A DNA stretch of 45,579 bases, taken from assembly GCA_013626165.1 (NCBI GenBank), contig NDHX01000012.1:1-45579 (forward strand), in the 5' to 3' direction. Both the position numbers and the translations under genes were made by a program. Within the stretch, counting starts at the first letter, position 1. Each line of letters starts with the position of its first letter. Origin of the DNA: a bacterium Unc6. GTDB lineage: Bacteria > Omnitrophota > Gorgyraeia > Velesiimonadales > Velesiimonadaceae. The notes below the pieces were generated by a model. It did no database searches, was not told where the DNA came from, and worked only from the letters and a program-made list of their open reading frames with translations. Positions 1 to 45,579 of the stretch are shown one piece after another.

Positions 1-366
1 TTAAAGGAGTTGGGCCAGGTCATTGTAATGGTGGGAGACGGTATTAACGATGCCCCGGCGCTGGCGGCAGCGGATGTGGGAATTGCCATGGGGGTGATCG
101 GCAGTGATATCACTGTGCAGGCCGCCAATGTGGTGATTCTAAATGATGATATCTTAAGTGTGCCGCGGATAATCGCTTTGGGGAGTAAGGCATTGTCGGT
201 GATCCGGCAGAATATCGCCTTTGCTCTGGTATTCAATACCGCAATGATAGGATTGGCATCTTACGGGATCATCAGCATGATTGCAGCGGCGGTCTTTCAT
301 CAAACAAGCTCACTTGTGGTAATACTTAACTCAATGAGATTATTGAAATGGAAAAAGAGCTTTTGA
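1..366 (+). CDS. C-terminal part of a P1B-type heavy-metal-transporting ATPase
   Basis: The reading frame is open from the first base, so this is the 3' end of a larger gene (about 121 residues seen of an expected 650-800). It carries the P-type ATPase hinge motif MVGDGINDAPALAAADVGIAMG in two parts (GDGINDAPAL and DVGIAMG), which co-ordinates Mg2+ in the P domain. Two closing membrane helices and the ending SSLVVILNSMRLL follow, typical of P1B metal pumps. The pump exports or supplies a transition metal at the cytoplasmic membrane; the metal-specifying residues lie upstream of the window. The DtxR and HMA_2 fragments downstream commonly accompany such pumps, which suggests they were once one locus. 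Confidence 0.9.
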   Translation, partial: LKELGQVIVMVGDGINDAPALAAADVGIAMGVIGSDITVQAANVVILNDDILSVPRIIALGSKALSVIRQNIAFALVFNTAMIGLASYGIISMIAAAVFHQTSSLVVILNSMRLLKWKKSF

Positions 367-472
367 TTTTTAAAAGTTAACCCTAAAGATTGTTAAAATA
401 AAATCTGCCTTGTAAAAAACAACTGCACTTGTGTAAAATTACTAAACATTAAATGCTGTGGAGGTCTGGATT

Positions 473-592
473 ATGAAAAAATCAGCAACTTTATTGTCAA
501 TATTAATGCTTGCCTTGATATTTTACGGATGCCAGAAAAAAGAGGATGTTATAAAGATTGGTATCGCAGAAGAAATTAGGGTCAAACCTTGA
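473..592 (+). pseudogene. Truncated lipoprotein, N-terminal 39 residues of a probable solute-binding protein
   Basis: ATG follows a GGAGG-like site (461-464). The peptide has a lysine start, a hydrophobic stretch and a lipobox-like YGC, then KKEDVIKIGI, the usual start of ABC-type amino-acid or anion binding lipoproteins. The frame stops after 39 residues inside an inverted repeat (575-643), so the mature domain is missing. I infer a real gene truncated by insertion or deletion at the repeat. Confidence 0.55.
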
Positions 593-643
593 AAGTAGAA
601 AGCAAATCGCTTTAAATCCTACATTCAAGGTTTAACTCTAATC
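575..643. repeat. Imperfect inverted repeat (stem-loop) at a gene break
   Basis: Arms at 581-598 (GTCAAACCTTGAAAGTAG) and 619-636 (CTACATTCAAGGTTTAAC) pair with two mismatches and the similarity continues outwards. It forms a long stem with a 20-nt loop. It ends the lipoprotein fragment and looks like a small palindromic element, not a terminator, as no T-tract follows. Confidence 0.6.
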
Positions 644-685
644 CCTTGCTTCAAAAATAAAAAATTTTAAAAATAAAAAAAGCGC

Positions 686-714
686 TTGACAAATTAGATT
701 GAATATGTTAGACT
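686..714 (+). promoter_or_regulatory. Sigma-70-type promoter of the DtxR-like remnant
   Basis: TTGACA at 686-691, a 17-bp spacer and TAGACT at 709-714. The -10 element is covered by the palindromic operator at 706-723, the geometry expected for autorepression. The next start codon is 840. Confidence 0.6.
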
Positions 715-723
715 AATCTAACA
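706..723. promoter_or_regulatory. Palindromic operator, probably for a DtxR/MntR-type metalloregulator
   Basis: TGTTAGA-CTAA-TCTAACA has perfect 7-bp arms and a 4-bp centre. It resembles the TTAG-rich boxes of the DtxR/IdeR family and lies over a -10 element, upstream of a fragment encoding a DtxR N-terminus. A copy with identical 6-bp inner arms precedes exbB (1832-1847). Confidence 0.55.
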
Positions 724-796
724 AATAAAGATGTGTCTAAATAGGGCTTACTGAAAAATGCTAAAAATTTGGATACTATATAAAACGCATTAAATA

Positions 797-825
797 GGGG
801 TCTGATGAGTTTTTCAGCAGACCCT
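797..825. repeat. REP-like palindrome, copy 1
   Basis: GGGTCTG (798-804) and CAGACCC (818-824) flank an internal CTGA/TCAG pair and a TTTTT loop. A near-identical element lies at 7911-7943, beyond the end of efp. Confidence 0.65.
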
Positions 826-839
826 AAATAATAGTTAAT

Positions 840-908
840 ATGGAAAATAAAAAGAATAAAAAGTTAAGTTCACATATGGAAGATTATTTGGAGGCTGTGG
901 TTTTGTAA
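840..908 (+). pseudogene. N-terminal fragment of a DtxR-family metal-dependent repressor
   Basis: The 22-residue peptide starts MENKKNKK and continues SSHMEDYLEAVVL, matching the first helix of DtxR/MntR proteins (usual form MEDYLEAI). The stop is reached exactly where a GGDEF-domain remnant begins in another frame, so most of the roughly 150-residue repressor is gone. The promoter and operator upstream survive. A short peptide cannot exclude chance similarity, but the DtxR-like operator beside it supports the call. Confidence 0.5.
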
Positions 909-1042
909 CTGTAAGCATTAGCGGCTGCGGACTGCCGCCTGACAGGCATGTTGACACTCTTACTGAGACGGTTTACAGCGCACTTTATGAAGCAAAAAGA
1001 AGCGGCAGAAACCGCGTAAATGTATACGGGGAGGAATTATGA
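902..1042 (+). pseudogene. C-terminal fragment of a GGDEF (diguanylate cyclase) domain
   Basis: The frame reads TVSIS near 905 and ends LYEAKRSGRNRVNVYGEEL, the standard end of a GGDEF domain (usual LYRAKRSGRNRV). It lacks the catalytic GGDEF loop and has no start codon of its own. Its stop overlaps the start of the HD-GYP gene as ATGA (1039-1042), so the two were once translationally coupled c-di-GMP synthesis and degradation genes. Confidence 0.65.
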
Positions 1043-1704
1043 AACCTGTTATTTATCTGCCGGAAATTGAGAAGCTTTTTTGCAATATTGGCCCTTGCAC
1101 TAGTGCCTGCCTCTCTATGCACCAGTTGAGCGAATCTCTCGGTAATGCCGTTGACGCGAGAGACGGACTTACTCATAACCACTCTCAACAGGTGGCGGTT
1201 ATAAGCCGTCTAATCGCCCTCGCAATGGGATTTAACACAAAACAGGCGGATATTATTCATATCACGGGACACTTGCACGACATAGGCAAGATTGGGATAC
1301 CCGACGATGTATTGAAAAAATCAGGCGTATTTACGGAACAAGACTGGAAATGGATGAAAAGACATCCTGAAATCGGGGCCAAGATTTTATCGCCTGTTAA
1401 GGTTTTTAAGTCGGACGGCGCAATATGGGAAATAGTTTTATACCACCATGAAAGGTTTGACGGCTCTGGTTATCCGTCCAGGCTCAAAGGCAGGGATATT
1501 CCGATAGGCGCAAGGATTGTAGCGGTTGCCGACACGCTTTCAGCTCTGATACAGGACAGGGCTTATAGAAAAGGAAGGAGCTTTGATGATGCGGTTGAAG
1601 AAATCCGGAGGCATTCGGACAGTCAGTTTGACCCTCTTATCGTAAAAATTTTCATAGAGATAAACGACGATATCAGGCAAGGGCTGGAGGGAATATGGTC
1701 GTAA
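1039..1704 (+). CDS. HD-GYP domain cyclic-di-GMP phosphodiesterase
   Basis: The 221-residue cytoplasmic protein is mostly one HD-GYP domain that would hydrolyse cyclic di-GMP. Visible ligands are the HD pair in HLHDIGKIGIPDDVL, the following H in KRHPEIGAKIL, HHERFDGSGYP with the GYP motif intact, and the D of AVADTLSAL. There is no sensor or membrane segment; the first 30 residues are cysteine-bearing and unassigned. The ATGA overlap with a GGDEF remnant suggests the sensory partner has been lost. The family is clear; activity is inferred from intact ligands. Confidence 0.9.
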   Translation: MKPVIYLPEIEKLFCNIGPCTSACLSMHQLSESLGNAVDARDGLTHNHSQQVAVISRLIALAMGFNTKQADIIHITGHLHDIGKIGIPDDVLKKSGVFTEQDWKWMKRHPEIGAKILSPVKVFKSDGAIWEIVLYHHERFDGSGYPSRLKGRDIPIGARIVAVADTLSALIQDRAYRKGRSFDDAVEEIRRHSDSQFDPLIVKIFIEINDDIRQGLEGIWS

Positions 1705-1784
1705 GCATAATTGACGGAAGGATCCGCATCAGGAAAGCGTGTATTAAAAACACAAAAGCAACAGAAGGCGCAGGTGTAGAATAA
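1695..1784 (+). pseudogene. Short HMA_2-like fragment
   Basis: A 29-residue frame begins inside the end of the HD-GYP gene with MVVSIIDGRIRIR. This resembles the first strand of HMA_2 proteins (usual VxSxIPGRIRIR), small proteins encoded beside P1B ATPases. It stops after 29 of the expected 80 or more residues. The assignment rests on one motif, and it may be a chance frame. Confidence 0.3.
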
Positions 1785-1831
1785 GAAAGATAAAACAAGG
1801 ACTTTAAAGAAGATAATTTTTTAATGTGAAA

Positions 1832-1847
1832 GTTAGAAATGTCTAAC
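1832..1847. promoter_or_regulatory. Operator upstream of exbB, matching the 706-723 site
   Basis: GTTAGA-AATG-TCTAAC has the same arms and centre length as the site at 706-723. It lies 38 bp before the exbB start; a TATATA at 1853-1858 could be the -10. I infer metal-dependent repression of exbB-exbD-tonB. Confidence 0.5.
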
Positions 1848-1885
1848 ATAGTTATATATCTAAAACAAATGAAAGGATATAATTT

Positions 1886-2548
1886 ATGTTGGAATTCTTT
1901 TTAAAAGGCGGCCCTTTGATGTGGCCAATTGCTTTATGCTCGGTGGTAGCCGTTACGGTTGTTTTGGAGCGGTTGTATCACTTTCACCGGGCAAAGGTTA
2001 ATGTGCCTAATTTTTTGTCCCGGATAAAAAAGTTATTGCAAGAAGATAAAATAAGCGAAGCGGAGAAATTATGCTGTGATTATCCCGGGCCTATGTCGCA
2101 TATTTTAGCTATAGGTATCCACATCCGTGCAAGGCAATATGAGGAGAAAGAGAGGATAATTGCCCAGGCAGGTTCAAGAGAATTAAGAAGGTTAGAAAAA
2201 AATTTAAGAGCCCTGGGAATCATTGCTCATATCAGCCCCCTTTTGGGACTTTTGGGTACTGTTACCGGGATGATAAGAGCTTTTATGAAGATTCAGGAAT
2301 TAGGCGGAAGGGTTGATGCTTCAGTTTTAGCCGGCGGTATCTGGGAAGCGCTTATAACCACTGCGGCAGGATTATTCGTAGCTATTCCCTCAATGTTCTT
2401 TTATCATTATTTTGAGGGAAGGGTGGATAATTTCTCTGCCCAGATGAAAGATGCGGTCGAGTCGCTAATGGAGTGGTTAGGAATTGGAAGACCCTGCGCA
2501 GAAAGAAAGAGTGAGCAGTTGAAGGAGGACGTAGAATATGGAGTTTGA
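1886..2548 (+). CDS. exbB: ExbB/TolQ-family proton channel subunit
   Basis: The 220-residue protein has the ExbB layout: a first helix at about 13-33 (MWPIALCSVVAVTVVLERL), a cytoplasmic loop, and two more helices at about 112-132 and 155-178. The conserved LLGLLGTVTGMI and GGIWEALITTAAGLFVAIPS segments line the proton path. With ExbD it turns proton flow into movement of TonB. An AAAGGA site precedes ATG, and a DtxR-like operator lies upstream. The reading frame overlaps exbD by 11 bp. TolQ is the alternative, but the tonB gene immediately downstream favours ExbB. Confidence 0.92.
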   Translation: MLEFFLKGGPLMWPIALCSVVAVTVVLERLYHFHRAKVNVPNFLSRIKKLLQEDKISEAEKLCCDYPGPMSHILAIGIHIRARQYEEKERIIAQAGSRELRRLEKNLRALGIIAHISPLLGLLGTVTGMIRAFMKIQELGGRVDASVLAGGIWEALITTAAGLFVAIPSMFFYHYFEGRVDNFSAQMKDAVESLMEWLGIGRPCAERKSEQLKEDVEYGV

Positions 2549-2966
2549 AGGACGAAAGAAGATAAGTATGCATTTAGATATTGCTCCCCTGATTGATATT
2601 GTATTTTTGTTGCTTATTTTCTTTATGCTCACCGCCAATTTTATAGTGCAATCGGGAATAGAAATAACCTTACCAACTGCAAAAACTGCCGCGCTCCAGG
2701 AAGAAGAAAATGTTAGCGTATTTATAAACCATGAAAACGAGATTTTCCTTAATGATAGAAAAATCAGCATTGATGAGTTAAAAAATGCCCTTGAGCAAAG
2801 ATTAGAAACTACTCCCAAGAAAACTGTAATTCTGAAAGCTGATGAAAAAATAGACTTAGGCTTAGCAGTCCGGGTTATGGATATTGCCAAGCAGGCAAAA
2901 GCAGAAGGGTTGGTAATTTCTACTAAGTTAGAGCAGAAGAGCACAAGTGCACAGGAACATAAGTAA
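2538..2966 (+). CDS. exbD: ExbD/TolR-family proton channel subunit
   Basis: The 142-residue protein has a short cytoplasmic start, one membrane helix (IAPLIDIVFLLLIFFML) carrying the essential aspartate, and a periplasmic domain with repeated beta strands ending in VMDIAKQAKAEGLVISTKL. It partners ExbB and TonB. The start overlaps exbB and the stop lies one base before the tonB ATG, so the three form one translationally coupled operon. Confidence 0.92.
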   Translation: MEFEGRKKISMHLDIAPLIDIVFLLLIFFMLTANFIVQSGIEITLPTAKTAALQEEENVSVFINHENEIFLNDRKISIDELKNALEQRLETTPKKTVILKADEKIDLGLAVRVMDIAKQAKAEGLVISTKLEQKSTSAQEHK

Positions 2967-2967
2967 G

Positions 2968-3654
2968 ATGGAAAATAGAGTAGTAAAGAATGCATTTCTC
3001 ATTTCTTTCTTGGGACATTTAATTCTTTTGCTCTTGCCGGGATTTAATTTAGACAAGTTTCAGCCTGGGGAACTCGAAGAAATGCCTATCCGTATAGGAA
3101 TAAAAACGAGCTCACTTCTGCCCGAAATAGAGGAGATAAGATTGCCAGAGCCTGAGCCAGGGCCTGAGCCAGAGCCGGAACCAGAGCCTGAACCAGAGCC
3201 CGAACTTGAACTTGAATCCGAAAAAGAGATAGAAAAAATAATAGTAGAAGCTCCAGAGCCGCAGCCGCCTGTCGAGATATCAAGCGTGAATAAAGAGTCG
3301 GGATTAATCCCTGCAGCGCCTATAGCCTCAAAACCGTCAATGCCGTCCGCTTCAGCAGGCACAGGCGCGGATATTGATAAATCCGTAATTATAAGGGCAT
3401 TTATAGACAAGATTGAATCGATGAAGCATTATCCTTATATTGCCCGCCGAAGGGGAATAGAGGGAGCAGTCCTTATACTGGTGCATTTAGACAAGACAGG
3501 CGAGCTCAAAGATATCGTATTAAAGAAGTCTTCCGGTTATGAGATTTTGGACATAAGCGCGGTTGAGCTTATAAAAAAGGCGTGTCCTTTCAGACACGGC
3601 TACAATGCGGGGTTAAAGATGGAAATACCGATAACCTATAAACTCTTGAGGTGA
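2968..3654 (+). CDS. tonB: TonB energy-transducing protein
   Basis: The protein of 228 residues has an N-terminal anchor helix (NAFLISFLGHLILLLLPGF), a Pro-Glu rich periplasmic spacer (about 55-100, repeated EP dipeptides) and a C-terminal TonB domain (SMKHYPYIARRRGIEGAVL, then ISAVELIKKACPF). It carries energy from ExbBD to outer-membrane receptors. I chose the ATG at 2968, one base after the exbD stop; an upstream in-frame ATG at 2947 lies inside exbD. No TonB-dependent receptor is encoded in the window, so its partner must be elsewhere. Confidence 0.93.
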   Translation: MENRVVKNAFLISFLGHLILLLLPGFNLDKFQPGELEEMPIRIGIKTSSLLPEIEEIRLPEPEPGPEPEPEPEPEPEPELELESEKEIEKIIVEAPEPQPPVEISSVNKESGLIPAAPIASKPSMPSASAGTGADIDKSVIIRAFIDKIESMKHYPYIARRRGIEGAVLILVHLDKTGELKDIVLKKSSGYEILDISAVELIKKACPFRHGYNAGLKMEIPITYKLLR

Positions 3655-3712
3655 AGGGTATGAAACAATCATGTTTGGAAAAAACACAAAAGGGAATAAA
3701 AATCTCCCCTAA

Positions 3713-3762
3713 CCCCTCTTTTTCAAAGAGGGGAACAGTTATAGCCCCCTTAGCAAAGGGGG
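3713..3762. repeat. Tandem pair of C/G-rich stem-loops
   Basis: CCCCTCTTT-TTC-AAAGAGGGG (3713-3733) is followed by CCCCCTT-AGCA-AAGGGGG (3745-3762). Both stems are perfect. They lie between tonB and the Com-like gene and may end or protect the tonB transcript, though no T-tract follows. Confidence 0.65.
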
Positions 3763-3780
3763 GAAAGGGGGGATTTTCAG

Positions 3781-3942
3781 ATGAAAATATTCGGCGCTCA
3801 ATGTGTATATACAAAGGAAATAAGGTGCAAAAAGTGCAAAAGACTGCTTATGAAAGGCGAGATATTAGCAATAGAGATAAAATGCCCTAAATGCGGATAC
3901 ATACAGACAATAGGAAAGGAGGTGATAGTGACCGAAAAATAG
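3781..3942 (+). CDS. Small Com-like zinc-ribbon protein
   Basis: The 53-residue protein has two CxxC pairs (RCKKCKRLLMKGEI and KCPKCGYIQTI), the pattern of the Com family of phage Mu, a small zinc-binding translational activator. A G-rich site ends 8 nt before ATG. No other phage gene is nearby, so it is either a prophage relic or an independently used zinc ribbon. The fold is well supported by the spacing of cysteines; the target RNA or partner is unknown. Confidence 0.7.
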   Translation: MKIFGAQCVYTKEIRCKKCKRLLMKGEILAIEIKCPKCGYIQTIGKEVIVTEK

Positions 3943-3953
3943 ACATAGAAAGT

Positions 3954-4032
3954 TGTCATTGCGAGTGAAACGAAGCAATCTCAAGCTTTTACAGAAAGAT
4001 TGCCGCGAACCCTTCGGGTTCTCGCAATGACA
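3954..4032. repeat. Dispersed-type inverted repeat (TGTCATTGCGAG family)
   Basis: TGTCATTGCGAG (3954-3965) and CTCGCAATGACA (4021-4032) are perfect 12-bp inverted arms, with an internal GAACCCTTCGGGTTC stem. This repeat type is common in intergenic DNA of many bacteria. A further stem AAGCCC/GGGCTT lies at 4049-4065. No gene was found between 3943 and 4265. Confidence 0.75.
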
Positions 4033-4102
4033 GGCAATTCCTTTGTTTAAGCCCCCCGAGGGCTTGAAAAATGCCAGAGGACTCCGAGTCCCTAAAATAG
4101 GC

Positions 4103-4231
4103 TGTCACGAAAGTCGTTCCAGCCTATGATTACACAGATTTTAGAAAAGATTACACAGATAATACCGACGATGTTTTTAATCTGCGTAATCTGTTTTTTA
4201 ATCAATGTAATCAAGGGCGGTACTTTTGTGA
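4103..4231. repeat. Composite repeat with GATTACACAGATT arms, copy 1
   Basis: GATTACACAGATT (from 4128) occurs twice in direct order and then as AATCTGCGTAATC and AATCAATGTAATC in inverse order, ending at 4212. Outer near-inverted words GTCACGAAAGT (about 4103) and ACTTTTGTGAC (4221-4231) bracket it. A second copy lies at 31829-31974. Confidence 0.65.
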
Positions 4232-4265
4232 CGCCCTATCCCTGAAAATAAAGGAGGAGGAAAAA

Positions 4266-5582
4266 ATGTTTAGAAGGATGATTTTTGTTTTGGCTGCGAT
4301 GTTAGTTATATCAGGTTTTTCTACTGCACAGGCAGGGGAAGGCGATGCTATTCTGAAAATCCTGTTGAAGAAGGGGGTTATCACCGAACAGGAATACAAA
4401 GCAATTAAAGAAGAGTTGAAAGCGGAGCCTCAAAAGACGCAGATGAAGGAAGAGATAAAAAAAGAGGTTATGGAAGAAGTGGCAAAGAAAAAAGATGAAG
4501 GACTTCCTGAATGGACTAAGAGGATAAAACTTTCAGGGCTTATAGAAGGAGATTACCACTGGAAAAAATACAGGGATATTTCCGATAAGAACTCTGATTC
4601 TACATCTGACCTCTATATAGGCACTGTTGAGCTCGGGATGGAAACTAAAGTTGCGGACTGGATTTCAGCTAATATAGTCTTTCTTGCCGAGGATATAGGC
4701 AAAAATGGTGAAGCAAATGTAACCGTTGATGAGGCGACCATAACACTTCAAAAAGAGGACTTCCCGCTTTATCTCGTCATTGGAAAGAGGACGCAGCCCT
4801 TTGGTGTTTTTGAAAACCACCTCGTGACAGACCCGATGACGCAAGATGCCTACGAGACCAATAGAGTAGGAGTAACGGTCGGAGCAACCGGGCCGTTAGG
4901 ACTTGATGTATCGGCAACCATCTATAAAGGCGAGGAGCAGATGGATAAACTCATCGACGACTCAGAACTGTTTGAAGCAGCCAGAGTCGGCGACCCCGGA
5001 GATGACGTGGGATCCTATATCTTGTCCGCATCTATTTCTCCCGAAGATCATCTGAAGTTTTTCGCCAGCTATATATCGGAGCCGGGCAGGGGAAAGAGGA
5101 ACAGCACGGCAAGCTTCGGTCTCAGCACAGCCATACCCGGCATCGAGGGTTTCAGGCTTGACGGTGAATATATGAAGGCTCTTCAGAGGGAGAGATATCT
5201 GGGTCTCGGTGAGGCGTTCAAAGAGGGAGTCTTCTCCGTAACCGCGTCATATGTATTCAATACGAGGGAGAGACGTAAGGATTTGGGAGGAGCAACATTA
5301 GAAGAGCGGAAGACCCATCTCCTCGAAGAACCCTTGGAACTCACCTTCAGGTATGAGCGTTTTGACGACGATGAACTGGCAGAGAAGACTTCTTCATGGT
5401 CGGCGAAAAACAGGTACAGTCTGGGCGTGAGATACCAGTTTTACAAGGATGAAGAGAAAGGCTTGACGGCATTTGTCGGAACAGAATACAGATATACGAA
5501 TTACAGGCTTCACAGCAGCCTGACAAACACAAGGGCGGATAATAATAAGGAGATGTTCCTGAAACTCGGGCTGAGTTTCTAA
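4266..5582 (+). CDS. LbtU-like outer-membrane porin
   Basis: The 438-residue protein has a signal peptide (cleavage after about STAQA, residue 23), a short helical segment resembling SHOCT (ILKILLKKGVITEQEYKAI), a charged coiled coil (about 48-80), then alternating beta strands ending in an aromatic residue (LKLGLSF), as outer-membrane barrels do. Segments such as YLVIGKRTQPFGVFENHLVTDP match the LbtU siderophore-porin family by my reading. A strong AAAGGAGGAGG site precedes ATG. LbtU of Legionella imports legiobactin without TonB; here the gene follows tonB. The substrate is unknown. Confidence 0.75.
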   Translation: MFRRMIFVLAAMLVISGFSTAQAGEGDAILKILLKKGVITEQEYKAIKEELKAEPQKTQMKEEIKKEVMEEVAKKKDEGLPEWTKRIKLSGLIEGDYHWKKYRDISDKNSDSTSDLYIGTVELGMETKVADWISANIVFLAEDIGKNGEANVTVDEATITLQKEDFPLYLVIGKRTQPFGVFENHLVTDPMTQDAYETNRVGVTVGATGPLGLDVSATIYKGEEQMDKLIDDSELFEAARVGDPGDDVGSYILSASISPEDHLKFFASYISEPGRGKRNSTASFGLSTAIPGIEGFRLDGEYMKALQRERYLGLGEAFKEGVFSVTASYVFNTRERRKDLGGATLEERKTHLLEEPLELTFRYERFDDDELAEKTSSWSAKNRYSLGVRYQFYKDEEKGLTAFVGTEYRYTNYRLHSSLTNTRADNNKEMFLKLGLSF

Positions 5583-5590
5583 AGAGCATT

Positions 5591-5662
5591 ATGAAAGAAA
5601 CACGCAAAAAAGAGCTATGGCGCCAGCTTGGGCTTTTAAACATAGGTGAAAGTCAGATATAA
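5591..5662 (+). pseudogene. Short truncated frame after the porin, AtpZ-like start
   Basis: A 23-residue frame (MKETRKKELWRQLGLLNIG, then four more residues) begins 8 bp after the porin stop. The start resembles that of small AtpZ/AtpI membrane proteins, but the hydrophobic part is missing. It marks another gene break between the porin and the next module. Weak call. Confidence 0.3.
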
Positions 5663-5686
5663 TGAACATTATATCAGGAGGATAAA

Positions 5687-6670
5687 ATGAAAAAATGGAT
5701 ATTGGTACCAATAAGTATAGTGGCCTTGGTGGCTATTGGCGTTGGTGTGATTATTCGGGCAGTGGCGCCGCAGGTGCCACCGCCACTAGCTGGACATATT
5801 CATATGACCGATGGTGGTGGTTATCGAGAGATAATGGACACTTTTGTTAGGAATCAGTTTGATCTGCCGGTGAGTATTTATATCACCGGATCATCAGGGG
5901 ATTTGCGTGATTATATGAGAGTAGCTCTTGCCAAAGGGAGCATTGGGCGAGGAACACTTTTCTCTTATAATCATCTAGAGGTTCACCGACAGTTTGAAGC
6001 GGCACGTCCCTTTGTTGCCGAGTTCCCAGGACGTTTCCCGGTGCGAGAGGAATTTGCTGAGCTGGTTGATCCAAAAGGAGAGTTGCATGTAGTCTGGGTT
6101 GATGCTATTGTTATCATCTACAACCCCGGCTTGATATCTCGTGAGAAAGTTCCTTCCACCTTGGGCGAACTGGCCAGGTTTGATCAAAAGATAGGTGTTC
6201 CAACTACCGGCTGCATTGGAACCTGGGGGAAGATGGCACTTTATTATCACTTAGGAGAAGAAAATTTTAAAAAACTAATGGCCAATGCCGCAGTGAAAAG
6301 TAGCATAGGTGATGTAACAACAGCTGTATGGGATGGTACTGTGGCAGTGGGCATTTCTACCCTAATGGATGTAATGGTAAGAGATGGTGATGTTGGAGTG
6401 ATTTGGCCTGAGGATGGAGCGATTGCTAAGCCAGCCCTTATGGTTATCCCCGATAACCCAACAGATTATCATCTCCGGCTGGCGGACATTATTATGAGTC
6501 CAGAAGCAGCCGAGCTGTTTACGAGAGAGTTCAATATGGCTTCAGCGCTTCCAGATGGACCTGTGCCGGCGATAGTAGATGAAAACGATTTCAACTTTAT
6601 CTTTATCCCCGCTCAGGCGATAATCTGTGAAATAACTGAGAAAAAGGTAAATCGGATTGTTGGGGATTAA
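5687..6670 (+). CDS. Membrane-anchored periplasmic solute-binding protein (FbpA/class II type)
   Basis: The 327-residue protein has one N-terminal helix (WILVPISIVALVAIGVGVII) without a clear cleavage site or lipobox, so it is probably anchored. A two-lobed binding fold follows: VDAIVIIYNPGLI and KIGVPTTGCIGTWGKMALYY are typical of ferric-iron and related anion binding proteins, and IIMSPEAAELFTREFN is the usual late helix. AGGAGG sits 7 bp before ATG. No permease or ATPase gene is adjacent; instead a polyferredoxin gene follows after 23 bp. The ligand (Fe3+, an oxyanion or other) cannot be read from sequence. Confidence 0.7.
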   Translation: MKKWILVPISIVALVAIGVGVIIRAVAPQVPPPLAGHIHMTDGGGYREIMDTFVRNQFDLPVSIYITGSSGDLRDYMRVALAKGSIGRGTLFSYNHLEVHRQFEAARPFVAEFPGRFPVREEFAELVDPKGELHVVWVDAIVIIYNPGLISREKVPSTLGELARFDQKIGVPTTGCIGTWGKMALYYHLGEENFKKLMANAAVKSSIGDVTTAVWDGTVAVGISTLMDVMVRDGDVGVIWPEDGAIAKPALMVIPDNPTDYHLRLADIIMSPEAAELFTREFNMASALPDGPVPAIVDENDFNFIFIPAQAIICEITEKKVNRIVGD

Positions 6671-6693
6671 AGAAGGGTAGTTAGGGGCGGGGA

Positions 6694-7593
6694 ATGGACA
6701 GTCAAGTGCGTAGGTCTAAACTTAAATACTTGCTCATGGCGCTGCAAATATTTTTTTTCCTTGTTGTCGGCCTTATTCTTTACCGCAAGAGAGAATTACT
6801 CCATCGCTTTTGCCGTTATCCGTTCCCCTTTATTATGTGTCCTGTATGTGATTACCCCTGTTTTTTTCAGGGTTATCGCTTGCAGGAGATAATAAAATAT
6901 GGGGCAGTGGTGACGGGTTTGATAGGTGGTCGCATTTTTTGCGGCGTCGCTTGTCCGTTCGGTGCTGTTCAGGATTGGTTTCATTCTTTAAAGAGGCGAG
7001 TGCTTTCCCTAAAGGTGTTCCGCTCTAACAGACCTGACAGTAGGCGGCACCTGCGCATTCTTAAAAGCGGTCTACGGCTTCTTGACAGTGGTTTGCGGTT
7101 TTTGAAATATCCCTTTTTCTTGGTGGTGTTTACTTATTCCCTGATTCGCTTTGCGCTAGCCTTCGACTTTATGCCAGAATGGGGACTTGTTCCAGCGATG
7201 ACATTTACGATGCAGGTTAGAGAATTAGCCGGGGATGGACACATTAATTTTTGGTATTTTTCTCTCAGTTATGTTAATTTTGTGATATTTTTTCTTATCA
7301 TTGTTTTTGGTGCCGGACTGGTTTTGCATCGCCCCTGGTGCAAATATTTATGTCCTGTTGGTTTGCTTTTTGCTTTTTTAAATAAAATATCATTTTTAAA
7401 AATAAGCTTAGAAAGAAAAGGTTGTACGGGATGCAGAAAGTGCCTGGAAACCTGCACAACCGGGAAGAAATTTAGCGAACTGGAACAGGGTTTTGTTTCT
7501 GTGGAATGTGTTCGTTGCTATGACTGTGTGTTAACCTGTCCTGAAGGGGTGGTAAATCTTAAGGCCGGTGGCAGAGAGATTAGGTTGCAATAA
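6694..7593 (+). CDS. NapH/CcoG-like membrane polyferredoxin
   Basis: The 299-residue membrane protein has about five helices. Cysteine motifs CPVCDYPC, CGVACPFG and CKYLCPVG lie at helix ends (Fer4_5 type), and two CxxCxxCxxxC clusters close the protein (CTGCRKCLETC and CVRCYDCVLTCP). Such proteins carry electrons from quinols across the membrane. The gene lies 23 bp after the binding-protein gene, so they are probably co-transcribed; a role in reducing the captured ligand is inference. The C-terminal ferredoxin is predicted cytoplasmic as in NapH. Confidence 0.85.
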   Translation: MDSQVRRSKLKYLLMALQIFFFLVVGLILYRKRELLHRFCRYPFPFIMCPVCDYPCFFQGYRLQEIIKYGAVVTGLIGGRIFCGVACPFGAVQDWFHSLKRRVLSLKVFRSNRPDSRRHLRILKSGLRLLDSGLRFLKYPFFLVVFTYSLIRFALAFDFMPEWGLVPAMTFTMQVRELAGDGHINFWYFSLSYVNFVIFFLIIVFGAGLVLHRPWCKYLCPVGLLFAFLNKISFLKISLERKGCTGCRKCLETCTTGKKFSELEQGFVSVECVRCYDCVLTCPEGVVNLKAGGREIRLQ

Positions 7594-7951
7594 TTTTTAC
7601 CCCGTAAAACAATGAGATGCTTAACCTTTTAAAACAAGAATCTGTAGCGAATAATTTTTAAGATATTGAAATAAATGTCCGAAATCCGAAGTCTAAATTT
7701 CAAAAACACAAGTTCAACGGGAATTGGAAGCGCTCAGACGGGATGATACTGTGAGGTAAGTTACGATATTCTGCTGCTTTTTTTTAAGGCAGACCACTAC
7801 CTTGCTCCGTTCGTAAGACACGAGAAGTATGATACTTATGCACAAGTGCCCGCCCCGGTTACAGCAGAAATCTTGCATATGACAGAATAGATAAACCGGT
7901 AGGTCTGACATAGGGTCTGATAGGAGTTTTTCAGCAGACCCCATATAAACT
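7594..7951. other. Intergenic region between converging genes
   Basis: I see no gene here. It holds a CTGC...GCAG stem around a T8 run (near 7769-7790), a perfect AAGTAT-G-ATACTT palindrome (near 7830) and the REP-like copy at 7911-7943. Open frames present are short and have no recognisable motif. Confidence 0.5.
7911..7943. repeat. REP-like palindrome, copy 2
   Basis: GGGTCTG (7913-7919) and CAGACCC (7935-7941) with a GTTTTTCAG loop, matching 797-825. It lies 8 bp beyond the efp stop codon and could stabilise or end that transcript. Confidence 0.65.
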
Positions 7952-8509
7952 CTATACTCTGCTTACATATGTTCCTGTTCTTGTATCTACTTTTATTTTA
8001 TCTCCTTTTTCTACAAACAGAGGAACCTGAACAACTGCGCCTGATTCCAATTTTGCGGATTTTGTTCCGCCTTTTGCAGTATCACCCCTGACACCCGGTT
8101 CTGTTTCTGTAACAACAAGTTCAACAAACATCGGAGGCGACACCTCAAGAAGCGCACCATCGCAAAACGATGCACTGATATTCATATTTTCTATTATATA
8201 ATTGGCTGCTCTTTTAACCTCTTCACTACTCAATTCAACCTGTTCAAATGTTTGCTGATCCATAAAATAAAATGTGTCCCCATCTTTATAAAGATATTGA
8301 AGTTCCTTTTCCTGTATATATGCATCCTCAAACTTGGTGCCTCCGTCAAAAGTTCTTTCCAATACGAAACCTGTTTTTATTATCCTTAACTTTGTTCTTA
8401 CAAATGCAGCACCTTTTCCGGGTTTTACATGTTGAAATTCAATGAGCCTTACAACCTTACCTTCTAACTTAAATGTAAGTCCGTTTTTAAACTGTTCCGT
8501 TGATACCAT
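7952..8509 (-). CDS. efp: Translation elongation factor P
   Basis: The 185-residue protein has the three EF-P barrels: KOW-like start (MVSTEQFKNGLTFKLEGKVV), the OB central domain and the C-terminal domain ending KIKVDTRTGTYVSRV. EF-P rescues ribosomes stalled at polyproline. The tip loop VKPGKGAAF keeps Lys32, the residue modified in many species. I chose the ATG at 8509, preceded by GAGGGA, over an upstream ATG (8563) that would add 18 unrelated residues. It follows the M24 peptidase gene on the same strand, a common pairing. Confidence 0.95.
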   Translation of the reverse strand: MVSTEQFKNGLTFKLEGKVVRLIEFQHVKPGKGAAFVRTKLRIIKTGFVLERTFDGGTKFEDAYIQEKELQYLYKDGDTFYFMDQQTFEQVELSSEEVKRAANYIIENMNISASFCDGALLEVSPPMFVELVVTETEPGVRGDTAKGGTKSAKLESGAVVQVPLFVEKGDKIKVDTRTGTYVSRV

Positions 8510-8662
8510 TTCTCCCTCTTTTCTCCTGCTCGTAGACTGCCGCTTGTATTTCGTATACCGCATTACGTCGTCCGTAACCTGTATTTCGTTTTTTTAACAG
8601 TATACGGAAATGATATACGGCTTTTACCAGTCACCCGTTATATTATGTTGTGCAACAGACTC

Positions 8663-9706
8663 TCAGCTTAATACCTCACATCCGCTTTCATGGACAAGAA
8701 CCATTTGTTCATACCTTACCCCGCCTACACCTTTTATATATATTGCAGGTTCTATTGTGAGCACCATCCCCTCTTTTGCAATATCTTTTGAACCCGAGCC
8801 AACATCAGGAGCCTCATGAACATCTATGCCAACTCCGTGTCCTAAACTATGAATAAAGTTTTTGCCAAACCCCTTTTTTTCAATATACCCTCTTGCAATA
8901 CTATCTATGTCTTTTAATTGGACGCCAGCCCGTATTTTTTCTATTACAATCTTTGATGCTGTTTCAACAATGCTTTTAATTTTTGTAAATTTAAGCCCCC
9001 TGGCCCCCGATGTGTTAGTATATGTTCTTGTAATATCAGAACAATATCCTTTTAACCTGCATCCGCAATCTATAAGAACAATATCTTTTTCTATATTTAT
9101 ATCCTGCGGTGTTGCATGCGGATAGGATGACCTTTTACCGCTTGCAACAATTATCGGAAATGAAACAGCCTCTGCGCCTTTTTCTCTTATTTTTTTTTCT
9201 ATCTCCCATGCAAGGTGTCTTTCGGTAATCTTGGACCAGTCTAATTTAATAATGTCTTGAATTGCAATTTTTGTTAATTCTATTGAATCTTTTATACTCC
9301 GTATCTCCTGCTCTGACTTACAGATCCTTAAAGACTCCGGAATACCACTTGCATCAATGAACATAGAATTCGGAACACAGGTCTCCCATTTTTTAATCTG
9401 TGAACAGTAAGTTTGTGAAAGGTCATATCCTATTTTACTTTTCAAACCGATGAAATTTTGTAAATACTTTTTAAAAGTAGCCCACCGCACCTCAATGACC
9501 TTTGAGTCTTTAATAACAGGCCTTGCCTCTTCAATGTATCTTGCATCAACAAAAAAGAAAGAACTTTCTTTTGAAATAAGAAGAACCGCCTCTTCACAAC
9601 GGAAACCTGTAAGATAAAATATATTTGAGGGGTTTGTAGTTATAAGAAAATCCAATCCCCTGTGTCTTAATATATCCTGTATATTATTCATCCTTTGTTT
9701 AAACAT
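8663..9706 (-). CDS. M24 metallopeptidase (Xaa-Pro aminopeptidase/PepQ family)
   Basis: The 347-residue cytoplasmic enzyme has a creatinase N-domain and a pita-bread catalytic domain. All five metal ligands are visible: the two Asp (VLIDCGCRLKGYCSDITRTY), His (HSLGHGVGIDVHEAP), Glu (VLTIEPAIYI) and Glu (VRYEQMV). It removes residues before proline. It is 154 bp upstream of efp on the same strand; the polyproline theme they share may be coincidental. Xaa-Pro dipeptidase is the alternative. Confidence 0.92.
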   Translation of the reverse strand: MFKQRMNNIQDILRHRGLDFLITTNPSNIFYLTGFRCEEAVLLISKESSFFFVDARYIEEARPVIKDSKVIEVRWATFKKYLQNFIGLKSKIGYDLSQTYCSQIKKWETCVPNSMFIDASGIPESLRICKSEQEIRSIKDSIELTKIAIQDIIKLDWSKITERHLAWEIEKKIREKGAEAVSFPIIVASGKRSSYPHATPQDINIEKDIVLIDCGCRLKGYCSDITRTYTNTSGARGLKFTKIKSIVETASKIVIEKIRAGVQLKDIDSIARGYIEKKGFGKNFIHSLGHGVGIDVHEAPDVGSGSKDIAKEGMVLTIEPAIYIKGVGGVRYEQMVLVHESGCEVLS

Positions 9707-9720
9707 ATTGTTTTTTCAAT

Positions 9721-11535
9721 TTATCTTTTCAATCTCTCAATTTGTTTTAGGTAATATTCCGCTTCTTCATATCTTTTAAGAGATATTAAAACATCTGCCA
9801 GGGCTTGATAGTATCTTGCTTTTGTAGGATACCTTTTTATTGCAGTTTTAAATTTTTCTATTGCCTTTTCAATTCTTCTTTCATCCCAGTGGCTGGTCTT
9901 TAAATACATCCTACCCAGTGCAAAATGGTAAAATGGCATATACGGGTCAAGACGGACAGCCTGCTTATATGCCTTTAGTGCCTGTTCTGCCAGGGTTCTG
10001 TCAGCTCTTTTTTCAGTCTGGACACCAATATCAAACTGCCTTTCGTAAATCTGTGCAAGAGCAAAATGATAATCAGCCCTTAAAGGGTCATAAGATATCG
10101 CAATTTTAATCCTTGATATCGCAAGATTAAAATCCTGCAGTTTTAAAGACCTGTCAATAGGATTAATAACTGTTTCATATATAATCTCACCCAACATCGG
10201 ACGGATAAGTATAAATATCAAAAATATAATAATACTGAGACAGCCCAAAAAATTTATTATATCCTTTGGCTTTGTATTTATTGTAAATGTTTTTCTTTCT
10301 TCTAACCTTGCGAAAATCCCTAAAAGTAAAAATACAAGAAATACAATTCCCGGGACATAAAGGTTAAAATCACCCATACCATGAAATATAAATGCAAATA
10401 TTGAAGTGTAAAGACCTATTCCTAATATTCCATTTTTTTTTGCAATGCTGAACCCTTTAAAAAGAAAAACGGCCCATATCAATGAAAACATTACAAGTCC
10501 GACAATGCCACATTCTGAGGCGACCTGAACAAAACTATTATGTGCAAGTTGGGTTTCTTCCCCTTCTAATGATTTATAGGTTGGAAACACAGCACCGAAT
10601 GTTCCGGGACCAAATCCAAGTATCGGACGATCTTTAAACATCAAAAACCCGACCCTCCAGTATTCAATTCGTACCTGTGCAGACCTGTAATATCTATAAA
10701 CCCCTGGCATATCTGAGGGTTTTTTCCATAACAGAAAACCAGATAGAATAATAAAAACCACACTTAAAAAAACTAATATCCATACCTTAAATTTAAGTAT
10801 CTGTTTCCAGCCCATTAAAATGAAAAATAGCAACAGGGATATGGGTGCAACAATCCAACCTCCTTTTGAAAATGTAAGAAGAAGTACATACACAGAAATA
10901 AGAAGAATGAATATCCACAGTACTTTGAACCTTTTAAAAAAACTATCAAAACTAAATACAGCAATCCCCACAACAGGCAGCATCAAAACAAGATACCCCG
11001 CAAATGCAGGAGCATGTACAAATGTTGAAAAGACCCTGTTCTGCATCAGCCTTGCCATAAGGTTAACATTTTGCAGTAGTTCTTTATGGTGCAGCCTTAC
11101 ATATTCACGGGTTATTTCAAAACCCCAGAAGTATTGATATACACCATAAATAGATACTATAAAAAGAACAACCATTGATATTGTAAGCAGTGTCTTCCTT
11201 GCATTTTCATTATCACTTATCTGAACAACCGCAAAATAAAGAATAATATACTGAAACCACTGATATATAAAAGTAATACTTCTGTGAATATTTACCGTAA
11301 AAATAGTACAGAGCAGAAGAGACAAAAAAAATCCGATTAAGATAAAATCAAGAAAAGTTCTTCTTATTATTATTCTGCCATTCCAGACCTGTGGAAGAAT
11401 AATAAGGGCAAAAACGGTAATTACACCTATCTGAAATATACTATTAGACCACGCATATGTTAGACCACAGATAAGGGGTCTGACAAATAGAAGAATACAC
11501 AGGATAAGAAATCCTAATCTTTTACCTTCTGACAT
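9721..11535 (-). CDS. O-antigen ligase/polymerase-like membrane protein with C-terminal TPRs
   Basis: About 604 residues. Some ten membrane helices make a Wzy_C/WaaL domain; the large loop has RPILGFGPGTFG and AHNSFVQVASECGIVG, where the His is the conserved catalytic-loop residue. From about 470 onward come TPR-type helices (DYHFALAQIYERQFD, FYHFALGRMYLKTSHWDE, ARYYQALADVLISLKRY). The protein would transfer or polymerise a lipid-linked glycan on the outer face of the inner membrane. I chose ATG 11535; an in-frame start at 11562 lies deeper in the preceding gene. It overlaps that gene by 14 bp. Confidence 0.85.
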   Translation of the reverse strand: MSEGKRLGFLILCILLFVRPLICGLTYAWSNSIFQIGVITVFALIILPQVWNGRIIIRRTFLDFILIGFFLSLLLCTIFTVNIHRSITFIYQWFQYIILYFAVVQISDNENARKTLLTISMVVLFIVSIYGVYQYFWGFEITREYVRLHHKELLQNVNLMARLMQNRVFSTFVHAPAFAGYLVLMLPVVGIAVFSFDSFFKRFKVLWIFILLISVYVLLLTFSKGGWIVAPISLLLFFILMGWKQILKFKVWILVFLSVVFIILSGFLLWKKPSDMPGVYRYYRSAQVRIEYWRVGFLMFKDRPILGFGPGTFGAVFPTYKSLEGEETQLAHNSFVQVASECGIVGLVMFSLIWAVFLFKGFSIAKKNGILGIGLYTSIFAFIFHGMGDFNLYVPGIVFLVFLLLGIFARLEERKTFTINTKPKDIINFLGCLSIIIFLIFILIRPMLGEIIYETVINPIDRSLKLQDFNLAISRIKIAISYDPLRADYHFALAQIYERQFDIGVQTEKRADRTLAEQALKAYKQAVRLDPYMPFYHFALGRMYLKTSHWDERRIEKAIEKFKTAIKRYPTKARYYQALADVLISLKRYEEAEYYLKQIERLKR

Positions 11536-12589
11536 TATTCCCTGCTCTTTCAAGAAGAACAATTATTGCAATAATTGCAAGTGCCTGAATAAATATCCAG
11601 TATCCACCCCACAGGGTAAGGTCTTTTAACACAATAGCACCTGCTCCTAAACAAAGTGTGGCAAGATATATGAATAAAACTGCTTGTTTCTGTGTCATTC
11701 CAAGACTGGTAAGTCTGTGTGAAAAATGTTTTTTATCTGCTGCAAGGATACTTCTTCGTTCTTTTAATCTTATCCACATCACAGAAAATGTATCAAATAT
11801 GGGAACTGCAAAAAGAAGAAGTGGCATAACAATAACAATCTTACTCCTGTCATCATATCTATAATATGTGGCAATAAGAGATATTGAAGCAAGAACAAGC
11901 CCTATAAAAAGACTTCCGGCATCTCCCATAAATATCTTTGCTGGAGGAAAATTAAAAATAAGAAAGCCTGCTGTTATTCCCATCATTAAAGCAAGTATCA
12001 GTGATACAAAAAACTGACCTCCTCTGAAACAGGAAACAAAAAACATACAACTTATCACAAACGCCACCCCTGCTGAAAGCCCATCCATATTATCAAGAAG
12101 ATTGAAAGAGTTTGTAATTCCGACAATCCAGGCAATGGTAAGTATAAGACTTAAAATCGGAGCATCTATAAAAAGAGACATCCTTATTCCACCCCACCAG
12201 AGTATAAAAGCAACAAGTATTTCTATGAGAAGTTTTTTTCTTGAATTTAAGGGATGCAGATCATCCCACAGTCCCAGAAGAAAAACAGTTGTTGCTGCAA
12301 GCATTACTATCCTTAAAACAGGTATAACTGTTTTAAGCCTTGCATAATGTGAAAACAAGAAGTCTGCAGTATCAGAGGGCAAATAAAAAAACTGCCGATT
12401 TAAAACCTCAAATAAAAACAATCCCAAAATTATTGTGACGATGAATGAAAAAAACATCGCAAACCCACCTGTTCTCGGCATAGGTGCGGTGTGTATCTTT
12501 CTTTGTGAAGGATGATCTACAATATTAAACACGTGGGAAATAAATCTTGCCAAAGGAATAAACAGGATACACAACACGAGGCTTAACAA
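11522..12589 (-). CDS. WecA/TagO/MraY-family polyprenyl-phosphate sugar-1-phosphate transferase
   Basis: About 355 residues with some ten helices and the family motifs NSFNLLDNMDGLSAG and FPPAKIFMGDAGSLFIG, whose Asp residues bind Mg2+; the RKIHTAPMPRTGGFAM loop marks the WecA-like branch. It starts glycan synthesis on undecaprenyl phosphate. The start is uncertain: TTG at 12589 is given, but the frame stays open upstream (ending ...LISGCVF) and overlaps the end of the preceding gene, so a non-ATG start near 12620 is possible. Confidence 0.88.
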   Translation of the reverse strand: MLSLVLCILFIPLARFISHVFNIVDHPSQRKIHTAPMPRTGGFAMFFSFIVTIILGLFLFEVLNRQFFYLPSDTADFLFSHYARLKTVIPVLRIVMLAATTVFLLGLWDDLHPLNSRKKLLIEILVAFILWWGGIRMSLFIDAPILSLILTIAWIVGITNSFNLLDNMDGLSAGVAFVISCMFFVSCFRGGQFFVSLILALMMGITAGFLIFNFPPAKIFMGDAGSLFIGLVLASISLIATYYRYDDRSKIVIVMPLLLFAVPIFDTFSVMWIRLKERRSILAADKKHFSHRLTSLGMTQKQAVLFIYLATLCLGAGAIVLKDLTLWGGYWIFIQALAIIAIIVLLERAGNNVRR

Positions 12590-12606
12590 AAATACACATC
12601 CGCTTA

Positions 12607-13809
12607 TTAAAAGCCAGAATATTTCATTAATATCTTCCCCCTTTTTAAGTCGTTTATCAAACCCATATACTCCTGTTCTATGCTGTCTACCATTGTTTTT
12701 ATATCAAACCTTTCTCTTACAAATTCCCTTCCCTGTTGACCAATCCGTCTTCTTAAATCCGGGTTTTTCAAGAGTTCTATTATTTTAATGCGAAGCCCGT
12801 TATAATCTTTTGCTTGGACAAGATAACCGGTAAATCCATCTTTTACGACCTCACATGCTCCATCTATATCAAATGCAATAACCGGCTTGCCACAGGCAAG
12901 TGCCTGCGGAATTGTTCTTGGAAGTCCTTCCCTTAGCGATGTATGAATAAGTATATCCATCGCACCAATAAGTTGTGGTATTTCAGACGGAGGAACAAGC
13001 CCTGTCCATATAAATCTCTTTTCTATGCCCTGCTTTTGTGTCTTTTTTTCAAGACTGCTTTTTAAATATCCTCCACCTACAAAAAGAAAATATGTATTCG
13101 GAAAACTTTTTATAATCTCTTTTGCACACATAAGGATATAATTATGCCCCTTTAAGCGGACAAGCCTTGCAATCTTTCCTATTACAAAAGCATCCTCTGG
13201 GATGCCTATCTTTTTTCTTATACTTTTTGAATCTTCATTAATTTTTGAAAATTCATCCATCTCAATTCCGCTGTATATTGTTACAATCTTATCATGTTTT
13301 GCAATTTTAGCACTTATTGCTTTATCTTTCATAACATCTCCGACAGTTATTATCTTACTTGTAAATCTTGCCGTGTACCTCTCAAGGCTTAAATATAAAA
13401 GATTAAGCAAAGGGTTTTCAAACCTATGGAAGGCAAGTCCATGTATTGTGTGAGCAATAATCGGAATACCACACCTTTTTGCAGAGATCCTTCCTAAAAC
13501 ACCAGCCTTTGAAGAATGCGTATGAACTATATCAAAACCACCATTTTTTATCAAATCTGTTATTTCTCTATATGCTATTAAATCATAAACAGGATTTATC
13601 TCTCTTACTAAATGCGGAATTATTTTTATATCCACATTATTTTTATATGCCCTTTCCAAAAGACTCCCCTCACTTCCGGATTGAGGTCCTGTTGCAAGAA
13701 CAGATTTATACCCTTTCTTCATTAAACCCTCAACCGTAAAAAGTGTATTTTCCTGCGCTCCCCCTACAATAAGACGGGTAATAATGTGAAGTATTTTTAG
13801 TTGTTTCAT
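12607..13809 (-). CDS. GT4-family glycosyltransferase
   Basis: The 400-residue GT-B enzyme has an N-lobe beginning KILHIITRLIVGGAQENTL and a C-lobe with GKIARLVRLKGHNYI, HTSLREGLPRTIPQALACGKPVIAF, which includes the nucleotide-sugar binding E-x7-E region. It probably adds a sugar to the lipid-linked glycan. It is followed directly by the WecA-like gene. Donor and acceptor cannot be read from sequence. Confidence 0.9.
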   Translation of the reverse strand: MKQLKILHIITRLIVGGAQENTLFTVEGLMKKGYKSVLATGPQSGSEGSLLERAYKNNVDIKIIPHLVREINPVYDLIAYREITDLIKNGGFDIVHTHSSKAGVLGRISAKRCGIPIIAHTIHGLAFHRFENPLLNLLYLSLERYTARFTSKIITVGDVMKDKAISAKIAKHDKIVTIYSGIEMDEFSKINEDSKSIRKKIGIPEDAFVIGKIARLVRLKGHNYILMCAKEIIKSFPNTYFLFVGGGYLKSSLEKKTQKQGIEKRFIWTGLVPPSEIPQLIGAMDILIHTSLREGLPRTIPQALACGKPVIAFDIDGACEVVKDGFTGYLVQAKDYNGLRIKIIELLKNPDLRRRIGQQGREFVRERFDIKTMVDSIEQEYMGLINDLKRGKILMKYSGF

Positions 13810-13833
13810 AACTACGAAAAAATACCTGTCTAT

Positions 13834-13850
13834 CCCCTGACAAGTCGGGG
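13834..13850. repeat. Short GC-rich palindrome
   Basis: CCCCTGACAAGTCGGGG, a hairpin with one bulge, between the GT4 and GT39-like genes. It is one of several G+C-rich palindromic words in AT-rich spacers here (see also 23845-23858 and the infC leader). Confidence 0.45.
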
Positions 13851-13873
13851 CAGGTTGGGAATCTTAAACAAAT

Positions 13874-15889
13874 TCATTTCACTTTATACAAAACCATTGC
13901 CCCTTTTTTGTCAGTAAATACAGGTTCAAGATATTCTGTCATAAAAGACTGAAAAAGCGGGAAGTTGAAATCATTAAGATACCCATAGCCTCTTGAAAGT
14001 CTGTTAATCTCACTAAAATTTATATAGATATGTGTAATACCCTGTTCCTTGATTTTGTCTGCAACCTGTGATGCAGAACTGCTTTGTGAAATAATTTTTT
14101 CCATAGGATTTCTGTTAAAAACCGAGCTTGATAAAACATCTCTGTCTATGTAGAATGTCTGCGCATCACCAAAAAACAAAACCTTTGAGTCCTGTGGTAA
14201 AAGATTAATTGCATTATAGATAGGATATGCAGGAAGTATCCTTGAAAGATAATCAGAATAATTTTCTTTACCAAACAATATTGCTAATGGTTCAAAAGAC
14301 GCCCATAAAAAAGACATAACAACAAGATTTTTCAAAAGAATAACAACGATAAAGCCTCTTAGCACCTTTGAGCCTATCTTAAACAACATCTCAGGATACA
14401 AAAGCAGCGTTTTTTTAAATTCTACTATTGTTCCTATACTGCTTCCGAGAACCAGCGCCATAGAAGGAAGAACAGGAAGGAAGAACCTGTCTATCCTGTG
14501 TGTTGCAAGTGCCCAAAAAAAACAATATGCCGAAATCCATAAAACAAACATTCTTGCTTTTCTGTCACAAACAGCCCAAAAAATACCAAGTGGAAGAAGA
14601 ATAAAATATAAAGCACTCTCGCCGATACCACTCCCCAACAATCTTTCTATAATTACCCTGAACATATCAAGCCCTATGCCTCCTACTCTATGTGCATAAT
14701 TAAACCTTTCTACAAGATGTCCATCCCATACCCTTCCCTGTTCGCTTAAAATTCCAAACACATTATGTAAAAGAGGAAAAACAGGATTACCGGTTGCTAT
14801 GATATTTCTTATAAGCCAGGGACAAAAAACTATTAGTATACAAATTTCAAATACAGCAAACAATAAAATTTTTTTAAAAAACACCGCTTTTTGAAAAAAT
14901 ATAAGTATTCCACCTAATAGTGCTACAAATAAAACAGCCGGATATTTAATTGAACAGGCGAAACCGGCAATTATACCGGCAAGGATAACCTTTTTAAGGT
15001 CAAGCGCATTTTTTGATATGTTTTCTATCAGTATTGAAACCGCAAGGAATGTATACAGCGCAAGCCCCACATCAACAAATGTTTGTGCAGTATTTAAAAA
15101 TATTTCTCCTGATACATAAAATATAGAAGCACAGATCAGCCCGCTTGTTCTTCCGCCCCATCTTTTACCCATCTGGTATATTGCAAATAAAAGCAGAATA
15201 CCTGTAAAAACATTAAAAATCTTTGCAAGACTGACACCCCCTGCTGCAAGTCCTGAAAGATATAGCATCCCCATACCAAAGGGGAAATATGTATAGACAT
15301 TCTCCGGGAAGGGATATATTCTTCCATGCCTTAACCATATCTTTGGTGCAGCAAGATGGTAATTCAAAGAATCATAACTTATTTCAGGAACAAATGCGCT
15401 GGTAATAGAAAAAATTATAGAAAAAAATATACATCCTAAAAGAAAATATTCAAACAATGAAAGTTCTCTAAGTATTTCATTTTTTCTTTTAAAAAAAGCC
15501 AATATACTTGAAAGAAGAAGTTTTAAGCTTTTCCGACCCACAACCAGCATCACAAGAAGAGGCATAATAAGTATCTGATTATTTAAAGTAAAAAGCGAAC
15601 CTACAAGAAATACATATGTTGAATATATACCCATACCTATTGCAATGCTTGAAATCCATTTTAAGAAGATATCATCTTCTTTAATAAACAAAAAGACAAT
15701 ATAGTGTCCAAAACAGGCAAAGGCTATAAAAAACACACATCCTGTAAGAACAGTGAGTATGGGTTCAAAAAAAAGATAAGAGAATAAGTCCCTGTATGAA
15801 AAAAGTGCAACAAGAAGAACCCCGGTGCCCCATATTAAAAATATAAATTTTATAGCCAGAATGTCTTTTGTAAAAAATTTATTTTCCAT
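13874..15889 (-). CDS. Large membrane glycosyltransferase-like protein (ArnT/GT39 type)
   Basis: The 671-residue protein has about 12 hydrophobic helices and a C-terminal soluble part. The first periplasmic loop has EISYDSLNYHLAAPKIWL, whose Asp-Ser-Leu-xx-His pattern matches the acidic catalytic loop of GT-C enzymes, then IYPFPENVYTYFPFGMGML. Such enzymes transfer a sugar from a polyprenyl carrier on the outer face of the membrane. Neighbours are a GT4, a WecA-like and a ligase gene, so a role in one surface glycan is likely. No Shine-Dalgarno site is seen before ATG. Confidence 0.75.
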   Translation of the reverse strand: MENKFFTKDILAIKFIFLIWGTGVLLVALFSYRDLFSYLFFEPILTVLTGCVFFIAFACFGHYIVFLFIKEDDIFLKWISSIAIGMGIYSTYVFLVGSLFTLNNQILIMPLLVMLVVGRKSLKLLLSSILAFFKRKNEILRELSLFEYFLLGCIFFSIIFSITSAFVPEISYDSLNYHLAAPKIWLRHGRIYPFPENVYTYFPFGMGMLYLSGLAAGGVSLAKIFNVFTGILLLFAIYQMGKRWGGRTSGLICASIFYVSGEIFLNTAQTFVDVGLALYTFLAVSILIENISKNALDLKKVILAGIIAGFACSIKYPAVLFVALLGGILIFFQKAVFFKKILLFAVFEICILIVFCPWLIRNIIATGNPVFPLLHNVFGILSEQGRVWDGHLVERFNYAHRVGGIGLDMFRVIIERLLGSGIGESALYFILLPLGIFWAVCDRKARMFVLWISAYCFFWALATHRIDRFFLPVLPSMALVLGSSIGTIVEFKKTLLLYPEMLFKIGSKVLRGFIVVILLKNLVVMSFLWASFEPLAILFGKENYSDYLSRILPAYPIYNAINLLPQDSKVLFFGDAQTFYIDRDVLSSSVFNRNPMEKIISQSSSASQVADKIKEQGITHIYINFSEINRLSRGYGYLNDFNFPLFQSFMTEYLEPVFTDKKGAMVLYKVK

Positions 15890-15960
15890 ATTTTATTCTA
15901 ACGCCTTTAAAAAATTCAAAAATCCCCCAACAAGTTAAGGGCAAACTCGTGAAACTTGGG

Positions 15961-16010
15961 ATGGCAACTGGTCCTCTGGCAACTGGTGCTCTGGTGCTCT
16001 GGTGCTAAAG
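15961..16010. repeat. Short direct repeats (CTCTGGTGCT / GGCAACTGGT)
   Basis: GGCAACTGGT occurs twice and CTGGTGCT three times in about 45 bp, in the 139-bp spacer downstream of the helicase. The related words CAGTTGCC and GAGCACCAG recur in other spacers (near 22665, 26022 and 30655). Confidence 0.5.
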
Positions 16011-16028
16011 GAATATCCCCCTTATACC

Positions 16029-17924
16029 TTATAAAACTGCCGATTTATATTCAATCCTTGAAAGAACATTTTCACTTAAAAACCTTGATAACTGGTTATT
16101 GCCTTTATTATTCCATTTATTTGACTGATGATGCATAGAAAGAAAAAGGTGATACTTTGCCCTTGTAATTGCCACATAAAAAAGCCTGTGTTCTTCTTCA
16201 ATCTCTTCTTCATCTTCCGTATCGGAATAGTTTGGGATAACCCCGTCCATCAAGCCTATAAGAAAAACACACTCCCACTCAAGCCCTTTTGCAGAGTGGA
16301 TTGTAGAAAGTGTAAGCGTATCCTCAGGAGCACTGTTATGGATAGGGCCTTCAATGGCAAAATCCGAAAGCATTTCCTGTAATGAATTATACCGTGAAGA
16401 TATCTGTCCCAATGTATTAATGTCCTGTGCCCTTGTCATCCAGTCATCATAGTTTTCTTTTAATATGGGAAGATAGTATTCAAGCATTCTCCTGAATGCC
16501 TGTTCCACGCTATGTCCCGACATATACAGACTATCAATTACAGCCCCAAGCTTTTCAAGGTTCTGCGTGTATTTATGCCCCTGTAAAGATAAAAAGGAAC
16601 CCCGCAACGTTTTTTCCCTTGAGAATTGCGAAACAAGATTTTTATAAATCTGTTCGGATGTTTTAGGTCCTATCCCCTCAATAAGCCTTAATATCCTGTT
16701 CCACGATATCTCATCTTTTTGATTTACCAGTATCTTTAAATATGCAAGTATATCCTTTATGTGCGAACTTTCGTAAAATCTTTTCCCGCCAAAAACCCTG
16801 TATGGAATGCCCCTTTTGCTTATCTCAGCCTGAAGAGGGATTGATATGTATGACGACCTGAAAAGAACGGATTGTTCGGACAACGGAATACCCTTTTCTT
16901 TCAACTCTTTGATAGTATCTACAATCCACTCAGCCTCATCACAGGCATTATCAAATGCAAAAAGTTTAGGACTTTCACCCTCGCCTTTTTTTACGGATAT
17001 AAGACATTTTGAATATTTATTTTTCATATTCTGCAACACGCAATTACCTATATTAAGTATGGATTGCGTGCTTCTGTAATTTTCTTCTAACTTTATTACC
17101 CTGCACCCCGGAAACTTTTTCGGAAATTCCATTATATTTTTATGCGATGAACCCCTGAACCCGTATATGCTCTGTGCATCGTCTCCTACAATCATAATAT
17201 TCTTTTTTTCACCCGATAAAAGATATGTGATATCACCCTGCAACATGTTCGTGTCCTGATATTCATCCACCATAACATACTGATACCTTGATGTAATTTT
17301 CTTTTGTACATCCTTATTTCCAAGAAGAAATTTTAGGTATAACAAAAGGTCGTCATAATCAAAATATGCCGAATCTTTCTTATACCGGCTATAAGACTGC
17401 ATAATCCCTTTCAGTTCTTTTACATAGTCAAGGAAATAATAGTACTGCTTCATCAGGATATCTTCAATGGATATAGATTTATTTACAACCTGACTGAATA
17501 TATTTTTAATGGTCCCCTTTTTTGGAAACCCTTTTACCTTTTCTATCCCCATCCTCACCGTACACCGGTGTATGGCGTCTTCTGCATCTACCTCATCAAG
17601 TATTGAAAATGATTCCGGGATATTTAATACACTCCCGTATTTCTTTAACATCTTGTATGCAAAAGAATGAAAAGTTCCGCCTTCAATATTCTGGCATCTC
17701 CTGTCATGTATGGATGCGCGGGAAAGCATAGAACCCGCCGCTCTTCTTGTAAATGTAAGAAGAAGTGTTGAAGCAGGACTTATATTATTCAGAACAAGGT
17801 TTAACACCCTGTATTCAATGACCCTTGTCTTGCCGCTTCCTGCTCCGGCAATTACAAGAACAGGACCCTCAATGGTCGTAACGGCCAGATACTGTGAAGG
17901 ATTAAGTAGTGTCTTTAAATCCAT
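16029..17924 (-). CDS. UvrD/Rep/PcrA-type superfamily 1A DNA helicase
   Basis: The 631-residue protein has the helicase motifs in order: Walker A ([13 protein letters not shown], about residue 26), [20 protein letters not shown], Walker [42 protein letters not shown] and VAITRAK. It unwinds DNA 3'-5' in repair. It is shorter than UvrD or PcrA (about 720), lacking their C-terminal extension. Its start is 60 bp from the divergent uvrA start. The gene has a -10 element only 7 bp before ATG and no Shine-Dalgarno site. Confidence 0.93.
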
Positions 17925-17931
17925 AGTTTCT

Positions 17932-17937
17932 ATTATA
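17932..17937 (-). promoter_or_regulatory. -10 element of the helicase gene, probable leaderless start
   Basis: On the - strand TATAAT is followed by AGAAACT and then the ATG at 17924. Transcription would begin at or next to the start codon. No convincing -35 is seen 17 bp upstream, so the promoter is weaker evidence than the one at 23746-23774. Confidence 0.4.
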
Positions 17938-17950
17938 CAATATATCTATT

Positions 17951-17959
17951 TGATATAAT
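17951..17959 (+). promoter_or_regulatory. Extended -10 promoter of uvrA
   Basis: TGATATAAT is a consensus extended -10 element 24 bp before the uvrA ATG; AAGGA at 17974-17978 is the ribosome site. It lies back to back with the helicase -10 in a 59-bp spacer, so the two genes could share control. Confidence 0.45.
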
Positions 17960-17983
17960 AATATTTTCAAGAAAAGGAATACT

Positions 17984-20749
17984 ATGTTTAATAAATACAT
18001 ACACATAAGAGGGGCACGGACACATAACCTTAAAAATATTTCTGTTAAGATTCCGTTAGGAAAATTAACGGTTATAACAGGTGTTTCCGGTTCCGGGAAA
18101 TCAAGCCTTGCAATAGATACGCTGTATGCAGAAGGAGAAAGAAGATATGTAGAGTCTCTGTCTTCATATGCGAAACAATTTCTTGAAAGGCTCCAAAAAC
18201 CGGATATTGATTCTATTGATAACCTCCCTCCTGCTATTGCACTGGAACATAAAAATAGCATCAAAACATCAAGGTCAACTGTTGCGACCTTTACTGAAAT
18301 ACATGATTATCTTAGACTTATCTTTAGCAGAATTGGAAAAATAAATTGCACCTTCTGTGAAAGGATTGTAAAAAAAGATGGTCCCTCAGATATAGCAAAT
18401 TTCATCTTGAACATAAAAGATGCGGAAGTAGTTCTTATCACATTTCCGATAAACATAATTCCATCAATAAAACAAGAAGAATACTGGTCAAATCTTATAG
18501 CATCCGGTTTTATCAGGGTGATGGTAAAAAACAAAGTATATGAAATATCAACAGACCCACCTAAATACATAGATGGGGTTGAAAAAATGTATGTGATTGT
18601 AGACAGGCTTAATACAGACCTATTTCTGCCTGACAACTGGCCTCTAATAAAACACAGGCTCATATCATCAATAGAAACTGCATATCGTTTTGGCAAGGGA
18701 AAATGTTTTATTATTTATAACAAAAATTTCTTTCCTTTCAGCAATGAACTTCACTGTGCATGGTGTGATATAAAATATCAAGACCAAAGGCCAGCCCTTT
18801 TTTCATTTAACCACTCATACGGTGCCTGCCCTCAATGTCGTGGTTTTGGAGATATAATAGAACTTGATGAAACACTTATAGTGCCTGATAAAAGAAAAAC
18901 CATAAAAGAAGGAGCAATAGAGCCCTGGAACAGCCCCATATATTCATACTTCAAAAAAGAAATTGAAGAGTCTGCAAAGATATACAACATCCCTCTTGAT
19001 ATCCCTTATGAACAGATAGAATCTGACAAAAAGAAGATTATATGGGAAGGAACAGATAATTTTACAGGTATAAAACCATTTTTTGAATGGGTTGAATCAA
19101 AGAAATACAAGGTGCAGATGCGTGTATTCTATTCAAAATACAGGAAGTACACAAGATGCCCGCAATGCAACGGCAGGAGGCACCGCAAAGAAGCGCTTCT
19201 TACAAAAATAGGTGAAAAAGATATCTCTGAGGTTTGTTCAATGACAATCCCAAAAGTACTAAAATTTTTTGAAAACTTAAAATTAACCAACGAAGAATTA
19301 AAAATCTCACAAATACTTATTCAAGAAATAAAAGGAAGACTTAATTACCTTATTGAAACAGGGTTGGATTACATTACACTTGACAGACAATCAAAAACAC
19401 TTTCAGGCGGGGAAACACAAAAAATTACACTTGCAAGCGCATTAGGCTCTTCGCTTTCAAATACACTCTATGTGCTTGATGAGCCAACAATAGGTCTGCA
19501 CCCCAGAGATACATACAAACTGCTTTCTTGTCTTAATAATCTGTGTAAAATTGAAAACACAGTTGTTATTGTTGAACATGACAGAGACTGTATCAACCAT
19601 TCTGATTGGATTATTGACCTTGGCCCTGAGGCAGGAGAATTAGGCGGAAAGATAATATATGAAGGAGAACCAGAAGGCATAAAATCGGCAAATTCACTTA
19701 CGGGAAAATATCTTTCTTTTAGAAAAAGTGTTTATATAAACACAAAAAAAAGAACGCCTCCAGGGTGGCTTGTCATAAGAGGTGCCTGTGAAAACAATCT
19801 TAAAAACATAGATGTAAAGATACCGCTGGGGCTTTTCACATCTGTAACAGGCGTTTCCGGTTCCGGTAAAAGCACACTTATTGATACCTGTATTTATAGA
19901 AATATTGCAAGATTAAAGGGTATTCAAACAAAAGACCCGGGAGAAATAAAAAGCATTGAGGGTAAGGAAAGAATATCTGGCGTAAGGTTTGTCGACCAGT
20001 CCCCTATAAGTAAAACGCCCCGCTCAACACCTGTCACATATCTTAAAGCATTTGATGGTATAAGAAAAATTTTTGCTTCAACCAATGCATCAAAAAGAAA
20101 AGGGCTAACAGAGGCACACTTTTCATTCAACTCACAGCAGGGTAGATGTCCTAAGTGTAAGGGGACGGGATTTGAAATAATTGATATGGTATTTCTTGCC
20201 GATGTATTTGTCTCCTGTGATTTTTGTCAAACAACCAGATACAAACAGCAGGTTAGGGATATCAGGTTCAAAGATAAAACTATTGCAGATATACTTCAGA
20301 TGAGTGTTTCTGAGGCAATAGACTTTTTTAAACCCTATAAAAATATAACAAATCCTCTTGGTGTTTTAAGTGATATAGGGATGTCTTATATAAGACTTGG
20401 TCAGCCTGCAAACTCTTTGTCAGCAGGAGAATCACAGAGATTAAAATTAGCAAAAGAACTTTTATTCTCACACAAATCAGACATCCTGTATCTTTTTGAT
20501 GAACCAACAACAGGGCTTCATTTCAACGATATACAAAAACTTCTCATTGCCCTTAACAGGCTTGTGGATGAAGGGAACACAGTTGTTGTCATAGAACATA
20601 ATATTGATGTTATTTCATCTTCAGACTGGGTAATAGACCTTGGACCCGAAGGTGCTGATAAGGGGGGCTATATTGTTGCAGAAGGAACGCCTGAACAGAT
20701 TGCCCATTGCAAAAACTCATATACAGGAAGATATATCCACTGCCCATAA
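17984..20749 (+). CDS. uvrA: UvrA-family excinuclease ATPase, divergent
   Basis: The 921-residue protein has two ABC ATPase halves: Walker [21 protein letters not shown] and signature [12 protein letters not shown] in the first, [12 protein letters not shown] and [17 protein letters not shown] in the second, each with Walker B ([26 protein letters not shown]). Zinc-ligand pairs are CTFC, CAWC...CPQC, CPQCNG and CPKCKG...CDFC. The length matches UvrA (about 940). It recognises damaged DNA with UvrB. The second signature has Ala for the usual first Gly (SAGE not SGGE), and several motifs differ from textbook UvrA, so a paralog (UvrA2-like) cannot be excluded. Confidence 0.9.
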
Positions 20750-21023
20750 CCAAAGAGAACAGGTAGCTGGTGACAGGTGACTGATAGCTGATGACAAATG
20801 CCAAATGTCAAATCAAATCCAAAATCCAAATGACAAAAAGTATGACCTGTTGATATCTATTTGATATTTGAACTTTGGGGTTTGTCATTTATCATTTATT
20901 TGGAATCTGTCATTGCCATCTCTTTACTTTTTTCCAGATTTTACTGTCAGAATCAATTGTTACTTCCCCTTTTATCTTTCTTCTAACTATAATACCAATC
21001 TCAAAGACCTGGCAAAAATCGTT
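20750..21023. other. Intergenic region with repeated words
   Basis: I see no gene. Near 20765 are reiterated GGTGACAGGTGACTGA-type words, then CAAATGCCAAATG-type words and TTTGTCATTTATCATTTATTTGGAA at 20881-20905. The last recurs at about 24430-24448 beside bioD. Confidence 0.5.
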
Positions 21024-21435
21024 TTATCTTGTCTGAAAATAAAGTATGTTAGATAGAGTGTTCCCTGCACTGTTGCGCACCTCTATCTGCCAGCGATATC
21101 CTGTCCCTTGCGCCAGATCACGAGTTACCGTATATGAACTCTCGGTCTACCACTTATCCAGCCTGAACTATAGATGACATTAGCTGGTCCATATGGCTCA
21201 CGACTGATGGCTACTGCATACGCTGTTACACTGGGGTCTAAACTGCCCCATCGGAGTATTGGTCTGAGGTCAGCAATAACAGGTCCCGGTGGTGATGGAC
21301 TACCTGGTATTGATAATAGTGGTAAAGGTCCACCCTGTAGACCAAGCCCCAACTCCAGCTGCATTGCTGGCCCTTACTGCCCACCAGTACTGAGTGGCGT
21401 TAGCCAGGGCAGGACTTATAACTACCGAGGTAGAA
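21024..21435 (-). pseudogene. Remnant of a fibronectin-type-III-like surface protein
   Basis: Pieces in two or three frames on the - strand join into one domain region: [19 protein letters not shown], then WSTGWTFTT; next IADLRPILRWGSLDPSVTAY and AVAISREPYGPANVIYSS; finally YRWQIEVRNSAGNTLSN. The Trp/Tyr pattern is that of FN3-like repeats of secreted proteins. Stops and frame changes between pieces show decay. The upstream end is fused to a truncated MazF frame around 21425-21435. Confidence 0.6.
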
Positions 21436-21567
21436 AGGAACAATAAGAACGGTAGGGACTCTATCTATGTTTTCAGCAGTCTGGACTATAATTGCAGGTC
21501 TAACACCTTGCTGTTCGTGCCCGCCAGAAGCAGGAATTTCAACGAGATAAATATCTCCGAAAATCAC
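21400..21567 (-). pseudogene. Truncated MazF/PemK-type mRNA interferase toxin
   Basis: A GTG start overlaps the antitoxin stop as GTGA (21564-21567). The 55-residue frame has the MazF opening GDIYLVEIPASGGHEQQGVR, then PAIIVQTAEN and TVLIVPF, matching the first half of the toxin barrel (full length about 110). It then runs into FN3-type sequence and stops, so the second half of the active barrel is lost. The toxin is probably inactive. Confidence 0.7.
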
Positions 21568-21776
21568 GATAAATTAGCCTCAAAATTACTTAGTGCTTCG
21601 TCGCTTAAAGTATCCCATTCGTTAAATTCTTTCTTGAGATGGAAATCCGCTTCCCTCTGCAGAATGATACTTTTTTTAAAGATGCGTATAATATTGAGAA
21701 GATTAAGAATCTGTTCATCAGGTATATTCTGCAACTCCTTGATAATTTCTTCTTCATATTTGATTTGCGTATGCAT
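21564..21776 (-). CDS. MazE-like antitoxin of a broken type II toxin-antitoxin pair
   Basis: The 70-residue protein starts with a helical segment (YEEEIIKELQNIPDEQILNL) and ends with EWDTLSDEALSNFEANLS, the acidic tail typical of antitoxins paired with MazF. AGGAGG lies 7 bp before ATG. The toxin start overlaps its stop. An inverted repeat 37 bp upstream is a likely operator. The toxin partner is truncated, so this is an orphan antitoxin today. Confidence 0.7.
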   Translation of the reverse strand: MHTQIKYEEEIIKELQNIPDEQILNLLNIIRIFKKSIILQREADFHLKKEFNEWDTLSDEALSNFEANLS

Positions 21777-21812
21777 TTCTTACCCTCCTTTCAGATAGGG
21801 ATAATTATAGAT

Positions 21813-21829
21813 CCATTATATCATAATGG
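21813..21829. promoter_or_regulatory. Putative operator of the MazEF-like pair
   Basis: CCATTAT-ATC-ATAATGG, perfect 7-bp arms, 37 bp upstream of the antitoxin start; it contains a TATAAT on the - strand. Such pairs usually repress themselves through a palindrome at the promoter. Confidence 0.45.
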
Positions 21830-21931
21830 CATCAAGCATGGTTGTTTAAATTTTATGATGTGAGAAGGGCGAAGCTTTTTTAGAGCCTTACCCTTCAGAA
21901 TCTGTTATCTGCCGTTGCGGGTAGTTTTAGT

Positions 21932-22590
21932 TCACCAAAGTTTTGGGATTTTAGGAATACGCGGCTTCTTCGGTTCCTTTCGTTTCTCCTCCACTGGCTT
22001 TTCTGTCGGTTTCATCTCAGGAATAGTTGGTATCCCATACGACATTTTCTGGTATCCTGCTGGAATTTCAAAAAGAGAATCTGGTTGTTTCCCAATGTTT
22101 AGATTTTTATATTCCATTGTCCAATTGCCGTCCTCACCCGCTGACTTTATTGGAAAGCCAGAATCGGTAGTAATCCATTGAAAGATAGTCTCTTTCTTAT
22201 CGCCCACTTTATAAACTATCCTGTATTTATTGGTTGTTTTTTCATCTATTGTTTCTGTGCCCATAAGTTTTCGTTCAACCTCTCTCCCCCCGGCATCTTG
22301 TCTGTAGTAGCCACTACATTTTCAGGCTTTAATGACTGTTCCATATACATCTTCTGGTCAGGCATAAGTATCCAGACTACATTCTTATCCATCCTTGTTA
22401 TGGTGATAGCCTGAGGCATTTCCATTCTTGTTTTTTCTTTTGTAACAAAAATCTTTCCTGTGACAACTCCAGATTTCGTTGTAGAAACCATGTCAGCAGA
22501 AAAATCCTGAGCGAAGGCAATTCCTCCAAAAAGGAAAATTAAAGCTACAATCACTAACACGCCTAAAGTTATTCTACTTTGTCTTTTCAT
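21932..22590 (-). pseudogene. Frameshifted secreted DUF4412-like protein
   Basis: ATG 22590 follows AGGAGG. The first part is a signal peptide (LGVLVIVALIFLFGGIAFAQ) and FSADMVSTTKSGVVTGKIF, with KTRMEMPQ and VWILMPDQKMYME, as in DUF4412 periplasmic proteins. The frame changes at a TCTCTC run (22281-22286). The second part, GTETIDEKTTNKYRIVYK to DSLFEIPAGYQKM, completes the domain, then a Pro/Lys-rich tail. Removing two bases joins them into about 218 residues. It may be a true frameshift, slippage or a sequencing error. Function unknown; the family resembles outer-membrane lipoprotein-sorting folds. Confidence 0.6.
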
Positions 22591-23124
22591 AATGTGTGCC
22601 CTCCTTTTTCCTCCCTGCCCGCCCCTACCCACTAAATCTTTGGCAGTGGGAACTCTTCAATGGCGGGAGCACCAGGCACCAGTTCGCCTCTGATTATAAT
22701 CCCTCATATTAAAAAACAAACCCGGAGCTGTTGAGTTGCTTCCCTGTAGTAATATAATTAACAACTCTGGGTTCGTCATGTTCTGATGTTTTTCCCCGTT
22801 TGCACGAGGACAAGATTGTTTTTAAAAATGTTAGTAAGGTTTTTTGTATTTGTTTGTCATCATGCAAACCCCCACTTAATAACAAGTCTATTATATAAAT
22901 TAAGTTTTGCCAAGTACTTTTTCTAAAAAATTTTTTTGCCTGTTCTTGTTTATCCCCGCCACTGAGAATCTGGCGAGCAGGCACGGGCAAGTCAACGCTC
23001 CTTCAGGCTTACTGCACCGCAAGGAAGGACGATAGGGTTTTTCACATAGAATGGATTCTCGAGATAAAGGCAGTCGAGTAAAGGCAAAGGGGTTACGGCT
23101 GTGTCGCGTCGTCCGCTGAAGTTA
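22591..23124. other. Mostly non-coding region with one doubtful frame
   Basis: A 93-residue frame on the - strand (22990-22709) contains KQEQAKKFFRKSTWQNLIYI and later HDEPRVVNYITTGKQLNSSG. I recognise no family and see no good ribosome site, so I do not call it a gene. Around 22660-22680 are the words GAGCACCAGGCACCAG seen in other spacers. The rest shows nothing I can name. Confidence 0.35.
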
Positions 23125-23346
23125 TTATGCCCGTTTTCTGGATTCGCGTATTGCCTTTAATATTTCTCTTCTTGTAATACTTTTGCTCAAACCCGGCACA
23201 TCAAAGGGAGAACGGCAAGAGCGTGTTTTAGGCGCAATAGAAAACATATCGCCTTTGCGCCGACGAATAACAACCTCCTCGCTTTTAGACTCTTCAAGGA
23301 TGTCTGTCAGTTTCTCGCGGGCCTGTGAATAGGTATAAATCTTCAT
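23125..23346 (-). CDS. Phd/YefM-type antitoxin
   Basis: The 73-residue protein has the Phd DNA-binding start MKIYTYSQAREKLTDILEES followed by EEVVIRRRKGDMFSI, and a basic C-terminal helix (REILKAIRESRKRA) expected to wrap the toxin. It starts 3 bp after the PIN toxin stop on the same strand. Antitoxins usually come first; here the order is reversed. Confidence 0.8.
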   Translation of the reverse strand: MKIYTYSQAREKLTDILEESKSEEVVIRRRKGDMFSIAPKTRSCRSPFDVPGLSKSITRREILKAIRESRKRA

Positions 23347-23349
23347 AAT

Positions 23350-23739
23350 TTATTCCACCACCTTTATTCCAAGTTTTCCTGCAATATCACACATACTATC
23401 ATCAAGGCTGATGAGAGGTAATTTGTTTTCTATGCAGCACTGCAAATAGTACGCATCATAAGCATATATATTGAACCGCAGAGCAATTTTCATCGCCTCG
23501 TGAATTTTTACCGAAACCAACCTGACTACTATGCGCTGCGACAGGTCGAACGCCCGAAGGACTTCTCGATCATTAAGACGCCCTTTTCTTTTTACAGCGA
23601 TTAATGCATTGCCGATCTCATAGGGCAAAACTTCAGGTGAAATAATGCTTCGTCCGGTAGTTTTATTAATAATCCAATCACGGTCGCTCTCGTCGAGGAC
23701 AACAGCAAGAAATGCGCTTGCATCTGCTACAATTTCCAT
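23350..23739 (-). CDS. vapC: PIN-domain ribonuclease toxin (VapC family)
   Basis: The 129-residue protein has the PIN acidic residues: Asp6 in EIVADASAFLAVVLDE, Glu in LPYEIGNAL, Asp in IYAYDAYYLQC and Asp in LISLDDSMCDIA. Such toxins cut tRNA or rRNA. The full length and intact acidic set suggest activity. It precedes the antitoxin gene by 3 bp. A consensus promoter ends 6 bp before ATG, so the mRNA is probably leaderless, and a palindrome inside the promoter could bind the antitoxin complex. Confidence 0.88.
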   Translation of the reverse strand: MEIVADASAFLAVVLDESDRDWIINKTTGRSIISPEVLPYEIGNALIAVKRKGRLNDREVLRAFDLSQRIVVRLVSVKIHEAMKIALRFNIYAYDAYYLQCCIENKLPLISLDDSMCDIAGKLGIKVVE

Positions 23740-23745
23740 AGTTTA

Positions 23746-23774
23746 ATTGTACAACTCAGACATGGAGTTGTCAA
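23746..23774 (-). promoter_or_regulatory. Leaderless promoter with overlapping operator for vapC-phd
   Basis: On the - strand: TTGACA (23774-23769), 17-bp spacer, TACAAT (23751-23746), TAAACT, ATG (23739). The spacer carries the inverted repeat ACAACTC (23751-23757) / GAGTTGT (23765-23771), touching both promoter boxes. Repression by the toxin-antitoxin complex would block polymerase directly. Confidence 0.65.
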
Positions 23775-23844
23775 TATGTATTGTCGAGGGCACTATTATT
23801 AAGGCTAACGCAAAACTCAGCTGTGCGGGCTGTTTATGCCGCGT

Positions 23845-23858
23845 CCGCCTTGAGGCGG
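23845..23858. repeat. Short GC-rich palindrome
   Basis: CCGCC-TTGA-GGCGG in the AT-rich spacer upstream of the PIN toxin gene. Confidence 0.4.
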
Positions 23859-23898
23859 TACGGTAGCTGTCCCTCTTTATTAGAGTCCTTAATAAATG

Positions 23899-24243
23899 TC
23901 AATAATCAAGACCCCACTCCCCTCTTTTCCCTCTTTTACTTTTGATGCCGGCTTTTTTAAATTCTGCCTCCATTCTCTCTGGTCCATATGGAGGATATTC
24001 TTTTACAAAGTTTAGAATCTGCTCTTCTACTTCTTCTGATACTTTATTGGGCATCTTTGGTCTTCCTCTTATCTTTGACCTTAAACCTTCATCTCCTTCT
24101 TTATCTCTTCTCTTCTTCTACTTGTAGAACCACTTTCTACTTACTCCATATCTTTTGCAGAGGGAGGTTATTGGTTCCCGATTTTTATATGGCTCTTCGA
24201 ATATTCTCAGTCTCATTCTATAAAGACACTCTTTTTCTCCCAT
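23899..24243 (-). pseudogene. Dead N-terminal fragment of an IS3/IS481-type transposase
   Basis: From ATG 24243 the frame reads a helix-turn-helix (EPITSLCKRYGVSRKWFYK), then a TAG where families have Trp (FYKWKKRY), then RGRPKMPNKVSEEVEEQIL and EYPPYGPERMEAEFKKAGI. These are the DNA-binding half and linker of integrase-type transposases. No DDE catalytic domain follows. It is a truncated and interrupted relic. Confidence 0.65.
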
Positions 24244-24317
24244 ACCCGAACCTTCTTTTTGTTAGTATTCTACCGGAGGTTCTGGCATGCGTCAAAGAAA
24301 TCTTTTTTCTCTCTTTT

Positions 24318-24360
24318 CCTGCCCAAAATTCTGCTTATTTAAGAGCAAATTTTGGGCAGG
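24318..24360. repeat. Long inverted repeat near the transposase relic
   Basis: CCTGCCCAAAATT and AATTTTGGGCAGG are perfect 13-bp arms extended by near-complementary TGCTT / AAGAGCA. The stem is about 75 bp upstream of the transposase relic and could be a surviving end of that element. Confidence 0.5.
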
Positions 24361-24415
24361 TAGAACAAAGATTTGTTACCACCACTTGAATATATTACAA
24401 TTATTTGGAATTTGT

Positions 24416-24451
24416 CATTTGTTATTTGACATTTATCATTTATTTGGAACT
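24416..24451. repeat. Dispersed intergenic words TTTATCATTTATTTGGAA
   Basis: The block ACATTTATCATTTATTTGGA matches the sequence near 20886-20905. It lies at and inside the 3' end of bioD, so the repeat may have extended the last residues of that gene. Confidence 0.45.
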
Positions 24452-25195
24452 TGTATTTTGTATCTTGGTGCCGAGGTGCTTGGAAATTATGTTCACAGGC
24501 TCTATAACACACTGCCTTTTTATTTTTTCTCCTATGGGCTTAAAAATATTTTGTAAATGTCCAATATTTTTTTTATATGGCAATATTCCTAGTATTTCAG
24601 TTTTACTAATTTTTTTTATTATGTTTGGATTGTCTTTCTGGATTATCCTGTTTTCTTTTATAAAATTATTGAATATACAACCTATAAAATTTATTTTTTT
24701 AAAATGTATCTGATGGATAGATAAAAGACTATGATTGATACAACCCAGTTTATTACCGACAACAAGTACTACGGGGATATTAAATTTTTTTATCAGGTCT
24801 ATAGAAAGATAATTACAATTCAAGGGAACCATCAATCCGCCGGTTCCTTCTACAATAATAAAATCAAATATAGATTTTAATTTATAGAAATAAGTTTGTA
24901 TTTTTGAAATACTTACGGTTTTATTCTCCATCCTTGCAGCAAGATGGGGTGATGCAGGAAACTTAAAAACATAAGGACACATCAAATTTTTATACCTGTG
25001 GTAGGTGTTGCTATATTTATCAGAGGTCAAAAATTTAAGATGGGTGTTGATATCCTCTGCTGATGATGAACCTGTTTGAACCCACTTCTGTGTAACAACA
25101 CTATATCCTTTTTCCAGTAAAAATTTAGCCAGAAGCCCTGTTACCACACTTTTCCCAACGGATGTATCTGTTCCTGCTATAAATATTACATGCAT
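24440..25195 (-). CDS. bioD: Dethiobiotin synthetase
   Basis: The 251-residue protein has the BioD P-loop FIAGTDTSVGKSVVTGLLA, substrate segment VTQKWVQTGSS, FKFPASPHLAAR and the switch VEGTGGLMVPL. It makes dethiobiotin from diaminopelargonate, CO2 and ATP in the cytoplasm. It lies 44 bp after bioC at the end of the - strand translation operon. The last 20 or so residues differ from the family and overlap a dispersed repeat, so the natural end may have been replaced. Confidence 0.92.
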   Translation of the reverse strand: MHVIFIAGTDTSVGKSVVTGLLAKFLLEKGYSVVTQKWVQTGSSSAEDINTHLKFLTSDKYSNTYHRYKNLMCPYVFKFPASPHLAARMENKTVSISKIQTYFYKLKSIFDFIIVEGTGGLMVPLNCNYLSIDLIKKFNIPVVLVVGNKLGCINHSLLSIHQIHFKKINFIGCIFNNFIKENRIIQKDNPNIIKKISKTEILGILPYKKNIGHLQNIFKPIGEKIKRQCVIEPVNIISKHLGTKIQNTSSK

Positions 25196-25239
25196 TGCTC
25201 CTGCCCTCGTATTAGCCTCTCATTAGAAGGACTCTTTCC

Positions 25240-26007
25240 TTATCTTTGGGACAGTCCCTTACATAAAAATATTTGATATGTTGCTGTTATATCCTCAAAA
25301 TGCTGTTTATAGATTCCTTCTGCATAATTTATTTTCTTTTTGTCCCAGTAAAAACCTCTGCTATCACCCTGAACACCTGTGTACTTTATTTTTTTTAAAA
25401 GTTCTAAAAAAGATGGATACATTTCCTTTATATTTAACTCTTCAATATAAAATGTTATAAAAACCCTTTTTAAAATCTGCTCTAATTCAATTTTACTTAA
25501 AAAACATGAAGATGCTGTTCTGGAATTAGTATTTGTTAGTTTCAGAATTTTATCTAACTCAAAAAAAGTGCCTTTTCCGAATATAGAAAAAATAAAAAGA
25601 CCATTTTTTTTTAACATTTGTTTGTATCTTGACAAACACTGTTCTAAATTCTCAAGCCATTGAAAACTTGAGTTTGCTGCTACAATATCCATATCCTTAA
25701 AATCCAGCTTTTTATCCTCTGCATCTGCAATAAAAAAATTAACACCATCTTTTATCTTTATTTTAGCCAATTGAACCATCTGGGCAGAGATGTCAAAAGA
25801 AAATATATCTGCATCTGTAAAACATTTCCTTAAAAGCATTGTAAAATTCCCTGTCCCGCACCCTATTTCAAGTATATTTGGCCTTTCAAAACAAAAACCA
25901 TTTACAAGCCTTAAAAGTTTTTGACCTGCACAATACTGTATATTTGCATACTTATCATAAAAGGCTGCATACCGTGAAAAATTTTTAATTATCCTATCCT
26001 TATCCAT
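25240..26007 (-). CDS. bioC: Malonyl-ACP O-methyltransferase
   Basis: The 255-residue SAM-dependent methyltransferase has motif I ILEIGCGTGNFT, acidic strand IFSFDISAQMV, DMDIVAANSSFQWL, typical of BioC, and a start RIIKNFSRYAAFYDKYANIQ as in BioC. It methylates malonyl-ACP to begin pimelate synthesis. It precedes bioD. Other biotin genes (bioA, bioF, bioB, bioH) are not in the window. Confidence 0.88.
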   Translation of the reverse strand: MDKDRIIKNFSRYAAFYDKYANIQYCAGQKLLRLVNGFCFERPNILEIGCGTGNFTMLLRKCFTDADIFSFDISAQMVQLAKIKIKDGVNFFIADAEDKKLDFKDMDIVAANSSFQWLENLEQCLSRYKQMLKKNGLFIFSIFGKGTFFELDKILKLTNTNSRTASSCFLSKIELEQILKRVFITFYIEELNIKEMYPSFLELLKKIKYTGVQGDSRGFYWDKKKINYAEGIYKQHFEDITATYQIFLCKGLSQR

Positions 26008-26070
26008 CTTATTCCAGTTGCCTGTTACCAGTCATCCGTTCTATGAGGTTTTTGCAACCGCTCAAAGGAT

Positions 26071-26385
26071 CTAAAGGTTCACTAATTCACTGATTATGAA
26101 CTCAACTGCTTTTTTTTTATTTCTATTTGCAGATGTATTGATTTCTTTTATCTGATTCTGTATCTTTTGTTTTATCTTTTCAATTTCTTTTTTACCTTCC
26201 TCATCAATCTGGATTGATATTTTTTCTGCTTCTTTTTCGGCATCTATAATTGCTTCTTCTATGGCCTGTTTTGCTTTTTGTTTTGAAGATGTAATTCTTC
26301 TGTGCGCTTCCCTGTGGGCAGATGAGATTATCTGGTCTGCTTTATTTTCTGCTTCCTGTATTTTTGATACGATATCAAGTGCCAT
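26071..26385 (-). CDS. Small coiled-coil protein resembling V/A-ATPase stalk subunit H/G
   Basis: The 104-residue protein is almost wholly charged helix: MALDIVSKIQEAENKADQII, then KQKAKQAIEEAIIDAEKEAE and KKEIEKIKQKIQNQIKEI, with alanines spaced as in the peripheral stalk of V/A-type ATPases. No ATPase gene is near; it starts 9 bp after pheT. It may be a stalk subunit relic or an unrelated coiled coil. Confidence 0.5.
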   Translation of the reverse strand: MALDIVSKIQEAENKADQIISSAHREAHRRITSSKQKAKQAIEEAIIDAEKEAEKISIQIDEEGKKEIEKIKQKIQNQIKEINTSANRNKKKAVEFIISELVNL

Positions 26386-26394
26386 ATTTTTCCT

Positions 26395-28500
26395 TTATCT
26401 TATCTGAACACCTAATTGTTTAACAATGTTATCTTTTACGCCGTTATGCATATCATCCACCTCTTTGTCGGTAAGTGTTTTGTTTTTTGAACGATATACT
26501 ATTGAAAGGGCAAGACTTTTTTTCTTTCCAAATACCTGTTTTCCCTTATATTCATCAAATACGAATACATTTTCTATAAAATCGTTTGCGTTTTTTTTTA
26601 CACACTCTGTTACATCCTGAACTGCTATTTTTTTATCTATAACAAATGAAATGTCTCTTGTAACAGAAGGATATTTGGGAAGTTCGGTAAATACAATGTT
26701 TTTGTTGATGTTGCTTTTTATTGAATCTATGTCTAATTCTACCATCCATACATCAATATCTATCTGAAATAAACAGGCCACGCTTTTTTTTACCCTACCT
26801 AAATACCCGAGATGTTTGCCGCCGTGTTCAATATTCCAACACATTTCTTCTTCAAACATGTGAAATTCGGATTTTGTAAAATTGATATTTTCTATTTTTA
26901 AGTATCCGAGCAAAGAAATAAGGATACCTTTTAAATCAAATATATCAATCTGTCTTTGCTTTTCTTTCCAGTTTTTTTGTGTCCTACCGGAAACTCCAAT
27001 ACAAATCTTTTCAACCTTTTTTATATAACCATCGTCTTTAATATAACAGTGCCCCACCTCAAACAACCTTACACCTTCAATTCCTCTGTTAAGGTTTCTT
27101 GATACTCCTGACAGTATACCCGGTATTATCGTAGGTCTTAAAACCCCCTGTTCGGAACTTAAAGGGTTTAATACAGAAACAACAATGTTTTTATCAATGC
27201 CACAATTCTGAACTGTTTGAAGGCTATGAAGTGAATATGTATAAGCCTCATATAATCCTATATCGGATAAATATATTCTTATGTTTTTAAGAAAGACGTA
27301 ATCTTCATCTCCTGATAAAAGTGTATCCTGTCTTACAATTGATATTTTTTCAACCGACAAGGTGTCTCTAAAATTTGTTACAGGAAGTGTTGATTTGAAG
27401 ATATCATATCCCGATATGCGGGCAACCTCTTCACAAAGGCCCTGTGCCGTGTAGATATCCTGCCTTCTTGGGGGAATGCTTACATACAGTTTTTCTCTTG
27501 ATACTGTTTTTATATCAAAACCAAGCCCTTTGAATATCTTTCTTGCAGACTGAGGTTTAATATTTTTCCCAAGAAAATTGCCTGCCCACTTGCAATTAAA
27601 TAATATTTTTTTTGGTTTTAAAGGTTTTTTCCCTTCATCCAATGTTTTTCCAACAATCTTTCCACCTGCAATCTCAGATATCAAAAGAGCAGCCCTTCTT
27701 AAGCCACCAAGAACACAACCTGGGTCAACCCCTCTTTCAAACCTGTATGAAGAATCTGTTGAAAGCCCTATGGACCTTCCTGTGTTTCTTATTAAAACAG
27801 GATTAAACATCGCACTTTCAAGAAACACATTTTTTGTATTTTCTGTAACCTCAGAGCCTGTTCCTCCGATAATGCCAGCAAGTGCAAGGGGTGTATTTTT
27901 ATCTGCAATAACAAGAAAATTGTTTGAAAGTTTTCTCTCAATACCGTCAAGTGTTTTTATCGTCTCACCTTCTTTTGCAAACCTTACATAAATGGAATTA
28001 CCCTGTATAAGGTCAGAATCAAAGGCATGGAGGGGTTGTCCTGTTTCCATTAAAACAAAGTTTGTTATGTCAACAATATTGTTTATAGCCCTTAAACCCA
28101 CAGATGTTATTCTCTTAATAAGCCACTCAGGGGATTTTGCAACCTGGACATTTTTAATAATTTGACCCGTATACCTGTGGCAGGATTCTTTTGAAGATAT
28201 ATCCACAGACAGGGTTTCTTGCTTGGATATTTTAAGTGTTTCCCACCGAAGGGTTGCTTCTTTGACAGGGTCTTTTATTGTTTTGCCCAAAACCGTTGCT
28301 ACCTCTCTTGCAACACCGACCATACTTAAACAGTCTGCCCTGTTTGTTGTAACCTCTGCTTCAAGTAAAAAATCTCCAAACATAGGTAGGCTTTCTACCT
28401 TTTCTACTTTTAAACCGCAAGAGGTAAGCCTTTTTGCAAGCTCATCAGCTGTCCAGTTAAATTCAATATAATCTTTTAACCAGTTATATGAGATATTCAT
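26395..28500 (-). CDS. pheT: Phenylalanyl-tRNA synthetase beta subunit, short form
   Basis: The 701-residue subunit begins MNISYNWLKDYIEF and goes from KVEKVESLPMFGDFLLEAEV straight to TTNRADCLSMVGVAREVA, so the OB-fold tRNA-binding domain usual at about 40-150 is absent. B3/B4 editing (GLRAINNIVDITNFVLMETG), B5, the catalytic-like core and the C-terminal FDX-ACB domain (LPKYPSVTRDISFVID) are present. With PheS it forms the alpha2beta2 enzyme that charges tRNA-Phe. It begins 3 bp after pheS. Confidence 0.95.
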   Translation of the reverse strand: MNISYNWLKDYIEFNWTADELAKRLTSCGLKVEKVESLPMFGDFLLEAEVTTNRADCLSMVGVAREVATVLGKTIKDPVKEATLRWETLKISKQETLSVDISSKESCHRYTGQIIKNVQVAKSPEWLIKRITSVGLRAINNIVDITNFVLMETGQPLHAFDSDLIQGNSIYVRFAKEGETIKTLDGIERKLSNNFLVIADKNTPLALAGIIGGTGSEVTENTKNVFLESAMFNPVLIRNTGRSIGLSTDSSYRFERGVDPGCVLGGLRRAALLISEIAGGKIVGKTLDEGKKPLKPKKILFNCKWAGNFLGKNIKPQSARKIFKGLGFDIKTVSREKLYVSIPPRRQDIYTAQGLCEEVARISGYDIFKSTLPVTNFRDTLSVEKISIVRQDTLLSGDEDYVFLKNIRIYLSDIGLYEAYTYSLHSLQTVQNCGIDKNIVVSVLNPLSSEQGVLRPTIIPGILSGVSRNLNRGIEGVRLFEVGHCYIKDDGYIKKVEKICIGVSGRTQKNWKEKQRQIDIFDLKGILISLLGYLKIENINFTKSEFHMFEEEMCWNIEHGGKHLGYLGRVKKSVACLFQIDIDVWMVELDIDSIKSNINKNIVFTELPKYPSVTRDISFVIDKKIAVQDVTECVKKNANDFIENVFVFDEYKGKQVFGKKKSLALSIVYRSKNKTLTDKEVDDMHNGVKDNIVKQLGVQIR

Positions 28501-28503
28501 GTT

Positions 28504-29526
28504 TTAAAATTGTCTTAAAAATCTTATATCATTTTCAAAAAACAATCTTATATCGGGAATAAGGTATTTAAGCATCGCAATTCTTTCAACCCCCATACCG
28601 AATGCAAAACCGGTAAACCTTGCCTTTGAATAGCCAACATTTTGAAAAACATTTTGGTGTATCATTCCACAACCAAGTATTTCTTTCCATCCGCTTCCGT
28701 TACATACACCACAACCTTTTCCCGAACAAAATATACAGGACATCTCAACCTCCGCACTGGGTTCTGTGAAAGGGAAATAGTGTGGAATAAATCTTGTTTT
28801 TACCTCTTTTCCAAAAAGTGATTTAAGAAAAACCTCTATAACTGCCTTTAAATCTGTGAACCGCACATTTCTATCCACAAAAAACCCCTCTATCTGATGG
28901 AACATAAAAGAATGGGTTGCATCTACTGCATCAGGCCTGTAGACCCTTCCCGGAGATACAACCCTCAGGGGAGGTTTTATTTTTTCCATCACCCTTCCCT
29001 GAACAGTTGAGGTCTGACTTCTTAATAAAAGATTATTTTCTTTATCAGGCGCGGGAATATCAAGATAGAATGTATCAAAGGCATCTCTTGAGGGATGGTT
29101 CTTGGGGATATTAAGCATTGTAAAATTATATTTTTCAGATTCTACCTCGGGACCTTCTATAACAGAAAAGCCCATTCTTATGAAAATATCGCATATTTCA
29201 TCTATAACCTTTGACAGTGGATGGACACTTCCCTGAAAACCTACAACCGGCATTGAGATATCTATGAAAGGTTTTTCTTCATCGTGCCGAAGAGCGGATA
29301 ATTTATCATTGATAGTTTGTTCTAATTGCTTGCGCCAGATATTTATTGCTTTTCCAATAACAGGTCTTTCTTCAACCGGAAGATTACCGATACCTGTTAG
29401 CATTTCAGAAATAACACCTTTTCTGCCAAGATATTTTATCTTTATCTTTTCTAACTCTTTTATATTTTTTGCAGACTCTACTTCAAGCAATGCAGACTCT
29501 CTTATTTTATCAATACCAATGGTCAT
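28504..29526 (-). CDS. pheS: Phenylalanyl-tRNA synthetase alpha subunit
   Basis: The 340-residue catalytic subunit has class II motifs: motif 2 region RVYRPDAVDATHSFMFHQIEG and motif 3 GFAFGMGVERIAMLKY. The zinc-like CIFCSGKGCGVCNGSG insertion before motif 3 is seen in many PheS proteins. It attaches Phe to tRNA-Phe. Its start overlaps the rplT stop by 4 bp. Confidence 0.96.
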   Translation of the reverse strand: MTIGIDKIRESALLEVESAKNIKELEKIKIKYLGRKGVISEMLTGIGNLPVEERPVIGKAINIWRKQLEQTINDKLSALRHDEEKPFIDISMPVVGFQGSVHPLSKVIDEICDIFIRMGFSVIEGPEVESEKYNFTMLNIPKNHPSRDAFDTFYLDIPAPDKENNLLLRSQTSTVQGRVMEKIKPPLRVVSPGRVYRPDAVDATHSFMFHQIEGFFVDRNVRFTDLKAVIEVFLKSLFGKEVKTRFIPHYFPFTEPSAEVEMSCIFCSGKGCGVCNGSGWKEILGCGMIHQNVFQNVGYSKARFTGFAFGMGVERIAMLKYLIPDIRLFFENDIRFLRQF

Positions 29527-29879
29527 ATCTTTGCAGATGTCGCAGTTTTTGTTAACTCTGTAAATGAAGAGGGGTCGTTTAGTGCTATCTGGGCAAGGAC
29601 CCTCCTATCTAATTCAACCTTTGCTTTTTTAAGTCCGTTTATAAAACTACTATACATAATATTATTCGCCCTGCATGCGGCATTTAAGGCAACTATCCAC
29701 TTTTGCCTGAAATCTCTTTTTTTTACCTTTCTATCTCTTGTGGCATAAACAAGGGCCCTTCTTTTTGTTTGGAGTGCATGCCTGTAATGTTTGGACCTTC
29801 CAAGATATGCACCTTTCATACTTTTCAAAAGTCTTTTTCGTCTTTTTAGTCTTGCTACATTTGTTTTTACTCTTGACAT
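29523..29879 (-). CDS. rplT: 50S ribosomal protein L20
   Basis: The 118-residue basic protein has the L20 start SRVKTNVARLKRRKRLLKSM, then KGAYLGRSKHYRHALQTKRR and RKVKKRDFRQKWI. It binds 23S rRNA early in 50S assembly. ATG 29879 is chosen because GGAGG lies 7 bp upstream; a TTG at 29891 would put that site inside the gene. L20 often represses the rpmI-rplT genes. Confidence 0.96.
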   Translation of the reverse strand: MSRVKTNVARLKRRKRLLKSMKGAYLGRSKHYRHALQTKRRALVYATRDRKVKKRDFRQKWIVALNAACRANNIMYSSFINGLKKAKVELDRRVLAQIALNDPSSFTELTKTATSAKI

Positions 29880-29912
29880 TTTATCCTCCAAATTTTATTT
29901 ACATAGTATTGA

Positions 29913-30107
29913 TTAATATGGTAGCAATGAAAGAATCCGTTTTTTCTCAACATTGCTTATCTGTTTTACACCGGAAATTTTTCTCTTTCTTTTTCTATTT
30001 TTTGATATTAAAAGATGTCTGTGCCCGGACCTGCTATGAATAATCTTCCCCCTTGCAGTAATGCGAAACCTTTTAGCAGCTGCTTTTACAGTTTTTAATT
30101 TTTTCAA
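29913..30107 (-). CDS. rpmI: 50S ribosomal protein L35
   Basis: The 64-residue basic protein has the L35 start KLKTVKAAAKRFRITARGKI and the signature HSRSGHRHLLISKNRKRKRK. It is 12 bp after infC and 33 bp before rplT. Confidence 0.95.
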   Translation of the reverse strand: MKKLKTVKAAAKRFRITARGKIIHSRSGHRHLLISKNRKRKRKISGVKQISNVEKKRILSLLPY

Positions 30108-30119
30108 TTAAATCCCCCC

Positions 30120-30626
30120 TTATTTGGGTTTTAAAACAACAACTATATTCCTACCATCCTGAACAGGTGCTTTTTCAATTCCAGTCCACCCGGAAGAATC
30201 CTGGATAAACCTGTCAAGAGTTAACCGCCCTTTTTCCATATGTATCATTTCTCTACCTCTGAAAGTCATTGTTATCTTCACTCTTTTGCCCTTTTTTATA
30301 AAACCTTCCATATATTTAAGTTTTACAAGATAATCATGTTCTGCAATCTTTGGCCTGATTTTTATCTCTTTTACATCAGAAGAGTGTTGTTTCTTTTTTG
30401 CCTCTCTTGTTCTTTTCTCCTGCTCGTATTTAAACTTTTTAAAATCCATTACCCTGCAAACAGGGGGTGTTGCATTGGGAGCAACCTCAACCAAGTCAAG
30501 ACCTTGTTCTCTTGCCATTCTTAATCCTTCTGATAACGTAACAATACCAATCTGCTCACCATTTGCACCTATAAGACGAATCTGAAGTGCCCTTATTTGT
30601 GTGTTAATCCTTATAAAACTAGAAAT
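30120..30626 (-). CDS. infC: Translation initiation factor IF-3 with an AUU start codon
   Basis: Both domains are visible: the N-domain INTQIRALQIRLIGANGEQI and GIVTLSEGLRMAREQGLDLV, and the C-domain KEIKIRPKIAEHDYLVKLKY. The N-domain needs a start upstream of ATG 30518. ATT at 30626-30624 is preceded at 6 bp by AGGAGGTGA (30641-30633), giving 168 residues, close to the usual 170-180. AUU is the classic infC start and lets IF-3 repress its own translation. IF-3 separates ribosome subunits and checks the initiator tRNA. Confidence 0.95.
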   Translation of the reverse strand: MSSFIRINTQIRALQIRLIGANGEQIGIVTLSEGLRMAREQGLDLVEVAPNATPPVCRVMDFKKFKYEQEKRTREAKKKQHSSDVKEIKIRPKIAEHDYLVKLKYMEGFIKKGKRVKITMTFRGREMIHMEKGRLTLDRFIQDSSGWTGIEKAPVQDGRNIVVVLKPK

Positions 30627-30748
30627 CTTTAATCACCTCCTCCTTGTTTGCCCGGAGCACCAGTTGCCTGTTTTTATTCCAAGGCCTCCTGCCTGCGGTA
30701 GGCAGATGTTGTATCGGGGTTATGCGATAAGCCCCTGCAGAGTTAGGT
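30627..30748 (-). promoter_or_regulatory. Structured 5' leader of infC-rpmI-rplT
   Basis: About 115 nt lie between the predicted start of transcription and the AUU. On the - strand it holds GGGGCTTAT-CGC-ATAA-C-CCC and CTGCCT-ACCGC-AGGCAG stems and the word CAGGCAACTGGTGCTC. A role in autoregulation is plausible, but no known riboswitch class is recognised. Confidence 0.4.
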
Positions 30749-30777
30749 ATTCTAACATCCTATTACAAAAGTATCAA
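30749..30777 (-). promoter_or_regulatory. Promoter of the infC operon
   Basis: On the - strand TTGATA (30777-30772), a 17-bp spacer and TAGAAT (30754-30749). It sits just beyond the NYN gene, so the translation operon starts here. Confidence 0.6.
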
Positions 30778-30804
30778 TTGTAACAATAAACCATGTTATC
30801 TACT

Positions 30805-31299
30805 TTACACTTTTTCTACCCATAATTTTTTAAATTCTTCAGTTATTTTATAACCCAAAGGCGTGTTTATGTTCACCTTATCAGTATCAGTGGTTTTTTC
30901 TGTTCCGCCTATATGTAGAGGAGATTTTTGTTTTGTTCTTTGCGAAAGGAATTCCTGAACACCTACAACCCTGGCTCCGCTTTTTTTTACAAATTCTCTT
31001 ATTGCAATATCATCTGTTATAAATACCATCTGTTTTGGATTGCCTTTGTTCACAAGCTTTTTTATAACATTATCTGCTGGCTCATCTCTTGAAAATATAA
31101 CACTGCAACCACTATGTCTTTCTATTCCTATTACGCCGCTTTTGCCATCAAAAACAACTACTAACCTGTTTCTTTCGCTTCCGGCACAATTTTTAAGCCT
31201 CTGGATAACCAATCTTCTTCCCTGCTCCAGTGAAATATTTTCGCATTCTTTTATTTTGTGCAATATATTATAACCATCTGCAATAAATATAATAGACAT
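30805..31299 (-). CDS. NYN/YacP-type ribonuclease-like protein
   Basis: The 164-residue protein has the NYN (PIN-like) fold: first acidic strand IIFIADGYNILHKI, the helix GRRLVIQRLKN, VVVFDGKSG, VIFSRDEPADNVIKKLV and FITDDIAIREFVKKSGARVV, which together supply the usual Asp set. YacP relatives (Rae1) cut mRNA at the ribosome in Bacillus. It abuts the preceding membrane-protein gene and lies upstream of infC. Confidence 0.85.
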   Translation of the reverse strand: MSIIFIADGYNILHKIKECENISLEQGRRLVIQRLKNCAGSERNRLVVVFDGKSGVIGIERHSGCSVIFSRDEPADNVIKKLVNKGNPKQMVFITDDIAIREFVKKSGARVVGVQEFLSQRTKQKSPLHIGGTEKTTDTDKVNINTPLGYKITEEFKKLWVEKV

Positions 31300-31762
31300 C
31301 TATCTTATCTGCCTCTTCGCAAATGTGAACCTGAAACTCTGCACCAGCCCTTCTCTTGAATTTTCAATAATAAAAGGGGTATCTGTTTTAATATATGCTT
31401 TTATAGGTTCTACTGCTGGCGGTAAAAGGTCCGACTTAAGAATCGAGTCTATACCATTTTTAACAATCCCGCCCACACTTACCACACCTTCAACTGAAGA
31501 GTCATTTCTGCTTATAATCCATATCTGTTCTGTTCCGTAGCTTATTCTGTAGATATTTCCGACAAACGGTATAGATATACTATCTTTTACTATGCCTGTT
31601 ATACGAACAGACTGATTATTAAGTTGAGGACCATTTTTTAAGATATAATATACTTTATCAAACGATGCACACCACAAGAAAAATGCTACAAATATCAAAA
31701 CGCTTACAGTTATAACCAATTTAATTTTTATTACCGTAGATTATTTTTTCTATAAATCCCAT
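31300..31762 (-). CDS. Small membrane-anchored protein of unknown family, probably frameshifted
   Basis: ATG 31762 has a GGAAGGA site 5 bp upstream and a consensus promoter; its frame reads MGFIEKIIYGNKN and stops at an A5 run (T5 at 31725-31729 on the + strand). In the next frame IKLVITVSVLIFVAFFLWCA makes an anchor helix, followed by beta-rich SVRITGIVKDSISIPFVGNI and IWIISRNDSS, suggesting an OB-like or NfeD-like domain. Dropping one A joins both into about 153 residues. A TTG at 31719 is the alternative start without a frameshift. Function unknown. Confidence 0.6.
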
Positions 31763-31779
31763 AATGGTCCTTCCACTAC

Positions 31780-31808
31780 ATTATAAAATCAATTATTATA
31801 CCTGTCAA
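31780..31808 (-). promoter_or_regulatory. Consensus promoter of the 31762 gene
   Basis: On the - strand TTGACA (31808-31803), 17-bp spacer, TATAAT (31785-31780). The start point would be about 31773, giving an 11-nt leader holding GGAAGGA before ATG 31762. Confidence 0.7.
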
Positions 31809-31828
31809 CTCATAAAAATACATATTTA

Positions 31829-31974
31829 GACCGTTGACGCTTCGCTAAAAGTCATCAACGGTCTTGATTACACAGATTTTTGAAAGATTACACCGATTTT
31901 GTCGTCGGAGTTTAATCTGTGTAATCCGTTTCAATCTGCGTAATCAGAGATTGTTGGGGTTTTTCAACAATCTC
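31829..31974. repeat. Composite repeat with GATTACACAGATT arms, copy 2
   Basis: Three parts: inverted repeat GACCGTTGA (31829-31837) / TCAACGGTC (31855-31863); the GATTACACAGATT block with inverse AATCTGTGTAATC and AATCTGCGTAATC (31866-31945); and a perfect 10-bp stem GAGATTGTTG (31947-31956) / CAACAATCTC (31965-31974). The 379-bp spacer 31763-32141 has no gene; it also holds ACAGGTGATAGGTGACAGG words near 32017. Confidence 0.65.
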
Positions 31975-32083
31975 ATATTAGGAATGAGAAGAGATTATAA
32001 GGTTAAGGTTGAGAAAACAGGTGATAGGTGACAGGACTTCTCGCCAGTGTGTATGGCAGGGTTTTAAGTTCTTAACTTGTCTT

Positions 32084-32112
32084 TTGCAAAGATGAGGAAA
32101 AATGCATAGTAT
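32084..32112 (+). promoter_or_regulatory. Promoter of the addAB-like genes
   Basis: TTGCAA (32084-32089), 17-bp spacer, TAGTAT (32107-32112). ATG is at 32142; no Shine-Dalgarno site is visible in the A-rich leader. Confidence 0.45.
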
Positions 32113-32141
32113 TTTTTTAAAATAAAGAATATAATAAAAAT

Positions 32142-34658
32142 ATGGCGATATTGGAAAAAGATAAATTTTTGAGATTCCCTGATATACTTCTTATTCAGGC
32201 CTCTGCTGGTTCAGGAAAAACACATACACTTGTGCTTCGTTATCTTCAGTATATCCTTTCAGATAATATCGCACACAATGACATATCCAGTATACTTGCA
32301 ATTACATTTACAAACAATGCGGCACTTGAAATGAAACAAAAAATATTGAAAAAACTTAAAAATATTGCTATATCCGATAAAAAAGACCCGGAGATTCTTG
32401 AAATTGTTCAAATAAAAGAAGACCTATCAAAAAAAGCATCGGATACAGTTGAAAATATACTTAATAGATACTCGGATTTTAGAATTCAAACAATAGATAG
32501 TTTTATGAACAGGGTGCTTAACTGTTGCACTTTTGATATCGGACTTCCACCATCGGTTGAAATTACAACCTCTTATTTTGAACTGATAGACTATACACTT
32601 TCATTAATCTTAAAAGAGGTTGTTGGGTCTGAAGAATCACAAATTAAAAAAGATTTTGAAGATTTTCTTTCTGTTATTAATCTTATAGAAAAAAATACAT
32701 TTGTGTGGGATCCTGTTTTTAAAATAACCAAGATATTCAATACACTTTTAGAAGAAGAGGCTAAAAATCTTGGGGAAATAACGGTTGAAAGACAAAACCC
32801 AAAGCCCGATAACGCCTTTGACAGGTTTGTAAAAAAATTTGAACTTGTAGAAAATCTTATAAACAATCCTTCTCTTATAAAATCCTCCCATAATCCAGAA
32901 GATTATAAAAAAATAATAGAGGAAAAAAACCTTCAGGCTCTTATGTCAAAAACATTTTCAGAACGGACAATGCCTGTTAAAAAAACAACAAGCCCAATAT
33001 ATGAACAAGCAAAAGTCAAATGGGAATCAATAAATGAAGACTTAAAAGAAATTGCCGAATATCTTTCCATTGCCAGATACCAACCGTATTTAAGGCTATA
33101 TAAAAATTTTAAGGAAAGGCTTCTAAAGATCAAATTAGAAAGAGGATGGATATATATAAGCGATATAAACAAGATGCTTTCTGATTATATAAAAAAAGAT
33201 ACTGTTCCAATGGTATATTTTGGGCTTGGAGATTATCTTTATCATTTTATGATAGATGAATTTCAGGACACGGATATTATCCAGTGGAAAAATATAACAC
33301 CGCTTATAGAAGAAGGACTTTCCCGGGGCGGCTCACTTTTTGCAGTGGGCGACCTAAAACAGGCAATATATATGTTTAGAAATGCCGATTACAGAATAAT
33401 GTCAGAGTTTATAAACACCATCAATAACAATTCTCAACACTACAAATATCTTACCAACATCTCAAATAAATGCCGGGTTAAAGACCTTGAAAAAAATTTT
33501 AGAAGTGGAAGTGTAATTGTTCAATATGTAGAAAATTTGTTTAAAAACAAATTAAAACAATACATAGAAGATGATAGAACAAATCTTACAACATATACCC
33601 AGTATCCGCTTGAAGAAAAAAAGAACAAAGGATATGTTCTTACAAAAATTATCAAAGAGGAAAAGGAAATCTCTACGGAAAAAGATGTGCTTTATGGTTT
33701 AATTGAAGATATTAAAAAAAGGCATAGTTATAGGAATATTGCAATACTTTCAAATACCAATACAGATGTTGAAACAATACTTGAATGGCTACAGAATAAA
33801 CAGATTCCCTCCTGTTCTTACAGCTCTCTGGATATAAGAAAAAGAAAAATCATAATGGAAATAACAAGCCTTTTAAAATTTCTTGATAAACCAACCGATG
33901 ACCTTTCATTTGCCACTTTTATTTTGGGTGATATATTTGTTAAAAAAACAAAAACAGTCGGAGATGATGTTCTGAAATTCCTTTTTGATTCAAAAGACAA
34001 AAAAAAATCTGAATACCTGTATGTCCTGTTTAGAGAAAGTAATTTATTTAAAGATGTATGGAACAAATATTTTGATGTGCTTTTTAAGAATGTGGGCTTT
34101 CTTCCCCCATACGATCTTATCTGGCTTATCTTTTATAAATTTGAAGTACTTGAAATTTTTGAAGACCAGACCGGTTTTCTTATGAAATACCTTGAAGCAA
34201 TAAATACAATTGAGGGGAAAGGGAAAAACAGTATAAATGAACTATTAAAAATAATAGAGGGCAGACAGAGTCAAGAAGAAGCCATCCTTGATATTACGCT
34301 TCCGGATTATATAGATGCAATAAGGGTTATGACCTTTCATAAATCAAAAGGTCTGGATTTCCCCGTTGTAATAAATCTTATATACAGCAAACAAAGACAA
34401 CGGGATGCAATCTACTTTAAAAAAACAGAAAATGCAATAAGTGTCCACTATATAAACAACAGTTTTGCTAAAAAATCTCCTGTTCTTGAATCTATCTATA
34501 AAGAAAAACAAACAGAAGATAGAATCCAATTTTTAAACACACTATATGTGGCAACAACAAGGGCAAAAGATGAATTATACAACATAGTTATAAAATCTAC
34601 AAAGGCGGATGCTTTTTTAAGTATATTTGACGAGTATGAAAATGGACAAAGAGCATAA
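32142..34658 (+). CDS. addA: AddA/RecB-like helicase subunit without nuclease domain
   Basis: The 838-residue SF1 helicase has Walker A QASAGSGKTHTLVLRYL (about 18-34), ITFTNNAALEMKQKIL, Walker B IDEFQDTD (about 370), GDLKQAIYMFRNAD, KNFRSGSVIV, TFHKSKGLDFPVV and VATTRAKDEL. It would unwind DNA from double-strand breaks. AddA proteins are usually 1100-1250 residues with a C-terminal nuclease; this one ends soon after motif VI, so no nuclease is present here. It overlaps the next gene by 23 bp. Confidence 0.88.
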   Translation: MAILEKDKFLRFPDILLIQASAGSGKTHTLVLRYLQYILSDNIAHNDISSILAITFTNNAALEMKQKILKKLKNIAISDKKDPEILEIVQIKEDLSKKASDTVENILNRYSDFRIQTIDSFMNRVLNCCTFDIGLPPSVEITTSYFELIDYTLSLILKEVVGSEESQIKKDFEDFLSVINLIEKNTFVWDPVFKITKIFNTLLEEEAKNLGEITVERQNPKPDNAFDRFVKKFELVENLINNPSLIKSSHNPEDYKKIIEEKNLQALMSKTFSERTMPVKKTTSPIYEQAKVKWESINEDLKEIAEYLSIARYQPYLRLYKNFKERLLKIKLERGWIYISDINKMLSDYIKKDTVPMVYFGLGDYLYHFMIDEFQDTDIIQWKNITPLIEEGLSRGGSLFAVGDLKQAIYMFRNADYRIMSEFINTINNNSQHYKYLTNISNKCRVKDLEKNFRSGSVIVQYVENLFKNKLKQYIEDDRTNLTTYTQYPLEEKKNKGYVLTKIIKEEKEISTEKDVLYGLIEDIKKRHSYRNIAILSNTNTDVETILEWLQNKQIPSCSYSSLDIRKRKIIMEITSLLKFLDKPTDDLSFATFILGDIFVKKTKTVGDDVLKFLFDSKDKKKSEYLYVLFRESNLFKDVWNKYFDVLFKNVGFLPPYDLIWLIFYKFEVLEIFEDQTGFLMKYLEAINTIEGKGKNSINELLKIIEGRQSQEEAILDITLPDYIDAIRVMTFHKSKGLDFPVVINLIYSKQRQRDAIYFKKTENAISVHYINNSFAKKSPVLESIYKEKQTEDRIQFLNTLYVATTRAKDELYNIVIKSTKADAFLSIFDEYENGQRA

Positions 34659-37482
34659 AAACATAATCTTAACACCCTCGTATAATCTGATTGAATATAC
34701 AGCAGATATTATACTGAAAGACAAACACTTTGAAAGTCTTGTGGTATTTCCGGGCAAAAGGCCGGGCCATTTCCTAAGAAAAACGCTTCTACAAAAAGGG
34801 GATGTTTCACCTCAAACCATATTTTCAATGGATGAGTTTATAGAGGATGCTTTCAAAAAAATAGGACCAGGGTTTCAAGATATAACACCCCTTGACGCTA
34901 TATCAATCATCTTAAAAATACAACCTTTTGGCATGAAAGGTGAAAACACAATTGAATCTTTTATACCATGGGGATTTAAGATATTTTCAGATTTTGAACA
35001 GATGTATATTGAAAATACAAAAACCCGAAAGATAAGAGAAATAGAGACCATACTGGATGAAACATTTCCTGAACAGATAAAAGAAAGGTTCGGAAATTTT
35101 TCAGCCTGCTATGAAAAATTTTATCAATACATCCTGGAGAATAAAAAAGCAACAAGGTCTTTTAAGTATAAAGAGATTTCAGAACAAATTCAGCCCGCTC
35201 TTTTAAAAAGATTTAAAAATATAATATTTGCAGGATTTTTTGCACTTACAGATTGTGAAAAGACCATCTTTGATAAAATAAAAACACTGGATAATTCAAC
35301 TTTTATATTCCAAAAATCAGAGTCATTAGGAAAAATGTTTAAGGTGGCTGAATCTGGTTACATTTCAGACACAAACGATACAGAACCGGTATTCCATTTT
35401 TACAGGGCATTTGATGTCCATTCACAGATATTTGAGCTTAAAAAACATTTTAGCCAAAAATCTTACCCCTCCGCCGACAGGCAGGGTGCCCCCTCTGATG
35501 TGATATGTATCCCTTCTGTGCAAACACTTTTTCCTCTTTTGCAGTATGTTCTTCTGCCGGGTGGAATAAAACACAACATATCAATGGGATACCCTCTTTT
35601 TAGAACACCTCTGTTTCTTCTGTTGAATATCTTAAAAAACACAATACAAACAATGCAGTCTGTTCGTATAGAACAGACTTCCAAGGGAAAAGAAGAACAG
35701 GTATTTGTTCCGCAGTATCTTCTTTTTGTACTGCATCCATATATAAAAAACATATACCTGAAACAGTCAAGCACCGCTTCTCGTATAATATTCCATACAA
35801 TAGAAGATTGCCTTATAGATAATGGAAACAGGTTCATAGGATTGGATAGCATAGAAAATGATGAAAAGATTCTCAAAACCAGCTATGAGAAGATTAAAAA
35901 TGCATTAATAAAAGAGATAGAATATGAAGATATTAAAAAACATCTACGGGAAATACATTCAACCGCACTAAAACCATTTTTTAGAATAGTCAATATCAGG
36001 GACTTTTCAGAAAAAATTCAAAGCCTGATATATTTTATATCCAAACAAAGTCCTATAAATTATCACCCCTATGCTGTTGAGTTTATAAAGACAGCCATAG
36101 AAGCATTAGAAGACTTAAAAATAAATCTTTTATCAGAAGAAAAATTTTCGTATATTGAGGGTTATTTTAACCTTCTTGAAAATTATATAAAAACAATAAA
36201 TATTCCGTTTGAGGGAACACCGCTTGAAGGACTTCAGGTTCTCGGTTTTCTTGAAACGAGAAATATAAAATTTGAAAATGTCTACATACTTGATGTAAAT
36301 GAAGGAGTAATTCCGGATACGAAAAAAGAAGACACAATACTTACACATAGTATAAGAAAGTATCTCGGGCTTCCGACATATGAGCAAAGGGAAATAATCT
36401 CAAAACATTATCTTGACACACTCATACTGTCTTCAAAAAATGTCCATATATTTTATATTGAAAATAAAGACAAAGAAAAAAGCAGATTTGTAGAACAGAT
36501 AATCTGGAATATACAAAAACAAGCCCAAAGTATAGAGGTTGCAAACTGTAAAGATATATTTCTTCCTGTTCAGTTTAGTCAGAAAAACACAGAGCCAATC
36601 AAAAAAAACAAGGATTATATTGACTTTCTTCTTAATTTTAAGTTTTCCCCATCCTCAATTGATACATATCTTCACTGCCCTGTCCAATTCTTCTATCAAT
36701 ATATTTTAAAGATTTCAGAGAAAGAAATAATAGGAGAAATAGAGAAGAAACATATAGGTTCAGCGGTTCACAGGATATTAAATATATTCTTCACACCAAG
36801 AAAGTTAAAGCCCCTTGTGATAGGAGAAGAAGATTATAAACAAATCCAACAGATTACAGATATTGTATTTGAAGAAGAATATGGAAAATCCATAGAAGGA
36901 AGGCTGTATTTGATAAAGATGCAGATTAAAAAAAGAATGACAGACTATCTAAAATATGTCCAAAGCGGTAAAGAAAAAATAGTTATCCAGGAATGTGAAA
37001 AACTATATTATGCAGGTATAAAAATAAACTCTAAAACCATAACCCTGAAAGGAAAGATTGACAGGGTTGACAGAAGAGATAATGCTATATTTATCATTGA
37101 TTATAAGACAGGTTCGACTGTTAAAATACCAAACAAAAAATTTTCAATTACAGAAAGAGAAACTTGGGCAAAAACACTTAATTCTATTCAACTTCCATTT
37201 TACATATTTCTGTTTTTGGAAAATAATAAAATACATAATATTGAAAACATAAACAGTCTGCTTGTTGAATTATCAAGAGCAGATATAGAAGAAAAAATGC
37301 TGTTTGAAAATAAACAAGTCAGAAGTATCCGAGAGCAAATTTTTCAACAATACAAAGAAGCAATATCCCAGCTCATTGAAGAAATCCTTCAACCTGGTAT
37401 TGACTTTTATCCGACACAAAATCCTGAAAAAGAATGCCCTAACTGTGTGTTTAAAACTATATGCTCAAAACAATACTTATAA
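34636..37482 (+). CDS. addB: AddB-like subunit with PD-(D/E)XK nuclease and Fe-S ligands
   Basis: About 948 residues. The N-terminal region has a degenerate P-loop (VVFPGKRPGHFLR), so its helicase half is probably inactive; EGLQVLGFLETRNIKFENVY and DVNEGVIPD are AddB/RecC-like. The C-terminal nuclease has SPSSIDTYLHCPVQFFYQY, GSAVHRIL, GKIDRVDRRDNAIFIIDYKT and QLPFYIF. Cys in LHCPVQ and CPNCVFKTIC match the four Fe-S ligands of AddB. A G+C-rich stretch encodes YPSADRQGAPS near residue 277. ATG 34636 chosen; ATG 34642 is also possible. Confidence 0.85.
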   Translation: MKMDKEHKNIILTPSYNLIEYTADIILKDKHFESLVVFPGKRPGHFLRKTLLQKGDVSPQTIFSMDEFIEDAFKKIGPGFQDITPLDAISIILKIQPFGMKGENTIESFIPWGFKIFSDFEQMYIENTKTRKIREIETILDETFPEQIKERFGNFSACYEKFYQYILENKKATRSFKYKEISEQIQPALLKRFKNIIFAGFFALTDCEKTIFDKIKTLDNSTFIFQKSESLGKMFKVAESGYISDTNDTEPVFHFYRAFDVHSQIFELKKHFSQKSYPSADRQGAPSDVICIPSVQTLFPLLQYVLLPGGIKHNISMGYPLFRTPLFLLLNILKNTIQTMQSVRIEQTSKGKEEQVFVPQYLLFVLHPYIKNIYLKQSSTASRIIFHTIEDCLIDNGNRFIGLDSIENDEKILKTSYEKIKNALIKEIEYEDIKKHLREIHSTALKPFFRIVNIRDFSEKIQSLIYFISKQSPINYHPYAVEFIKTAIEALEDLKINLLSEEKFSYIEGYFNLLENYIKTINIPFEGTPLEGLQVLGFLETRNIKFENVYILDVNEGVIPDTKKEDTILTHSIRKYLGLPTYEQREIISKHYLDTLILSSKNVHIFYIENKDKEKSRFVEQIIWNIQKQAQSIEVANCKDIFLPVQFSQKNTEPIKKNKDYIDFLLNFKFSPSSIDTYLHCPVQFFYQYILKISEKEIIGEIEKKHIGSAVHRILNIFFTPRKLKPLVIGEEDYKQIQQITDIVFEEEYGKSIEGRLYLIKMQIKKRMTDYLKYVQSGKEKIVIQECEKLYYAGIKINSKTITLKGKIDRVDRRDNAIFIIDYKTGSTVKIPNKKFSITERETWAKTLNSIQLPFYIFLFLENNKIHNIENINSLLVELSRADIEEKMLFENKQVRSIREQIFQQYKEAISQLIEEILQPGIDFYPTQNPEKECPNCVFKTICSKQYL

Positions 37483-37653
37483 ATAAATATCCGCCCCGAG
37501 CCTAGTCCCGCCTGTGACAAGAAGACAGATAGCAAGCAGGCGTTGAAGGCCTGAACCTTAACCATTCCACCAATTGTAATTATAACAAAGCATATAATTA
37601 GACCCCCTAACCATTATGCAGGAATTTACTGAAATTCCTATATATATAATCAG
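37483..37653. other. Spacer between converging genes with palindromes
   Basis: It holds CGCCTG/CAGGCG arms around a 22-bp loop (37509-37542), a CAGGC/GCCTG stem around 37536-37552 and a perfect AGGAATTT-ACTG-AAATTCCT stem at 37620-37639 beyond the HcyBio stop. No T-tract follows the last one, so a terminator is only possible. Confidence 0.45.
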
Positions 37654-38862
37654 TTATCTTATCGGTCTTTCTTTCAGCATCTTAAATGTTATACCGCTGC
37701 TAGCATCGGGAAGTTTCTGAACCGATTCTGTAAGAAGAAATTCACCTTTTCTTATCCATTCTTTCAAGATGTTTGCAATCTGTTTTGCCTTTGCATAACT
37801 TGAGAAAGATGCGGTAGGAACCTCTTTTCCTTGAACTATGATTTTTCCGCTTCTTAGCTGTTTGTAATTTACCTCACCCAAACTTCCGGGCACACACTCA
37901 GGATAGTTCTTACTATAATCAACAATCTGTGTCCATATTGCTTCATCTTTTATAGCAGTTGTCTTTGCAACCCCTTCATCTAATACAGGTATCGGTATTC
38001 CTATCCCAACACTAAGACTTACGCCATATCCTACAAAAGATGCTCCGATTAACCAATCCGGACTCATCTGTTTTAAGTCACCCATAACAGCAATTGTTCC
38101 TGCAGGGGCCTGTGGAACACCGTTTTCTTTTCTCTTCACCGTCGGGTTATGCTGCGTGCCCTGCCATACAACATACCCTGTTCCCCCGCCAAGGAATATC
38201 TTTGTTCCAATACCGATTGTTCTGTAATGAGGATCTTTTAACAAGGGTGAAAGCTGTCCTGCGCTGCAATAATTGGCATTCCCAAGATTTGGCTTTAATA
38301 TACCCATATATGTATATATTGTTCTGTCAGAAGAAAGATTTACTGCAACATTATAATTTTGATAACAATTTCTTGGATTAAAAAGAACGGCCTCATTTAA
38401 GTCTTTTATGTTTATAAATGTTTCAAGGTGTTTATTAGGATAACAGTCTGTCCCGTAGGTGCCAACTACGAGTTTAAGATCTTTTCCTGCAACAAGGTCG
38501 TGTATTATATGACCTCCCCCGTACTTAAATTCACCCGGATAAATGCTGTTTTTAGGATCATCTCTGGGAAGAGCAGTTGCACCTATCAGTATATCAACAG
38601 CAGCAAAACCGGCATATACAGGAACATTATTAATAGTGGCTTCTCCTCCTCCGATCTTTATCCTTGGTTTTGAATGTCCTATATTAAAGTATGCACCCGA
38701 TGAACACATAGGACCAAATGTCCCTGTTGTCACAACATCAACTTTTTGTGCTGCTTTTGATGCACCTTTTTCGCCAACAATATCTATCATCTCCTCAGCA
38801 GTTACTATAACTGCCTGCCCTTTTCTTATCTTTTCATTTATTTCGGTAATTGTTTTTGCCAT
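37654..38862 (-). CDS. HcyBio (DUF39) homocysteine biosynthesis protein
   Basis: The 402-residue protein matches the HcyBio family throughout: VTTGTFGPMCSSGAYFNIGH with the conserved Cys, RIKIGGGEATINNVPVYAG, GGGHIIHDLVAGKDL, FNPRNCYQNYNVAVN with a second Cys, and FLGGGTGYVVWQGTQHN. In methanogens this family inserts sulfur to make homocysteine from aspartate semialdehyde together with a ferredoxin. Here it follows a cysK gene by 9 bp; no partner ferredoxin is seen nearby, though a gene upstream is truncated by an insertion sequence. Confidence 0.88.
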   Translation of the reverse strand: MAKTITEINEKIRKGQAVIVTAEEMIDIVGEKGASKAAQKVDVVTTGTFGPMCSSGAYFNIGHSKPRIKIGGGEATINNVPVYAGFAAVDILIGATALPRDDPKNSIYPGEFKYGGGHIIHDLVAGKDLKLVVGTYGTDCYPNKHLETFINIKDLNEAVLFNPRNCYQNYNVAVNLSSDRTIYTYMGILKPNLGNANYCSAGQLSPLLKDPHYRTIGIGTKIFLGGGTGYVVWQGTQHNPTVKRKENGVPQAPAGTIAVMGDLKQMSPDWLIGASFVGYGVSLSVGIGIPIPVLDEGVAKTTAIKDEAIWTQIVDYSKNYPECVPGSLGEVNYKQLRSGKIIVQGKEVPTASFSSYAKAKQIANILKEWIRKGEFLLTESVQKLPDASSGITFKMLKERPIR

Positions 38863-38871
38863 TGAGCCCTC

Positions 38872-39806
38872 CTAAATTTCTTCTTCAAGAAACAATTCAG
38901 TGGTAAGATACCTTTCGCCCGCATCAGGAAATATCACAACCATTGTCTTGCCTTTGCTTTCATTTCTTTTTGCAATCTCTAAACAGGCCCACACAGCAGC
39001 ACCTGGATGATATGCCACAGAATATTCCTTCCTTTCTTGCAAGCAGTCTTGATGTTTTTATTGCATCCTCATTTGAAACAGGAATTATCTCATCAATTAT
39101 GTTTTTGTTTAATATATCCGGAACAGATCCTGCACCAATGCCCTGTATTTTATGGGGACCTGGTTTACCTCCTGAAAGAACAGCAGATGTTGCAGGTTCA
39201 ACTGCTATACATTTAAGAGAAGGTTTTTTGATTTTAAAACCTCACCCGCACCTGTAAGCGTGCCACCTGTCCCAACGCCTGCAACAAACATATCAATCTT
39301 TCTATCTGTATCATTCCATATCTCCTGTGCAGTTGTTATTCTATGTATTGCAGGGTTTGCAGGATTTTTAAACTGCTGAGGTATAAAAGAATTTTTTGTT
39401 TTATTGACAATCTCTTCTGCTTTTTCTACAGCCCTTTCATTCCTTTTTCCCCGGGGGTAAGAACAGGTTCACTTCCAAATATCTTTAATAGCTTTCTTCT
39501 TTCAAAGCTCATAGTCTCAGGCATAGTAAGTATAAGTCTATATCCCCTAACAGCACAAACAAAAGCAAGGGCAATTCCGGTATTACCGTTTGTAGGCTCA
39601 ACTACAATAGAACCCTTCTTTAGCAGACCTTCTTTTTCTGCCACATCTATCATAGAAACTGCAATCCTGTCTTTTACGCTGCTGCAATGGTTATAAAATT
39701 CAAGCTTGCCCACTATATCTATATTTAATCCTTCAGAAATTCTTTTTAAACGGACAAGCGGTGTATTGCCAACTGCCTTTGTAATATCTGAAAATATTCT
39801 TGCCAT
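38872..39806 (-). pseudogene. cysK: Cysteine synthase with three frameshifts
   Basis: The parts, in order, give a complete cysteine synthase of about 311 residues: [29 protein letters not shown] with the PLP lysine; [19 protein letters not shown]; then after a lost G at 39432-39434, [17 protein letters not shown] and [14 protein letters not shown]; after a lost A in the T6 run 39224-39229, [20 protein letters not shown]; and after an extra base near 39004, PDAGERYLTTELF. The enzyme makes cysteine from O-acetylserine and sulfide. Frameshifts at short runs could be sequencing errors. AGAGGG precedes ATG. Confidence 0.88.
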
Positions 39807-39846
39807 AGACCCTCTATTTAGAGTGCAGATACATATTTTCTTACCT

Positions 39847-39957
39847 TCATATCCGGTATTCCAATGCTCTTAAACTTTTTGCACTATCTGTAAGCACTTT
39901 AAAATTAAAACTATCAGCAATATCAGTAGCAGCCTCACCTGTCTTTTCCCATATAGA
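39847..39957 (-). pseudogene. C-terminal 36 residues of an unidentified gene cut by the insertion sequence
   Basis: The frame enters from the element end and reads SIWEKTGEAATDIADSFNFK, then [16 protein letters not shown] and stop. Its position upstream of cysK suggests an earlier operon member. I do not recognise the family. The rest of the gene is not on the other side of the element. Confidence 0.4.
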
Positions 39958-40079
39958 AAGGTCATTTAATAGCCCACCAGCGTCTGCTTTTTTTCAGCAA
40001 ACCGCCGATTTCAACCCATTTTTGAGCTGTAATTCAGTTTTGCTCCACCCAAAAAAATCTAAAAAAATCACCTTACCCC

Positions 40080-40109
40080 TTGACAAACATCATATCTTTG
40101 TGGTATAAT
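40080..40109 (+). promoter_or_regulatory. Consensus promoter of the insertion sequence
   Basis: TTGACA (40080-40085), 18-bp spacer, TATAAT (40104-40109). It fixes the first gene's start downstream of 40115, ruling out the in-frame TTG at 40080. Confidence 0.8.
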
Positions 40110-40136
40110 CCTATATACAAGAGGGTGTATAGGATT

Positions 40137-40475
40137 ATGGTAGACTTTCAGGCTGCTGTAGATACTTCCGGGCTTTACGCTAAGCGAAAAAGGTTGCGAG
40201 ACCAGCTTATAAGCCTTGGGCATATTATTAAGGGCTCTGTAGTAGAGCTTCGCATGTGCTGTGGCAAACCTAACTGCAGATGCAAAAGAGGACAGAAGCA
40301 TATTACTCCTTACCTTTCTACTCATATCGGTGGCAAAAGCAGGCACATCTACCTTTCTCCTACAAGGAAGAAAGATGCTACTGAGTGGGTTGAGAATTAC
40401 CATAAAGCACATGAGATTATAAATGAACTCTCTAAACTTAATGCTGAGATATTGAAACGGCGAAAGCCTCGTTGA
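40137..40475 (+). CDS. DUF6788-like small accessory protein of the insertion sequence
   Basis: The 112-residue protein begins MVDFQAAVDTSGLYAKRKRL, then LISLGHIIKGSVVELRMCCG and KPNCRCKRGQKH, with a cysteine cluster (CC-x4-C-x-C) that could bind zinc, and a helical end (YHKAHEIINELSKLNAEIL). Similar proteins sit beside transposases in many genomes. An AGGA lies just before ATG. A role in end binding or regulation is inference. Confidence 0.65.
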   Translation: MVDFQAAVDTSGLYAKRKRLRDQLISLGHIIKGSVVELRMCCGKPNCRCKRGQKHITPYLSTHIGGKSRHIYLSPTRKKDATEWVENYHKAHEIINELSKLNAEILKRRKPR

Positions 40476-40481
40476 AAGAAA

Positions 40482-40527
40482 CCTCCCGGGCAAGTGACAG
40501 CACACTTGCCCGTGGAAACATGGGAGG
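40482..40527 (+). promoter_or_regulatory. Hairpin that may sequester the transposase ribosome site
   Basis: A perfect 10-bp stem, CGGGCAAGTG (40487-40496) / CACTTGCCCG (40503-40512), lies just upstream of GGGAGG (40522-40527). CCTCCC at 40482-40487 is complementary to that GGGAGG, so an outer stem would bury the site that serves the TTG start at 40533. Confidence 0.5.
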
Positions 40528-40532
40528 TCACC

Positions 40533-42374
40533 TTGAACGATCTTACAGCCCATTCTCTTACCGGAGTTGGAAGAAAGCTTAACCTTATCAATGTCCGGGT
40601 TAACCTGAAACATCATAAACCTTTCCCTAAACCTCCTATATGGAGACTTTCTCATTATGCCTATAAGAAAAGATTCGTCAATATTTCTCCTCAGGGCTAC
40701 TACGATAAATCAAAGTTAATATCTTCCCTGATTGACTTCTCCTTTGTCCGGAGTTTAACTGCTCACTGTTATAGCCCATTTCCACCGTTTTGCTATGACC
40801 CTCCTTCTCTCTTCCTCCTTGATATGTTCCGCTGGTTAGATGGTTTCTCATCAATGGCTCAGTTCTGTAATAGGCTGCATCACAAGGAAAATGGAAGATG
40901 CTACCGCACTTATGCCGGTATCTCTTTGGATAATATACCATGTCCGGCAACATTCTGTAATTTCAGAGCCAGGCTTGGCGAACCTCTTTATAATAGAATC
41001 TTCCATATCCTTGTTGAGATTGTAGAAGCTCTTGGCCTTATCACTGCTCGTATTCTTTCCCATGATGGCAGTCTTTTTCCCACTGCTGCCCGATATAAGG
41101 GTTGTAATTATGCCTGCAAGGATTGTCTTGAGATAAGAGTAACTGATAAAGACTTCATTCATAGGGAAAGAGATAAGATCCTTAAACTCCTTGAGAATCC
41201 TTCTAAAATTGACCTTACCAAAGAAAGAAGGGCTTATGCTAAATGCCCGAGAGTGGATTCTCTTCCTCAAAATGTCCATCCTCCTTCAATCATTGTCATG
41301 GCTTATAAACTATTCCCTTTTGACCCGGAGCTTGTTAATGAAAAAGACCAGACAGCCAAATTGCTTGGTGTGGAAGAAGATTTAGCCAGGGCTAAATTCA
41401 TGCTCATTCCCATAAGAAGCAATATCTCAAAAGTAGAACTTAATCTCAAGGGTAATCCTTTCTATGTTAAGTGTCCCAAAGTTCCTGCTGACCTTACTGC
41501 TAAGGTCGGATACCGAAGAAGTAAATATAATCCCAATAAGAAAGAAAGGGTCTTCGGTTTTCTTACTACAATTACCACTTCAGTTGAACCTGAAACCGGC
41601 CTTGAATTGCCCATTGCTGTCCTCACAGAAGATGGCTCACACCATGATGGTAATTTCTTCATTGCCTTAAGAGAACAAATTAAAAGACATCATCCATGCC
41701 TTGAAACTCATATTGATGTCGGTGATTCTGGTTTCGATGATACGGATAACTATGATTACTCAAGAAAAAATGACTCCCTTCCTATCTTTGCTTACAATCC
41801 CAGAAATGAAGACCTTACTCAGAATGCTCTCTACAAAAGAGGTTATGACCATAACGGTTATCCTTATGCTCCCTGCAAAGCTACCTGCAAGCCCAATGGA
41901 TATGATAAGGATGAAAAAAGGTTGTCCTTTATCTGTGCCAAACAATGCCTTTTTTCTCCACAGGCAGTCCCAGAGCCTATTGCTGATTGCAAATACCTTA
42001 ATAATAGCAATGGCTTTGCCACACACATGCCTGTAAGCAAAAACCCAAGGCTTATCACTGAGATACCCAGAGGTTCAAAGAGATGGAAGAAGATATACAA
42101 TATCAGAACCTCTGCTGAAAGAACAAATAGTACTGCTAAAACTGACCTTGATGTTATTGATAAACCAATAGTTATGGGGGTCCAAAGAGCTCGTATCCTT
42201 GCGGTTTTAGCTTGTATTGCAACGCTCATTAAGAAGTTGTTACATTTCATTATCAATATCACTCTTACGCTTAGAAAGGCTATTAAGTCTTCTGATTCCA
42301 AAAGGAAATACTGGAAAGCCCTTAAGTTGCGTGCTCCTCCTGCCTGTATTGCCAGTATCATTAATAAAACCTAA
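40533..42374 (+). CDS. DDE transposase of the insertion sequence
   Basis: About 613 residues. The RNase H-fold acidic residues are visible: Asp in ILSHDGSLFPTAARY, Asp in THIDVGDSGFDDTDNY and Glu in NIRTSAERTNSTAK. The N-terminal part (FVRSLTAHCYSPFPPFCYDP and MFRWLDGFSSMAQFCNRL) matches the DUF772-like DNA-binding region of DDE_Tnp_1 enzymes. A cysteine-rich insert (CKDCLEIRV, CKATCKPNG) lies inside. TTG 40533 with GGGAGG upstream is chosen; a GTG at 40494 lies in the hairpin. The frame is intact, so the element may be active. Confidence 0.88.
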   Translation: MNDLTAHSLTGVGRKLNLINVRVNLKHHKPFPKPPIWRLSHYAYKKRFVNISPQGYYDKSKLISSLIDFSFVRSLTAHCYSPFPPFCYDPPSLFLLDMFRWLDGFSSMAQFCNRLHHKENGRCYRTYAGISLDNIPCPATFCNFRARLGEPLYNRIFHILVEIVEALGLITARILSHDGSLFPTAARYKGCNYACKDCLEIRVTDKDFIHRERDKILKLLENPSKIDLTKERRAYAKCPRVDSLPQNVHPPSIIVMAYKLFPFDPELVNEKDQTAKLLGVEEDLARAKFMLIPIRSNISKVELNLKGNPFYVKCPKVPADLTAKVGYRRSKYNPNKKERVFGFLTTITTSVEPETGLELPIAVLTEDGSHHDGNFFIALREQIKRHHPCLETHIDVGDSGFDDTDNYDYSRKNDSLPIFAYNPRNEDLTQNALYKRGYDHNGYPYAPCKATCKPNGYDKDEKRLSFICAKQCLFSPQAVPEPIADCKYLNNSNGFATHMPVSKNPRLITEIPRGSKRWKKIYNIRTSAERTNSTAKTDLDVIDKPIVMGVQRARILAVLACIATLIKKLLHFIINITLTLRKAIKSSDSKRKYWKALKLRAPPACIASIINKT

Positions 42375-42635
42375 CTTCTCCATAAGAATAACTTCCTCTC
42401 ACTTACCTGCCTGTGCCGGCACAGCAGACAGGTGGCATAGGGGGAGTGTTTTCTCTTGTAGCCACTTTCCCTCCATCTATCCCAAATATCCAGAAATATC
42501 ATCAAAAATGTCAGTTCCTGTTGATGCCATGGTGACTTTCAATGCCAAATGAGTGGTCATATGCTACCTGAGCCCCCGCTGGAAGGGGCTATTAAATGAC
42601 CTTAAATGGTTATAAAATTGCATTCTTTAAATTTC

Positions 42636-45459
42636 TTACTTTTCCGTGACAGGCACCAATTCAAACGTGTCCACGTAGATCGCCGAGACATTTTCAGGAT
42701 TATTTTCGGCTACGACATAGACAATTTGTCTTACGTCAGGGCGATACTCAATAACATCCGGCAATTCGTACCATTGCCATTCCCGATTATTTACTGCTTG
42801 TGCAGGTATGGCAATTAGCTGAACGTTATCGCCCGCCCAATCATTCATATTGAAATAAGCATGCGCATAGCTAAACGCATTTCCAATATCCCCTTTTTTG
42901 TCAACCTTGACTCTTACCCGCATTTTGTATTTCAGACCAGTGCCTTCGGTTTCTTTCAAAATATCCCGGATAGACCAAAAGATGGACTGCCCCATAGTCC
43001 ACGTTTTATCAGCTGTCTGCTTAACGCAGACATCAAACACCATTCTGGTCGGTCACTTCGGAGTACGTCCTGTGATCATTTGGTAGAAACACAGCCTGTA
43101 TGCTTTTTGTTCCCTGCTTACGATCGGGCTGCAACTGCCGACGCAAAAGAGCTTCGATTTGCGGAAAAAAATCCAAAACTAAATCATCCCGTCCCCATAT
43201 GCCGGCTCCCGAGCGCTTGGCTCCGATGCGGCGTGCGTTTTCCATAAACCGCCTACAAATCGTTCTCATCCGATCAGAAACTGCGTTAGACTCATCAATA
43301 AGGGCTACTGGCTTCCATATCCCTGCCGCATGAAACTCTTTGCGTACCCTGACAACCAGACGATTTTTACCCGGCGCAATCAGATTGCTAACCGGAATAG
43401 AGAAAGGTTGATTCCACATTTTTTCCGGCTCAACGGTCTGACTGCCAATCAGCTTTCCATTCAAAAATACATCACAGTAGCCATCGACTGCCCCAAAATG
43501 AAAAGACAGTTTGTCCATGGTCGATTGTGATTCGGGAACCTCAAATTCTACCGCATACCACGCCACACCGTGATAGTCATACCCCTGCTCTGTCCAGGAA
43601 TCGTTTACCTTTATTTTATCCCAGTCCTTAGGACATTGTTCAGCCCAATTCTCTTTGATCCCAACATCATTCGGATCGATTTTGAAATACCATTCCAACG
43701 GAAGCGTCATAACAACACCTTCGGTTTGGAAAGCACGTCGAATCATTAAATACCAAACTGCCAAACGTGTGTTCGCCACATGTTGCTTGAATAGATCATT
43801 CTCAGCTGCGTTTTCGGCTCTTTCTAAAATGGAATCCGCTTGCGACAGGAACGCATCTGTGTATTGCATTTGAGGTTCAGCCGAAAGTCGCAGAGGGATA
43901 TTTTGTTCCCTGAACGTTTTATCCACAAAGTCGATATATTCCAAAATATACGGAGCGCCTTGCCCATAATAAAGCCGACAGAATTCCTCGATTACCTTTC
44001 GCCCGTCTGTTGTTTCAGGACGCCACATACATTGGGCCAGAAGATAATTCCGCAAGGCACGCAGTTCAGTTGCTTCCGCATAAGTAGCTTCTGCGAACAT
44101 ACCTTTCATGCCCATTTCTCTAAACAGTCTGATATTTTTATCAATAACCGGAAAATTTGGATAAGGTTTAATGTTCGGATGGTCGGCAAGATAATAGCTC
44201 CATACATAGAAGCCTTCCGGAAGCATTTTTGACCAGGCGGACATGCTTTTGAAATCAGGGACATTAAACTCACTGGAAGGGTCGTTCAACATGCGTGCGA
44301 AATCTACAGCCAAAGGTGCAATCACAACGACGACGTTTTCTTTCAAAACTGTTTTTTTAGGCGGTACAATCGTCTCGCCATAGGCCAATGTGGAAATCCT
44401 GATATTGTCATTTGGATAGTTAACTTTAACGGCCTCGGCTATACTATTTACAAACCGATACAAAGTCCCGCCTCTGCTCCCTTCTTCCTCGTTGATCTCT
44501 TCGCATTGCGGACATTCGCAGTGATTTTGGTTGTCATTGGGCGCGACGGAAACAAAAGTTAAACTTTCTGAATTATAGTTCGGAGATTTCTTGTACTCAT
44601 CAATCCATTTTTTTATGGTCTTAATGGATATGGACAAGACGTCCGGGTTCGTCAAGCACAACTGGCCATGCAACGTATCAACCGTTTTTATTCGAACACC
44701 ATCCACCAGCGCGTAATATTCGGGATGTTCCTTAAAATAAACATCCGAAGGAACCAGAAGACCGAAGGAGTGGTTTGCAGCGCCGATATATTTTGCGCCA
44801 CCCAGTTTTTTCTCCATCGGCACACAAGACCAATTACCATTCAGCCTTGCTCTGACCGTCCACTTTTCATTTTCATGCCACTTTTCACCTTCATGAGGAT
44901 TCACAACATTACGCTTTTCAAGCGGTGGATCATAGCGCCGCGATTTAAAATCCAGCGACAGTGACGGCTTGGAGGGAACATGATTGAAATTGGCAGCCAA
45001 AAAACGGCATCCCAATTCCTGCTCCAGGAAATCATATACCCCATACAGCACCGCTCGATCGGAATTGCCAAGAAAGACCAGTTTGGAGCCGTCTCTGTAA
45101 ATGACAAATCCTTCCAGTACGGCGGGGCGCAAATCCTTCGGGATTTGCCCCATGCTGAAACGCACTGTTTTTCCGATGACGATCTCCTTGTCTCGAGCCG
45201 CCATCGCATCCGAAACAATATCATACGTTGCGCCAGTCATTTTGTTTAGGAAATAGCGCATCTCCTCTGCGGCATATCTAATCGCAGCCGAGGCGTTTTT
45301 GCCGATAACGATCACGTATTCGGTCTTACTCTTCTCAGCCAAAACCAACGGTGCCGGTTCTTGCGCCTGCACGCTTCCAGCACTCAGCATTGTTGTGCAC
45401 GCGCCCAAGAAAGCGCCCAAGAAAAAGATGGGACAAACACCTTGATAATTTTTTTTCAT
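42636..45459 (-). pseudogene. Secreted DUF4838 (glycoside-hydrolase-like) protein, frameshifted near the C-terminus
   Basis: ATG 45459 follows GAGAGGTG. A signal peptide (FFLGAFLGACTTMLSAGSVQ) leads to an alpha-glucuronidase-N-like domain (YAAEEMRYFLNKMTG), then the DUF4838 core (FVSVAPNDNQNHCECPQC, EGFYVWSYYLADHPNIKPYP, GMKGMFAEATYAEATELRAL), then a jelly-roll domain (SFHFGAVDGYCDVFLNGKLI). After EVTD at about 43045 the frame shifts by one and continues as MVFDVCVKQTADKTWTMGQS to the stop at 42636. Probably acts on polysaccharide; substrate unknown. Base use is richer in G+C than the 8-39 kb genes, suggesting transfer. Confidence 0.75.
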
Positions 45460-45579
45460 AAAACACACCTCTCGTTTTAGTTTTTTGATTAACTAAATTA
45501 TTGCTTTTTTATGTCCTGGCTTCAAGATGTGGTTACAGGTTGACACTCCAGAACCTCTTCTTTTTCATTTTCTATCTTA
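45460..45579. other. Spacer at the window end
   Basis: I see no gene. The - strand reads towards the DUF4838 start through an AT-rich stretch; no clear promoter pair is visible. Confidence 0.3.

Follow-up and report, generated by a model that had tools for sequence, protein, structure and literature searches.

Gene pair and upstream region

The window, i.e. the whole stretch of 45,579 nucleotides that was analysed, contains two adjacent genes, P1 and P2, which encode a binding protein and a membrane polyferredoxin of 327 and 299 residues, respectively. Both are on the same strand and are separated by 23 bp (Table 1). No ABC permease or ATPase gene is found near the pair in positions 1–16000 of the window, and genes of the TonB system and a siderophore-type porin adjoin it, both as described in an earlier reading of these letters alone (the sequence-only reading). 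The porin scores 102.8 bits against the LbtU siderophore-porin profile (cut-off 90), with an alignment limited to residues 85–226.

Table 1. Positions of genes and sequence features at the P1–P2 locus (window coordinates)
Feature	Position	Strand	Remarks
Direct repeat, left copy	807–831	+	possible island boundary
exbB (1886–2548), exbD (2538–2966), tonB (2947–3654)	1886–3654	+	upstream context
Outer-membrane porin, LbtU-like	4266–5582	+	upstream context
Sigma-70-like promoter, TTTAAA-17-TATAAT	5635–5663	+	10/12 positions, joint best in 1600–8700; consensus match only
Perfect 9-2-9 inverted repeat, GATATAATG-AA-CATTATATC, operator-like	5656–5675	.	overlaps the -10-like hexamer, abuts the P1 ribosome-binding site
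Ribosome-binding site of P1, AGGAGG	5676–5681	+	from sequence
P1, membrane-anchored SBP_bac_6 (PF13343) binding protein	5687–6670	+	homologues L009:2001-3077, L013:1420-2457
P2, NapH-type four-TM polyferredoxin, 16 Cys in five motifs	6694–7593	+	homologue L010:1465-2358(-)
Direct repeat, right copy	7924–7948	+	23/25 identical; base composition shifts at about the same place

When the 104-bp intergenic region ahead of P1 was shuffled 5000 times, a 9-2-9 repeat of the kind seen there arose in nine cases. The repeat has a two-nucleotide centre, unlike the 7-1-7 form of Fur sites. A search of the window against Rfam returned no match. Elsewhere in the window, two exact inverted repeats of the form GTTAGA-N4-TCTAAC occur at 707–722, before a truncated ORF at 840 whose start resembles a DtxR-family regulator, and at 1832–1847, upstream of exbB. 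A DtxR-type regulon that extends to P1 through such boxes was considered and rejected, as the P1 repeat differs from them and, with two mismatches allowed, the number of boxes does not exceed that expected by chance. The intergenic region ahead of the porin gene (3690–4040) is rich in repeat-like hairpins, e.g. those of the CCCCTCTTTTTCAAAGAGGGG and TGCGAGTGAAACGAAGCAATCTC types.

The composition of this end of the window is atypical. Third-position GC is ~0.44 across 1 to 7.6 kb, compared to 0.29 in 12 core genes further on. The per-codon fit to the codon usage of the core genes is -1.29 for P1 and -1.26 for P2, outside the range of the core genes themselves (-0.89 to -1.06), and exbB, tonB and the porin gene fit similarly poorly. 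The atypical segment falls between the two copies of a 25-bp direct repeat, no further copy of which was found in the window, and is read here as an island that was probably acquired; alternatively, the repeat could represent a dispersed element. Far downstream, a gene at 37654–38862 on the reverse strand resembles, by eye, the HcyBio/DUF39 homocysteine biosynthesis proteins, which are common in methanogens and sulfate reducers.

The binding protein P1

P1 matches the SBP_bac_6 family (PF13343) over residues 121–304 with 55.6 bits (E = 7e-15), above the curated cut-off of 24.6. Its single hydrophobic stretch is N-terminal (residues 5–23). Because no lipobox or signal-peptidase site was seen in P1, the protein should remain anchored in the membrane, and the anchor is retained in all three copies known, namely that in the window and two from an archaeon described below. 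The sequence-only reading of P1 as a membrane-anchored, FbpA-like binding protein is thus borne out.

Ferric iron is held in FbpA-type proteins by characteristic Tyr and His ligands. A phmmer search gave no significant solved relative of P1, and none could be aligned for mapping of these ligands. A structure prediction made from two sequences had a mean pLDDT of 40, too low for reading ligand residues. Among the three close members, in which slightly more than half of the positions are common to all, each of the seven His and both Cys residues of P1 are invariant, which is suggestive of metal capture and should be taken as a clue only. No redox cofactor motif could be recognised in P1.

The membrane polyferredoxin P2

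P2 matches Fer4_5 twice, in addition to 4Fe-4S ferredoxin profiles. The best NCBIfam match is TIGR02163 (NapH/MauN) with 74.2 bits against a cut-off of 213, and NF007013 gives 66.2 bits against 234. As these scores are far below the cut-offs, P2 is a relative rather than a member of these families. It does have the makeup of the NapH-type membrane module, with four transmembrane segments, two CX3CP motifs and C-terminal 4Fe-4S motifs. The 16 Cys residues fall into five motifs, the number given in the sequence-only reading: a C-x8-C-x2-C-x3-C motif (C40/C49/C52/C56), the two CX3CP motifs (C83/C87 and C216/C220), and two ferredoxin-type four-Cys motifs (244–254 and 272–282). Four hydrophobic segments are strong, and a weak fifth call at 219–237 overlaps the second CX3CP. 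The loop between the second and third segments is very basic. The topology most consistent with that of NapH would place both termini inside and the C40/C49/C52/C56 loop outside.

This four-Cys loop is nearly identical in the archaeal homologue of P2, where it reads CRYPFPFI[M/L]CPVCDYPCFF. The same homologue is missing several Cys residues from its C-terminal ferredoxin motifs, and its last cytosolic Fe-S motifs look degenerate, which may reflect either an assembly error or a change or loss of function. A short NapH-like membrane protein elsewhere in the host genome (contig C2, L006:1243-2907), encoded directly after a radical-SAM (AmrS-like) gene, has a loop of the same C-x8-C-x2-C-x3-C spacing, so the loop is not unique to P2.

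Distribution of P1 and P2

Among 343 genomes searched for both proteins, near full-length relatives of P1 and P2 were found only in the host genome and in that of ANME-1-LC (G295), a Methanophagales metagenome-assembled genome reported from the Lost City vent (PMC9576274). ANME-1-LC carries two copies of P1 (69% and 64% identity) and one of P2 (52%). These are unlinked and located on three contigs (C66, C148 and C23). Adjacency of P1 and P2 was found only in the window. The circumstance that the sequence-only reading named as refuting it, a pairing unique to this contig, thus applies to gene order but not to co-occurrence.

Neither 58 relatives nor 284 further genomes of the host phylum contained P1, the sole match being a weak one to a different type of binding protein. 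P1 was likewise missing from the other 57 genomes of the archaeal class, where matches to P2 were partial and weak. None of the 284 host-phylum genomes had a near full-length homologue of P2. More generally NapH-like matches occur in 113 of 285 genomes of the phylum, the best of them scoring 63 bits compared to 609 for P2 itself. None of the loci fetched for such distant NapH-like genes, from either the host phylum or the archaeal class, had a binding-protein ORF within its flanks of ~1.5 kb. A scan of the GTDB genome collection gave a single relative of P1, the ANME-1-LC copy in L009 (76% identical over the query segment); because the scan relied on exact short peptide patterns of a single sequence, it may have overlooked more distant ones. 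No relative of P1 was found in viral contigs (queried with the single protein and with an alignment), plasmids or phages. P2 had no match in viral contigs and, in plasmids, only ordinary NapH-type relatives with 24–27% identity among the matches listed.

The ANME-1-LC copies are taken as real archaeal genes since their neighbours include archaeal-type SecD, ZPR1, HerA-like and FtsZ-like genes, and contamination of these contigs is not favoured. At the nucleotide level, P1 of the window is 72% and 68% identical to the archaeal copies, which are 75% identical to each other. These values suggest that P1 was duplicated in the archaeon after its split from the P1 of the window.

If P1 and P2 were distributed independently, the chance that both would fall in the same two of 343 genomes is ~2e-5, a figure that treats the genomes themselves as independent. 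As the genes are unlinked in ANME-1-LC, this co-occurrence speaks for joint retention more than for linkage; joint transfer followed by rearrangement is compatible with the statistic. The 23-bp gap, the common upstream region and the presence of both genes in one unrelated genome, even though unlinked there, support the view that P1 and P2 behave as a unit.

Genomic context of the relatives

The neighbours of P1 relatives provide hints as to its ligand. The first ANME-1-LC copy (L009) points away from a pair of genes for a GTPase and an ABC-type ATPase, with a helix-turn-helix gene in between. When a profile built from the three P1 sequences was run against 394 genomes of the ANME-1-LC phylum, six remote binding-protein relatives were identified in five genomes (two in G679 and one each in G385, G393, G403 and G640). 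All six are adjoined by a GTPase of the CobW/HypB/UreG type (PF02492), a family some members of which are chaperones for nickel, cobalt or zinc.

In the Halobacteriota, clusters of this kind (L032, L033, L034, L069 and L070) consist of an SBP_bac_6 protein, a Cys-rich CobW/HypB/UreG-type GTPase and a soluble ABC-type ATPase. The binding proteins of L032–L034 are apparently cytosolic, as neither a signal nor an anchor is evident from their listed ORFs. In some genomes the cluster is located near Peripla_BP_2 or SsuABC-like transporters. The other circumstance named as refuting the sequence-only reading, that homologues of P1 normally belong to ABC operons, does not apply in its usual sense: remote relatives adjoin an ABC-type ATPase, which is soluble and accompanied by a GTPase, with no cognate permease.

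A gene for a His/Cys-rich membrane protein of 214 residues (L014:9288-9932) starts 86 bp downstream of the second ANME-1-LC copy (L014:8162-9202, contig C148); the protein has no Pfam or NCBIfam match. At all seven loci read in the class (L017–L023), relatives of this protein (200–220 residues) are divergent from a NikR-like gene, which matches NikR profiles at one of the seven. From this position beside nikR, the family may be considered a candidate nickel transporter of ANME-class archaea. The regions upstream of the two archaeal P1 genes (L009:1891-1950 and L013:1372-1425) each contain two TAAYTTTNTTAGGTT boxes 29 bp apart, and this common element indicates that the two genes are probably co-regulated.

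Both the GTPase and the 214-residue protein are absent from the host genome, so they serve as hints to the ligand and not as parts of a host system. Taken as hints, these neighbourhoods would favour metal handling of the nickel/cobalt type over ferric iron.

Possible function and alternatives

P1 and P2 are known families in a new combination, an unusual gene pair that was probably transferred. We tentatively propose, as a possibility that falls short of even odds, that they form a laterally transferred cassette through which a metal or metal cofactor is captured at the cell surface in a redox-coupled manner. P1, tethered to the inner membrane on its outer side, would bind the ion or the metal-containing cofactor, and P2 would pass electrons across the membrane onto the captured ligand. 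The reduced ligand would then be freed, or imported by another transporter. The two ferredoxin motifs, the two CX3CP motifs and the outward C40/C49/C52/C56 loop could together provide an electron path from inside to outside. NapH/NosR/RdhC membrane modules connect the membrane with periplasmic enzymes by electron transfer (PMC5928378), and by analogy a route from P2 to P1 is reasonable. That P1 and P2 interact, that electrons flow in this direction and that the ligand is of the nickel/cobalt type instead of ferric iron are, like the topology of P2, predictions. Uptake of nickel and cobalt normally proceeds without reduction, so a NapH-like partner would fit iron, cobalamin, copper or disulfide chemistry at least equally well.

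It is doubtful that P1 is instead an orphan binding protein that serves an ABC importer encoded elsewhere, with P2 an unrelated redox protein of the same island. Several importers with PF00528 permeases are present in the host genome, including a MalFG-like pair with no evident binding-protein gene in the 3.5 kb fetched, and the equally atypical codon usage of the genes from exbB to the porin means that the segment may be an assortment of acquired genes. However, the permeases recognised there, as classified from sequence, look like two Pst (phosphate) systems and MalFG-like (sugar), SsuABC-like and Tup-like (tungstate) systems, and no FbpB/PotB-like or orphan-compatible permease was recognised among the PF00528 matches. 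Retention of the anchor in every copy of P1 also argues against this arrangement, as does the joint recurrence of P1 and P2 in a single distant genome, the other 341 searched for both having no such pair.

The sequence-only reading had offered periplasmic capture of ferric iron or another ligand with electron delivery from the membrane. The general form of this reductive-capture module survives in our proposal; the ferric ligand and the TonB/porin framing do not. A version in which the porin and TonB deliver Fe(III) or a ferric chelate to P1, and reduction by P2 yields Fe(II) that a Feo-type transporter takes up, is unlikely. It draws on the FbpA-like fold family of P1 and on the same-strand position of exbBD-tonB and a porin that passes the LbtU cut-off. 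NapH-type proteins are also known in other iron systems, e.g. the membrane polyferredoxin-like FtrD of FtrABCD. Nevertheless, both proteins also occur in an archaeon, which has neither outer membrane nor TonB, and the hints there are nickel/cobalt-type factors. Moreover, a promoter-like region and an operator-like repeat precede P1 itself, and the repeat is not of the Fur form. Because the archaeon with the same proteins has no outer membrane, the TonB/porin neighbourhood is probably incidental, and exbB, exbD and tonB are probably not part of the module.

An outward reductase, in which P1 would bind an organic or inorganic electron acceptor without uptake and P2 would supply electrons from quinol or ferredoxin, is improbable: NapH/NosR/RdhC modules do serve periplasmic reductases (PMC5928378), and P1 is anchored beside P2 with its predicted outward four-Cys loop, but P1 is from a family of ligand-binding proteins, no redox cofactor motif could be recognised in it, and its homologues adjoin metal-handling genes.

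The most specific form of the capture proposal is itself rather unlikely to be right in full. In it, P1 and P2 would make up a permease-less reductive device that acquires a metal or metal cofactor by means of an Fe-S or thiol relay facing outward. The device would have passed between archaeon and bacterium, possibly in hydrothermal or serpentinite habitats, and would be linked to nickel/cobalt and not to iron. If the proposed capture does operate, it would constitute a route of metal acquisition that works by electron delivery and not by an ABC pump, and that is common to two domains of life through transfer. This would bear on how, where conditions are strongly reducing, methanogens and their neighbours gain the nickel and iron bound in minerals and tight chelates. 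Methanogens take up nickel during the reductive dissolution of nickelian pyrite by a mechanism that is unknown (PMC10617489). Should the mechanism be wrong, there would still be a clear case of paired gene transfer involving an ANME-1 archaeon and a bacterium.

Comparison with known systems

The NikR-associated membrane protein of ~214 residues, found in the ANME-1 class, shares with the locus only its position after a P1 homologue in ANME-1-LC (contig C148), and the host is without it. The binding proteins of the Halobacteriota clusters of SBP_bac_6, GTPase and ATPase genes (L032–L034) are remote homologues of P1 (19–24% identity), and the first ANME-1-LC copy of P1 is beside the same GTPase/ATPase pair. 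Unlike P1, these proteins have no evident signal or anchor, and the host is without the GTPase.

Importers of the FbpABC type use a binding protein of the same family as P1 (SBP_bac_6/PF13343). The P1–P2 pair differs from them in that counterparts of FbpB and FbpC are missing and the anchor of P1 is predicted to be permanent. The ferrous-iron system FtrABCD (PMC11966278) is similar in that metal-binding protein(s) of the periplasm work together with a membrane protein and no ABC transporter. That membrane protein, FtrD, is polyferredoxin-like. However, the FTR1 permease FtrC, the P19-type FtrA and the cupredoxin FtrB were not recognised among ORFs of at least 90 residues in positions 1–16000 of the window, and the binding protein P1 is of the SBP_bac_6 family.

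The NapH/NosR/RdhC (PceC) module resembles P2 in having four transmembrane segments and two CX3CP motifs, and NapH and NosR also have the two C-terminal 4Fe-4S motifs (PMC5928378). P2 is set apart from this module by its score (74 bits compared to a cut-off of 213) and by the extra outward C-x8-C-x2-C-x3-C loop. The partners differ as well: those of NapH, NosR and RdhC are NapG/NapA, NosZ and a dehalogenase, respectively, whereas that of P2 is a binding protein.
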